DNA from: Sorghum bicolor
Taxonomy: Eukaryota > Streptophyta > Magnoliopsida > Poales > Poaceae
Assembly (NCBI RefSeq): GCF_000003195.3
Contig: NC_012876.2
Span: forward strand, 59,886,407-59,950,406
Direction of reading: 5' to 3'
Length of the DNA stretch: 64,000 nt
Shown piece after piece: positions 1-64,000 of this stretch. The position numbers and the translations under genes are program-made. Each line of letters starts with the position of its first letter. Position 1 is the first letter of the stretch. The notes below the pieces were generated by a model. It made no database searches. It had not been told where the DNA came from and was given only the letters and a program-made list of their open reading frames with translations.

Positions 1-401
1 TTGTTGATGGTAGATAACATCTAATTTTAACCCTCAACTAAACATGAAAATGGACCTATATGCAAACACCTAGTGATATAGGTTTATCACTAACAGAATT
101 CCACAAGTTTTGGTGAATATTAGTTTTTGCAGGGTGTCAGCTCAAAACAACCAAAGATGGTCCACATGTCAGGTTTACATAGAGAGAACACCATGAATGT
201 CAACTTTTCTATAATCCAGAATGGGAGGCGAAACAAGCACAAGTGCCGGGCGGCCGTCCGGAGACCCCTTGGGCGCCCACCCCACTATGGTGGCCAATCA
301 CAGCTAACCTCGCGGATCTTGCCTCCACCAACTTTGAGGATTAATCTTAAGTACACGTTTAAGTCAGTTTGATCTAAGGGCTGTGGTGCTTCCTAGGAGG
401 C

Positions 402-408
402 TATAAAT
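402..408 (+). promoter_or_regulatory. TATA box of the outer LTR
   Basis: TATAAAT lies about 400 bp into the outer LTR and is followed by a C/T-rich stretch (TCTCCTCCATCTTC, 433-446). This is the normal place for the U3/R promoter of a grass gypsy LTR. It fixes the LTR orientation as plus. Confidence 0.55.
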
Positions 409-589
409 ACAAGCCTGACCCTCCTAGAGGCATCTCCTCCATCTTCTTCATTAGCTATCTCTAGAGCAAAAACTAGGGTTCCATCAAGTAGAGAAGTAGA
501 GGTTAGTTCATCTAGTTGTATTTCTAGTTCATCTAGTTCTAGTTCTAGTTGTCTAGTTGTATCTAGATTAGAGGGAGAGAGAAGAGGAG

Positions 590-1267
590 TGATAGGTTAC
601 CGATATGAATCGGTACGAGGGTGGCCCGATCTTCACGACAGTAGATCAAAAGAACAAGGATAACTTGCTGCGAACAGCGGGTAACTAGCTTTATACCTGA
701 CAAAGGTTGGATGCGACCAAGCGACGGGGAGAGAGGCACCGAAACCACGAAGACTTCGACTCGATCTCCAAACGACCGCAGAACCACAATCCGGAACTAA
801 TCCACACAATACGGCGCAGCCGAATGGAAGCCGTAGAGCACGAAGTAGGGGAACCCAGAGGATTCACTTCACAAGTCCAAGAAGAACAAGGAAGAACAAA
901 GGTTGAGTAAGGCACTCAGCAGCATGGCTGCAATATTATGTAGTTTATCAAATCATCAAAGGTTGTAGCTTGACTTGGAGCTTGTGACATCTTGCTTGTT
1001 GGCATGGTCATATCATCCTCCCCCTCTTGAAAAGGAGTCGTCCTCGACTCTAACTCTTCTGATCCAAAAAGTTGTGCTAGGCCATCGGTTTGTAATGTTG
1101 TGATAACATCGCAATCTTCTTGTTCCATGATAGAAAGGTGTTTGAATCTATAGTCATATAAACCAAGTAGTAGCCTTGTATGTGGAAACCTAAATGATTT
1201 GGAATTAAGTTTAGCTTTCACCTTGAGTGGATGCTTGAATGTTGATTGCCTTAGTATGGTCTCATCA
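590..1267 (-). repeat. 3' LTR of the nested non-autonomous element
   Basis: This is the 678 bp direct-repeat partner of 4414-5091. It is the 3' LTR because the element reads on the minus strand. Short ORFs inside it recur in the other LTR and are not genes. Confidence 0.93.
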
Positions 1268-1280
1268 TCCTCACTCCCTT
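1268..1280 (-). other. Polypurine tract of the nested element
   Basis: The minus strand reads AAGGGAGTGAGGA directly before the TG of the 3' LTR. This is the expected plus-strand priming site. Confidence 0.75.
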
Positions 1281-1356
1281 CAAGAAAAATCGTCCACGAC
1301 TTTTGTTTACCTGAAAACAGCTTAGACAAAATAGAGGGTGGATGTACTTGATAATT

Positions 1357-3657
1357 CTAATAATCATTCCTTTTGTTCTGTTCATTTGTGCCATTATGAA
1401 TTATTTTTGCATTATTTCCTTTTCCATGTAAGAAACATTCTCTCAACTTTGGTGAACCTATAAACAGTTTAGAGGATGGTAGCACAAAAATTTCTTCCAC
1501 TCCAATCATTTGATTCATGTTGTCATGTTTTATCTTTAGAAGATCAAACGTTTCATAAAATGGATGTTGAGAACTAATGTTATTCCAAAAATTATTGTGG
1601 CAACAAAATTCATTCAAGGGTTTAGAAGTATAATTTTTAAACTCAATGCTCCAAGGTGTGGATGAACAACTTTTCAGTGTATAGGCTTTGCTTTGCACAA
1701 GATTTCTATCTTTAAGTGGATGGTACGAACATGCTGACAACATGAATTGATCAAAACCATAAGCACCAAGCATTTGTTGCATCTTAAAAGATTTCTCACT
1801 TTGTTTATCTCTCAACATTTTTGGGTCTAAATCAGCAAACTTGTTATATGTTACACAAATGGCATGAACCTGGAAGGTATCTACAACATGTTCTCCAATC
1901 AAGACAAATGTAAACTGGAAGCTATGAGTAGTATTCAATGAGCCCAAAGATGTTATGTTAGAAATTTTCTCAAGCATTTGTTCAATATTGATAGGCATGT
2001 TAAGCATAGTATAACACAAACATTCAAGAGGAGATATCCTTGTAAACAAATCAGCACAAGTAACCGACTGGATGAGGTGTTGTTTGTTGTTATATGAAGT
2101 GTTGCAAGGATCATTCAAAGCACAAAGACTATCATCAAAAATAAATTCAGCACTTGTATCAACATGAGTTCCAGTCAAATCAGCACAAATGTTTTGGTTA
2201 TGTTTTATTGCTGAAACAGTGATATCACAAGTACTCAGTATGTGTTGAACATTCAGATTTGATTTATTTTTCATGTATTTTAAATCCAATGATTCTACAT
2301 GTACCAAGGTTTGAATCTCTGAATTTTTAAATTCATTGTTGATCTTAGATGGTTTTGATGAATTAACGAAAGGGTTGAGAAATGTGCAGCCATCTCTAAG
2401 ATGTATGAGCATTGAAACATAATGCATCGTATGACACATATGAATGCAAATCATCATGTATATGAACCATATCAAACCATAGAAAAGATCATGTACGATT
2501 GAACTTTGGTTATCAACTTGCAAAATTTCAGCACACGAGTGAACATGTGAAATAATCAAATCAGTGCAAATATTTCGTGTATGGTTAATCCCATTTGAAC
2601 CATGTGTATTATCATAATTATGTGCCATTTTATTTTGCAAACTCAAATCTGATTTATTTTCAATAACTTTTAGACTTTTTGGTGGTGCAAGTACCAACGA
2701 TTGCTCCTCTGAAATCATACGGTTATCCATGTCATGGTTCAGGTTTTGGGCAACACACAATGGGTTTAGTTGAATGGCTACCTTCTCATTTCTCTCAACA
2801 AGTATGGTGTTGTCTTGAGCATCCATCTCTTCCCTATTCTCATCACCAACCTGCACATTTGGAAAGACAAAACTAGAAGTAGTGATGAGAGTGTTAGTTT
2901 CAAAGATATCCTCACTTGGCCTGCATTCTAAATATCTATTTTTCTGTGGTGTATCTCTCACACTCTCATTGTTGACACTCTCAACCTTACAGTGGGTGGA
3001 ATCACTCAACTCACTTTTGTTTTCACTCTCTCTCATTTTGGCAATGTGGCTCTCATTCTCACATAGGTTTTGATGCACAATTACTTCAATGTCTTGTGAA
3101 GCCACATATGCATGTGTATCGTTGTCATTGACAATCACTTGTTCTTCCTCATCGAAAATTGGGGGCTGATCATAATTCACAACATTATTTTCTTCATGAA
3201 CCTGCATTGCAAAAGGAACAAGAATAGAAGGTATTATGATGTTAGAAGTAAATAATTCCTCACATGATTCATCTTTTTTTTCTCTCAATTTTTGTGGATC
3301 ACTCTCACATAGAGTTTTGTGGCTCTCCTCAAATATTGTGGAATCTCTCATCTTCTCACTGAATTTTGATTGGTGCCACTCTTTCTCACGTATGGTGGAA
3401 TGTCTCATCTTTTCCTTTTGATTTCTCTCACTCAATTTTGGTTGGTGGCACTCTTGCTGAATTTTTCTTTTGGGGGACACGCAGTAATCTTCATCATTAA
3501 TGAGCACACGGGGGCGAATGCTATGCCCATGAGCACCTCCTCCATGTTGTCCACTATGGCCAAAGAGACCACAGCGAGAGTTGGCTGAGCTATGTTGTTT
3601 AGCCCGACCACGCACCACAGGAAGACGTTCATCAAACATCTTCTCCATGGCCTCCAC
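1357..3657 (-). CDS. Element-encoded ORF (766 aa), gag-like N-terminus, otherwise unrecognised
   Basis: This uninterrupted 766-codon ORF fills most of the interior of the nested retrotransposon and is read in the element's sense direction. The first 60 or so residues (an RGRAKQHSSANSR stretch, then Gly/His-rich, then RPRVLINDEDY) resemble the N-terminal leader of grass gypsy Gag proteins. The remainder is rich in Ser, Asn, Lys and His and contains Glu/Arg/Lys-rich stretches with KMRxSTI-like repeats. I see no CCHC zinc knuckle, no DSGA/DTGA protease motif and no YxDD motif. It is probably a remnant or replacement of gag in a non-autonomous element. Its length without a stop suggests it is either very recent or under constraint. 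The function is unknown. Confidence 0.6.
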   Translation of the reverse strand: MEAMEKMFDERLPVVRGRAKQHSSANSRCGLFGHSGQHGGGAHGHSIRPRVLINDEDYCVSPKRKIQQECHQPKLSERNQKEKMRHSTIREKEWHQSKFSEKMRDSTIFEESHKTLCESDPQKLREKKDESCEELFTSNIIIPSILVPFAMQVHEENNVVNYDQPPIFDEEEQVIVNDNDTHAYVASQDIEVIVHQNLCENESHIAKMRESENKSELSDSTHCKVESVNNESVRDTPQKNRYLECRPSEDIFETNTLITTSSFVFPNVQVGDENREEMDAQDNTILVERNEKVAIQLNPLCVAQNLNHDMDNRMISEEQSLVLAPPKSLKVIENKSDLSLQNKMAHNYDNTHGSNGINHTRNICTDLIISHVHSCAEILQVDNQSSIVHDLFYGLIWFIYMMICIHMCHTMHYVSMLIHLRDGCTFLNPFVNSSKPSKINNEFKNSEIQTLVHVESLDLKYMKNKSNLNVQHILSTCDITVSAIKHNQNICADLTGTHVDTSAEFIFDDSLCALNDPCNTSYNNKQHLIQSVTCADLFTRISPLECLCYTMLNMPINIEQMLEKISNITSLGSLNTTHSFQFTFVLIGEHVVDTFQVHAICVTYNKFADLDPKMLRDKQSEKSFKMQQMLGAYGFDQFMLSACSYHPLKDRNLVQSKAYTLKSCSSTPWSIEFKNYTSKPLNEFCCHNNFWNNISSQHPFYETFDLLKIKHDNMNQMIGVEEIFVLPSSKLFIGSPKLRECFLHGKGNNAKIIHNGTNEQNKRNDY

Positions 3658-4399
3658 TAGTGAGTTTTGTAGTTGGCATAACTCAGCCCGCGAAACTGGT
3701 GTTTCTTTTTATCCATATCGACCACTACGTACGCTCGAATTAGATCCTGGCATGTTAGCACTTATGCAAGATATAGTAGAATGGGTAATTTTGTGGAATC
3801 ACACAACCTCACCTCTTACTTACCAATGCTCTTTTCTGTTCTCAAGGACAGTGAATTGTGCTAGTGTAGCAGCTCAACAGAAGTGATTCCGAGGTCGCAA
3901 GGATTACGAGTCAAATGTCCCGGTTTCAGTTTTTGGTGGAGCTATAGGTGGCTAAACAAGGGAGGCTACGGTACTGAAAATCAAGTGGTTTGATGTGCTC
4001 AAAAGATATAATGTTGCTGATATATAAATCACCAAGATCTGAATATGTAAACTAAATTTTTCAGTGAGCAAACCGCAATACAACCCCTATCCTCTTCTTC
4101 TACTTTTTCTGTTCTTTCTCTTTTCTTTTCTCTGATTTTTTTTTCACTGACTTTTTTTGAACTCTTTTTTATACTAACAGGGGTGCGGATAACAGATGAA
4201 ACACAACACAATATATGTAAAGAGGGTGAGTAGCAACTTGATGAACACAAAAACACAAGATAACAGTACCGTCAAAAGGCTTTAGGATTTTTTTGTGGCT
4301 TTTTCAGTGGACTATAGGTGATGAACAAAACAGTAGCAAACGATAGATAATCTAAAGGTAGATATGTGGATGATTGAGAGACCTACTGTGACAACGAAA

Positions 4400-4411
4400 G
4401 CTTTGATACCA
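4400..4411 (-). other. Primer-binding site (initiator tRNA-Met type)
   Basis: The minus strand reads TGGTATCAAAGC, one mismatch from the canonical plant TGGTATCAGAGC. It lies 2 bp downstream of the 5' LTR end. Confidence 0.85.
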
Positions 4412-4413
4412 GT

Positions 4414-5091
4414 TGATAGGTTACCGATATGAATGGGTACGAGGGTGGCCCGATCTTCACGACAGTAGATCAAAAGAACAAGGATAACTTGCTGCGAACA
4501 GCGGGTAACTAGCTTTATACCTGACAAAGGTTGGATGCGACCAAGCGACGGGGAGAGAGGCACCGAAACCACGAAGACTTCGACTCGATCTCCAAACGAC
4601 CGCAGAACCACAATCCGAAACTAATCCACACAATACGGCGCAGCCGAATGGAAGCCGTAGAGCACGAAGTAGGGGAACCCAGAGGATTCACTTCACAAGT
4701 CCAAGAAGAACAAGGAAGAACAAAGGTTGAGTAAGGCACTCAGCAGCATGGCTGCAATATTATGTAGTTTATCAAATCATCAAAGGTTGTAGCTTGACTT
4801 GGAGCTTGTGACATCTTGCTTGTTGGCATGGTCATATCATCCTCCCCCTCTTGAAAAGGAGTCGTCCTCGACTCTAACTCTTCTGATCCAAAGAGTTGTG
4901 CTAGGCCATCGGTTTGTAATGTTGTGATAACATCGCAATCTTCTTGTTCCATGATAGAAAGGTGTTTGAATCTATAGTCATATAAACCAAGTAGTAGCCT
5001 TGTATGTGGAAACCTAAATGATTTGGAATTAAGTTTAGCTTTCACCTTGAGTGGATGCTTGAATGTTGATTGCCTTAGTATGGTCTCATCA
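4414..5091 (-). repeat. 5' LTR of the nested non-autonomous element
   Basis: This 678 bp LTR is next to the primer-binding site. The TSD copy AGGAG follows at 5092-5096, after which the outer LTR resumes. Confidence 0.93.
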
Positions 5092-5739
5092 AGGAGAGAG
5101 CCAAGGAGGAGCCGGATCTGTCGGATCTTCCTCAACATTGTATATTTGCAGCAACCAGTTTGTCTTTGGTAATCTCCAGGTACTTCAATTCTATAATTCT
5201 TAAGTGTTTATTTAACTTTCATATTTATCTTTAAGTTATTTATTGGATTCTTGCTTGCATCAAGTGCTCTAGTTCTTTGATATGCTAGAGTAGTAATTAA
5301 TAGGTTAAGCATGGTGCTTAGTCTTGCAATTACCTGGAATTGCACCCAATTTAGCGTATTGTTGTGGCAGCCCCAGGATCATGACAGTCCTGATGGCCGA
5401 CGTATTCCACCTCGTTCGGATTGGTGTTGTAGGACCGTAGTTAGAGCTTCCTAGCCCCTATCTCATCTCTTTCCGTGGTTAGTGTTCTGATGTCCCAAAA
5501 TATATAACCTTAGAGTAAATCCTGATTCCTAGATCAACCTATAGAACTCTTAGGAAAATTTCTCTCTACCGTACAATATATATAGTTATCCTTGCGTTCT
5601 AAAACTCAATTAGTATACTTCACGTTCCCCGTGGAAAATCGATACCTTGGAATACTCCCAGATGAAAGCTACATCAGTATCCGTACGCTTACGGATTTTT
5701 CTGTGTGCATTTAAAATACCCAACACCAGCCATCGCAGA

Positions 5740-5996
5740 GCCCCCCTCACCTCCTTCAACAACACACATGACGAGCTTAGCAGAGCCATACTCGAGCGGG
5801 GTCTCACGTAGGACGAGGAAGGTAGCATCCCCGTCCTAGTCGAGATGGCAGAGGTCAGCACCTCACGACAAAAGGAGATCGCCATCCTCTTGCTCCTGTA
5901 GATCTGCGAGGATAACGTCATCTACCGCACCATGGTCACCCGCAAGGGCACCATCCCACCCCTCATTGCCTTCTGCTAATCCTCCTCCGTTCACCC
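5740..5996 (+). pseudogene. ARM-repeat protein fragment (U-box/ARM family) with stop codons
   Basis: In the frame that reads IPVLVEMAEV (from about 5827) the plus strand continues through RQKEIAILLLL, a stop codon, ICEDNVIYRTMV and then GTIPPLIAF before a second stop. A further stop lies upstream, just before DEEGSIPVL. This is the consensus of one to two armadillo repeats as found in plant U-box/ARM proteins. No full-length gene flanks it. It is a relic immediately downstream of the outer LTR. The family call is from recognition of the repeat consensus. Confidence 0.6.
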
Positions 5997-6872
5997 AATC
6001 CAATCCTACCATCCCTTACCTTGGTCGTGCATGCGTCGAGGGTGCATTAAGCTACCACTACCAATGAGCTCCTCTGTGACACCATGCCACAATTGATTGC
6101 ACCCTAAGTCGGTTTATCTCCTGTGGCAGGGCCAACTATCGGTGCCTAGGCTTGGGTGCCACCGATTTCCCTAGAGCCATGTGCCCTGGAGATTGTCGTG
6201 GTGGTGCTACTGATTTGTTTGTTCAACCCTGGTAAGGCAGGGGTGGGGTTGGTGAGGAGTAGATCCCACCTTCTTAGTCGCCGGCCATGGTGGAGGAGCA
6301 GAGCTTCTCAGTCCTTCCTTCCCCTGTACACGATCGCTGTCGAGATGAACAAGGTGAAGGGGGTAAGGTCACCACTCTAAAGAATCTCTGTTCCAAAACC
6401 GTACATAAGGTTTTCATCTCATACAGCTTCTCCCTTCTATACTCTCATATGGCTTCTCCCTTCTATACATAGTACTAAGCGAAAAATCTATAGAATAAAA
6501 ATAGAATTAGTCCCATCTCATTATGGACCGAAGGGGGCTGGTATTTTTCCAAGAAATCTCTAGCCAACCTTCCCCCAAGAGGTTTTTCTTAACACCAATG
6601 AATTATATTAATGCTAGAGGAAAATGATAGCCTCCAAGAATTTCTTTGTTCTCAATGCCTCCTATTTAGAGGAATTAGCCACTTCAACGACCTTTGATGG
6701 TTACCAACTAATCCAAATAGCCAAATAAAAGCTAACTTAGTCAGACTTAGCTAGGATATGACAAACAAACACTAGTATATATAGTGGCTTGATTTGGACA
6801 TGATAACTCAAGCTTGGCTTAGTTTTTTAGCGAGGCTAACTAGAGCTATACAACCAAACACACCCGTATTTG
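5997..6872. other. Intergenic stretch, nothing recognised
   Basis: Short ORFs of about 60-75 codons occur on the plus strand but none shows a known domain, codon bias or splice context. The sequence may contain further decayed flanks of the ARM fragment. Confidence 0.4.
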
Positions 6873-7104
6873 GGCCTTGTTTAGTTCTATTTTTTTTTCA
6901 AAATGGACACTACAGCATTTTCGTTTGTATTTGACAAATATTGTCCAATCATGGACTAACTAGGCTTAAAAGATTCATCACAGGTAAACTTTACAATTAG
7001 TTATTATTTTTATCTATATTTAATGCTCCATGTATGCACCGCAAGATTCGATGTGACGAGGAATCTGATATTTTTTGTAAAATTTTTTGGGAACTAAACA
7101 AGGC
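6873..7104. mobile_element. Tourist-like MITE (GGCCTTGTTTAGTT family), copy 1
   Basis: It starts GGCCTTGTTTAGTTC and ends GGGAACTAAACAAGGC. The interior carries the family hallmarks: TTTCGTTTGTATTTGACAAA, a GGACTAACTAGG block, TCTATATTTAATGC and AAGATTCGATGTGA. Confidence 0.85.
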
Positions 7105-7140
7105 ATCTATTCACTTTTGCATTGGGAACCCTAGCCACTA

Positions 7141-7379
7141 GCCTTGTTTTTTACCAAAAAATTTTACCAAAAATTTTAGATTTCTCGTCACAACGAATCT
7201 TATAGCACATGTATGAAGTATTAAATATAGACAAAAACAAAAATTAATTGTACAGTTTATCTGTAATTTATGAGACAAATCTTTTGAACCTAGTTAGTCT
7301 ATGATTGGACAATATTTGTTAAAAAAATAAAAATATTACCGTACCCGAAATTCCAAAATTTTACCAACTCAACCAGGGC
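7141..7379. mobile_element. Tourist-like MITE, copy 2 (inverted, degenerate ends)
   Basis: This is the same family in reverse orientation to its neighbours, with CACAACGAATCTTATAGCAC, TATTAAATATAGAC and TCTATGATTGGACAATATTT. The terminal repeats have diverged. Confidence 0.7.
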
Positions 7380-7381
7380 TA

Positions 7382-7620
7382 GCCCTTGTTTAGTTCCGAA
7401 AAATTTTGGAAAATCGATACTGTAGCACTTTCGTTTGTATTTGACAAATATTGTCCAATTATAGACTAACTAGGCTCAAAAGATTCGTCTCGTTAATTCT
7501 GACCAAACTGTGCAATTAGTTTATATTTTCATCTATATTTAATACTTTATGTATATGTCTAAAGATTCGATGTGATGGGAAATGTGAAAAATTTTGCAAA
7601 ATTTTCTAGGAAACAAGGCC
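7382..7620. mobile_element. Tourist-like MITE, copy 3, TSD CTA
   Basis: The ends GCCCTTGTTTAGTT and GGAAACAAGGCC are flanked by CTA on both sides (7379-7381, 7621-7623). It lies about 325 bp upstream of the start codon of the 20-exon gene. Confidence 0.8.
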
Positions 7621-7945
7621 CTAGCTGTTACTTTTTTTCGTTTGCATTGGGAAGCCGGGTACAGGGAGTGGGTAGAGGGCAAACCTGCCAGAGTGCCAGA
7701 GAGAACGGGCAGAGACAGCGGCAGCAGAGAGGAGAGGCTGCTGCCCCCGTGGTGAGTGCGTACAGTACGACACAGACAGAGAGAGACGATCGTGATTCGT
7801 GAAGCGGTTTTTGGAGGAGGGCTAGCAGCCTAGCATAAAGCGTCGAGGGGCTTGGGGATTGGGGTGCACAAGGAAGAGGAGGACGAAAGAGCGCCCGTGC
7901 GGTGCGAGGACGGAAGAGCCGCGCCGCGCCGCGCCGGGAGCACGC

Positions 7946-10900
7946 ATGGGAGAGGTGAGCTCGTTGTTGTTGCGTGGGTGCTCGCGAGAGCTAGCTAGCT
8001 AGATACCAATGGCGCGTCCGCGCTCGGCTGTTCTCTCCATGTTCGCCGCCGCACGCACCCGCCGTTGGGGTTTCTGTCTTATTGCTCTCATCTCGTATTC
8101 TCGTGTGATTTCGTCGTGGGTTGCTGTGTGCATGCGTGGCGTGTGTTTTTTTTGGTGGATTTCCTCGCGAATGTGGCGCGCGCTTCCGTGCTTGCCTGAC
8201 GCCGCTGATGATGGTTCGCTGAGGCGAGCGGCCGTGGATCAGCTGGGTTTTCACCTTCTTTTTCTTCGTTTTTTGTTTGTTTGGAGTTGCGATCGTGGAC
8301 GACGATCGAGTGCGTGCGCGTTTGTGTTCCGCTCTTCCATGCTGCGATTCCGCGGGGAGTCAGCGGGATTTGGGGTTTTTCTGGGTGGGGCTCTCCTGCG
8401 ATTCTGCTCGGCTTCTTCGCTCGCGAGTTCCGCCGGTGCCGTGTGTTTCCCAGCTACAAGCATGCAGCGCGAGTGCCGGCGGTTTCGGCTACGAAATCCG
8501 GACATTTCGCTGAGTTTCTCTGCTGCTCCTCTCGAATTTGTGCTGCTTCACCCCTCCGTTGCACCTCATCCTGGTTGTGGTTTCTGCCGGTTGTGGTTCG
8601 TTGCTCTTAGGGTTTTGCTTCGCCTTGCGTTTTTCCTGCCTTTTGGCATCGGAAGGCTGTTGGAGTTTGGAGCTCGTTTCTATTGCGGCCCTTTTCCTGT
8701 GACGCGGTTTGGTTTCGATTGAAAACTCGTCGCCATTGCTCTGGTTGTTTGCCTTTTCCTGTGCCGCGGTCTACTCCGATCGATTTCGGTGGTGCTGGGT
8801 AGCTTTCGCAGCCGTGTTGACGGCGGGGATGAAATTTCTGCGCAACAATGTGGGAGCCTCGGGAGCACCGAGCAGATGAAATTCCTGCTCGGATATGCCG
8901 CCCATTCCATCACATTTTCTAGCTTTCCTTTTGGGTTTGGGTTTTTTTGCGGGTTTTCGGGTTCGTTTGGGACGTTTCGTATGCTTCCCCGTTCCGAGGC
9001 CTACTACTACTACTACTATACTACTACTTCCTAGGTGGTTGATTCAAATCTTTGGCACAAATCTCTTGCGTGGCTGCCCGGCTGGGTAGCTTCGTATCTG
9101 GTACAAGTCCGTGTCGTGTCATTCGCAGAATCGCAGTAGCGAAGTGAACAGGCCTGTTAAACCGACCGGACATCTATTGCTGATGTGACCGAGCTCTATG
9201 TGGTGTCACTGAACAAGGCCGGGTGTGAAGTCTTGTCTTTGACTGGCTGCATTTTTGTTTTCTTATGGTGATTTCGGATTCTTTTTCAGTTCCGTGCTGT
9301 GCTTTTGGAAGTTCGTTTTAAGCCTTTTTCGTGAGTTGCTTGGGTAGTGCAGTGAATTCTCTAGCAGTAGCAATTTTTTTTCTCAAGGTGGCTGATGCAT
9401 TTCTCGGATTCCATTCTGGCTTGTGGCAACCCAAGGATAGCATGCGGATTTTGTTCCCAGATTCCACTCTGGCCCATCTTTTTTTTAGCCAGCTGTTTGC
9501 AGACAGCTTGGGGGGTACTGCAATAAGAGTTCGCCTATTATATGCTTGTACAAGTTCCAATTAAAACAACTCGAGCAATTTGGTCATTCTTTTGTTCTAA
9601 ATACAGCTTGTGTTCAGATGAGTTGTCTTTTGAATTCGCAGAACTCAAGTGGAGAAACCAGCGGGGCAGGAACCAGGGCCAGCATGGAGCGCGTGAAGCA
9701 CGAGAACTTTTGCCGCGCCGTCGCGGAGGACAACACAGCGCTCCTCCTCTTGGCGGTGGGGAACTCCAGGAAGGAGGCCCTGTGTCGCATCCGCAAGGGC
9801 TCCGACGCCTCAAGGGTGCTGGACCCGGAGATGTCCGCGAGGCTGCTCCACCTCGCTTGCAAGCACGACGCGGTGGAGTGCGCGAGGCTGCTCCTAGAGG
9901 GCGGCAGCGGGATCGCGGCGGCCCCCATTGACGCAAGGGACCAGCTCACGTGGACGCCGCTCCACGTCGCAGCTGAGACCCACTCGACCAGGTGCATAGA
10001 GCTGCTACTCTCCAAGAACGCCCGCACTGATCTCAGGGTGGTTGACGGGAGACCACTTCTCCCGCTTGAGATCGCGCTAATGAGCAGGAGGTTTGTGAAT
10101 GTATTCCATTGCTAGTAATGCATGACTTTGACTGACTTCAGTCCCCAAATTTGCTGCAATAACTGTACTGTATGGTGTGTTTCCTCATTTCTGCAGAGTT
10201 CAAACTAAATGGTCGGTGGACAACTCAATTGAGGACCTTCTGTCTTTTCTTAAACAAATGGTACGGATCCTCATTATTACACGTGTGCATTGTCTGAATT
10301 GTTCATTCATAGCTATTCTGTATGATTAAATGCATCTTTTTTAGCCAAGCTTGACACCTCTCTCTCTATGTGTAGGATCTTAATGCAGTAAGGCTCCTAG
10401 CAGAGGAAACCAGAGTGGTTGGGGAGCTTGCGTACAGATACGCCATGGAAGGAAGTGTCCCTGCATTGGCAATGCTGCTTCTGGTGGTTGAAGAGAAGAT
10501 ATCGCCACAAGTGAGTGTGGTGATACAGGGCGTCAGCACAAAGCGGTCAATCTACAACTCCATTGTTGATGAGGCTTTATCAATGGGAGATGCTTCAGCT
10601 CGTGATGGAAATGAAAGGAGAAAGGCCCTGCTATGTGAGATTCAGCTGCTTAACCAATTTGGATCGGCATCATGGAGGGACCACAATGACAGGAGAACAT
10701 TACCCCCTCTACTGAGAGCTGCTAAGGTACCACTAGCCACTGTTCATTTAGTAACACGTGCCTTTGTCAGTAGGATGGCTACTTCCAAATTCTATATGCA
10801 GGGTTCTTCTTTATGTCGCTTTTTCATGATATCTGACTCCATTAAGTATGCCACCTTCTATAAAATGTAAACACACTCTTAGGTACCACTATGACTAGAA

Positions 10901-13900
10901 TGTGAGTTGTGTAGTCAATGTATGTTTGTGGGTCTAAACTGATTTTCATGAAAAATGAAACCTGAGTTTTTTCTAGAGTTATGTTGATTCTATGATATGC
11001 TAATTGTGCTATGCATCAAACGTTGAAGTTTTTAAGGCTACAGCTATATTTCTACAGAGACTTCTGTTGATCAGCCTTTCTTCTATAGGTTGGAGATATG
11101 AATGTCATAAAGATGCTCCTGATGGGGAATGTTGATGTCAATGAAGCCGACTCTGAAGGAAACACAGCACTTCACTGGTGCCTTAGTGGTGCCTCATATA
11201 CCAAGGAGCCAAGGTGCACATCTTAGAAATTACATTTTCCAATCCATTGAACCATAAGCTAGTTGTTTTCTTACATCTTAGTTTTTTCTGTCATTGTGCA
11301 GGATTGTGTGGCTTCTGCTCAAGAATGGCGCAAGAGTTTTCCAGTGGAACAAATTAGGGCTCACACCAGTACACAGCGCTGCAGCTAAGGGCAATTACAA
11401 AGCTCTTCAGGTATCCACTTGCTACTTACTTTCCTAATTACTCTGTTGTGAGTTATGAGAGTGACTAATTGGTTTTATTTTTCTTTGCTTCAAAGTCACT
11501 TCTGCTTCATGCCCAAGATTGTGTTGATATACCTACCAAGACCAAAGAAACCCCATTGTTCTTTGCAGTGAACAATGGTTTTGTGGATTGTGCAAAACTT
11601 CTTTTGTGCTTTGGGGCTGATACCAAAGCCCGGAACCTGAGGTGCGTAGATCTTCAGAGGACAGTCAAGTAATTGAATAAAAGAATGAGTTGCGAAATGA
11701 AAATAGAAAAGAGTGATTTAGTCTATAGTCTGATGTACTTAACAAGGATATGCGATTATTTTACATGAACAGAAAGCAAAGACCAATTGATGTGGCAACA
11801 TCCCAGGACATGCGTTTCATTCTTAGCTCTGCAAATGTGTTACCATGTAAGTTACATACCGACGTCTGCTTCCATTTCTTTCTTGTAGTTTATTTTATCT
11901 CTGCAGCTGTAATGGACAAGTCAGGACTTCACTTTGATGGAAGCAATTTAATTAATTAAATTGCATATAGATTGGTTACATTTCTGTTGGTATTACTAAA
12001 TAACTTTGGACATCTAGAAATTTCCATTTTAACAGAAATGTGTTCTATCTTCAGGGAACCATAGCTCACCTCAACAGAATCGTGTGATGAGAAAGAAAAT
12101 TTACAAAGAGCTTCTTGGTGATAAATTTGATGATCATGATAAGGATTACTGTGATGATAAGTATGTCTGTTATACACTACAAGATATTACTTTATAACAG
12201 CTACTCTACATGATTAATTGAATTAACGTCTTTACTTCTCACCTGTAATTGCTTTGAATTTTGCTGCAGCTATACTGGGTTTAAGACATCAGTAGGCCAA
12301 TATGATTTTCGGTCCAGTAATCATTCTGCACAAGGGCTTAAGAGTAAAAGCCAATATGTTCCAAAACAAGCACAAGGTTCAAAGTTTGTGCCTCGGGTAA
12401 GTTAAGCATACATCCCTTTATCTGCCTGAATTTAATTCCTTCACATCAAAGGAAATACAACGGTCAGAGTTTTGTGGATTTTGTTTGAAGATGACTTTTA
12501 ACAGCTTCCATGACCCATTGTTATATAATTTCCATTTCAAAACTTAAGTTATAATTGACATTAACTGGTCAGTTAATCTGACATGCATAACATGAAATTT
12601 TCTAGGCTAAGGCATCATCGAGTGGAGCTTCTACCGCCACTGCTGCAAAAGTTCCTGCAACTCCTGTTAGTTTTGTCATATTTGATGTAGTTATTTTTGT
12701 ATTTCTGTGGTGGTGTTCTTCAGGGTTGCAGTTTTTTGAAATAATCTTCAGGGTTGCAATGAAGAAGCACTTGAGCTGTAAAACAGAATTGCATTCCAAA
12801 TCTGATCTGTCTTGTGCGGGATATGAATTGGCATATCATTAGTGTTCTCATGTGTAATATGACTCATACATGTTTATTGGTATACTTCGGGATATGAATT
12901 AGCAGATTTAGTTCTGTCTATGATTTCAGTCACCAAATGTACATAAAGGCAAAAAGAAAAAGTGGGATCAATGATAAAATTTAATCTCTTTTGGGTAGTT
13001 GTGTCTGAGCATTACCATATATGTGCATAATCAATTTAAGTTGTTTTACATACAAAATGGCCAAGTATGTGCAGTATAATAGTTGTGATGAAATGATATC
13101 TTGTATTTTATTTTGGATTTATTGTTACCAACTGTTTTCTGATATTTTGATCTGTTATTAACTTTGCAATAGGGCCACCCTGCTGCCCCTGTGGTCCCTG
13201 CTACATCAGTTGCAAGAACACCTACACAAGCTCCTGTTGCCACAGCTGAAACGTGGGCCATCTTTCCCCCTTCATCTTTTGTGGTGACCCTATGGCTTCT
13301 CTTATGCCATTGTTACTGTCTTCCACAGGGCACCTCCAAGTGCACAGCCTCAGGCTGCTCCTGCTGCTACGCTTGCTGCATCGTAAGCTCCAGAACCTTT
13401 ATAATCACTGCTTTGAAATATCCATTAATATCTTTTGGTTCTAGAAATAAAGAACAAGCTTTCATTCCACTTCTGTGTTCTTTTCTGTTTGTGCAAGACT
13501 GATCAGGGAATTATATCATACGCTTCATTAAGGATCTTTTATAAACTGGGAACAAATATATTACCATTCTATAAGCCTGTGCACCTTGGACATTTTTTGT
13601 TAAGTTGTGGTGTAGTACACGTTTTGGTTGGTATAATTTAAAATAGAACATTATAACCTTGTGATGACAAGTATTTATATATAGGGAGCATATATGGTGA
13701 AAAACTCTATCTAATTTTTTTTCAAAAATCTTGGAAAATCCACCATTTATAGATAAAGTTATTGTATGGTGTCACACAAAATTTCAAGTCCACACATCAC
13801 ACCACCATTTGAGAGATACAAATATAGTAAATTCAGGTCGAGGCATAATAAACTAACCTATATTATTTTCCCTGTTCATATTTATCAAACAGTTGGTTCT

Positions 13901-16900
13901 TGTATCCTGCAAATGGGATATGATTTTTGAGACCTAGGAATTATTTTTGACAATCTGATCCCTTATTTATATGTATATATAAAGGTTATTTCTTCTTATT
14001 TATATATTATTATATTGTAGACACCACATAGGATGGCTCATGCTTATCGGTTCTTGCAAGCCTACATCAAAAGTTCTCTTTATTTCTTGTTGTTCTATCG
14101 TAGTATAGTACATTAATCCTGCTCTTTCATGTGCCTGTTCTACAGTGGTGATGCTGATGTGTACAGTCAGGCAGCTTCAAACCTTGTATCTGGCAACAAT
14201 CTGGAACAGATTATCCAACAAATTCTTGACATGGGTGGTGGTACCTGGGAACGTGATACAGTTGTCCGTGCTCTACGTGCTGCATATAATAACCCTGAGA
14301 GAGCTATAGACTACCTATATTCTGTAAGTTTCATGCTAATCAATTGTTTTACCAATGCATTGCAGCTTCATCCTTCTTCTGATGTGTTCAATTGTTTCTT
14401 TCATTTTCTCTAAAACCTGCTCAATACTTTTTCTGGTATATTGTTATATGTGAATGAAAAGGTAAATGTCTTATTGTAAAAAAAAACATCAAACTTTGCA
14501 GGGGACAGCAATTATATTTTACTTAAAGGAAAATATGCTTAACACCTTTAGGATACTTAAGTTTTTTACTCGTGCAAAGGATTGCATACAAATTGTCACT
14601 GAATTGATCTGGCTTTCCTGGTAGGGAATTCCTGTGAATGTGGAGACTCCTCCTGTTGCTGGAGCACCTGCTGGTGGCCAACAAACAAATCAGCAGGCCC
14701 CATCACCTGCTCAGCCAGCAGTTGCATCACCAGTGCAGCCATCCGCTGCCTCTGCACGGCCCGATGCAAATCCTCTGATCCTTTTTCCTCAGGTATGTGC
14801 TGTCAGAATAGGCATGGACTTTAAATGTTTGGACCTTTTTTTTTTCACTGTGTGAACTGTTATACTCTTTTAGAAACTATTCACCTATCCATACATATTA
14901 TGTTTGTGACATGACTGCCATGAAAGGAAATGCCATCTTAACACTTTTCCTGCAATATGGATTACATCTATTATTTAGCTGTTTGTGTTGCTGAGTTGCA
15001 GCCTTGCAGGCTATTGCATGTATGATCAGACAATGATAGATGTAATCCATATTGTAAAAGTACTATGATCATACATGCAGTGATAACCAGGCTGCAGGGT
15101 GTAATTGTCAGACAATAGATAACCATTGTACTTTTACATTGCGCCTCTGCTTTATTAGTATAGTTTTACATTACTTATGAAGTTATTCTTGAGGCCTCAG
15201 GACTTGTTTCTAATTTCTAGTGCCAGACACTAATCCTAAATACAAATTTTATTTTAACCTGGTAATCCTAAATTCTAGATGCAGCTACTATTCTGCTTGT
15301 AAACTCAATTTTCAAATTTTTATGGAATAGTGTAGCTTTGCCTTTAGTTTTATGTGCTTCTATGACGTAATTTGAGAGGATCTATGAGTGGATACTTACT
15401 TTTTTTTGTTCAGTTTGCTTCTTATGCATACATTCCTATATCTGTGAATACTTACTTTTAATTAGTCTTATTATAGCAACTGATTGAGTCACTATTACAA
15501 ACTCAGTTAGCTTTATTAACTCGTAGGTCAATCTCCATTTCTGCGGACGTAAAATCCGAACATCTCTTCTACCTGGTCTCTCCATTGTGAAGCTTGTTCA
15601 GCTTGCTCTATTGGAGAACAATATCAGAACAACAGATTTTTATTTACTGTTAAATGGAAGACTCTTGGATGAGCATGTGACTGTTAATGACATTCCGGCA
15701 GAATCAAATATCCAAGTCCGTCCAAGAGTTCGAGGCGGAGTGTGAGTTTTTTTACATTTAGCAACTAAAATTCCTCACTATTTGGCTGACAAGTTTTTGG
15801 TAGGCTGTTTTTGGTATTCCATAACTTGAAAAACTTGGATGTCTATTTTATTTGCAGGGATGAAGTCCATGAGACCACTTACAGAAGTATCGATACTGTG
15901 ATCAACAAAAGGGGGCATGAGAAGATGTTTAGAAGAGTCATTATTCCGAAGCAATTGGGAAAGCGTTATGCTTGTTTGTTATCACCCTTCTCACAGTACA
16001 TTTTATTTGGTATCTTACGTTGTGTTTGTCGGGAAGCACACCAGTTTGGCAAGTGTTACAACGGAGCATTTACTTTAGCTGATTTTATGATTTCAAAAAA
16101 AGGTCACATTAAGATGAGCTCTTCAGTTTTCTTGGACAATTACACCCCTCAGGGAGGTGAAGCTGACTATAGGCAGTTATATAGGATATTACTGGTATTT
16201 GTTGACGCAGAGCGGGGACTTGTGCCTCTCTACTTTGCTCACCTCCTCGACACGCTGCGCAGTACTAATGAGCTTAATCGGCGTGATCCAGATTCCATCA
16301 CTTTTTTGCTAAATCACCCGAGCCTTCTAACTTATGCAGAAAGACATCGGCTCTTTTGTTTGATTGACCAGATGATTCTTAAGTTACCTAGGGAAGAGAA
16401 AGAGAAAGTATTTAAAAAGGTGAATTCAATTCCTGGGTATTCTAAGTGGGATAGCAATTTTGAAGTCATGAAAGAATTTAATAGGGTAAGTATTTTTGTG
16501 TTCAGTCTATGTTCCTTAGGTTAAATTTGTATTTAACACCATTTTTCAGGTGTACAATTTCCCTTCTGGCAAAGGCATACATAGATATGCAGGTTCTGGA
16601 TTGAATACTACGATCCACTTTTGTCGCAATTACTTGAGCCACCCAGAAGATTGGGTCAGTATATGCATATGTACCTTTATTAGTAGTTGTATGCTAGACA
16701 TTGTGTCATTTGTTGTGTGTCTCAGCCATGTGTACATGTAGTTGTGTACTAGTGTACTGACTTTGTTTCTGTCAGGTGTCAATACTATTTGCTGAGGTGG
16801 CTATATCTCTGCTTGTAGAAGATATGCTGGCCAAAGTCATAAAAGAGTTGTTAGATTATCAGCCTCCAGTCTATGTTGGTACATGGGATCTAATCGGATT

Positions 16901-17039
16901 GTAAGGACAATTTCCATCACTGATGTTGTTTGTGTGTAAGAAGTTGTATTAATAATCTTGTTATATTTGTAGGATTGCCAATGTAAGGGCGGATACAGGC
17001 ACAATGTTAAATCAGGATGGTGCTGCTTACTCAGACTGA
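7946..17039 (+). CDS. Ankyrin-UBA-ubiquitin-like-KEN protein (RNase L-like architecture), 20 exons, 1079 aa
   Basis: Exons: 7946-7954, 9642-10090, 10197-10260, 10376-10726, 11089-11213, 11302-11410, 11496-11641, 11773-11846, 12055-12160, 12270-12396, 12606-12665, 13173-13252, 13329-13382, 14146-14323, 14625-14792, 15527-15741, 15858-16485, 16550-16654, 16776-16900, 16973-17039. All junctions are GT-AG and the sum is 3240 nt with phase kept throughout. Seen: ankyrin-type repeats at residues ~70-135 and ~290-430 ([34 protein letters not shown]); a RAD23-like UBA ~598-640 ([26 protein letters not shown]) in Pro/Ala-rich linkers; a ubiquitin-like fold 701-771 ending VRGG; a kinase C-lobe-like stretch 773-920 lacking HRD and DFG; and a KEN-like domain ~920-1060. 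In the last, W969, R1007 and H1012 match the RNase L/IRE1 nuclease pattern, while the Asp position is T1001. Inference: a regulated endoribonuclease or pseudonuclease linked to ubiquitin signalling. The ligand and substrate are unknown. A stop at 16902 would end an unspliced variant. Confidence 0.82.
7955..9641 (+). other. Long first intron of the ankyrin-KEN gene
   Basis: The donor GAG|GTGAGC follows a nine-base coding mini-exon (Met-Gly-Glu) and the acceptor is TTCGCAG at 9635-9641. The intron is T-rich with many pyrimidine runs and holds a TAC microsatellite near 9002-9028. Long ORFs on both strands here (for example 8009-8722) are GC-driven and have no domain. A long 5' intron is common in grass genes and can enhance expression. 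The alternative start, Met18 in exon 2, would place this intron in the 5' UTR. Confidence 0.65.
14953..15079. repeat. Interleaved inverted repeats in intron 15
   Basis: Arm A (14953-14971) pairs perfectly with A' (15036-15054) over 19 bp. Arm B (15015-15028) pairs perfectly with B' (15066-15079) over 14 bp. The order is A-B-A'-B', so the two stems overlap rather than nest. Confidence 0.7.
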
Positions 17040-17660
17040 CAGAGTAAGTCGGTTATCTTGTGATCTTGTAACACTATTTTGCATGTCAATAAAAAGTGGA
17101 GGGCAGAAAATAAAAATTTATCTAGAATTAGAAATTTTTGTATATTTACATTAAGGAATGTGGCTTTATTGACAACGGGTACAATGGTCCAATCTATATT
17201 CTATAACAAGACTCTGTACCATGTTCTCATGATCACACCTGTTTGTCAATTGCTGAGTCTAAACTTCCCAATGAACTGGAATACTTTTGTTGCTCATGTC
17301 ATTTTGGTATTGTGGTGATTTGCGCTTCTTTGGTGGGACTTATAGAGGCGAATTGCAACTAGTAGAGTGTGCTCCTGCCATCGTCTTATAGCATGTCCTT
17401 CTGAGAATCAAATTCTATACCTTTGTTAAATGCCATTGTTTTTGTGGTATCTACACTGTCACTACATAACTGAATATTGTCCCATTGATCTGCAGATTAA
17501 TGGCTCCCTGGCTCGGAGGGCCATCAAGGACTTGATGGCAGTGTGATGTCATCCCGATGGTCTCAGTGCACTCAAGGCAGCAGGTCTACACCAGGGCAAC
17601 CAATACCTAAGGATGGGGAAGAGGTGTAATGCCTTTGTTTTCCCTCTCTGTAGGAGGAGG
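17040..17660 (+). other. 3' UTR of the ankyrin-KEN gene with one intron
   Basis: After the TGA at 17037-17039 there is a donor (GTAAGT at 17044) and an acceptor (TGCAG ending 17495). A 3' UTR exon with no long ORF follows. The polyadenylation site could not be placed with confidence. Confidence 0.4.
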
Positions 17661-18367
17661 TCTTCAACTTTAGAACAGTTGTCATCTTTGTCAAGTGTTT
17701 GCTAATGTTATGTTACCTGTGATGAGTATCTAATGTGGCTGAAACATTTCAGAGATTGAGTATTAGTTGGGTACTGTGGTTTGCCTATTATAAATATTAC
17801 CCGGCCTTAATAGCTTTTTGTCTGATCCGTGATGACTCGATGCTTCAGTCCAAACTCCAAACTACTGTACCTTGAGTCCAAGCAACCATCTGCATGGAGT
17901 TATAAACTGTTACAATTGAATACACACAATGACACAAACCATTTTTTGTCCATTTGATGTTCATTTTTATTGGGGTGGTGAAATATTCATTTCTCATGCA
18001 GCTTATTGCCTACTTGCACTTGCATCTGATAGCTCCTTAAATGTTTCGACTTTAGGTTCCATTCTGTACATGGAGCATCTTTTTTGTAGGATGGCACAAA
18101 TTAGCATGCCACTAAAATAGCTTGCTCCAAGAGAATTATGGACGCAAGTGTTACAGTGCACTATTGCAACTGTTTGTTGTCACATGTCCACCTGATTTTT
18201 TAGATGACTATGCATACTGATTTCCCTTCTATTTTGCTATGGTTCGGTCCATAAGGCTATGCTCACAGGTTCCAATTCCATACTGATTTCCCCTCTGTTT
18301 TGCTATGATTTGGTCCATAAGGCTATGCTCCCAGCAACTCTGCATTGTTTATAGTTGATTTTTATTT
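17661..18367. other. Intergenic stretch downstream of the ankyrin-KEN gene
   Basis: No credible gene. Apart from the 66 bp tandem duplication I see only AT-rich flank. The copia element has inserted at its right edge. Confidence 0.4.
18213..18333. repeat. Two-copy tandem duplication, period 66 bp
   Basis: CATACTGATTTCCC and then the block ending GGTCCATAAGGCTATGCTC occur at 18213 and again at 18279 with a few substitutions. It lies between the end of the ankyrin-KEN gene and the copia insertion. Confidence 0.75.
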
Positions 18368-18480
18368 TGTTGTATTTGGGGGAAAAGCTCTGTCTCTCTG
18401 TTTCCAGAGCAGAGGCTCTCTATTTCTTCTTCTCTCCTTTTACATATAAGTCCCTTTACATTTCATTATTCACACCAACA
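18368..18480 (-). repeat. 3' LTR of the copia element
   Basis: This 113 bp copy matches 23249-23363 except for one missing CT dinucleotide in the CTCTCTGTCTCTCTG tract. The termini are TGTTG and CAACA. Confidence 0.92.
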
Positions 18481-18487
18481 CTCCCCC

Positions 18488-21400
18488 TCAAGATGGGCTA
18501 AAGATATCTAACATGTCCATCTTGCTACAACTCAACTCGACTTCACTAGGTTCTAAACCTTTTGTAAAACAGTCTGCTAGTTGACTACGCGATTTTACAT
18601 ACTTTAACTTTAGGACTCCACTATCTAGCTTCTCCTTGATGAAGAATCTATCAATCTCCACATGCTTGGTGCGGTCAAACTGGACCGGATTGTTTGCAAT
18701 ATTGATTGCAGCAATATTATCACAATGAAGCATCATTGTCTCATTTCTTAACACTCGTAGTTCCTTAAGCAAGCCTTTTAACCACAACATCTCACACAAG
18801 CTCAATGCCGTTGCTCTATATTCAGCCTCCGCAGTAGACCGAGCCACAACTGCTTGCTTCTGGCTCCTCCATGAGACAAGATTGCCTCCCACAAACACAC
18901 AATACCCAAAGGTAGACCTCCTATCATCTTTGCTACTTGCCCAATCAGCATCACAATAGCCCTCCAAATCAAGGTGACCATTCTTCTTGAACCATAACCC
19001 TCTTCCAGGGGTTCCCTTCAGGTACCTCAAGATCCTGTAAACAACCTCCATATGTCCTGTTCTTGGATCATGCATATATCTGCTCACCACACTCACTGCA
19101 TAGGAAATATCAGGCCTTGTATGACACAGGTATATCAGTCTTCCCACCAATCTCTGATATGTCTCTTTGTTCACAGAATCTCCACACTCGGCACTGATCT
19201 GATGGTTTTTATCAATAGGAGTACTACACGGCCGACATCCAAGCATGCCCGTTTCAGTCAACAGATCAAGGACATATTTTCTTTGAGAGAGAACTATCCC
19301 CTTAGGTGACCTCGCAATCTCAATCCCAAGAAAATACCTTAGTGGTCCAAGATCCTTTACTTCAAAGGCTTTTCCCAAATTCTCCTTCAAACACCTGATT
19401 TCCTCCACATCATCTCCTGTAATCACAATATCATCCACATATACTGCCATAATGGTGACAAATGTTCCTCTATGCTTGTAGAAGACCGTATGATCACCAT
19501 TACATTGAGTGTAGCCCATACCACATACTGCTCTCCTAAACCTATCAAACCATGCCCATGGTGATTGCTTTAGTCCATAAAGTGACTTTTTAAGTCTGCA
19601 CACTTTCCCAACAGTTTGACTATTGGCAAACCCCGGTAGGATTTCCGTATAAACTTCTTCTTGTAAGTCACCATGAAGAAATGCATTCTTCACATCCATC
19701 TGATGTAGAGGCCAACCAAAGTTAACTGCACAGGAGATTAAGGTCCTAACAGTACCCATCTTTGTCACAGGAGCAAAGGTCTCATCATAATCAATGCCAT
19801 AGGTTTGACTATAACCTTTTGCAACCAGCCTTGCCTTATACCTATCCACCTCCCCTTTTGGGTTTTGCTTCACGGTGAAGACCCACTTGCAGCCTACAGC
19901 TCTTTTTCCTTTTGGAAGTGGGACCAATTCCCACGTCTTGTTCTTCTGAAGAGCATGCATCTCTTCTCTCATTGCTGCACTCCAGTTAGGATCCTGTTTT
20001 GCACACCTCCAGTCCCTTGGAATAGGCACTGTTTGTAAAGATGCAACAAATGCTCTATATGAAGGTGAAAGACGAGAGTACGAGAGGAAGTTGGCAATGT
20101 CATGATCTGTACTAGGATGCTCAAAACCATAGCGAACAAGAGGTTTTCCAAAATTAGACCTAGTATCCCTACGTTGTGCAAGAGGTAACTCTACATGTTC
20201 AAGGTTAGAGGGGACATTACCGCTTGGTGGAGAGAGGTCCGAGGAGAGATTTGGGACTGGTGTAGCAATTTGTTGTGGTTGTGGTGCATTGATTTTCTCC
20301 CCCTGACTCCTAAACCGTTTCCTCTGGTACACTATTATCTCTTTTGCAACTGTTTGCTCTCCCTGACTACCAGACTGTCTTCTCTGGTACACTGTTGGCT
20401 CCTTTACAATCACCTCTTCGTTGTGTACATCATTTGTCTCCTCATTCCTAGCGCCAACTACCTCCCCCTCGTTCCCATCACCAATTATGCCTTCACCTTC
20501 ACCATTATCATCCCTCATATCCACATCATCATCTCTTTTCTCCCCCTAACTAACTTCAGGCATATCCATTGGACACGGGATAGTACCAACAATGACTTCC
20601 TGTTGATTCTCCCCCTCTCTACGGTCACCCTCGATGACTGGAGAGAATTCCTCCAAGAACAGGTGAAGATCGCATGGTTTTGTATAGTATGGTTCAGACT
20701 CCCTGAATGTCACATCCATACTCACAAACAATTTCTTTCCAACAGGGTCCCAACATTTGTAACCCTTTTGTGTAGAAGAATATCCAACAAAAATACACTT
20801 CACCGCTTGAGGATCCAACTTTCCAACTGACGGCCTATGATCCCTCACAAAGCAAACACAACCAAATACCTTTGGGGGTACTTTAAATTCATGTTGCTCC
20901 AGCAACAGCTCTGCAGGTGACGCCATACCAAGAATCCTAGATGGCATACGATTGATCAAATATGCCGCTGTTAGCACCGCTTCACTCCAAAGATATTTGG
21001 GCACATGCATTTGAAACATCATTGACCTTGCCACCTCTAACAAGTGTCGATTCTTTCTCTCCGCTACACCATTTTGAGATGGAGTGTCAGGACAAGTAGT
21101 TTGATGTATAATCCCATGCTCCGAGAGATACGCCTCAAAAACATTGTTCACATATTTCTTTCCATTATCAGTTCGGGTAATCCGAATTCTAGCATCAAAC
21201 TGATTTGCAACTAACTTATGGAAGTCCTGGAAACACCGAAGGACCTCATGTTTACCCCGAAGCATGTAAACCCATGTCATACGACTATAGCAATCAATAA
21301 AGGTGATAAACTACTTAAATCCACTCACAGATGTAACTGAGCAGGGACCCCAAACATCAGAGTGTACTACCATAAATGGTTCACAACTCCGGAGGCCAAT

Positions 21401-22681
21401 ACTAGGATAAGTTGTCCTTGTATGCTTCCCAAGTTCACAAGCATCACACACAAGTTTCTTTATGTCCACATCTCTAAAAACTTCAGGATATAATTTATTC
21501 AAACTTCCAAAAGGTACATGTCCTAACCGGCGATGAAGCAAGTAGATCTCTCTCTCCTGTGTTCCAGTAGCTACTGCCAATGCTGACTGCTCCTGGTTGA
21601 TGAGCCACAACCCATTACGCCTGACTCCAGTCCCAATCACTCTCCCCGTCCTCTTCTCCTGAAAAATACAAGAATTTTCATCAAATGTAACAATGCATTT
21701 GAACTGATCAACAAGAGCACTAACTGAGAGGAGATTGACTGGGAAGGAAGGAACATGCAAAACAGAAGATAGATGAAGAGATGGAGTGCATTCTATAGAT
21801 CCTACACCATGAATGGGTTGAGAGGTACCATCAGCAGTTTGTATTGTTTCAGTATAAGAATGTGGAGTGTATGTTCTAAAAAAGCTAGATATGCCTATGA
21901 CATGCTTGGAAGCTCCTGAGTCAACAACCCACTCTATGTTATGCCTATATGTGGATGCAAGTGCCTGTGCCTGAGTACCTTTGCTCATATGGGCATAGTT
22001 GGCAAAGTTACCAAAATGACTGGTGGTGGCAATCAAAGGACCATCTGAAGTGGTTTTGGAATACCATTGCTCCCACTGCTTGACTTGCTCACCGGTCAAT
22101 GTGACCGATGGTAGAACTCCTGTGGTACTAGTAGTAACCTGAGAACCACTCTCCCAGATAACAACATTAGCATGAGGACCACCACGGCCTCTGCCACGAC
22201 ATCCTGCACGTCCTCCACCACGACCACCACGACCTCCTTGATCACCACGAGCACCACCACGACCTCCGCTTCTACCACCATAGCTCTTGGGAAGGGGACA
22301 ATTATAGCTCAAGTGTCCCTCCTCTCCACAATTGTAGCACTTTCTTTCCGCCACTGAGGTGTAGGCTGACTTTACAGGATTGTTACCACTCATCATTCTT
22401 AGTCTGCTCTCCTCAATAACCATGGCTGACACAGCCTCCTCTATGGTAGGTAAACTATCCTGGTGACAAAAAGCAGCCCTCCTACTCTCAAACTCAGGAT
22501 CTAAATTCTTCAGGAAATGAGTCACCCTCCTAGGACCAATCAGATTCATCTCCAACAGCCCCTGAATCATGGACCTCATCTCATTTCTTAACTCAGCTTT
22601 GGTAATTAGTGAATCATCTCCACCATTACCACCACTCTCATGCTCACTTGCTGCCTTCTTTGCATCCTCCATCGGATCCAT
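18488..22681 (-). pseudogene. Copia gag-pol, one frame with two in-frame TAG stops and a shortened gag
   Basis: The frame is open 22681-21311, 21280-20546 and 20524-18488, all in the same phase, separated by a TAG in the integrase core (after SGFK) and a TAG before the Asp-rich linker. Gag keeps CYNCGEEGHLSYNC (CCHC knuckle) and an RGG-rich tail. It jumps from GLLEMNLIG directly to RRVTHFLKNL, so most of the usual Gag core appears to be missing. Protease has VDSGASKH. Integrase has the HRRLGH and CDACELGK zinc site and the D, D, E motifs VHSDVWG, RTDNGKKY and NGVAERKNR. Reverse transcriptase has SLYGLKQSPWAW and YVDDIVITGDD. RNase H has YCDADWA and TAEAEYRA. It acts in virus-like particles in the cytoplasm when intact. 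Confidence 0.9.
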
Positions 22682-23248
22682 CTTCTCTTCAGATCAAGAC
22701 TCCCCAAACTCTCAAATCAGCACTAGCTTCCTTTCTGAATCCCACTTTATTCAACCAATCACACAGCAGTAACAGGCAATAGCACCTTCTTCTCAACTCC
22801 CACGGGAGCAGCACTATCACAGCTAGCTACTTCCACCACCAAATTGCTGCAGGCCAGCGAGCATCAAATCACTCAGCCAGCACCTACACACTGCCGCTTC
22901 TCCTCTTGCACACAGCCACCCGCAAGCACCTGCAATGGCCTGGGCCCTTCCTGCACAGACTGCCGACGGCCGCCCGCACGCTGCTCCTCCCCTGCTGCTC
23001 CGCTTCCTGCACAGATGGCCGACGGGCGCCCGCACGCTGCTCCCCGGCTCGCACCAAAGTCCACGCTCCCAGTCAGCTGCGCATACGTCGAGGCCCGCGT
23101 GCCACCGCACCGAGGCGCCCGCAGGCTGCTCCTCCTGCGCTGCTCACGTATGCGTCGCGCCTCCACTCCACCGATGCGCCGCCTCTCACAGCCACTCGAC
23201 GCGCGCCGCCGTCTCCAGAGGTAATCGAAACTCTAGCTGTGTATACCA
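22682..23248 (-). other. Copia 5' leader, GC-rich with an imperfect internal repeat
   Basis: This lies between the 5' LTR and gag. It holds two imperfect copies of a block reading CCTGCACAGA(C/T)(T/G)GCCGACG with a shared GCCCGCACGCTGCTCC end (near 22959 and 23006). ORFs in this region on either strand are composition-driven. Confidence 0.5.
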
Positions 23249-23363
23249 TGTTGTATTTGGGGGAAAAGCTCTCTGTCTCTCTGTTTCCAGAGCAGAGGCT
23301 CTCTATTTCTTCTTCTCTCCTTTTACATATAAGTCCCTTTACATTTCATTATTCACACCAACA
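23249..23363 (-). repeat. 5' LTR of the copia element
   Basis: 115 bp. The TSD copy TATTT follows at 23364-23368. Confidence 0.92.
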
Positions 23364-23368
23364 TATTT

Positions 23369-24587
23369 ACTAATTCAGAGGTTTCTGAGATGGATATTGT
23401 GCAAAAGGTTTGGGCAGGCATTAGTAGTTTGTAGTCACAGTTGTTTGTGACCTTCCGTCTGCTAGAACTATATGTTCTACACATTTGAGAGGTGGCAGTC
23501 TGGGGCTAAGTAAATCATATGTTTCAGCGGTGAATTGAAGAGGAAATCATATGATGTGCTCATGCAATTCTTTAGTGAATTGTCTGCCAAGCATTCTCCT
23601 TTACACGTTGTTTGCAGAACTTGAAAATGCATAAATCAGGGTTTTCCCGTTTTTTGTCATATTGATTAACCATGTTGCTTATTCTCATGAAATAAGAAAA
23701 TAAAGATAACTCCATGTTAAAGATAAACAGTGAGTGTTAATTAATTGAAAATAACAAACGCAACGTTGTTGTGTTATGCACTTGACAAAGCAAAGCACAA
23801 TCTACATATGTATCGCATATTATGCATGGAGCCGTGATCCCGTTGGAGACATGACAATTGCATTGACAATATCGTGAATCAGCAGTAACGGCATGGGCAA
23901 ATAGAAGGATACTCTATACTCTCTGTATGGAGTAGTAGCTCGATCAATTTTTAGAACCTCCGGCCAGCACTGGAGAGCGCTATGTGCAGGCCGGCCTAAG
24001 GGTGTGTCGTGCCCCCTGCCAATAGTTGAATTTAGAGCTTGTTTACATGACAGAAAAGTTACTGTTTGTTTATTTATTTATTACGAGAGAAAAACACTAC
24101 TAAATAATTGACAAATTCGAGACTCTGATTAGTAATGTTGGGACCGTCTTGATTTACTTCAAGCTCTGCCGCACCACTGACGGCCAGGAATATGAGAAAG
24201 GACATAGGAGAAGAAACGAATTAGACATGGATTAGCTATAGATACGATGAACATGAAAGAGCTTGATTATTAGGCCAAGCAAGACAGGTTGCAACGAACT
24301 AGAGATGACAAGCATGGTCTATTAGTCTCTTTGTTATGACACCCTGCTCATGTTGTAGAATGCACAGACTTTTCTTTTTCTTTTTAAAAAATGATGAGGT
24401 TGCATAATGCATCACTGGCACTGGCCCCTGGCAGCAGTACGTTAGGAGGGACGACAGGCACAGTGTTCCTCCTGCTCCCACGATCGATCAGCAGCAGCCT
24501 GCCTGCCTGCCTGGTCGTCTCGTCCCACCGCCACACCGCTGCCCACTGATCGGAATGGATGGATCAGCAGTTCAGCACTGGAATCTG
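23369..24587. other. Intergenic, nothing recognised
   Basis: Mixed AT-rich sequence with no ORF, no splice-consistent gene and no clear repeat ends. Confidence 0.4.
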
Positions 24588-24823
24588 GGCCTTGTTTAGT
24601 TCCGAAAAAGATTTCGGTACTGTAACACTTTCGTTTGTTTGTGACAAATATTATCTAATTATGGACTAACTAGGATCAAAAGATTTGTCTCGCGATTTCC
24701 AGCTAAACTGTGTAAATAGTTTTTGCTTTCGTCTATATTTAATGCTTCATGCATGTGCCGCAAGATTTGATGTGACGGGGAATCTTGAAAACCTTTTGCT
24801 TTTTGGGTGAACTAAACAAGGCC
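24588..24823. mobile_element. Tourist-like MITE, TSD CTG
   Basis: The ends GGCCTTGTTTAGTT and GAACTAAACAAGGCC are flanked by CTG at 24585-24587 and 24824-24826. It is a complete 236 bp copy. Confidence 0.88.
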
Positions 24824-24960
24824 CTGGTCTGCTCCACGCAACAGCGGATAAATGGAATCAAACAGGAACAAGACTGATTGTACCTATTTCATTGACAGCA
24901 ACATCATGGGTTTTGATTTGGACGTGGGCTGGACACCTATGATGTGTAGTTTCATATAGA

Positions 24961-25390
24961 GGCCTTGTTTAGGCCTTGCTTAGTTTCAAAAATTTTCAAA
25001 ATTCTCCATCATATCGAATCTTTGTACTTATGTATTGAACATTAAATATAGACGAAAACAAAAATTAATTGTACATTTTATCTGTAATTTGCAAGACGAA
25101 TCTTTTTAGCCTAGTTATTCTGTAATTGGACAATAATTGTCACATGCAAACGAAAGTGCTACAGTAGTCAAAGCCAAAATTTTTCAAGATTTCCCGTCAC
25201 ATTGAATCTTTAGACACATGCATAGAGTATTAAATATAGACAAAAATAAAAACTAATTGCACAGTTTGGTCGGAATTTACGAGACGAATCTTTTGAGCCT
25301 AGTTAGTCCATGGTTGGACAATAATTACTACAAACAAATGAAAATGCTACAGTATCATAAAATTTTTCATTTAAGTAACTAAACACGACC
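24961..25390. mobile_element. Two Tourist-like MITE copies fused head to tail, with a duplicated left end
   Basis: The left end reads GGCCTTGTTTA and then GGCCTTGCTTAG, a repeated terminal motif. Two successive family interiors follow (TATTAAATATAGAC occurs near 25043 and 25229). The right end is degenerate (AACTAAACACGACC). The internal junction lacks terminal repeats. Confidence 0.7.
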
Positions 25391-25455
25391 AAACTGTAAA
25401 ATACAAAATACTAAATACCTTGGAATAATAAAATATAAAATACCAAATTTTTTAT

Positions 25456-25664
25456 GGGTGTGTTTAGTTCTATCCAAAGTGCCAAAATTTTTAATGTCCA
25501 AAATAGATAGCTACTCTTTTAGATTTTTTTTTGACTCTTAAGGTTAAAATCCAAAATGCAAAATAATAACCATTTTACCAAGAATTTTGGATGGTGTTTA
25601 GTTTTATTCTACAAAATAGTGAGACAAAACCTTGGCCCAAAATGGGAAACTAAACAGGCCTTAG
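25456..25664. mobile_element. MITE-like element of a related but distinct type
   Basis: The left end GGGTGTGTTTAGTTCT and the right end GGGAAACTAAACAGGCC form imperfect inverted termini around an AT-rich interior. The interior lacks the hallmarks of the main MITE family. Confidence 0.5.
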
Positions 25665-25734
25665 CTTGTGAGTAGAAAAGGGCTAACAATGTGGAAAAAA
25701 ATCCAACAAATGTTATTACCTAAACTACTCACCG

Positions 25735-25878
25735 CGATTCGTCTCGTAAATTACAGATAAACTGTATAATTAGTTATTATTTTTATCTATATTTAATGTT
25801 CTATATATGTGCCGCAAGATTCAATGTGATGAAGAATCTGAAAAGTTTTGCAAAATTTTTTAGAAACTAAACAAGGCC
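25735..25878. mobile_element. Truncated Tourist-like MITE
   Basis: Only the right half remains, from GATTCGTCTCGTAAATTACAG to GAAACTAAACAAGGCC. Confidence 0.7.
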
Positions 25879-26208
25879 CAAGTCTGCGGCTTCATGCATG
25901 TTTTCAGAAAGTCAGGCTTGAAACAGACTACCAAGAAGTGGTGAAGTTTTGGCAAGCGAGGATGAATCAAAGATCCAGTGTGGTCTCAATTGTCAAGGAG
26001 ATTAGGGAGCTGAGCAATCTTTTCAGAGAATTTAAATTTTCTTTTGTTAGCCGTTCTTGTAATAAGCTAGCTCATGCTTAGCCAAAAAGGTCACAGGGGA
26101 CAACAGGATTGGGTGGTGCTTCTATGCCCCAACCAGTATTTCGAACTTGCTGGCCTCAGACTGTAATTTTGCTCCCCTGTGTTGAATGAATCTCCTTGAT
26201 CGCAAAAA
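25876..26208 (+). pseudogene. LINE-type RNase H-like (RVT_3) relic
   Basis: The plus strand encodes KVRLETDYQEVVKFW, a stretch with SVVSIVKEIRELSNLF, and FSFVSRSCNKLAHA. A stop codon follows, after which matching sequence continues. This is the C-terminal RNase H-like domain seen in plant non-LTR retrotransposons and their derivatives. The LETD and NKLAHA blocks are typical. The tail GAATCTCCTTGATCG then A7 fits a LINE 3' end. No reverse transcriptase is present, so it is a 5'-truncated dead copy. Confidence 0.6.
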
Positions 26209-26287
26209 AAGATCAAGTCTACGGACATGCAATGGCCTTCTTCATCTCTCATAGGTGGATGATTTGTTTTTACTAGTGTCAGCTTTA

Positions 26288-27138
26288 GAGCAACTCTAGC
26301 ACCAGTTTCTAAATCAGGACCCTACTTTAGATTTGAGTGCTTACCCCAACTTTTATTGGGCCCATAAATCAATTCCACTCCAGCAGCAGCACCCAAATAA
26401 AGGCCACCAAATCCTATTAGCAGACAATGACAGGAGGGACCCATGGGTCATTGGCTCAAACCTTTCTTCCCCATCCTTCACACGCGGATTTCGTCGACAC
26501 AACGGAGCGAGGTGCCCGCGCACACACGAGGTGGCTGGAGGCGAGGCTAGGCTTCTCTCACGCTGCTGAGGGAGGTGTGACTTGGCTGCTCCTGCATAGT
26601 GGAGGGAGCCGTGGCTAGCAGGCGGCTCGACAGACATGGCAGAGGCTGCTCTAGCACCGGTGCTGCTCTCGTGTGGCGGTGAGTTGGGGTGCGCCCGCCC
26701 ATAAGACAAGAGAGGGAGACACACCACTAGAGAGAGGGAGAAGCGTCGCTCGCTCGCTGGAGCTTCGGCCACGGTCGTAGATCCGCCCGCCGCGGGGTGT
26801 CGTGGTGGAGGCCTCGAGGATGCAGTTGTATCCCATGTGCTCACGCTCGCCGAACGAGGGCATGCCTAAGGTGATTGGGGCTCACCGGAGAGGGCTGGGG
26901 CGCGCTGCGAGTAGGGAAGGTGGCCTCGCCGGAGGGGAGTAAGCCGTGTCACAAGAAGGGAAGGTCGTACGGGAAGGGGAGGCAGTATGACACGGAGGGC
27001 CAACATGAATGGAGACCGAGGGAAGAATATGAGTGCCTAATCAAATATGAGGTTTGCAGCCCTGCTGGTGTGATGTTTTTGGTCTGGACACTCATATTTA
27101 GCAATTAGGGCTTAAAAAGGATCCTGTTGGAGTTGCTC
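26288..27138. mobile_element. 851 bp PIF/Harbinger-like non-autonomous element, TSD TTA
   Basis: The ends GAGCAACTCTAGCA and TGTTGGAGTTGCTC are inverted and flanked by TTA at 26285-26287 and 27139-27141. The interior is GC-rich with short ORFs on both strands and no transposase. A 652 bp element with similar ends and the same TSD is at 60671-61322. Confidence 0.75.
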
Positions 27139-27536
27139 TTAATAAACATAACAAGGGCGTGTCATATCTTATGCGGGCCCTACTTTAAGGTGCTTGGGGG
27201 CTAATGCCCTTAGAGTTGCAAATACAAAGTTTTGCACCCATCTTACCCATGTCCGCGTCTAATATAATTAGCATTATCATGTGAACAGTATTTTGATTGA
27301 TTCTAGGCAAGGTCACGATCGGAACATCCAACGGACAGGGCTTATCCGAAGCGCGCGTGAATGTTTGGTGATCGATGACCGCCTCCGGCAATATATATCA
27401 ACCTCAGGCAATAATATCAATCACCGTCATATATGCATGCATGCACAGTGCAATCACTTCTCAAAAAATCATCTCATCTGAAATTCTGAATCACTGCACG
27501 CTTGTCCATATCCTGTTTGTCGCTTGACCTACCGTA

Positions 27537-27770
27537 GTATTCCCCAAAAAGAGAGTGACGTTTTTAACTTTTAAAAATTATGTTTAACCATTCGTCTTAT
27601 TCAAAAAATTTATGTAAATTATAAAATAAATAAATCAATAGTAAAGTATCTCTAATGATAAAATAGGTCTTAACAAAATATATAATATTTATGTAAAAAT
27701 TTTGAATAAGACGGATGATCAAACAAAATGTCTGAAATTCTAAAACGACATTCTTTTTGGACGAAGGGAG
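27537..27770. mobile_element. Stowaway-like MITE (Tc1/mariner type)
   Basis: The right end reads TTTTTGGACGAAGGGAG followed by TA, close to the Stowaway consensus. The left end (TATTCCCCAAAAAGAGAG) is diverged. An internal inverted arrangement is visible (CGTCTTATTCAAAAA and TTTTGAATAAGACG). Confidence 0.65.
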
Positions 27771-27829
27771 TACGCATGCACAGCACAAAACTGCATCCCG
27801 GCAGCTTTGTTTAGTGGCAGACTGGCAGT

Positions 27830-28062
27830 TTACATGTATTCAAAAATTCAAAAGTTTACAAAATTCTCCATCACATCAAATCTCTTATGGTACATGTATG
27901 TATCATTAAATATAAATTAGAAAATAACTAATTATATAGTTTATCTGTAAATCACGAGACTAATCTTTTAAGTCTATTTAGTTTATAATTGAACAACGTT
28001 AGTCAAATACAAACGAAAGTGCTATAGTATCAAAATCCTAAAAGATTTTGCATCTAAACAAA
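27830..28062. mobile_element. Degenerate Tourist-like MITE
   Basis: Family interior motifs are present (CATCACATCAAATCTCTTA, CAAACGAAAGTGCTATAGTA) but the termini are decayed. Confidence 0.55.
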
Positions 28063-28292
28063 TTCGGATCAAAACCCTACTCTGCACGTTAATTAGATTG
28101 GGATTAGGAAATTTCTTTGTGCAGGTGACATGGGAGCCTGTTCTCGCTTGAAAAGTTATTGCTAAAAAGTTATAGTTAAAAATATTGTTTACCGATATAT
28201 TATGGGAGAAAAATAATATTATTTATAAAAAAAGGAAATCCAGCTAATGAAGTCGAATTCAAGCGCATAACGTCGTTGGAGACTTGTGCCTT

Positions 28293-28447
28293 AGTTCACA
28301 AAAAACCAAATTTTTTTTAAAATTTCTCATTACATCGAATCTTGAGGCACATGCATGGAACACTAAACATAGACGAAAATAAAAATTAATTGCACAAAAT
28401 CGCGAGATGGATCTTTTAAACCTAGTTACTCCATGATTGGACAATGT
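28293..28447. mobile_element. Truncated Tourist-like MITE
   Basis: It contains ACATCGAATCTTGAGGCACA and CCATGATTGGACAATG of the family interior. The right part is missing. Confidence 0.55.
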
Positions 28448-28509
28448 GAATTATTACTGTTTGATTTGATGATTCCCCCCACTCGTTTCCCGCGTATTGT
28501 ATTCAAGCG

Positions 28510-28723
28510 CACAAGTTTTCAAGATTCTTCGTCACATCAAATCTTGCGGCATATGCACGAATCATTAAATATAGACGAAAACAGAAACTAATTACACAGT
28601 TTACCTGTAAATCGCGAGATGAATCTTTTGATCCTATTTAATCTATAATTGGACAATATTTAACATAAACAAACAAAAGTGCTACAGTAGCAAAATAAAA
28701 AAAAATCGCATCTAAACAAGGCC
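28510..28723. mobile_element. Tourist-like MITE abutting the 3' end of a DUF1618 gene
   Basis: It carries GTCACATCAAATCTTGCGG, the family interior, and the right end ATCTAAACAAGGCC. It ends about 20 bp from the stop codon of the 28743-30158 gene. Confidence 0.7.
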
Positions 28724-28742
28724 AAGGTCGTTGTTGGTGGAT

Positions 28743-30158
28743 TCAGAGTGGCATGATCATATGCGCACGAGACCAGGATCCTGCAGGAAGCGTGAAGACA
28801 GACACGACCTTGCGACGAGGCACGTCGAGGCTGACCTCGTACGACTCCGTGACTGCCCACTGATTCTCCTTGCTCTTGTACTCAAGGTCATGCACGAAGA
28901 CGTGCGCGACGCCAGGTCGCGCTCTGCCAACGACGGGCCAGCTCACGATCCGCCGCCGCAGCCTGCGCTTATTGTCGCCGCCGCCGCCCACCGGAATAGC
29001 GTCGTCCAGGAGGTCGGCGACGCACAGGGAGGAGCACGACGCGTCCTCGTCCTTCTCCCACCTCCAGCCGCCGTCTGTCGACAGCGGGAACTTGAGAGTC
29101 CACGTCGTGAGCGCCACCGTCACCTCCTCGCCGCCGTCCATGCATACGAGCTTGATGGTCTCCGTGTCCAAGCAGCGCACGGAACGGTACTCCGTCGAGT
29201 CAAAAGGTCTGTGGCCGCATACCACGGGCAACGGGATGAAGGTGAACACCAAGCCGTCCTCCTCGTCGTCGTCGTCGTCGTCGTCGCCGGCGGCCGTGCC
29301 GGCGGTGCTGCTGCTGATGTTGTTGCAGACCAAGATCCCTGCCCACAGGTCTACCCAGCAAAGGGAGGTGCTTGAGACGGCGAACACCGTCCCAGCATTG
29401 AAATTGAAGAAGTCGTATTCATCATCAGGAACCGGGAGAGGGAGCATCACCTCCTTCCGTATCCACTGGTGGGCACCGGCACGCGAGCCGCCGTCGCCGG
29501 AGCCGGAGCGGGGCGAGCACCACGTGAACAGGGTGGCCTTGTTCGTTGGAAAGCCGCGATCAGTACTATGACGGTAGAGCTCGGCGAGGAGGTAGCCGCC
29601 GTCGTCGTCGGTGCGTAGGACGGCGACCCCGGCCGACGCGATGGGGTGGTGCGGCGAGTAGTTGTCGTCGTCCCTGAGCCAGTTGGCCGGCAGTGTTGGC
29701 ACGACGGCGACGGATTTGGCGCGGGTGTTGAGCACCAGGTAGCACCCTGGCAGGTGGCGCCAGGAGTGAAAAAAACTGTAGCAGTCGCCCAGGCAGAGCG
29801 CGAGGAGGTCGTCGTGAGCGCTCGCGATGAAGCCGGTGGTGGCGCAATGCTCCGGTGGCCAAGAGACACGAAGCGTCAGGGAGTTGACGGCGGGGGCGGC
29901 GGCGAGCTGCTGAGGAAGGACAGGGTCGACGCCGTCCAGCAGCCTGCGGTAGTAGCCGACGTCGTGCCAGCCTGCGCGTGCGAAGGTCACCGGCTCCCTG
30001 CGCCACCCGCTGCCGGTGGTGGTGGTGGTGCGGGAGCGGGAGGCCTTGAGCTCGCGAAGGATCTCGTGCCGCGTCTGGTGGCATCCTGCAGGTGTCTTGT
30101 CGATGATCTCTTTTACTTCGTCGATGAAGTTCACGCGGCGGTGGAACAAGACGTCCAT
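28743..30158 (-). CDS. DUF1618-family protein (471 aa), single exon
   Basis: The ORF is open to 30398, but I place the start at 30158 (Met-Asp-Val-Leu-Phe-His). The extra 80 residues are not family-like, and a TATA box (minus strand of 30267-30274) lies inside them. Family signatures include SLTLRVSWPPEH, an AHDDLLALCLG block, PGCYLVLNTRAKSVAVVP, FAVSSTSLCWVDLWAGILVC and LVFTFIPLP. These match grass DUF1618 proteins, whose function is unknown. An Asp-rich run from a GTC repeat interrupts the middle (near 29265-29290). The protein ends soon after SVFTLPAGS, without the C-terminal exon of the related gene at 34516-37188. A MITE sits directly downstream, so the 3' end may be truncated. Confidence 0.85.
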   Translation of the reverse strand: MDVLFHRRVNFIDEVKEIIDKTPAGCHQTRHEILRELKASRSRTTTTTGSGWRREPVTFARAGWHDVGYYRRLLDGVDPVLPQQLAAAPAVNSLTLRVSWPPEHCATTGFIASAHDDLLALCLGDCYSFFHSWRHLPGCYLVLNTRAKSVAVVPTLPANWLRDDDNYSPHHPIASAGVAVLRTDDDGGYLLAELYRHSTDRGFPTNKATLFTWCSPRSGSGDGGSRAGAHQWIRKEVMLPLPVPDDEYDFFNFNAGTVFAVSSTSLCWVDLWAGILVCNNISSSTAGTAAGDDDDDDDEEDGLVFTFIPLPVVCGHRPFDSTEYRSVRCLDTETIKLVCMDGGEEVTVALTTWTLKFPLSTDGGWRWEKDEDASCSSLCVADLLDDAIPVGGGGDNKRRLRRRIVSWPVVGRARPGVAHVFVHDLEYKSKENQWAVTESYEVSLDVPRRKVVSVFTLPAGSWSRAHMIMPL

Positions 30159-31385
30159 GGTTAGGTTGGTTCTGCTGCGGCCGGATCGGAGTTGCGCGCG
30201 AGATCGATGTGAACCAGACAGCGGCAACTCGATCGATGTGATTCCACCTAGACTTGCAATCGAAATATATAGGAGTAGTTTGCTATCTGAAATCCGGATC
30301 GGTTCCGGTGTATTCACACACGTCGTCGACCGAGACCGATGATGGATTGGAAACAACCTCACGGGCAAACCCATGACCGAGTCTGTTACTACATCCAATC
30401 ATGCTGATCCTCCAACTTTGGATATGTTCCTGGATTTGTACGTGCTATACTTGTCCACGCCCAAATCCATATTTTATCATTATACATGTAATAAAGCTGC
30501 AACTGCAAACCCTGGAAGGAAAACATCGCTTTCACATCTAACTATTTAGGAACAAACTATTTTGTACATACGTTTCAGCAAAGTTGATCGCATTTTTTTA
30601 ATGATTTCTTGGTATAGGAACAAACTATTTTGTACATACGTGTATCTAAATATGGGGACTACGTTGAACGCTAAAATTTAGAACCTCGCATTCACACCTT
30701 AAGATTTTTGCGAAATTGACTGGAATAGTTGGAGATGACTCGCTGTAACAGGCGATCATTTCGTGAAGATCGTCGGTGTGGCTGGATGCATATATGAACC
30801 CAATGTCAAAAACTAGACCCTGGAATTAAAAATCCCGTTACACCTTAAGATTTTATTAGCACAGTTACTAAAATTTGCTGCATATGAACATACTTATGTT
30901 TTTTTTTCACTAATTCAGTCAGAAGATGTCTTCTATTAATGTATCTGATTTTTTTACTGCACTTTAGGAGTCGATTTCAGTTATTTTAGCAGTTTGAAGG
31001 CCACTCATGCATCACATTGTTGGTCACGCGCACTCATCCTAGGTAGTTTACTTGCAGCTATTTGTAAGGCCATTAATAATAAAGAATGTTGCATTATTCA
31101 TCAACACCACTAGGGAGTTGTGTGAGAGAGCTGTTTCCAATAGATTCTGTTAGAAATAGATACATTTCAGTGATTTAGAATAGATTTAATGGTTTAGATA
31201 CATTTCCAATACATTGCAGAAACAGATTTTTGGGTTCACATGTGACTTTATTTGCAGCCAGAACCGAAAGCTTTTGTGTCCATACCTATCATTAAGACAT
31301 TAATTGTAACAAGGGGGTGCTGCTCATCCATGTCATTTCGACCTCTAGCGACAACTTCTCCATTCTCACATGGCATCCATTCCTT
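30159..31385. other. Intergenic, upstream of the DUF1618 gene
   Basis: It contains the likely TATA box of the minus-strand gene (30267-30274) and otherwise AT-rich sequence. A short direct repeat (GGAACAAACTATTTTGTACATACG, present near 30550 and 30617) is visible. Confidence 0.4.
30267..30274 (-). promoter_or_regulatory. Probable TATA box of the DUF1618 gene
   Basis: The minus strand reads CCTATATATTTCG about 110 bp upstream of the ATG at 30158. This spacing suits a TATA box with a short 5' UTR. Confidence 0.5.
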
Positions 31386-31386
31386 C

Positions 31387-31624
31387 TAGACCTTGTTTAC
31401 TTCCACATCAAAACCCAAAATTCTCCGTCACATCGAATCTTTAAACGCATGCATGGAGTATTAAATATAGACGAAAATAAAAACAAATTGCACAGTTTGG
31501 CCGGAATTTACGAGACGAATCTTTTGAGCTTAGTTAATCCATGTTTGGACAATAATTACCACAAACAAACAAAAGTGCTACAGTGTCGCGAAATTTTTTT
31601 TAGTTCCGGAACTAAACACGGCCC
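31387..31624. mobile_element. Tourist-like MITE
   Basis: It begins ACCTTGTTTACTTCC and ends CCGGAACTAAACACGGCC, with the complete family interior. Confidence 0.75.
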
Positions 31625-31717
31625 TGGTGTTTCCCTTTCTATCTTCTTTATTACTCGATGCAAAGAACTGGGAAACACCTCCTCATACCCATTTAGGAAG
31701 GAGTTAGTACTTTCATA

Positions 31718-32012
31718 TACTCCCTCTGTACAAATGGAGCACATTCTGGCATTTGAGAAATGTCCTCAAATATAGTACATACAGGGAACAACAAGATAAT
31801 GTTTACTTAAATAAAAATATGAAAGATGAAAGTAATCGGGTGCTTACTATATTTTCTATAAGAAAACTTAGATTGCACCCTTTAATCATGCGAAATAGAT
31901 CATATTTTAATAAATTAGAAAGTTAAGTGAGGGGTATATGTGTCTATTGTCATCTCTCTTATTTTGTGTAAAAATAGCCATAATGCGTTGTATTCAAGGA
32001 CGGATGGAGTAG
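31718..32012. mobile_element. Stowaway-like MITE
   Basis: It begins TACTCCCTCTGTACAAATGG and ends CAAGGACGGATGGAGTA, close to the Stowaway CTCCCTCCGTCC terminus, with TA at both edges. Confidence 0.65.
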
Positions 32013-33477
32013 CATATAGTCAATATACAACTTGGAGTACAAGTAAAGTACATACATATACATATACATATACATATATCTCTAGACTATATATATATCT
32101 CTAATACTCAATTTGACATTATGTATGTTCATTTTCTCGATTGATTAGTGGTTGAACAATGAAATACTTTTTTTCTCAAATATATGCATTTTTTGCCTGC
32201 GTCACTGTGTGCGTTTTATGATAAAGGACGCTAGATCCTGTCTTTTTGCTTCTGTTTGTGGATTATTCCAGATCCTAATGTTTGTTCTCACTTACTTTCC
32301 CATCAAACCTGTTCAGAGTGCAAGTTGCAACAGGATTAAAAAAAATATTAATTTGCCATTGCTGCGGCATGAAGAAGGCAAGATGACACTAGGGTGTTTT
32401 CTTCCCCGATGTCTTGCTGGTGTTTTCTTCCGGTTTCTCGCTACTTTGAAATTTGGATGCATTTTGGTTTTGTTTTGTGTAGGGATGGAAGCTGCTCATG
32501 CAGATGCAATTTTGAACTTTGGATCCGGAGCTGACGGTTCCTCCACATGAGGAGCTGCTTTTTGTGCAGCTCAGACTCAGGAGTAATTTTGTTGTTGCAC
32601 ACTGGTGAGGCAACGAGCTTGCCACGTCTTCAAGTTTTTTTTTATGTTCACATGCATCATCGTTAGTTGTTCAGAAATTAACTTGGATGCTAAAATGTTC
32701 ATAATTAAAGCTTTTCTGTCCACAAATACTATTTATGATTAGACAACATCAGTGTAAATAATAGAGATTTAATTATGGTTCGTATGATACTATTGACATG
32801 AAGTTAAAAAATTTGATTCACTATTTGTTGCCAGGAAAATAGCTTGATGCTACAAGTGGAGACGACTTTGATGAAGATTTAGGATTCCTAATGGCCGGCG
32901 GTCGGCGGAGAGACAGGAAGGTATATTTTACTATTTCATTATTATTCTTGATAAAAGAAATGATATTTGTGTTCAAACAAATGTTATGGTCAGATTGGGC
33001 CTAAGGATGTGTGCCAAATAGGTGCAACCTGGTCACCAACTCACCATCATAACCTGTTGATGGGTGCGCGGCATCACAGGCGCGCTGACTGCTACTGTTC
33101 TTTGCGCAAAGTCTAGTAGACATCTTCGATCGGTTCGTCTAGAGGTGGACAGCGGGCGGAAAGTACATTTGACCAATGCATGCATGGTTATATAAATTTG
33201 CAAAGCAATATTCAGGTCCCGGGCAGGCAATGATTCCCTGCCAAAAACGACGAACAAGGAGTTGTGGCACGGCCTCCCGTGTGCCACCAAAAGTGAATGA
33301 AATTCGCAGTGTAGCCTATGGACGAATGCCTTCAACACGACGACGTCTGCTGCTTCTGTGACCAAATGCAAATCGAAGATCCGAGACAATCGACCACCTG
33401 CTTCTGTGTCCTTTGCGCCATGGCAATTAATATCCTGGACCAGTGGCTACACTGCGAGCTTGCCGCGCTGTTACATG
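32013..33477. other. Intergenic, no gene recognised
   Basis: There is an AT/ACAT microsatellite near 32050-32095. Short ORFs (for example 132 codons at 32152-32550) have no domain and no splice context. Confidence 0.4.
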
Positions 33478-33587
33478 TAAACCGCGAGATAAGTCTAGTT
33501 ACTCTATGATTGGACAATGTTTGTCAAATAAAAACGAAAGTGCTACAGTATCCCGAACCAAAAGTTTTTGAGAACTAAACAAGGCCT
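33478..33587. mobile_element. Half of a Tourist-like MITE
   Basis: Only the right half is present, ending GAGAACTAAACAAGGCC followed by TTA. Confidence 0.65.
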
Positions 33588-34383
33588 TAGCCAATCGCAA
33601 AATTAGTCATCATGTAGGAAAGCTATCTAGCCAGGAAGCCATGCTGCATCATGTTGTGGCGCAGGCGTAAACGAAGCTTCTCGCGTGGCGTGAATGCACC
33701 TGTGCTCGCGGTCCATAACTTTCAAACTTCCTTAATGAAACGATCGACACGTTCTCGAGGAAAAAAGTAAAAATCTTGTGCCACAAATGAAACACTCATT
33801 TGAAATCAAATAAGACGTGCTTACGATCCAGTGGAAGAATTTTTGTTGCTTCGTGTATCTCACACCATAGCGGCGTGCTTCCAAATAGTACAACAAGCAC
33901 TATTCAGCTAACAGCTGTATGTCTTCTTGATTTTTATGCATCTTTATTTAAATATACAAAAGCCGACTCTATGTTCAGCTATCAGTGACATGATTTCTTG
34001 ATTTTATGTATTTTTAAATATACAAAAAGCAATGGTAGTTTAATAAAATACATATCAGGTAGGCAACCAACATACAGCTTTGGGCATGGGTGGGGAACCA
34101 CAGCTCACCAGTACCGCAGGTAAACCATAATACTCCTGTACTCGATGCGCACCTCGACGGCTCTAAATGATAAAAATAAAATGGACATACAAAATTCCTT
34201 GGTTCCGGCCACAGTGGCACTCGAAGTCCCCATTCCTGTTTCGAACACTCTATTCAGAGGATACCTTAAATATATGCCTCCAGGAAGGGCAGGACCGCAG
34301 GAGATCAAATGTTTTCCTTCCCCACATTAGCCAGAGCGCGGTAAGGTATACAACTGATAGCATGGTCTACTGGCCAAAAGTTT

Positions 34384-34525
34384 GCCAGTCAAAGGTTTAC
34401 TGGGTGAATACATGGTAGTCACGATAATATCCATTTGATGCCTGCCAATCAAAGGTCTACTGGCTGATTACATAGCAGTAACAATAATATCCATTCATGG
34501 CTGCCAATCTAATGTCTACTGGGTG
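34384..34525. repeat. Three-copy tandem repeat, period about 60 bp
   Basis: GCCAGTCAAAGGTTTACTGG (34384), GCCAATCAAAGGTCTACTGG (34444) and GCCAATCTAATGTCTACTGG (34503) head successive units. The units share CAATAATATCCATT-like cores. The repeat lies in the 3' flank and extends about 10 bp into the last codons of the DUF1618 gene. Confidence 0.75.
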
Positions 34526-37188
34526 CTTGCCTTAGTAGTAGTCACAGATAAAGCTCCTTCCTTTGAACTTAGTCCACCCTTTGAACTTAGTCTACCCTTC
34601 TTCCTTTCTTTACTCATCATCTTCTTCCTCTCATCCCGCTGCAAAATATACTTCTTCCTACACTCCTCCTTCTCATGCTGCTGCTTCAATCTCATATGCG
34701 TTGCAATAAATTCTGGCGGATACTTTCCCTCAGGTAGGTCATAGCACTTCTTTGCAGATACTTTTCCCATCGACTCATCGGCCTCTTCTCCCTCAGCAGC
34801 CTGTACTCCAAAAGCAGTTGAGAAATTTGCAACTTTTTTTCTCATTGAATCAAGAACCCCTTCTGTCTCAGCAGCCTGTACTTCGCAAGCAGTTGACTTT
34901 GCTGGATGCAACTGAACAAGATTCACAAAGAGAAAAGGTTAGGGCAATTGCATGGGCACATGGCTGGTCATCATGATGCTAAAAAAAAGAAGAAAATGTG
35001 CTACACTTGTTAACTGTGCCTGTGATATTTTACTACAACTACAGCTAATAAACAGTAGCAAAACTAATAGAAAATATAAGCCCCTGCAGCCAGTTCTATT
35101 ATGTGTATATGCTTTCATTCTTACCATCACCACCTTTTCTTTATCAAGCAAACAGTTCCAATGCTAAGCTAACTACACCAGTTGGTTCTACCACGTTTAC
35201 ATGCATGTCAATAAATTTGTTAGGACTCATAACATATCTAATGAATGTTTCTGTTACAATGTCCATTTTCCAGAAATTGACAATATAGTAAGAGACACTA
35301 AATGTTTAATCTAGAATTTAACACTTTTTGTTATCAAAATAATATTCTTTACAATAATGGAGAATAATACCTCAGTTGAGTTCATGTAGTGGCCAACTGC
35401 AGAAGCAAATATATGTGAGGGAGGAACAATAGGACTTCCAGAGGGTAACTTGAACACAGATGAGACCATTTGCATGTCCATGTCGATTTGGAGCTCATAA
35501 AATGCTGAAACTTTCCAATGCTGATGCTCAAGCATGTATTCAAGGTCAGTAACAGAGAGGTGGACAGCATGAGTTAAACCATAAATGATAGGGCGACTGA
35601 GCACGAGCTGCTGCAGCTTACTGTCCTTCTTCAAGATAGGAAAGGTATCAAAGAGGTTTTCCATGCACAAGGCTGAGTCTTTCTCCCACTTCCAGTTGTT
35701 CCTCAATTTGTTCCTTAGGGGGAATGTAAGAGTCCACGTCCTGAGGATCACCTCACTGATAGAGTGTTCATGGCTATGGTTATCCATAGAGACGAATCTG
35801 ATGCTGTCAGAGCTCATACAACACATTGAACGGTACCCCTCTGGTGCCCGCCCCCAACGAAACAGAGGGTCAGGTTTGAGGGCACATTCCTCAGGCAATG
35901 GGATGAAAGTGAACACCAAGTCATCACCTTTGCTTCCAGTAACGAACCTCCTGATGTTATCACAGACCAGGATACCTGACAGAAGATCAACCCAGCAGAG
36001 AGCAGAGCTTGAAATGGCAAACACCATGTCAGCTTGGAAGGAGTATGTATGCTGCTCTGTGTCTTCACCGTCTTCATCCGCAGGGATGGGGAGCACCACC
36101 TCCTTCTGTATCCAATGGTCAGCAAATGGTCCAGAGCCGGATGAACACCACAGAAAAAGGGATGCCTTATTTGAGGCTAGGTGGCTCTTATCGTCCCGGT
36201 GAAGGTAGAGCTCGGCGAGGAGGTACTTGTTGCGGCCAAGATCATGGCGTAGGATGGCAACCCCAGCCGTCCCAGTGTTGCAGTGGGATTCACTAGTGAC
36301 CCAGCCGATGGGCAGACTCGGTATGACCGCAACAGACTTTGCCCAGGTGTCCAACACCAGGTAACACCCTGGACGAGAAAGGCTGGGTCGGTAGGCGCCC
36401 AAGTAGAGAGCGAGAAAGTTCTCGTGAGAGCTTGACAGGAAGCAGGAGCATGGGTAACACCGCATTTCATGTTCCGGCGGCCAAGATATACGAAGCGTCA
36501 ATGAATTTACGGCGGGGGCAGCTGCGAGCTGAGGAAGATGAAGATCGATGCCTTCCAGTACCTCACGGTAGTAGCCAGCGTCTGCGCGAGTGAATGTCAC
36601 CGGCTCCTTGCGCCACGCACTGGGACGGGAGGCTTTGCGCTCGCGCAGGACCGCGAACGCCGGTGCCTCGACCTCCGCACAATAACGGTTGATCTCTTCT
36701 TCGGTGGCCCTCTCTTCTTGGTCTTCTCTCTCGATTCTGCTGCTGCACGGCGGGAGGTGCTCGAGGATGGAGGCTATGCTCTGACACAGCGTCAGGCCTC
36801 CTGTCTCTTCGATGATCTCCTCTACTTCATCGATGACATTCACGTGGCAGTTAATCAACACTGGTACCACAACCTTGGGTGGTTGTGGTGGGCTTGATGT
36901 AGAAATCGCGAGCTCGGATGGTTTTGGTGTTGCTGCTGATGAATCCCCCGATGGAGACATGATGAATGCCCGAACCGCATCCTTGGATGGTCTTGATGTT
37001 GGAACCTCAATTTCGGATGGTGGGGGAACCCAGTCCACCCTCGATTGTGGTGGATCCCAGCGATCCGACATGAGTGGTGGTGGTGATGGTGGTGGATCCG
37101 CGAGCGAAGAGATCGAAGGGGAATGGATGTTGTTTACTCGTGTGTGTGATTGAGGATAGAGCGCCGCGCAGAGACGGCGGATGGCCAA
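34516..37188 (-). CDS. DUF1618-family protein with C-terminal extension exon (up to 737 aa)
   Basis: Exon 1 (37188-35371) ends MNSTE|GTATTA and exon 2 (34911-34516) follows the acceptor TTGTTCAG. Both are phase 0, giving 606 + 131 codons plus stop. The first ATG sits in GCCATGGCC, a strong context; Met40 (37071) is an alternative. Family blocks are SLTLRISWPPEH, SSSHENFLALYLGAY, PGCYLVLDTWAKSVAVIP, FAISSSALCWVDLLSGILVCDN and LVFTFIPLPEE. The N-terminus is Pro/Ser-rich. The second exon encodes a charged tail with two copies of a VQAAE(T/G)E unit, then YPPEFIATHMRLKQQ and a Lys/Arg/Ser-rich end. Function of the family is unknown. It is a paralogue of the gene at 28743-30158, on the same strand. 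Confidence 0.85.
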
Positions 37189-37491
37189 GAGGAAGAGGAA
37201 GAGGAAGAGGGAGAGGGGAGGAGGTGAGTCGAGGAAACCCTAGAAGGCGATCGATCGAACGCGATGGTGGGGATGTTGGACGGTGGATGCCTTGTCCTGC
37301 CTGGGAATGGGCCACGACGACCCGAAGGGCCGTTTGGGTAGGCGAACCAATGGGCCCTTAACACGTATGGGCTCTCCCTAGAAAAATTGTGGATTGAATC
37401 TGCCCTGGGCCCTAGCGCAGTTTGCGACGCGGTGGCTACTCTACGCCGCGCTAATGTAGCTTGGCGCCCCACCAAGTGTATATATGATTTA

Positions 37492-37723
37492 GGCTTTATT
37501 TAGTTCGCAAAAATTTTCAAAATTCTCTATCACATCGAATCTTTGGTCGCATGTATGGAATATTAAATATAAATGAAAACAAAAACTAATTACACAGTTT
37601 ACCTGTAATTTGTGAGATGAATCTTTTGAGCCTAGTTACTCCTTGTTTAGACAAAGTTTGTCAAATAAAAACGAAATTGCTACAGTAGCCAAAATCGAAA
37701 TTTTTTGCGAACTAAACAAGGCC
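37492..37723. mobile_element. Tourist-like MITE, TSD TTA
   Basis: The ends GGCTTTATTTAGTTCGC and GCGAACTAAACAAGGCC are flanked by TTA at 37489-37491 and 37724-37726. It is a complete 232 bp copy about 300 bp upstream of a DUF1618 gene. Confidence 0.88.
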
Positions 37724-37737
37724 TTATATTTAGCGAC

Positions 37738-37911
37738 TATTATTCAACCATGGACTAACTATGTTTAAAAAAATTATCTCACAAATTACAGATAAATTGT
37801 ACAATTAATTATTTTTTATCTATATTTAATGTTCCATGCATTTACCGCAAGATTCGATATGATGAGGAATTTTAAAATTTTTTAGATTTTGGGTGCAATT
37901 AAACAAGGCCA
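37738..37911. mobile_element. Truncated Tourist-like MITE
   Basis: Right part only, from CAACCATGGACTAACTATG to AATTAAACAAGGCC. Confidence 0.65.
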
Positions 37912-38316
37912 AAGAATGGATGTGGTATATTCCGTGGTCATAATCTTAATTTATTATTTACTAGCAACGGGACATAAAATTTATATGTTTCAACTAAAAA
38001 TTATCTCTGTTCTATCTACATCTCTCCTATTTTATTATATATACGACATATATGGACGACTTCGATATAAGTTTTAAGGTAACCTAAATAGCTATGAGTC
38101 CTAATCCAGATAGATATATCTATTCTAAATAACCCGAATAGAAATCCAAATTTCAAATAAAAAAGAATACAAATAATACAAATATGTCCTTAATATTAAA
38201 CCATAAAAAAATCTTAATCCAAAAGACCCAAACTGTTAAGGTAACATGAATAGCTAGGAATTCTAATCCAAATAGATACATCTATTCTAAATAACTTAAA
38301 TAGGAATCCTAATTCA

Positions 38317-38548
38317 GGCCTTGTTTAGTTTCCAAAAAATTTCAAGATTCCCTATCACATTGAATCTTGCGGCACATGCATGGAGTATTAAATTTAGACG
38401 AAAACAAAAATTAATTACACAGTTTGTCTGTAAAACGTGAGATGAATCTTTTGACCCTAATTAGTCTATAATTGGACAATATTTGTCACAAACAAACAAA
38501 AATGCTATAGTACCCAAAATCCAAAATTTTTGCCAACTAAACAAGGCC
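38317..38548. mobile_element. Tourist-like MITE, TSD TCA
   Basis: The ends GGCCTTGTTTAGTTTCC and GCCAACTAAACAAGGCC are flanked by TCA at 38314-38316 and 38549-38551. Confidence 0.88.
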
Positions 38549-38666
38549 TCAAATAGAAAAGAATAAACATAAGACAAATCTTTCCTGAATAGAATAAGAC
38601 AAATCTTTTCTTAATATTAAACCGCACAAAGAATCCTGATTCACATGACCACTCTTTCACGTGATT

Positions 38667-38684
38667 CCCCCCCCCCCCCCCCCC
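38667..38684. repeat. Poly-C tract (18 bp)
   Basis: An uninterrupted run of 18 cytosines, a likely site of length polymorphism or assembly error. Confidence 0.8.
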
Positions 38685-38890
38685 TCTGTATGCTCCTCTC
38701 TATTTTCTTTTTCCATGTTCCGTTTGATTTTCGTCCCTCACCGTATTCCTCCTTTTTACTTTCTTTTTCATTTCCAATTTTTCTTTCGTGCATACTTCTA
38801 TTCTTGCGAACGATCCAATACGTTTTGGAATCAGACTCCGTATTACGCTAGTCAAGAGTTATTCTAATTTGTATAAGCATAAGTTATTAT

Positions 38891-39808
38891 CAGTGGCGGA
38901 CCTAGCATTTTATCATAGGGTATGCCACACAAAAAAAATTACGCAATTCGATAAAACCACTTCCAATTTGGTAAAAACAATGTGCATTAAATAATATGAT
39001 AAGTCTTAAATTTAAAGATTAGCTAGAAATTATAACAAATTATGATATAAAGAAAAGAAATACAAATAATTTGAAATAGTAGCCATAAAAGAGACATACA
39101 ACAAGATGGGATGAAAAGATAGCAAAAGAAAGGATGAAATATATTATTTATAGTTATAATATCTAGAGGGGATAAAAAATAAAAAATACAAATAAAGACA
39201 CATAGGTGTCATGGGATACAACATGATGGGACAAAAATAATATAAAAACTAATCCATACTTAATTTTAAAAGTTACAAAAGAAAATAGAAAATTAAAATG
39301 TCATTGCATATAGCTATTGATAAGTGATAATAAAACGAAGTCGAGGTTATATTACTTTTATTTATTATTTTATTTCATGAGGTGTCTCATAGGAAACAAC
39401 AACTTAGGATAAATAAAATTAGAAAGTAAAGGACAAAATATATTATACTAGTTATTAATATTGAGAGGGGATAAAAGACCACAAATTAAAAGCTATTCGC
39501 ATATGAGGTTTTACGGGACATAGCAAGATGGAAGAAATATAAAAACATATTAGATATAGGTAATTTTTAAAAGGGGCAAAAAAAAGGAGAATAAAGAAAT
39601 GGGAAACAGAAAACGAAAATTGCAGCTGCAAAGGTTTGAACTGGTGACCTCTTGATTAAGAACCAAAAGACATACCATTGGGCTAGCAAGGCATACTAAT
39701 TATATTTGCTGTAAATATTTATATGTACAATGCACTATTAATTAAGTAGAAGGTTGACCCACAGGGTATGCCGTGGCCCACCTGGCATACCCCGTGGGTC
39801 CGCCCCTG
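38891..39808. mobile_element. Non-autonomous hAT element (918 bp), TSD GTTATTAT
   Basis: The termini CAGTGGCGGACC and GGTCCGCCCCTG are inverted. An exact 8 bp duplication GTTATTAT flanks it (38883-38890, 39809-39816), which is the hAT signature. The interior is AT-rich with no transposase. GGGTATGCC near the left end and GGCATACCCC near the right end extend the subterminal symmetry. A tRNA-like sequence lies at 39625-39694. Confidence 0.9.
39625..39694 (-). other. tRNA-like sequence inside the hAT element
   Basis: The minus strand reads TGCCTTGCTAGCCCAATGG (A-box-like TAGCCCAATGG), an anticodon-like TTGGTTCTTAATCAA hairpin, and AGTTCAAACCT (B-box-like). The order and spacing match the body of a tRNA, nearest to a Lys (CTT) form, but the acceptor stem is not convincingly paired. 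It is probably a tRNA-derived relic rather than a functional gene. Confidence 0.4.
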
Positions 39809-39816
39809 GTTATTAT

Positions 39817-40126
39817 ATAAGTCTAAGCTAAAGAAATTTTCCATTGTCCGATAGTTAAAACTTAAAAGACAGACCAAAAAATGAATAGACCAACTCTCTT
39901 TATTATTAGTAGTAGTAAAAATACCAATGCGTTACCACTGATGGGAGTGACGGTATGATAGAGCTACTTGTTGGCACAATGGCCATTGCATGCGGCTTAA
40001 ACCGGCGGCATATCGGCCATGGAAGCATGTGCATGCAGTGTTAGCAGCCCGGCCAGGCAGCTTGTGTCGTCGGTGGCACGACAGCTACTGTGCACAACGA
40101 CAGGGTAGAATGGAGTGGAGGACTAG
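39817..40126. other. Intergenic, nothing recognised
   Basis: No ORF with a domain. The sequence is mixed with a G/C-richer stretch near 39960-40110. Confidence 0.4.
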
Positions 40127-40358
40127 GACTTGTTTAGATGCGAAAAGATTTTGGATTTCGCTACTGTAGCACTTTCGTTTGTTTGTGGCAAATATTATCC
40201 AATCATGGACTAACTAGGTTCAAAAGATTCGTCTCGCGATTTACAGTTAAACTGTGCAATTAGTTTTTATTTTTGTCTATATTTAATGCTTCATGCGTGT
40301 GTTGAAAGATTCGATGTGACAGGAAATCTTGAAAATTTTTTGGTTTTTGGGTGAACTC
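40127..40358. mobile_element. Tourist-like MITE
   Basis: It starts GGACTTGTTTAGATGCG and keeps GCTACTGTAGCACTTTCG and AAGATTCGATGTGACAGG. The right end merges into the next copy at GTGAACTCAGGCC. Confidence 0.75.
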
Positions 40359-40359
40359 A

Positions 40360-40539
40360 GGCCTTGTTTAGAAACACTAAATATAGAGAAAAACAAAAAC
40401 TAATTGCACAGTTTACCTATAAATCACGAGATGAATCTTTTGATCCTAGTTAGTTCATGATTGAACAATATTTGCCACAAACAAACGAAAATGCTACAGT
40501 AACGAAATTTAAATTGTTTTCACATCTAAAAACAAGGCC
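40360..40539. mobile_element. Tourist-like MITE with an internal deletion
   Basis: It starts GGCCTTGTTTAGAAACACT and ends ATCTAAAAACAAGGCC. About 50 bp after the left terminus are missing relative to full copies. Confidence 0.75.
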
Positions 40540-40694
40540 AGATGTGTGTCATCGGTGGCGTAGCAGCTATGTGCGCAACGATAGGGTGGGCAGCACAATA
40601 CTCGTGTTGACACGTCTCCTATGATGGTGCAGGTGAGTATGGAATGGAGTGAAGTAGATGTCGTGAGAATGCAGGAGGTACACGTTTGGTTCAT

Positions 40695-40937
40695 GGCCTT
40701 GTTTAGTTCCAAAATATTTTGCAAAATCGACACTGTAGCTTTTTCGTTTGTATTTGACAAATATTGTTCAATCACGGACTAACTAGAATCAAAAGATTCG
40801 TCTCGTCAATTTTGACCAAACTGTGCAATTAGTTTTTATTTTTGTCTATATTTAATACTTCATGCATGTGTCTAAAGATTCGATGTGATGGGGAATCTGA
40901 AAAATTTTGCAAAATTTTTTGGAAACTAAACAAGGCC
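40695..40937. mobile_element. Tourist-like MITE, TSD CAT
   Basis: The ends GGCCTTGTTTAGTTCC and GGAAACTAAACAAGGCC are flanked by CAT at 40692-40694 and 40938-40940. Confidence 0.88.
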
Positions 40938-41097
40938 CATGTCGTTGCAGCTGAATCAAAACTATGGCTAACAATTCTTCCGTTGCACCTGTGGCATTAA
41001 AAATGGACTACAACATGGTGGCGAAGCCATGGCATGCCGTGAGTTCAACAGTGAATGAAACAAGTGTCGAACCTTCGGTGCGAAACTTACTTATGGC

Positions 41098-41263
41098 CAA
41101 TGGCCGATCCAGAATGGAGATAAAGAGAGGGCTAAATAGTAAATATTAAAGATTAAAACTAGAGATTAATAAAAATTTAAAGTTAATTAACTCTAATTTA
41201 ATGGACAAATCAAACACTTTTTTTTTTGACAAGTGACAAATCAAACACTTGGATCCGCCCCTG
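41098..41263. mobile_element. Miniature hAT element (166 bp), TSD CTTATGGC
   Basis: The termini CAATGGCCGATCC and GGATCCGCCCCTG are imperfect inverted repeats. An exact 8 bp duplication CTTATGGC flanks them (41090-41097, 41264-41271). Confidence 0.88.
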
Positions 41264-41271
41264 CTTATGGC

Positions 41272-42032
41272 GTAGCAAGTTGCGGTAGCCAAACAACCAC
41301 ACTATATAGGTGACATAAGATTTAATTATACACGTACAAATATATTGTAACCAAAATTAGATCATCACCAATTAGTGGGCGCCTAAGGATTTGACGACTC
41401 GTACTCCGTACTCTGTAACACCAGTATAATTGTTTTTTTTATTTTTTCCTATGTAAGAAAAAGAAGTCGACACGAAAAGAAGTCACATAACCGAACCTCA
41501 TGGAAAGAGGAAACGGAGACACAAAAAATGAGAAAGGACACGGACGGGAAGGACTAAAAGAAAAGGACACGGATGTGGTAACGGTTATATTAGGATTATA
41601 GGATTCTTATTCAACGTAGTTAGATTATACAGATCGAATTAGTATTTTCTCAAAACGTTCCGCATATATCATTAGATAATAGGAGCTCGAGACCGATACA
41701 ATTCGTATTCACGGCCGGAGCTAGTTAATTAGGGAGAGAGAAAAAGGAAAAATGAGTTGAAAATTTGGCTCATGAACGTATATAAGCATGGTTTATGAGT
41801 CTGGGTCATATACACGCCCTCGGTACGTTTTGAAATTGGACTCCGCATCGTTTTAGACAAAGAGCTATTCTAACTCGTAGAAAAGAGCTATTGTAACTCG
41901 TATGAGCACATGTTGTATGCATTATAAGTTCGGATGAGATAAACTTTGCATTGTCTGGTAGTTAAAAGAAGACGGACCAAAAAATAGATGGACAAAAAAT
42001 ATGGCTGAAATTTTATTTCTTTATTATTAGGT

Positions 42033-42079
<47 letters not shown>

Positions 42080-42137
42080 GATATATAGATAGATATAGAG
42101 CTATTTTTTTTAATCTCTCATCTCTCACAATTAAGGG
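41272..42137. other. Intergenic with a GATA microsatellite
   Basis: No gene recognised. A (GATA/TAGA)n tract of about 65 bp lies near 42030-42097. Confidence 0.5.
42030..42097. repeat. (GATA)n microsatellite
   Basis: An almost uninterrupted TAGA/GATA tetranucleotide array with two single-base interruptions. Confidence 0.9.
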
Positions 42138-44692
42138 TGAAGCGCCCCTGGTAAACCAGGAACTCAAATGTGATATAATACTAGTCCCAGGAGGCTAGTA
42201 ACACATTTATTACATCAGATAAGTTTCAGCGCAGTAGTCTTGGAAAGCGTGAATAAGGAAGGCACGCTATAATAATAAGACACCAAAATACAACATAGGT
42301 CCAAAGGACCCAGAAACAAACGATATCGCCATCGAACATCTGACGAGTCCCAATGCCACAGGCTTAGTTGGGTGCAGACACGACCTTACTCGAACGCCAC
42401 TTCGGGATCGAAGTCCGGATCTTCCTCTGTTTAATAAAGCAAGGGTGAGTACAAAGTACTCAGCAAATCCAACCTTACCCTACGGAAGGGGATAACAATA
42501 TATATGCATATGGATAAATCAAGGATGAGGCTTAGTTTTATTTGCATAAAGCTATCTTTTTACACATGCAAGGATTCATTTCACAAATACTGTTGTAAAA
42601 GACCTCTTTTTCCACATATGATAGTATTTCTAAAAATGGGGGTTTGATCACAATTTTAAGTGTTGTTGAACCCTTGTTCCCACAACACAATGGCAGTCAA
42701 CCATTTATTTCCAAAATCACACTCTCTCACATGCTTTCACTCATCTCAACCCATCTAGTTGTTGAAACCAAACCATAACCCATCCGAGACCGCGGACACG
42801 GCTATCCAGATAGATTTACACTCTGCAGAGGTTGTACACTTTTCCCACAAGTAGGATACCATAACTTACACCGTCGTGCAAGCACAGATCCATCAAAGTC
42901 ATTACCCTCCATAGCTAAGTAATGGCGCTCACCACGGGAACACTAAGGCCACATCTCATGATACCACAATAATTCACAAAGCTCTTTCATATATTTCCAC
43001 AATTTCACATACATCACTTAGTGTCCCGTTGCACACCTGCCTCCAGGTGATTGGCATACTAACTAGAGGGATTTAGACTAAGCCTTTCCCATGCAAGGCG
43101 AGTGGTTGTACGATAAATGAGTTAGGCAAGATGAATCATCAACTCAGTCCTTAATCGAGACAAGGCGGATATCTTCACGCTTAACCCCGCAAGGTATAAG
43201 CCACAACACCAAGGCATCCCTCAACAGGGATCTCATCCGCCCCATCTCTATAGTGATCACATCTATAACTTGTTCATTACCCTTTTCACAATACCCACAA
43301 TTTATTTTCACCACTCACACCTTTTACTTTTAAAATCATTATATTTGGGAAAATATAGCGATGAGTATCCTGGATGAGTAACAAGTCCTAAGCATACTAA
43401 ATAATAATATTTCTGTCATAGCATATTATTTGTTCCTAGGTTCGAACAAGACAATTACCGGGTAATATCAATTCAAGGATGGCTATTCAACAGGTTTTAA
43501 CTAAGCAGCAAAAATACTTCGTACATATATCGTACATGCAATATTTAAAACGGCTTCTACGGGTTGTGTTTAAAAATAGGATCAATATGCACTAAAGGGG
43601 ATCAGTTGGACTTGCCTCCGTCGGCGTCCTCGGCAAACTCCTGCTGACAGTCCGGGTCCTCGGCGTCAAACTCGCGGTACTCGTCTCCAACGTTCTCGTT
43701 TTCCGGCTCGTTCACTCCGTCAACTAAAATACGCAACGAACGACACAGACAACAAGCACAGATAAATAATCACATAAATTCAAATGAGCTCCAAAAATCA
43801 TGAAATTAATAGGGAGGTAGATCATGATTTTAGATGAATTTAGGAAAAAGAATTATTAAAATCAGAGTTAGCATGTGGCATTTGTGAAATGGCTGGACTT
43901 TAATCATGCGAAAAAGGCTAACGATGATTAAGAAATACATGCTTCACGAGATGAATTTTGGCTGGTAGTGCATGTTGCATGCATGCATGTACTATTTGGA
44001 GTTAATGCTTATGGCCCACACATGCATGGTTACAGAGAAATTAGCAGGGGTCATTAGAGCTCTTCTGTATGTCATGGTTCTATTCATGGAGTTCTTGGCA
44101 GTGAATCGGTACAGACAAATACAAGGAAAAAATATAGGAAAATACTACAGAAAGACAGAGAAGGGCAAGGAGATGCTCGTGAGCTGCTCACCTCGTCTTG
44201 CGACGACAGTCGAGCTCGGCTTGTGCGTATGGACGTATACGGTATACGCGAAGTGAGAGCGAGGAGCGAGTGAGTGAACGTGTTTCTCGGGCGGTGAGAG
44301 TGAGCACCCGAGGCTGGTTTTTTTATAGGCCAAAGCGCTCAGCTGCGTGCCATTAAAAATGCTACTGTAGCGCATGGTCGGTGCCTAATTTGCATGCACG
44401 ATGCATGCAAATGGACGGTGCCTAATCACCGTGTCCTTGCATGCAGGTGCATGCAAATGGACGGTGCATGCTCGTCCTGCATGCATGCATGAGATATATA
44501 TTCGTGTAGGTGTACTGCTATGTTTTCTTGCATGTAAGCTTGCTGGTACTTGCTGTTATTTGTGCGCGAAAAATATGGATGGATTAGATGGAGATACTAT
44601 AGAGCTCAAATTATTTTATAGTTTTTGAAATATATTTTGAAAATAATTTTTAATGCGAGTGATTTTTGAATGTGAATTTTTAAGATGTTACA
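42138..44692 (-). mobile_element. Solo LTR of a large retrotransposon (2555 bp), TSD AAGGG
   Basis: Read on the minus strand it starts TGTAACATCTTAAAAATTC and ends GGTTTACCAGGGGCGCTTCA. Five-base duplications AAGGG flank it exactly (42133-42137 and 44693-44697). No internal domain, PBS, PPT or second LTR is present, so it is a solo LTR formed by LTR-LTR recombination. The TGTAACATC start and the TTTACCAGGG end are familiar from large grass gypsy LTRs. That family assignment is recognition only. Internal ORFs are short and not gene-like. Confidence 0.85.
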
Positions 44693-45038
44693 AAGGGTCT
44701 GTTTGGTATAGCTCACAACAGCTTAAGCGGTCGCAGCAAGCTCGAGTGGCTGCTCGGCGGCGTGCCCTCGCAAAGCATGCATGTGAGGGGGCGGCAAACC
44801 ACTCCAGGAAGCACTCCCATGGCGCAAACCACTCCAGCAGCTGCAAGTGAAGGTGCCATGGATGACACCCAGCAGGTGCTCGAGGAATCGCCTACAAGGT
44901 TGTGCTAATCCTTTTTCCAAAACTATCTGATCAGTTCTGCATAGTTGAGTTATGGTTGTTGAAATGTTTTAAGAATGTTAGGTAAACACAATATTTGAAT
45001 TTTTATCTGGTTGGTTCTTTTGATTGTAGATTATAGCG

Positions 45039-47333
45039 ATGAAAAATAGAACTGACAACATTTATAACTACAGGATGGCTGCCAGTCCTTTTTGGATTCC
45101 TAAAATCGGTATGACATTTAGCACTGATGATGAGGCTTGGAAGTTCTGGGTCAAATATGGTGGTAGGATGGGGTTTGATGTTCGGAAGTGCTATTCAAAC
45201 AAGAGCAGTCTTGATGGATTAGTAACAACCTGTAGGTATGTTTGTTCAAATCAAGATTCTCGGACTGTAGATAAGAAGTTCTCAGTTTGCAAGCGAAATA
45301 GGGCGCATACAAGAACAGGGCTGTAGGGTTCGTATGGGCATTACTTCAGAAAGAGGAAATGGGATCTACAGAGTGCATGATTTATTTGTTGAGCACAATC
45401 ACATTCTTCATACTGCACAAACAAGTTATCTGATGCCATCACAGAGAAATATTTCTAAGCATCAAGCTATTGATATTGATGTGGCTGATGATTCTGGAAT
45501 TGCACCTAAAGTAGCACATGAGTTTCTTGGTAGATATGTTGGTGGAGCAAGTAACCTCGGATACACTCATCGTGATCATAAAAATTATTTGCGAACCAAG
45601 CGCCAAAGAGAGATGATGTATGGTGAGGCTGGAAGTTTGCTAAAGATTTTCAAGATAAATCTATGGAGAATCCTTCCTTTCAATATGCCACTCAAATGGA
45701 TTGTCAAGAACAGATAATCAATATATTTTGGGCTGATGCAAAGATGATTGTCGACTACGCACACTTTGGCGATGTCATCACATTTGACACTACCTTTGGA
45801 ACCAACGAAGAATACAGGTCATTTGGTGTGTTCGTTGGTTTCAACCAATTTAGAGAGACCGTGGTATTTGGTGCTGCTCTGATGTATGATGAGACTTTTG
45901 AGTCATTTAAGTGGTTATTCAATGCATTTTTGTCAATCCATAATCAAAAACTGCCTCAAACAATTTTTACAGATCAAGATAGTGCAATGGGAAAGGCAGT
46001 GTCCCATGTCTTCACTAGTACATGGCATGGTTTATGTACGTGGCATATATCGCAAAATGTATTAAAGCACTTGTGCTCTCGGAACGAAAAAGATTCTGAG
46101 ACAGAAGAAGGAGAAGGAGAAGGAGAAGACGAAGGAGGAAGAGGAGAAGAAGAAGAAGAAGAAGAGTCCAGTATCTTGTTAGATTTCAGTGCTTGCATGT
46201 ATCAGTATGAAAAAAGGTAGAATTTGAAGAAGCTTTTGATGCTATGAGAGGAAAAGTAAGCAAATCGACTTGGCTGGACAGCATTTACATGTTGAAACAC
46301 AAGTGGGCTGAATGCTACATGTTGGATGTTTTTTCAATAGGAATGCTATACCTGCAATTTTTTAAGCCTTCCAAGCTGAATATGAAAAGTCATTGGTAGC
46401 TTACATTATAGATTCAAATGGAAGCACTGAATTTTCCATTACAATTGGAGCTCTTAGGCCAGTCTCAATGCATAACTTCATGACACAGTTACCAAGACTA
46501 TAAACTAGGTAACCGAGCCACAGGAGTTTCATGGGGATGAAACTCCTCTCTCATCTGATGAAACTCCTTCATTTAATAACCATGCCAAGTCAGCAATTTT
46601 GCTTATGTGGCACCATATTTAATGTGCATGACACTCTCATGAAACATGCATTGAGACTGGCCTTAGGGAATCATCTAGACCTGAAGAAGAGCGTACAGTT
46701 ATAATCAACCTTGCTGATCAGACTGTCATATGCAGTTGTAAACTATTTCAAAGAATTGGCATATTATGTAGGCATGCACTGAAAGGTCTCGATTTGATGA
46801 ACATTAAGTTATTGCCTGAAAGATACATTTTGAAGCGGTGGACTCGAGGTGCAAGGTCACAGACTATCCAAGATATGCATGGGAAGAAAATAGTGGAAAA
46901 TCCTAAGTTAGCCACTACAATCCGGTACAAAAATCTTTGCCAGATCTTCTTTCCATTGGCTTCACGGGATGCTGATTTTGAAGATTGTTGCTTGCTTGTT
47001 GAAGAAGCACTTCACAATGTCAGTAAGCAGGTGAAAGAAAAAATCAGAGAAGCTCCTAAAATTGATATTGAAAATTCTAACATGCAAGCACCATTTAGTT
47101 TACCTGCAAATGTTGCTGGTCTTAAGAAGAAATAAAGGCAAGATGGTGGCTCAAAACGAAAGAAATCTTGGACTGAAAAAATTATAAAGAAAAAGAGGAC
47201 CAAAGCAAACAAAAATACAACAAAGAAAGGTGCACAACATGAAGCAAGTGGTACCAAAGCAAACAAGAAGACAAGGAAAGCTACAGAACATGTTAATTTG
47301 GGAAAATCTCAACCATATGAATCACTTAATTAG
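45039..47333 (+). pseudogene. FAR1/MULE-transposase pseudogene
   Basis: Pieces in different frames give a FAR1-type DNA-binding domain (GMTFSTDDEAWKFWVKYGG), then DVADDSGIAPKVAHEFLG. The MULE transposase core has FWADAKMIVDYAHFGDVI, TFDTTFGTNEEYRSF, TIFTDQDSAMGKAV and LCTWHISQNV. A SWIM zinc finger has CSCKLFQRIGILCRHALKG. Breaks are a stop after TRTGL (about 45325), a frameshift near 45660-45720, a Glu/Gly-rich insertion from a GAAGAAGGA repeat (about 46100-46170), a stop at 46218 followed by frame change, a stop near 46399, and a MITE at 46457-46662. FAR1 proteins are domesticated MULE transposases acting in phytochrome A signalling. This copy is dead, and I found no terminal inverted repeats around it. 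Confidence 0.85.
46457..46662. mobile_element. Tourist MITE with mPing-like ends (206 bp), TSD TTA
   Basis: Perfect inverted ends GGCCAGTCTCAATGCAT and ATGCATTGAGACTGGCC are flanked by TTA at 46454-46456 and 46663-46665. The terminus resembles GGCCAGTCACAATGG of rice mPing/Ping. It interrupts the FAR1 pseudogene between the transposase and the SWIM region. Confidence 0.9.
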
Positions 47334-47882
47334 TTTTCTGAACTTATTAAGGTATGTTGATTGTCTCCTTTATCTTAAAAAAGTAAAATTCTAAAGCTAC
47401 CGACTTTCTCCTAATCTCATTTTAGAGTTCAAATGTTATTCAAGATGCCACTAATTCTGACTCTATTGGAGGGATAGATCATTTGTATTTTTAGCGGTGA
47501 CATTAGGTGATAACATTTTGTACATGAAGATAGGAACAGTGCATATATGCTCTCCTCTTCAGCTTTTGCATTAAGCTTTTGGATTAACTATAATTAGCAT
47601 TAAATTAGTGATATGGATAAAAAAGATCTAATATGTATGTGGTGGACATTTTTCTATACGGCTCACAATTCAGCTAACTCATATTCTGAATACGTTGAGA
47701 CGTCGGCTAGTGCTCTTGAATGATTTTCCCATGCGTTTAAGTAAATGGTGAGATAAAGAAATGAGAAAAAAAAAAGTAAAAGGCCATCCCAGCCGTTGAT
47801 GAGGGGATGAGTGGCTCATCTCTACCCACTGCTTAAGTTGCGGTGTGAGTAGCCACTACATGGGATCCCTGTCTTGCCGTAA
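47334..47882. other. Upstream region of the cyclophilin gene
   Basis: AT-rich, with no TATA box that I would commit to. A CT-rich run (CCCTCTCCCTCCCTCCC, 47886 onward) begins near the coding region and may be the 5' leader. Confidence 0.35.
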
Positions 47883-48560
47883 TTGCCCCTCTCCCTCCCT
47901 CCCTCCCTCTCTCTCTCTCCGACCCAAGCCGGCCTCCTCATCGCATCTCCCGTCCTCTCTATGCAGCAGCACATCGCATCGTCTCCCCTCCAGCCCAGAT
48001 CTGAGATGCACCCTAAGATGGGATCTGGCGTCACGAGGTTGCCCAAGATCAACCCTCGCGTCTTCTTCGACATGACCGTGGCCGGTAAGCCGGTGGGTCG
48101 GATCGAAATGGAGCTGTACGCCCCCGACGCCCCCGCCGCCGTGGAGAACTTCGTCGACCTCTGCAACGGCGGGTGTGTGGGAGACAGCGGGAACAAACTC
48201 CACTACAAGGGCTCCGTGTTTCACAGCGTCATCCCCGGTTACATGTGCCAGGGGGGCGACATCACCCACGGCAACGGCACCGGCGGCGAAACTGTCTTCA
48301 AGAAGCCGTTCCGCGACGAAATCAATCGGGAGCTGCAGCGGGTGGGCCGGGGGGTCCTCTACATGTGCAACGGAGGCCCCGACTCCAATACTTCTCAGTT
48401 CATTATCTCCCTTAAGAGAACCCCCTGGCTCAACAGATGCCACACGGTCTTTGGCCGTGTCGTCAAGGGCTTGGACGTCCTCAAGGCCATAGAGGAGGTG
48501 GGCTCGCGCAGCGGAACTACTACGGCGGAGGTAAAGATCGCCGACTGCGGTGAGCTGTAG
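47883..48560 (+). CDS. Divergent cyclophilin (peptidyl-prolyl isomerase fold), intronless
   Basis: The cyclophilin fold runs from NPRVFFDMTVAGKP (about 48054) to VKIADCGEL at the C-terminus, a complete domain of about 170 aa. Against human CypA numbering it keeps Met61, Gln63, Asn102, Gln111, Trp121, Leu122 and His126. The catalytic Arg55 is Ser (FHSVIPGYMCQGGD), Phe60 is Tyr and Phe113 is Ile, so isomerase activity should be strongly reduced. The plant-type insertion near GCVGDSGNK is retained in altered form. The ORF is open to 47883, but Met at 47961, 48006 or 48018 may be the true start because the first 40 residues derive from a CT-repeat leader. Lack of introns fits plant cytosolic cyclophilins or a retrocopy. 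Confidence 0.85.
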   Translation: MPLSLPPSLSLSPTQAGLLIASPVLSMQQHIASSPLQPRSEMHPKMGSGVTRLPKINPRVFFDMTVAGKPVGRIEMELYAPDAPAAVENFVDLCNGGCVGDSGNKLHYKGSVFHSVIPGYMCQGGDITHGNGTGGETVFKKPFRDEINRELQRVGRGVLYMCNGGPDSNTSQFIISLKRTPWLNRCHTVFGRVVKGLDVLKAIEEVGSRSGTTTAEVKIADCGEL

Positions 48561-49809
48561 CCTGGAGGTAGAGATGCCCGCCCGCGATGACGATGAGCTC
48601 CTGGATCTGAACTGATCTCTACCTCGCTAAGTCACCGGTGCTGCTGGATGCTTTTGTGTTACCTTTGTGTTTCGAGGAATGTTCGTCCGTGGTTTAATAG
48701 CTTAGTAGTTTGTTAAGTTCTAGATCTGCAAATCTGATGGTATGGTCTGATGGATGATGTCTCTGAACCTCGTGTTACTGTTTGAGATTTTCATCTCTGT
48801 CTTCACCTGTTAGGCATGCCATTCAAACGGTTTCGGTATCTTCTGCAATTTGTCGATCTACACTATTGCTGCTGCCGATAACTGCTGTCAAATTGCTGTA
48901 CTTTGGCCAGGATTAACCACAGTGCCACTATTTACTCTGACCAGTCTGAAATGCCCGTGCTTGATTTGGCTTGCCTTTGTCCAAGTTATTACAGTACTTT
49001 CTGAATCTCTGCTCTGTTTGCACTGTGATTTCTTTGGCCACCTATTCTTGCTCAACTGTGCCTCCCACAGTTTTTGCACGGGGAGTGTGTTTTACAACAG
49101 TTACTAGGCTGCTGAGCCGTTCATGAATCATGAGCATGGCTCTTGCTGGACTATGGTGGGGGCATTGACTCGGTTGAGTTAGGTGTAATTATTATTAGTA
49201 GGGGTCATCAGATAGTAAATCAAGGAAAAGGAACCCCTTACCTTAGAGTTCCATTCTTTTTTATTTTGCATTTACATAGTACTGATTTAACAGGTAATGG
49301 CCTGATTCTCTGAAAGTTGCTTTACATATGGTCCATAAATAATGTTCATAGTTGAGTTCAGTATTTACTATCGTATATAATAACCTTATTGCTAACAATT
49401 TGCCATGTAAATTGTTTGTCACATGTCACCATGTAAAATTGTCATGCCATTTCCCCATTTATCAAGTAAACTTTGGTAGCTTTTCAAATGATATGAGCGT
49501 ATGAGGTATCCGTCTACGTTGCTGTCCTAATTTTCTGTTCATTGTGAGAATGTGGGGCAGTGGGGAGCTGGAGAAGGAAGCTATGTGATTTGTGGAGGGT
49601 ATTTCCTGACACGTAGTGGTGAGTTCTTTACTTTTGGGTGTACAGTGCTGGCAGCCAAAAGCGTAGTCAGCCTGTTTACGGCCAGTTCAGTTACTCCGGA
49701 TTGAGGCGTATATTCCTAATGTTATACAAATCTGACGATCACTCTGGTCAGAAATTGTTCTAGGTCTTCATTTCGAGATAACCAAACATACCCTTAGAAA
49801 ATCAGCTTA
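48561..49809. other. 3' flank of the cyclophilin gene, no further gene seen
   Basis: It likely includes the 3' UTR (first 300-500 bp). No other domain-bearing ORF is visible. Confidence 0.4.
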
Positions 49810-49927
49810 GGCCTTGTTTAGATGCATGTATATCTACCTCAATCTACAGATGTTGAAGTAAATTCTCATTACAATTCACTCTAACATATATGGATTAATA
49901 TGAATACATATGCATCCAAACAAGGTT
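49810..49927. mobile_element. Small Tourist-like MITE (118 bp), TSD TTA
   Basis: The ends GGCCTTGTTTAGATGCATGT and ATGCATCCAAACAAGGTT are flanked by TTA at 49807-49809 and 49928-49930. The interior differs from the main family, so this is a separate subfamily sharing its terminus. Confidence 0.75.
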
Positions 49928-50476
49928 TTAGTAGGTCGGTTTTTCTGGGACCTGTCCTTGTTCGTTTGAGTTTCATCTGTCGAATGTACCAGCAATTCAG
50001 AAGAGCGAACATTACTTTAAGCTAAGTGAACAGGCTTCCTCCTCTTATCCAATCCAACGTGTTTGGTGGTGTCTTACCGTGTTTAGATGTTTTGCAACTT
50101 ATACAAAGTGTTCCTATACCTGCAAACAGTCCACTAGAATCAGCCCAACAAAAGCCCACGACTAACCCTAGCCGCCGCATAGCACGGGAAACGCCGCACG
50201 TCCGTACTCAGCAGGCCAGCAACAGTAGAGCTAACATGGATGCCGCCGCGGCGCCACCAGTCCAGAGGGGGTCAACGACTCAACGGTGTGAAGGTGTCGG
50301 CCCCCAGCACTCTGTCTCGGCAGCTCAGCTTTGCGCCTCCGCGGTGCTAGGCACCTGCACAGCAGAGAGGCAGGCATCGAGGACTTTTTCCTTTTTGTGC
50401 AAACTGTGCGAGGATTTTGCTCAAAAAGTTTTCATCCATCACATTAAATGTTTAGACTTTATACATAAAGTATTAA

Positions 50477-50719
50477 GGTCTTGTTTAGTTCCCCAAAAGT
50501 TTTACAAAATTTTTCAGATTCTCCGTCATATCGAATCTTTAAACGTATGCATGGAGTATTAAATATAAATAAAAATAAAAACTAATTGCATAGTTTGGTC
50601 GAAATTGACGAGACGAATCTTTCGAGCCTAGTTAGTCCATAATTGGACAATATTTGTCAAACACAAACGAAAGTGCTACTATTTCTATTTTGCAAATTTT
50701 TTTGGAAGTAAACAAGGCC
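50477..50719. mobile_element. Tourist-like MITE
   Basis: The ends GGTCTTGTTTAGTTCC and GGAAGTAAACAAGGCC are flanked by TTAA on both sides. The full family interior is present. Confidence 0.82.
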
Positions 50720-51141
50720 TTAATATAAATAAAAAAATAAACTAATTATTCTGTTTAGTTAGAAATCATCAAATAAATCTTTTAAGTCTAGTTAGTTCAT
50801 GATTAACCTTATGTACTATAGTAACCTATATGTGCTAATGATAGATTAATTAGACTTAATAAATTCTCAACGCAGTTTCTAGCTGCATTATGTAATTATT
50901 TTTTTATTAATATCCGAACATCTCTTTCGACATCCTACGAAACAATCAATATGACACCTAAATTTTTTTCCTTCCCCAACTAAATAAGGCCTGAATTGCT
51001 CGTATGAGACTCTTCTGATTCCTCAACCTGCTGATGTTTCTGCTTGTGAATGTTCATGTCAAGAGACCCATTTGTTGGTATTTTCGGGCGAAACCAAGAG
51101 ACCCACCTAAAACCAAGACACCGATTTGCTGGTTTTGTTAA

Positions 51142-51382
51142 GGCCTTGTTTAGTTCCCAAAAAGTTTTGTAAAATTTTTCAGATTCCCATCACATCGAAT
51201 CTTTACGCATGCATGGAGTATTAAATATATACGAAAATAAAAACTAATTGCACGGTTTGGTTGAAATTGACGAGCCGAATCTTTTGAGCCTAGTTAGTCC
51301 ATGATTAGACAATATTTATCAAATACAAACGAAAGTGCTACAGTGTCGATTTTCTAAAAAATTTTTGGAACTAAACAAGGCC
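51142..51382. mobile_element. Tourist-like MITE
   Basis: The ends are GGCCTTGTTTAGTTCCC and GGAACTAAACAAGGCC. The interior is complete. The target duplication is not clear. Confidence 0.82.
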
Positions 51383-51560
51383 CAAATCTAGCACAATTCA
51401 GTTTCCAATTTGAAAAGACTAAAATAAAATTTTAAAAACCCCGAAGTATCTGACCAGATAATTTAGTTAAGATCAAACGCCTACCCCTGCTAGTTGATCT
51501 TTTTCCATCTAGGGCAAGATTGCTGTCCGTACAAATTTGTTGCAGCACATCATAACCTTT

Positions 51561-51912
51561 CCGTGTGTTTGGTTGGAGGTTGGGTGGGTTGGGTTGGGTT
51601 GGATCCAATCTAGTTTTTGGGGACGGAGCTAACCCGTCCAGTGTTTGGTTGCACTTCTGATTTTAGGGATAGAGCCAACCCGTCCAGTGTTTGTTTGAAG
51701 AAATTGGAAACATGAGAAGTGATGTCGTGCGGGACCCACTCAACCCGGTTGGAGCGGCTCCGTCCGCCAGATTTTGACGGACGAGTCCAACCCGCATCTG
51801 AGAGAAATATTCCACCCTGGAACCAACCCAACCCTCTCATCCTCCAACCAAACAGCCACGGGAACAGGTTCGCTCCGATCCGGCTCGCCCCGCTCTCCAA
51901 CCAAACACACGG
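51561..51912. mobile_element. 352 bp inverted-repeat element with CCGTGTGTTTGGTTGGAG ends
   Basis: The left end CCGTGTGTTTGGTTGGAG and the right end CTCCAACCAAACACACGG are perfect inverted repeats of 18 bp, flanked by TTT on each side. An internal direct repeat AACCCGTCCAGTGTTTG occurs near 51630 and 51679. There is no transposase. It is a distinct MITE family. Confidence 0.75.
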
Positions 51913-52377
51913 TTTGGTGCTCACCGGCAATGCCTAGCCATCTAGAAGTGATGCTCCAAAAGTAGCAATGCTTCACCATAGATTTACGCCGTTAAAAAAC
52001 TGTTGAGCTCTCTATTACTCACATAAGCTCACAAAGTCTATAATCTTACTCCAATTTTATATCTCAAATTTTTGTAACATGGTGAGAAGATGCAAGTAAA
52101 AAATATTTTTGAAGAGCTAACTCAGTGCCTAAGGTGAAGGTGTTTATATTGAAACACATTGGAGTTAGCAAATTTGAAAGGCTTGTGAGAAATGGGACTT
52201 AGTCTACTCTCACTGCACTCATAGGAAAAATCCAATGTCCCTTGGTGGAGGTCACCGGAGAATGCGGTACGTACGTGTAGCCCCGGACCACCAGGGGCAT
52301 AGTGGAACTCCCCCCTGTGCCTCGTCATGGTATCGCTCATCCCCTGGCCCTCTGTCGCGCCGCAGCTCCGCCTATAA

Positions 52378-52432
52378 CCTTGTTTAGTTCGCTCCAAAAT
52401 CTCAAATAATTTCAAGATTCACCAACAAGGCC
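52378..52432. mobile_element. 55 bp deletion derivative of the Tourist-like MITE
   Basis: The ends ACCTTGTTTAGTTCGC and ACCAACAAGGCC are joined by a short remnant (TTTCAAGATTCACC). Confidence 0.5.
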
Positions 52433-52609
52433 ATGGAATCCCACCAACCTGACAGAAGGGGAGCTCTCGCCCACTTGGATGACCCTTTCTCAGTGATTGG
52501 GATGGCTTGCAGTCTAGATCAAGCGTCTTTCGATCGTCCTTGCCCAGCTAGGTGCGATGATGGACTGACCGATCGACCGCTAGGGTTGGATCTACCATGG
52601 GATCCTAAG

Positions 52610-52853
52610 GCCTTGTTTCGTTCTCAAAAAAATTATGCAAAATTTTTCAGATTCTCTGTTACATCGAATCTTTAGACGCGTGCATAGAGTATTAAATATA
52701 GACAAAAATAAAAACTAATTGCACAGTTTGGTCGGAATTGACGAGCCGAATCTTTTGAGCCTAGTTAATCTATGATTCGACAATATTTATCAAATACAAA
52801 TAAAAATACTACAGTGTCGATTTTCTAAAAAAAATTTAGAACTAAACAAGGCC
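52610..52853. mobile_element. Tourist-like MITE, TSD TAA
   Basis: The ends GGCCTTGTTTCGTTCTC and AGAACTAAACAAGGCC are flanked by TAA at 52607-52609 and 52854-52856. Confidence 0.88.
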
Positions 52854-53341
52854 TAAACCCAAGGGGACACGCCCCGCACATAGTGGGAGGTTACTGAGCT
52901 GTTACGTCCTGCAGCAACAGAAGTGGCATTGGCTGCAGGAACATCAGCAGGCAAATCCCCGGCATCAGCATCGGAAGCTCTTCCCCTTCTACTGAATGTG
53001 CAGTAGTGGGCACCCTGATGTCCTTGTGTAGTTGTGTTGTAGAGTTAATCTACAACTACAAGGACGGGAAAGCAGTGACATAGAAGTGGTTATCATGCGG
53101 GCTGGCCTCTTGAACTCTCGCTAGCGTTTTTTTTTCCATCCTTATCTTTCATCAATTTTGAATATAATATGCTAGAGAGGGTTCTCTACAACACATGCAT
53201 TCCAACAGCTTGAGATATGGAACAAAAAAAAAAGGGGGTGATCTGCAAGTCTGAACATAGATAAAAGTGACATTTTCAGAACTGAAATAACCAAAAGCAC
53301 ATTCCCCATGAACTGAAATCGCTAAAAACAGAATTGCTATC

Positions 53342-53455
53342 ACCAAAAATAGGACTGAAATTGCTAACTGCAATTGCTAACTGAGATTTCTAGCTGCAAT
53401 TGCAAACTGGAATTGTAGCTGCAACTGCTAACTGAAATTGCTAACTAAAACTAAC
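53342..53455. repeat. Short degenerate tandem repeat (AATTGCTAACTG-type)
   Basis: About eight irregular units of (A)ATTGC(T/A)AACTG occur in succession. They do not keep an open frame. Confidence 0.6.
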
Positions 53456-53528
53456 AGCCGAGGCATACTACCACGCTGTACGTGCCCTGACGCAGAGGAG
53501 CAAAAAAAAAAAAACCCAAGAAGCGAAT

Positions 53529-53817
53529 GATAAAACATGCTAATTAATAGTTCAAGTCTCGTTATTACAAACCAAACATGCCTGAATGGATTGAAAGCAG
53601 CTAAACCAGACACTAGCAGACAACCAGAGTACCACAGCCTTTCTGTAGAGCAGCATTTTGTTTGAAGGTAGCAGTAAAAGAACCGAACAAACTAAGGATA
53701 AACCATGCCAATTAACAGTTCATGCCTAATTATTACAAACCAAAACATGCCCGAATGGAATCAAAGCAGTTAGACCAGACACTAGCTGTAGCTGATAACA
53801 CGAGCACCAGATCCTTT
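53529..53817. repeat. Direct duplication of about 120 bp, offset 168 bp
   Basis: The block GATAAAACATGCTAATTAA through ACCAGACACTAGC at 53529 recurs at 53697 with about 10-15 percent differences. Confidence 0.75.
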
Positions 53818-55440
53818 CCGCAGGTAACAGCCCTCTAAACCAGCAAAAACACTTCCTGCGAGTATCACATTAAAGATTTTACTAAACTACCAACTGATTG
53901 AAACTTCATTATAATATATCATAAACAAGTAGTATTAGGATCAAGTCTAGCAAGCTGCTAGTCTATGCATTGTCAAACGTTGCATAGGCCAGCCTTCTAA
54001 TCCATCAAGATTCAAGAGGACTGCTTCGGTAAAAATAATTGCACACATCTCAAAGCAACTTATCTAACTAATTATTTTTTTAATATTTTTTTCTCTTGAT
54101 TCCTACGTGGGCTAGCCTATCCAGCCCCAGCCCGTGTCCAGGTCTAACTCCCGGATCCATTTATTTGTTCGGTGGCGGCTCCGTCTGTTTACTCGTCGAA
54201 GGAGATGAGTCGATGACAATAGGCGCAAGCGCAGTGTGGAGGCGGTGAGGGACTGCTTCATGTTCTGCTGCGGCCTTTGGGTGTCCGGAGGGAAGACATG
54301 GAGGGTGTGCACGACAGGACTTACGGATGCACGACAGGACTTACGGAGCTGCGCTTGTAGCAAGTATCGATGCCCTGGTGCTTGACGACGAAGACTTGAT
54401 GGCGATGAGCATGGAGCCGGTGCATATGCCATATACAGGCCCAGCTCCAGCCGACATGGTCGTGGACATAGACGAAGAAGGTGACAGCAAGGAGTGTGCC
54501 GATGCTTATATATAACTTATAAGAAGCAGTCGAAGAAGATGCCCATAGCAGCACGTCGGCAGATTCGTCAAACTGTCCATGCTGAAACTCGAGACACTAG
54601 ACTTGAGCCCGCCGGTGCCGAGAGCGCGATGAGGTAGAGGCACACGTAATGACATACATACAAGTAAACCTGACAATGGTTTGGGTTAAAACCGGTTTTT
54701 TGGTTTGGTTTTACTTTTGGGCTGTATTGGTTTGGATTGAAATAGGCTGAAAAGGCTGTTGGACCAGTTTGGTTTGGGCTCTATTAAAGTGGGCTGAACT
54801 GGTTTGGCTGTAAATAATAGAGTTTACAATGATTTTTTATTCTATCTTTTTATTTTTTGCTTTTGTTTATAGCTAAATATAAACAATAGCATGAGGTGCC
54901 GGTGAAATGGTGGGTTGGAAATATATTTTAATAGGTCTAGCGCATAAGTGGTTTGGTTTGGTGTGGATGATTGAAGTCATGGTCTAATTTGGTTTGGATT
55001 TGACTTTCACATATACATATTTTGGATTGGTGTGGGTTTGGTTTGGATCTCAACTCACTGTCAGGTTTACATACAAGCACGCTCATCTGGAGCCCTGCAG
55101 AATGTCGCACGGCACAACCTCATCGTCGGGTCCACACCAGGACGGCCGCAGCTGCCTCACCTCCGCTGAAACAGCTCGTTCACTTGAGATTATTTGTTGA
55201 ATTTATTAGTTATTTAACAATATTTTTCTCTTACACTAAATCAGCGAACAATACTTCAGTCAAACAAACAGAGTTGACGAGTTTGCGTAGGTTTAAGCCA
55301 ATGACGCTATGCGTGGGTCACGACTGGACATGAGCTAGATTTGGATGGGCTGGCCCAAAGAGAAAAATAATTAAGAAAAATTAATTAGTAAGACAAGTTG
55401 CTTTGAGATCTGTGCACTTTTTTAAAAAAGAGAAGTATTA
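53818..55440. other. Intergenic, low-complexity tracts, no gene recognised
   Basis: A 20 bp immediate duplication (ATGCACGACAGGACTTACGG, near 54310-54348) and a TGGTTTGG-rich tract (54680-55060) are visible. ORFs here are short and overlap on both strands without a domain. Confidence 0.4.
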
Positions 55441-55463
55441 GAGCAGTTGCCATAAAAAACGCG

Positions 55464-55469
<6 letters not shown>

Positions 55470-55513
<44 letters not shown>
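55470..55513. repeat. (AT)n microsatellite
   Basis: An uninterrupted AT dinucleotide tract of about 44 bp. Confidence 0.9.
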
Positions 55514-55516
<3 letters not shown>

Positions 55517-55779
55517 AGAGTATACTCTGTTAGCTACAAAATATGGTATTCTGATAGCCACCTTTATTTACGATAATTTTATATACTAATTTACGATAAT
55601 GTGTATACATATTTACGATAGTTGGGTTATTATAACACATGGGGTTATTTACCGTAATGTTATAGTAAACCACTTAGTAAGGAGTTACTATAATCTTGTA
55701 AATTAATATAGTAATTATCGTAACTCAAAGTGGCTACAAAAATAAGTTATTTTGTAGCCAGCTACAGAGTAGTATATAT
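55514..55779. mobile_element. Inverted-repeat element inserted in a TA microsatellite (Micron-like)
   Basis: The left arm ACTCTGTTAGCTACAAAAT and the right arm ATTTTGTAGCCAGCTACAGA are imperfect inverted repeats that continue to GATAGCCAC and GTGGCTAC. The element is flanked on both sides by TA dinucleotide runs. Rice Micron elements have this habit of sitting in TA microsatellites. The assignment is by analogy. Confidence 0.6.
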
Positions 55780-56761
55780 ATATTCTACACTGAACTATTA
55801 TACTGAGCAAAATTCAGTATTGTTCAGTATTCGTGTTTCAGTATTGTTTAGTATATATATATATATAGATGTCGTGAATTTGTTCACAAAAGAAAATAGA
55901 TGTGATGGATTTCTTTTAGATACATTGCTTTAGTGTAAGTCTATGCATAATAAAAATAATATTTCTATAGAAAAGGCATATAGCAGAACTAACTTATTAT
56001 TTGGAACAAAGAGGCACAAAATTCTCTTAATAAAATTGTACCTCAATTAAGAAAAGGATTTGAATGCAGAAGTATGGAATAGGAAATTTCAGATCACAAA
56101 TTTAATCACCTCCCGCCTCGATCGATCAGGTATACAGGACTTGGCAAGAGAAGAGACACTGGTAGCTTCCGGCATGGCATATTCCGGAGGAGCAAGCATG
56201 ATACCTTGCAAAGCATGCACGCACGCACATGAATCGATCTTTTGTGTAGAAGCACGGCTCGAGAGAGGAGTAAGTCGTCATAAAGGGCACACCGCACACG
56301 GCACATCACGCAGCTGGGAATATGCATCTTGGCTTGGCAGGCAGTAACACAATTTTGATGGTTCAGCTTGTGCCAGCTGGGCTTTGCAATCCACTGCCGC
56401 ACTACATTGCACTGACAAAACTGACTCCTTTTTTTCTTTTTTTTTTCACGACTCAAACTCGCTAGTGAGCCATGCAATGGTGGAAAGAGTGAGAGTATAT
56501 GTTCTTCATCCACTGTTAGTTTTGTATTGAGAAGTGTGTAAACACACATCTCAATATAGTATTTCTCAATGCGGGCACATTTAACTTTATCGCCGTGCAA
56601 CTCCAGATTCATTCGATCTGTCCAATTTTTCCCTTTGGTTGCCTATGATCTGTAAACTCATATGCTGCTTGCTAACAACAGATCGGTCGATGTTACCATT
56701 TTGCCCTGTCACACAAAACCGCGTGAAATTGGCAGGCAAAAACGATGCAGAGGATTTTTCA
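55780..56761. other. Intergenic, nothing recognised
   Basis: ORFs here (for example 168 codons on minus at 56106-56612) are overlapped by opposite-strand ORFs and show no domain. Confidence 0.4.
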
Positions 56762-56995
56762 GACCTTGTTTAGGCCTTATTTAGTTTTTTCAGTTTTCCC
56801 GTCACATTGAATCTTTAGACGTATACATGGAGTATTAAATATAGATGAAAATAAAAACTAATTGCACAGTTTGGTCGGAATTGACGAGACAAATCTTTTG
56901 AGCCTAGTCAGTCCATAATTGGACAATATTTGTCAAATACAAACGAAAGTACTAGAATTTCTATTTTACAAAAAATTTTGGAAGTAAACAAGACC
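56762..56995. mobile_element. Tourist-like MITE with duplicated left terminus
   Basis: The left end reads GACCTTGTTTAGGCCTTATT, two terminal motifs in a row. The right end is GGAAGTAAACAAGACC. The interior is complete. Confidence 0.8.
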
Positions 56996-57002
56996 TGGTT
57001 TG

Positions 57003-57322
57003 TGAAAAGAAAAGTTTTTGATGTCACATTGGATGTCTCAGAAAGGTGTTGGAAGGGGTTTTCGGATATTAATGAAAAACAAATTACATAGTTTGTCTGA
57101 AAATTACGAAACGAATTTATTAAGTTTAATTAATTCGTTATTAGCATATGTAGGTTACTGTAGCGATTATAGTTAATCATAGACTAATTTAGCTTAAAAG
57201 ATTTATTTCGTGATTTAAAACTAAATTGTATAATTAATTTTTTTCGTCTATATCTAATGTTATATATATGTGTCTAAATATTTGATGGGATGAGTGAAAA
57301 GTTTTTGGGTGAAAAGGCCTTG
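57003..57322. mobile_element. Composite of two decayed MITE halves
   Basis: It contains GATGTCACATTGGATGTCTC, TACTGTAGCGATTATAG, a CGTGATTTAAAACTAAATTG block and TGGGTGAAAAGGCC. The parts resemble opposite halves of related elements. The ends are unclear. Confidence 0.4.
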
Positions 57323-58203
57323 ACAGACATGCAATGAAGCTGGTAGTATCTGAAATGATCTTGGAGTCGCGTCGAAGCCGTGAGGCGCATGCATCGAACG
57401 CGTTATTGCTGTCACCACCGTACGCACGGGCCGCATCGGTGAGCATCCTGTGAACTGTGATCTCGACTCGACGTCCCTATGCATGAACCGCTAATTAACA
57501 CTTTACTAATTTGAGAATGAACCATCTATCGCTCTCTCTCAGACAGCCAAAAAAGCTGCCGTCCCTACTAAGCTCCAACTATAATATAATTGTGTTTTAA
57601 ATCTTTGGTTGCGAAAATGAACCACGCCTGCATAAATACATGGAATTTAATTTGAAAAATGTCTTTGTTTGTGTATACATGCTCAGCCTATTAGTGAGGG
57701 AGATGCATTTTGAAATTATTAAAAAAACATCTTTTTTCCTGCAAAAAATTAATAAAGCTATATACTTTCGAATTGCATTTTCCGAATACGTGCAGCACTA
57801 AACTTTTTCTGAAAACAACAGCATTTGATTTTTAATATAAAGCAGCATGACGCGGGTACAACATCTGATGTGTGGTAAAAAAAAAAAACTGATGTGGTCA
57901 CTGGTCAGATATCCGACGGTGACCTCCGATTATTTAGGAGCACGTACGTGCTTTAAGATACAGTTAGCACCACGTCTCCGACCCGGTCGATCGATCGATC
58001 GTTGCAAGCCTGCACGTTCGACCAAACATGCATGCACCAGATAAAACGAAAACAATGACGTACGACGGCAACGGCTTTGACTCGACAACCTCGACCAGAT
58101 CGAAGGAGAACCGTGTACCCTACCGTGCAACAGCCACATTACTACGTAATTGTTCCTTACTTATATAGCATTTGCATGCATGCATATGCATCTACTCTGG
58201 CTA
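57323..58203. other. 3' flank of the phosphate transporter gene
   Basis: No gene seen. The first 200-300 bp below the transporter stop codon (57900-58203) probably hold its 3' UTR. Confidence 0.4.
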
Positions 58204-59829
58204 CTACACGGGCACCGTGCGGTTGGAGCTCGCGGCGGCGCCGGCCGGCTCGTCGTTCTCGCCGGACATCTCCTCCAGGGACTTGCCCTTGGACTCCGGC
58301 ACCAGGAACGTGAACACCAAGCCGAGCAGGTTGCAGCCGGCCAGGAGGAATAGCGAGTTGCGCACGCCGATGCCCGCGGGGTACCCGTGCTCCGTCTTGC
58401 CCGGGTCCCGGCTCTGCGCCAGGTACAGGAACCCGAAGGACCCCACGATGGCGCCCAGCTTCCCCGACGCCGCCGAGATGCCGTGGCACGTCGACCGCAG
58501 CCTCGCCGGGAAGATCTCGGCGGGCACGATGAACGTGGTGGCGTTGGGCCCGAAGTTGGCGAAGAAGAAGGTGAGCCCGTACATGACGACGAAGCCGACG
58601 ATGTGGTGGTTCCCCGCCCAGTGGTGGTACGGCACGGCGAGGCCCAGCATGAACACCGTCATCATCAGGAACCCCGTCGCCTGGATGGCGAACCGCCCCA
58701 CCACGTCGATCAGCGCCACCGTGAACCAGTAGCCCGGCACCGTGCCGCACAGCGCGATCAGAGACTGCGCACGCGCGATGCGGAACAGCTCCTCCAGCGC
58801 GCTCATCGTCGCCGCCTTCGGGATCCATCCCACCGCGCTGAAGATGTCCTTCTGGAACAGGTTCTGCGAGTAGAAGGCGATGTCCAGCAGGAACCACGTC
58901 GCCGACGTGCCCAGGAGGTGCAGCCCGTGACGGCGGAGGAACTCACCGGAGAACAGCCCGAAGGACGCCGCCGCCGAAGAGGCCCTGCCGCTGCTGTTGC
59001 TGTTGCTGTTGTTGTCCGGCGCGGCAAGCTCGTCGATCTCCACCTGCAGAACCTTGGACATGTCCGCCGCGGCCTGCTTGGCGTTCTTGGCCACCAGCGC
59101 CGTGTAGCGCGCCGTCTCGGGCATCTTGGTGCGCCAGTAGTAGGTGAGCGCGGCGGGCAAGGCGCCCAGCATGAGGATGATCCGCCACACGAAGTCGGCC
59201 TGCGGCGGCGTGGACGCGGCGGGGTCGACGGCGTAGGGCGGGGCGGGGAACCGGGCCTTGAACGCGGCGGACACGACGATGGCGACGAGGCCGCCGGCCA
59301 TGATGCCGAAGCCCTGCATCGCGAAGACCGCGGCGATGAACGCGCCGCGCGTCTTCTTGCTGGCGTACTCGGACATGATGGTGGCCGACAGCGGGTAGTC
59401 GCCGCCGATGCCGAACCCGAGCCAGAAGCGGAAGAAGCACAGCGTCGCCATGACGGACGCCGGGGTGTGGCCGAAGGAGAGGCCCGACGCCACGGAGCAG
59501 AGGACCATGAGCATGAGCGTCATGCCATAGACCTTCTTACGGCCGAGCTTGTCGCCCAGCCAGCCGAAGAAGAGCTGCCCTGAGAGCGTGCCGACGAAGG
59601 CCACGCCGTTGACGGCCGCGGACACGTGCGGCGGGAGGGTGCCGGGCGTCGCGGAGCCCTCGACGTGGTAGTAGATGCGGCCGAGGAGCTTGGTCACGAG
59701 GGAGATGCAGAAGAGGTCGTAGGCGTCGGTGAAGAAGCCCATGCCGGCGACCACGATGGCGGTGAAGTGGTACCATTGCGTCTTGGCGGTGTCGAGCGCG
59801 GTGAGCACCTGAAGGTCGCCGGCGGCCAT
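58204..59829 (-). CDS. PHT1-family high-affinity phosphate:H+ symporter (541 aa), single exon
   Basis: A plasma-membrane major-facilitator transporter that takes up inorganic phosphate with protons. The start at 59829 (Met-Ala-Ala-Gly-Asp) fits the family length. An in-frame extension to 60123 runs through the promoter and is not coding. Seen: TM1 with [12 protein letters not shown], the MFS loop motif [14 protein letters not shown], and the PHT1 signature [13 protein letters not shown] at residues 142-154. There is a long central loop with a Ser/Asn-rich stretch. The second half has [18 protein letters not shown] and [13 protein letters not shown], and the C-terminal tail is [15 protein letters not shown]. 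Twelve membrane segments are expected. It is very GC-rich, which produces long false ORFs on the opposite strand. Which PHT1 member this is cannot be told by eye. Confidence 0.95.
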
Positions 59830-59946
59830 TGCCGTTGCCGGCCCCGCCTCAACCTTTCTTGTCCGGCGATGGCGGCGGCTTGAATGCTTGGCTGGTTGGG
59901 TCTGTCTGGTGTCTGGTTGCAGCGAGGGAGGGAGGAGGCCGGCGGC

Positions 59947-59954
59947 TATATATA
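59947..59954 (-). promoter_or_regulatory. TATA box of the PHT1 gene
   Basis: TATATATA lies about 118 bp upstream of the ATG at 59829, between GC-rich flanks. Confidence 0.75.
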
Positions 59955-59989
59955 CGCGGCGGCGAAGGGATCTTCTTCCCGCCGCGGCC

Positions 59990-59997
59990 GAATATTC
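59990..59997 (-). promoter_or_regulatory. P1BS (PHR-binding) motif GAATATTC
   Basis: The palindrome GAATATTC fits GNATATNC, the binding site of PHR1/PHR2-type MYB factors that induce genes under phosphate starvation. It lies about 36 bp upstream of the TATA box and 161 bp upstream of the start codon. This suggests phosphate-starvation control. The motif is short, so the claim rests on position plus gene identity. Confidence 0.7.
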
Positions 59998-60123
59998 GAC
60001 GCGCCTCTTCCCCTTCCCCATTGCCGTTTGACCGTCGAGCGCTGTTGGTGGTCTGTGGGGCCCACGCCACGAACAGCCTGTTGACTGTTGTAGCAACTTC
60101 CTTCCTTGCTGCTTGGCAGGCAT

Positions 60124-60535
60124 TTCGGTGGGTCAAATCTCACAGATGAGCTGTTTATACACGCTCTGCGTTAATACTTGCTAAAAGAACGATTATGTGT
60201 CATTGATGCAGGTTAAATCAAACAAGTAACATATATGTTTGCACTAAAAAACAAGATATGATCTACTTATTAGTGAAAAACGCGTGAAGGCGCATTCTAA
60301 AAAAAAAAGAAAAAGATACGCACTGTATAATACATGGATCATTTCTCCTATATTTAGGCGTATCATTTTTTTCAAGTAAAATATAAATTTTATCATTTTT
60401 TGACCATGGAAAAAAAGATAAATTCTCTTGTGAGTTATCTTTTAAATTGTACTAGTTGGTTTTCTAATATTATTCTCAGGAAATTTAGGAAGCTGCTAAT
60501 AAAACATAGCAACCCATGTATGGAGTATGTATATA
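60124..60535. other. Distal upstream region of the PHT1 gene
   Basis: AT-rich, no gene. Nearby TTGAC (W-box-like) cores occur at about 60026 and 60081 on the plus strand. Confidence 0.35.
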
Positions 60536-60640
60536 CCTCTCTCTGTTCCAAATTATAAAATGGTTTGGTTTCTAGATATATTATTTTTATTACTATATAT
60601 ACCTAGATAAAGTGTATATCTAAGTGCATAGCATAGGCTA
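60536..60640. mobile_element. Stowaway-like fragment
   Basis: It begins TACCTCTCTCTGTTCCAAAT, near the Stowaway terminus, followed by an AT-rich interior. The right end is lost. Confidence 0.45.
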
Positions 60641-60670
60641 TGTATAAAAAAACTAAAAGCTTATACTTTA

Positions 60671-61322
60671 GAGCACCTCCAATGGTTTGGCAATTTTGGT
60701 TTGGCATTTGTTGTTGTTTGTCAACTCCCAATTGCAAATGCAAAGGAAAAAATATGGCCATCCCCAATAGTTTGACATTTTAGACTTGGCAATTACCTAG
60801 TGGACCCAGCCAAATCTTTGCGCGTGTCTTTCTGTCACACGCGCGTGTTTCTTCGCGCATGTTTCCCTTCGAGCGAACGGAGGCGCCGTCGCTCGCAGTT
60901 GCAGGTTCGTGTCCGTCGTCGCCTTCATCTTCCTTGTGATGCATACCGTTCCTGGTGGAAGTAGCAGATTCGATCGGCATATTTCAATCACGTTCAGGGA
61001 GGGACGACGTAGCAAACTCGATCTGCGTCTTTGAGTCGCGGCAAACAAATGGCGGCGCGGACTCTATTTGGCGCGAGGACTCCCTCCGACAAAGGAAATG
61101 ACGCCAAACAGACCACGCCGCGCACGGAATTGACGCAGGAAAACCGGCCGCAAGCGTTTGCCAATCCAAAAGCCAACTCCCAAATATGCCAAGGGGAGCC
61201 TCTCAAATGCCAAGTTTACTAAAATGGCAAACCCGTTTGCAAAACCGTTGGAGGAGTAATTTTTACTTTTTTGTCAAATAACACAAATGCCAAACTAGAA
61301 TGGCAAACCGTTGGAGATGCTC
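60671..61322. mobile_element. 652 bp PIF/Harbinger-like non-autonomous element, TSD TTA
   Basis: The ends GAGCACCTCCAATGGTTTGG and CAAACCGTTGGAGATGCTC are inverted and flanked by TTA at 60668-60670 and 61323-61325. TTTGGCA/TGCCAAA motifs recur inside both ends. The middle is GC-rich and has no transposase. Confidence 0.8.
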
Positions 61323-61360
61323 TTAGAATGCGCATATTATCTCTTAATTAACCAACACAA

Positions 61361-61457
61361 CCTGTTCGCTTGGCTGAAAAGACATGTTGTAAGAGAAAAG
61401 CACTATTAAATGGCTGACAGATTCGGTAGATAAGCTCAAGCGAACATGCAGGAACAG
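61361..61457. mobile_element. About 97 bp stem-loop MITE with CCTGTTCGCTT ends
   Basis: The left end CCTGTTCGCTTGGCTGAAAA and the right end (TCAAGCGAACATGCAGGAACAGG-like, 61435-61457) are imperfect inverted repeats. Confidence 0.5.
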
Positions 61458-62608
61458 GACGGTGAGTCTGTGCTAGAGAAGTTGTGTCAGTTGTGGTGGT
61501 GATTAGAGATGGGTTGATTAGCAACGGAGAAAAGATAAGGAGTTGCTATATTTCAAGTGTGTGAACTTTGAGATGATTCCAGACAATGATGATATACAAC
61601 TAATTAGTGCAATTTAAAACTTTTGCAAAAAATAGTACAAGACAACTTACATGTGACAATTTATAACTTTTTTATAGTCAATGACAAATTTGCCGATTAG
61701 TTGAACACCAACAAAAATCAGGCTAGAATATAGGATAAGTGGTGGAGATAGGTGAAGGCGGGGCTGAGAATTGGTAAGATTTTCATGTCAAACTAGTGGC
61801 CAAGAAAGACCAGGATGTTAAAAATCACTTATGGTTAGATCTCAATTAAGAGGCAAGTTTCTTTTTACGAGAATTACTATACATTTATCTGTCAATAGAT
61901 TTTTACTTGAAAATCTATCAGATTTTTAATTGTTTGGTCGTGCAATCTATAGTTTACATCTCCTTCATTTGTCAGAAAACTGAAGCATAGCATCTTCATT
62001 TGTCAGGGACACTGTATGTCATTATGTGGTGCTCTGTTGGCTGCATTGCAACTGACAAGGATCCTTTTCTTCTGAAAGTAGTGATGCTGAACTCAACTAC
62101 CAGTGTAGAACAAAAAGGGCTGGGACTATCAATATGGGATGGAATGATTGAACTCTAGCAAAGCATTCTGATGACGGTCAGATTAGCCGTATAATAAGTA
62201 GAGCACTGTCAGTAATGATCATATATAATAACGAAATATAAGGTGGTCAAATGAGGCTAAAGCGGTGATGAGAGAGGGCTACTTGTTGGAGAAGGTACGT
62301 TGGGGGAGAATGATGCACAAGCATATGCAGACATAGCATGTAAAAGCATGCTCAAGGGTCGGATTGGAAGGTTATTTAACTTGGGAGTTGCTATTGTAGC
62401 CATGCTGCTTTAGCTCCTGTCCTCCCAATGTGCTGCCCTCCAGCGGCCACTTCACCGAGACGCCACGTTCTCTGATACTGATATTTTTCTCTTGCATTGT
62501 CCCTTGCTTTACCTCCTCAATACAATCTTTTGTTTCTTTTTTAATCTTGATGCATCATTGTTCTCGACTCATCAATTTCCGAGGAGTTGATTCTGGTTAG
62601 ATATTAGC
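61458..62608. other. Intergenic, nothing recognised
   Basis: No ORF above background and no repeat ends that I can define. Confidence 0.4.
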
Positions 62609-63305
62609 ACTCCGTCGTCCTGAAATATGGTTGTCAGTTGTCACAAAGAATTGAACTTCAGTCACTAGTCAATTGACATATGATCCAATATAATCCATAT
62701 TCCAGTTTCAAACTTTCAGTCACTTGAGTTTACGAACCTTCAGTTCAGGGTACGCCCTAGCTATATATTTCGTCTGAAATGAACAACCAAGGCGCCTTGC
62801 TTATTTCCGAGTCAATTAGACTCAATTGCGTTGCTTTATTATGTGCTCGTTCTCTAAAAGTTCCTTTGAAGTGTGATATCGATGCGTGTGCACCTGACCC
62901 CTTGAGATTGATGAAGGGGCAGCGTGACCATTAGAAACTATTTTTAATACAAATCTAATATTATGCTTTATACTATATAAAATTTCATATGATGGCTAAT
63001 TGTTATATAAAGATATAACAAAATTTCAGTTTTGAAGTATGTGCATGTCTTGTACTCATTTAGGACAGCGACACGGTCTTCAAAACACAACTTTGACCTT
63101 TTATTTTTATAAAAATTTAGGAACAAACGATATATATATACTTTTATGAAAGTATTTTTCAAGATAAATCTATTCATATAATTTTCACATTTGCAAACTC
63201 AACAATTTAAAATTTATTAATGATTTATATTCCCAATGTTTGACTCAAACCTTGTCCAAAACGATTTCTAAATCCTATACGGAGAGAATATTGTGGAACG
63301 GAGGA
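62609..63305. mobile_element. Possible Stowaway-type element (about 690 bp)
   Basis: The left end CACTCCGTCGTCCTGAAATA and the right end TGTGGAACGGAGGAAATACT resemble Stowaway termini in inverted orientation. The identity of the interior is unclear. Confidence 0.35.
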
Positions 63306-63326
63306 AATACTCCACTATTGAATACT

Positions 63327-63675
63327 GAGCATCTCCAAGGGTTTTGCATTTGAGGTTTGTATTTGAGTAATTTGCCAAAAACTCCAAAAGAGGTATCCAA
63401 CAGTTGAAGCTTGTAATTTGGGCAACTTGGCAAATGAGGGAGCAAACTTGGCAAAAATGCCAAGCTGTGGACGGCTTTGCAAACCCGATCGCACGAGCGA
63501 AAGTCACACGCGAGGAAAGCGCACGCGCCTGGAGACCTCCTATTTTTATCCTTTGCCAAGTCCAAATACCAATTCCCTTGGAGATGTTCTATTTTTTATC
63601 CTTTGCATTTTGTTATGGGAGTTTGCAAACAACAACAAATGCCAAGTCAATTTGCCAAAGCCTTTGGAGATGGTT
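63327..63675. mobile_element. PIF/Harbinger-like MITE related to 60671-61322
   Basis: The left end GAGCATCTCCAAGGGTTTTG and the right end CAAAGCCTTTGGAGATGG are inverted. TTTGCCAA/TTGGCAA motifs recur inside. The terminal bases at the right are lost, so no TSD is assigned. Confidence 0.6.
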
Positions 63676-63782
63676 ATATAATATGCATACAGAAGGAGTA
63701 GAAAGAGTAATAGGAAGACTAGCGGATTGACAGCACAAAAGTAACTACCTTGTGATCAAATCTAACTATACCTAGGTTCAAA

Positions 63783-63999
63783 CAGGGGCGGATCCAATGT
63801 GAGTGTTGTGGGGGCTCTGGCCCCCTAACCCCATTTGCTCATGGAGCCTCCCTAACCTCTAACCCCTGCACCCCTAATTTTGTAGCCATGGATGAAGAGG
63901 AGGAAAGAGAAATGGGGAGAAAGAAGATAAAGAGCTAGGAGAGGAAAGAAGAAGAAGGGAAGCCGAGCCCCCTTCCATAAGTCCTTGCATCCACCCCTA
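63783..63999. mobile_element. Probable small hAT element at the window edge
   Basis: The left end CAGGGGCGGATCCA matches the hAT termini at 38891 and 41098. The last bases of the window (GCATCCACCCCTAG) look like its right terminus. The target duplication would lie outside the window. Confidence 0.55.
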
Positions 64000-64000
64000 G

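What the first reader, a model, noticed from the sequence alone, without database searches (positions are those of the whole stretch)
7946..17039. A plant gene with RNase L-like order: ankyrin repeats, degenerate kinase-like stretch, KEN nuclease-like domain, plus UBA and ubiquitin-like modules
The 20-exon model keeps phase at every GT-AG junction and totals 3240 nt. Seen: the C-terminal region has a [12 protein letters not shown] block at the place of the KEN HPFFW motif, then KWDSNF (W969), then FCRNYLSH with R1007 and H1012 five residues apart. Established: RNase L uses W632, D661, R667 and H672, and IRE1 has the same Arg/His spacing. The Asp position here is T1001. In animals, ankyrin plus pseudokinase plus KEN is the 2-5A-activated RNase L; I know of no described plant counterpart with UBA and ubiquitin-like insertions. 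Inference: an RNA-cleaving or RNA-sensing stress protein coupled to ubiquitin or proteasome shuttling, or a pseudonuclease.
Basis: partly seen in the sequence, partly recalled or inferred. Interest (0 to 1): 0.92.

Follow-up and report, generated by a model that had tools for sequence, protein, structure and literature searches.

The report
Sorghum ankyrin gene with RNase-like tail
A sorghum gene joins ankyrin repeats, a piece of the ubiquitin-shuttle protein RAD23, a ubiquitin-like module and a very divergent RNA-cutting-type domain that keeps the four catalytic residues of IRE1, so it may be a plant RNase tied to the ubiquitin system.

Summary
The 20-exon gene is real: my splice gives 3240 nt in phase, and 1076 of 1079 residues equal an NCBI protein, Sorghum bicolor LOC8054829 isoform X3. 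Ankyrin repeats and a UBA score above Pfam cut-offs. The UBA segment is a RAD23 fragment. Exon 16 is a ubiquitin-like unit ending in RGG, without a Pfam hit. Pfam finds no kinase or KEN, broad IRE1 profiles fail, and both fold models are unusable. Yet residues 773-1065 align with human RNase L better than all 1000 shuffles, and Y994-x12-R1007-N1008-x3-H1012 reproduces the IRE1 catalytic set, seen in 111 of 120 IRE1-family sequences and 296 of 200,000 shuffles. The kinase-like stretch lacks an N-lobe. A published survey already lists a monocot KEN expansion and a ubiquitin-KEN fusion, so the kind is known; the ankyrin-RAD23-UBL-KEN combination is a new variant. Most likely it is a divergent, probably active KEN RNase on a ubiquitin-binding ankyrin scaffold, not a 2-5A-sensing RNase L.

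The parts
7946..7954 (+). exon 1 of the model (MGE); NCBI isoform X3 starts instead in an extended exon 2 (MSCLLNSQ)
9642..11846 (+). exons 2-8: ankyrin-repeat region (exons 9642-10090, 10197-10260, 10376-10726, 11089-11213, 11302-11410, 11496-11641, 11773-11846)
   Evidence: splice; Pfam Ank_2, Ank, Ank_4, Ank_5, Ank_3 above cut-off; PDB ankyrin matches
12055..12396 (+). exons 9-10 (12055-12160, 12270-12396): linker without a Pfam match; ends in phase 0
12606..14792 (+). exons 11-15 (12606-12665, 13173-13252, 13329-13382, 14146-14323, 14625-14792): RAD23-like block with UBA; phase 0 at both ends. Exons 14-15 are RAD23 by search; the Ala/Pro-rich exons 11-13 are attributed to RAD23 by eye only
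   Evidence: UBA 605-642, E 5.9e-11; exons 14-15 against RAD23B, E 4.3e-12
15527..15741 (+). exon 16: one ubiquitin-like unit (aa 701-772), ending RGG (15731-15739) then V
15858..16485 (+). exon 17: C-lobe-only kinase-like stretch (H833-x3-K-x2-N840 at 16039-16062; no HRD Asp), then the first part of the KEN-like domain (HP925 at 16315, W969 at 16447-16449)
   Evidence: kinase motif recalled
16550..16654 (+). exon 18: catalytic-type motif Y994 (16586-16588), R1007 (16625-16627), N1008 (16628-16630), H1012 (16640-16642)
16776..17039 (+). exons 19-20 (16776-16900, 16973-17039): C-terminal part and stop; AATAAA at 17088 and 17109

Best explanation
The gene is a mosaic of three modules joined at phase-0 introns: a plant ankyrin-repeat gene (exons 1-10), an internal piece of RAD23 with its first UBA (exons 11-15), and a ubiquitin-like plus kinase C-lobe-like plus KEN-like unit (exons 16-20). 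The last unit most likely belongs to the lineage-specific KEN expansion of monocots. It probably is a metal-independent endoribonuclease that uses Y994 and H1012 as the acid-base pair and R1007/N1008 to hold the phosphate. Without a kinase N-lobe it cannot be switched by nucleotide binding as RNase L and IRE1 are (recalled), so bringing two KEN domains together would have to come from the ankyrin part or from the UBA binding ubiquitinated partners. Shown: gene model, ankyrin, UBA/RAD23 origin of exons 14-15, motif positions. Inferred from weak statistics: UBL and KEN homology. Inferred only: mosaic origin, catalysis, and ubiquitin- or ankyrin-driven activation.
For: In-phase 20-exon model equal to an NCBI sorghum protein over 1076 residues. 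RAD23 match 4.3e-12. Phase 0 at both module borders, and GC3 differs by module: 0.53, 0.27, 0.35, 0.41. Region 773-1065 against human RNase L: 0 of 1000 shuffles as good with two matrices; pig 2 and 4 of 1000. Y-x12-RN-x3-H in 111 of 120 IRE1-family sequences and 296 of 200,000 shuffles; with HP and W upstream, 102 of 120 and 3 of 200,000 (the 120 are those listed of 198 found). The roles of Y1043, R1056, N1057 and H1061 in yeast Ire1 are stated in PMC3149027 (passages). Exon 16 against ubiquitin: 1 to 4 of 2000 shuffles. PMC3710099 reports a KEN expansion in monocots and a KEN-ubiquitin fusion (passages).
Against: No Pfam KEN, kinase or ubiquitin hit, while the same Pfam search finds human IRE1 KEN at 3.8e-43. 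A profile of 42 IRE1s plus four yardsticks, and one without RNase L, do not separate the domain from shuffles (1012 and 3422 of 5000 rank higher), although the latter finds RNase L at 42 bits. A kinase+KEN profile is beaten by 135 of 2000 shuffles, a two-sequence RNase L profile by 22 of 3000, a four-sequence KEN profile by 38 of 5000. MAFFT with 47 IRE1s does not align the domain in this register. No pairwise similarity to human or yeast IRE1, none of the kinase part alone to RNase L. The Asp before Arg is T1001. The YFxxxFP-type stretch near the end of the yardstick KENs is not visible by eye. Single-sequence fold models have mean pLDDT 37 and 39. The motif gaps were set after seeing the sequences, and R-x4-6-H is shared by other HEPN families.
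Confidence: 0.5

Rival explanations
1. KEN fold kept but nuclease lost: the C-terminus is an RNA-binding or dimerising scaffold, and the protein works as a ubiquitin/ankyrin adaptor.
For: T1001 in place of the Asp six residues before Arg; very large divergence from the KEN yardsticks; no room for an N-lobe.
Against: All four residues with stated catalytic roles in yeast Ire1 are kept at the right spacing, which relaxed selection would not favour.
Confidence: 0.2
2. The C-terminus is not a KEN domain. The motif and RNase L similarity are chance, or it is another helical or HEPN-type domain.
Against: Colinear HP, W, Y, RN and H, pattern in 3 of 200,000 shuffles; RNase L alignment 0 of 1000 shuffles; a ubiquitin-like unit directly upstream, recalling the published KEN-ubiquitin fusion.
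Confidence: 0.2
3. Young or decaying chimera without settled function: a gene fusion that is transcribed but not conserved. This does not exclude the other readings.
For: No protein with this C-terminus at E up to 1 among 3011 candidates of 208-663 aa and only itself among 4098 of 594-1889 aa; module-wise GC3.
Against: All 20 exons open and in phase; catalytic set intact; the only hit is a cluster of 15 member sequences at 90% identity (members not seen).
Confidence: 0.2
4. Prediction artefact: separate neighbouring genes fused by the gene finder (and by the reader).
For: No transcript seen here; some introns between exons 11 and 16 are fairly large (507, 763 and 734 nt).
Against: The NCBI protein is identical from exon 2 on, which implies the same junctions; the module-border introns are only 209 and 734 nt, with phase-matched GT-AG sites.
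Confidence: 0.07

Closest known systems
Monocot lineage-specific KEN (HEPN) proteins, and the KEN-UBI fusion gi:125543109 listed in PMC3710099 Table 1
   Same: Monocot, KEN-type motif R-N-x3-H, ubiquitin-like unit attached to KEN (passages seen).
   Different: The passages seen mention ankyrin repeats with kinase-KEN (lineage not stated there) but no RAD23/UBA segment; I could not fetch the gi record to compare sequences or see its organism.
RNase L (animal 2-5A-dependent ribonuclease)
   Same: Ankyrin repeats, then kinase-like, then KEN-like; best pairwise similarity of the C-terminus among the four yardsticks.
   Different: No room for a kinase N-lobe, RAD23-UBA and ubiquitin-like units between, Asp661 position is Thr, RNase L not among the 60 shown of 429 ankyrin matches.
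IRE1 (kinase/endoribonuclease of the unfolded protein response)
   Same: Y-x12-R-N-x3-H catalytic set with identical spacing.
   Different: No complete kinase; no profile or pairwise similarity. A lumenal or membrane part was not looked for.
RAD23 (UV excision repair / proteasome shuttle)
   Same: UBA1 and following linker, E 4.3e-12 to RAD23B.

Membership tests
KEN / Ribonuc_2-5A (PF06479) | profile match above Pfam cut-off | tested here: not met
   positive control
KEN / Ribonuc_2-5A (PF06479) | catalytic residues Y, R, N, H at conserved spacing | tested here: met
   Y994, R1007, N1008, H1012; roles in PMC3149027 (passages)
KEN / Ribonuc_2-5A (PF06479) | sequence similarity beyond chance to known members | tested here: inconclusive
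   RNase L 0 of 1000 shuffles pairwise, but no match to IRE1 or to broad profiles
KEN / Ribonuc_2-5A (PF06479) | KEN helical fold | tested here: inconclusive
   single-sequence models only, pLDDT 37 and 39
RNase L | 2-5A-binding ankyrin repeats | not tested
   ankyrin present, but ligand residues were not compared; RNase L not among the 60 shown of 429 ankyrin matches
RNase L | complete bilobal pseudokinase before KEN | tested here: not met
   61 residues between RGG771 and H833, too few for an N-lobe (kinase sizes recalled)
RNase L | Asp661 equivalent | tested here: not met
   T1001
RAD23 | N-terminal UBL, UBA1, XPC-binding, UBA2 | tested here: not met
   only a UBA1 region found
Ubiquitin-like proteins | ubiquitin family profile match | tested here: not met
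   no ubiquitin among 4 PDB sequence hits at E up to 10
Ubiquitin-like proteins | end-to-end similarity to ubiquitin with RGG end | tested here: met
HEPN RNases generally | R-x4-6-H motif | tested here: met
   R1007-x4-H1012; motif definition in PMC3710099 (passages)

The most novel reading that the evidence does not exclude
A ubiquitin-gated plant RNase. The RAD23-type UBA gathers the protein on ubiquitin chains, or the embedded ubiquitin-like unit is cut after RGG by a deubiquitinase-type protease and frees the C-lobe-KEN part. In either case KEN domains meet and cleave RNA without any nucleotide-binding kinase. This would be an RNase L-like logic rebuilt in sorghum with ubiquitin in place of 2-5A.
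Probability: 0.12. Interest if true: 0.87.

Novelty: new variant of a known kind. Interest (0 to 1): 0.6.

Why it matters
KEN nucleases are known mainly as the output of IRE1 and animal RNase L. A monocot protein that keeps the catalytic set but drops the kinase N-lobe and gains ubiquitin-binding and ubiquitin-like parts would show that the nuclease can be wired to another input. It would also give a testable entry into the KEN expansion of monocots, for which I saw no functional test in the passages that I read.

Tried and rejected
Rejected: RAD23's own UBL as the source of exon 16 (832 and 505 of 2000 global and 697 and 451 of 2000 local shuffles as good). Paralogous copies in the window: tblastn at E up to 1 finds only the gene's own exons. 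Broad IRE1 profiles for KEN. hhalign of the single sequence: probability 0.8% for the 4-sequence KEN profile, though in the expected register, and 0.05% and 0.1% for the two larger profiles. Fold searches were not run, because both models are low-confidence. NCBIfam gave nothing for the C-terminus, and the PHROGs matches lie in the ankyrin part. Paper searches for the locus name (no paper), RAD23-ankyrin chimeras in sorghum (no paper), ribonuclease 2-5A with rice (one tomato paper), KEN with Poaceae (five papers) and RNase L with plants (10 of 227 listed) show nothing on this gene by title; of these listings I opened no paper. The two papers opened, PMC3710099 and PMC3149027, were seen as passages only.

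Full report
Gene model. Splicing the 20 exons at 7946-17039 gives 3240 nt and 1079 residues; every intron starts GT and ends AG and every junction stays in phase. A protein search with the C-terminal part returned exactly one protein at E up to 1, P0121, named by NCBI 'uncharacterized protein LOC8054829 isoform X3 [Sorghum bicolor]' (1084 aa, 15 members in its 90% cluster). It equals the model over 1076 residues and differs only in the first few. The window is therefore sorghum. The database protein comes from an annotated genome; I saw no RNA.

Domains found by profile. Five ankyrin families score above their cut-offs (best E 1.2e-31), and UBA scores 42.4 bits against a cut-off of 22.4 at residues 605-642. 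The 115 residues of exons 14-15 match human RAD23B at 4.3e-12 and RAD23A chains, so the UBA segment is RAD23-derived; the Ala/Pro-rich exons 11-13 are attributed to RAD23 by eye only. The block of exons 11-15 begins and ends at phase-0 introns. GC at third positions differs between ankyrin (0.53), RAD23 block (0.27), ubiquitin-like exon (0.35) and C-terminus (0.41). This looks like a mosaic joined by exon shuffling; the joining itself is inference.

Ubiquitin-like exon. Exon 16 encodes 72 residues, RGG then V at its end. No Pfam family is hit, and none of the 4 PDB sequence hits at E up to 10 is a ubiquitin.

Kinase-like stretch. Residues 832-840 read AHQFGKCYN: His, Lys and Asn of the kinase HRDLKxxN loop (recalled) are there, Asp is not. 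Between the RGG and H833 lie 61 residues, too few for a kinase N-lobe. The stretch alone (773-924) has no detectable similarity to RNase L (555 to 782 of 1000 shuffles as good). So at most a C-lobe remnant is present, and a nucleotide switch is unlikely.

KEN-like domain, evidence against. Pfam gives nothing for the region even at E up to 10, though the same search scores human IRE1 KEN at 3.8e-43. A profile from 42 IRE1s plus four yardsticks, and one without RNase L, do not separate the domain from shuffles: 1012 and 3422 of 5000 shuffles rank higher. A kinase+KEN profile is beaten by 135 of 2000 shuffles, a four-sequence KEN profile by 38 of 5000, a two-sequence RNase L profile by 22 of 3000. 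MAFFT with 47 IRE1s aligns the domain elsewhere. Both fold models were made without an alignment and are unusable (mean pLDDT 37.4 and 39.3).

KEN-like domain, evidence for. Residues 773-1065 align with human RNase L from 'DxxxxLLxHP' through KW to RN-x3-H with a score reached by 0 of 1000 shuffles under two matrices (pig: 2 and 4 of 1000). The KEN part alone (925-1065) against the RNase L KEN is matched by 29 and 8 of 4000 shuffles for human and 42 and 26 of 4000 for pig, while IRE1 gives no signal (human 2627 and 2333, yeast 1986 and 958 of 4000); against the longer RNase L piece it is matched by 10 and 3 of 1000 for human, 35 and 25 of 1000 for pig. The motif Y-x12-RN-x3-H occurs once in the protein, at Y994/R1007/N1008/H1012. 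It occurs in 111 of the 120 IRE1-family proteins listed (of 198 found), in human and yeast IRE1, and in 296 of 200,000 shuffles of the C-terminus. With HP and W upstream it occurs in 102 of 120 and in 3 of 200,000 shuffles; I set those gap ranges after seeing the sequences. RNase L has RN-x3-H, but not Tyr at that spacing (F in human, L in pig, with Tyr one residue later). In the passages I read of PMC3149027 these are the residues to which catalysis in yeast Ire1 is assigned: H1061 and Y1043 as acid-base pair, N1057 and R1056 on the phosphate.

What is known. [quoted passage not shown] The table lists KEN fused to kinase 'along with ankyrin repeats, CCCH in some', and as fused to UBI (gi:125543109) and BRCT. 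So a monocot KEN expansion is in print, and so is a ubiquitin-KEN fusion, whose organism I did not see stated. A RAD23 or UBA segment in such a protein was not mentioned in those passages, and the listings of my paper searches show nothing on this gene.

Distribution. No other protein with this C-terminus scored E up to 1 among 3011 candidates of 208-663 aa and 4098 of 594-1889 aa. The search needs shared five-residue words, so relatives below roughly half identity can be missed (my estimate). The combination thus looks restricted to sorghum and close kin, but this is not proven, and the sorghum genome itself could not be searched.

Mechanism. Most likely: an ankyrin scaffold with a ubiquitin-binding UBA carries a divergent, probably active KEN RNase whose pairing is driven by partners or ubiquitin chains rather than by 2-5A or ATP. 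I put KEN homology at about 0.75, activity at about 0.55 and ubiquitin gating at about 0.25. It may work like RNase L but should not be filed as RNase L: the complete pseudokinase and the Asp are tested and absent. Membership in PF06479 by profile is also not met.

Noticed in passing
18488-22693 (-): Copia-type retrotransposon ORFs downstream of the gene: RVT_2 (E 6.9e-76) and integrase core with retroviral SH3 domain; gag-like zinc-knuckle ORF at 21311-22693 judged by eye.
   Followed up: partly
7147-7616: Self-complementary repeat about 330 bp upstream of the model's start codon, with many similar pieces across the window (for example 40697-40926 at 90% identity to 7384-7614); looks like a MITE family.
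   Followed up: partly
28743-30398 and 35311-37239 (-): Two DUF1618 ORFs (E 1e-14 and 2.2e-19), probably paralogues.
   Followed up: partly
45627-47135 (+): MULE transposase domain (E 1e-21) and SWIM finger (E 6.1e-05) in separate ORFs, a FAR1/MULE-like gene or remnant.
   Followed up: partly
47883-48560 (+): Apparently single-exon cyclophilin-type peptidyl-prolyl isomerase ORF (E 1.3e-41) next to the MULE-like pieces.
   Followed up: partly
58204-60132 (-): Long MFS transporter ORF (Sugar_tr E 1.2e-46); by eye a Pht1-type phosphate transporter (recalled).
   Followed up: no
55531-55760 (-): MIR6217 microRNA precursor, 204 bits, model positions 1-228 of 228.
   Followed up: no
916-1356 and 4740-5207 (-): Two ORFs sharing a long identical stretch, on either side of a 783-aa ORF (1357-3708) without Pfam hit; probably a duplicated end of a retroelement.
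   Followed up: no
6392-6432 (-): Plastid group II intron domain V match barely above cut-off (53.8 against 53 bits), overlapping a 26-bp tandem duplication.
   Followed up: no
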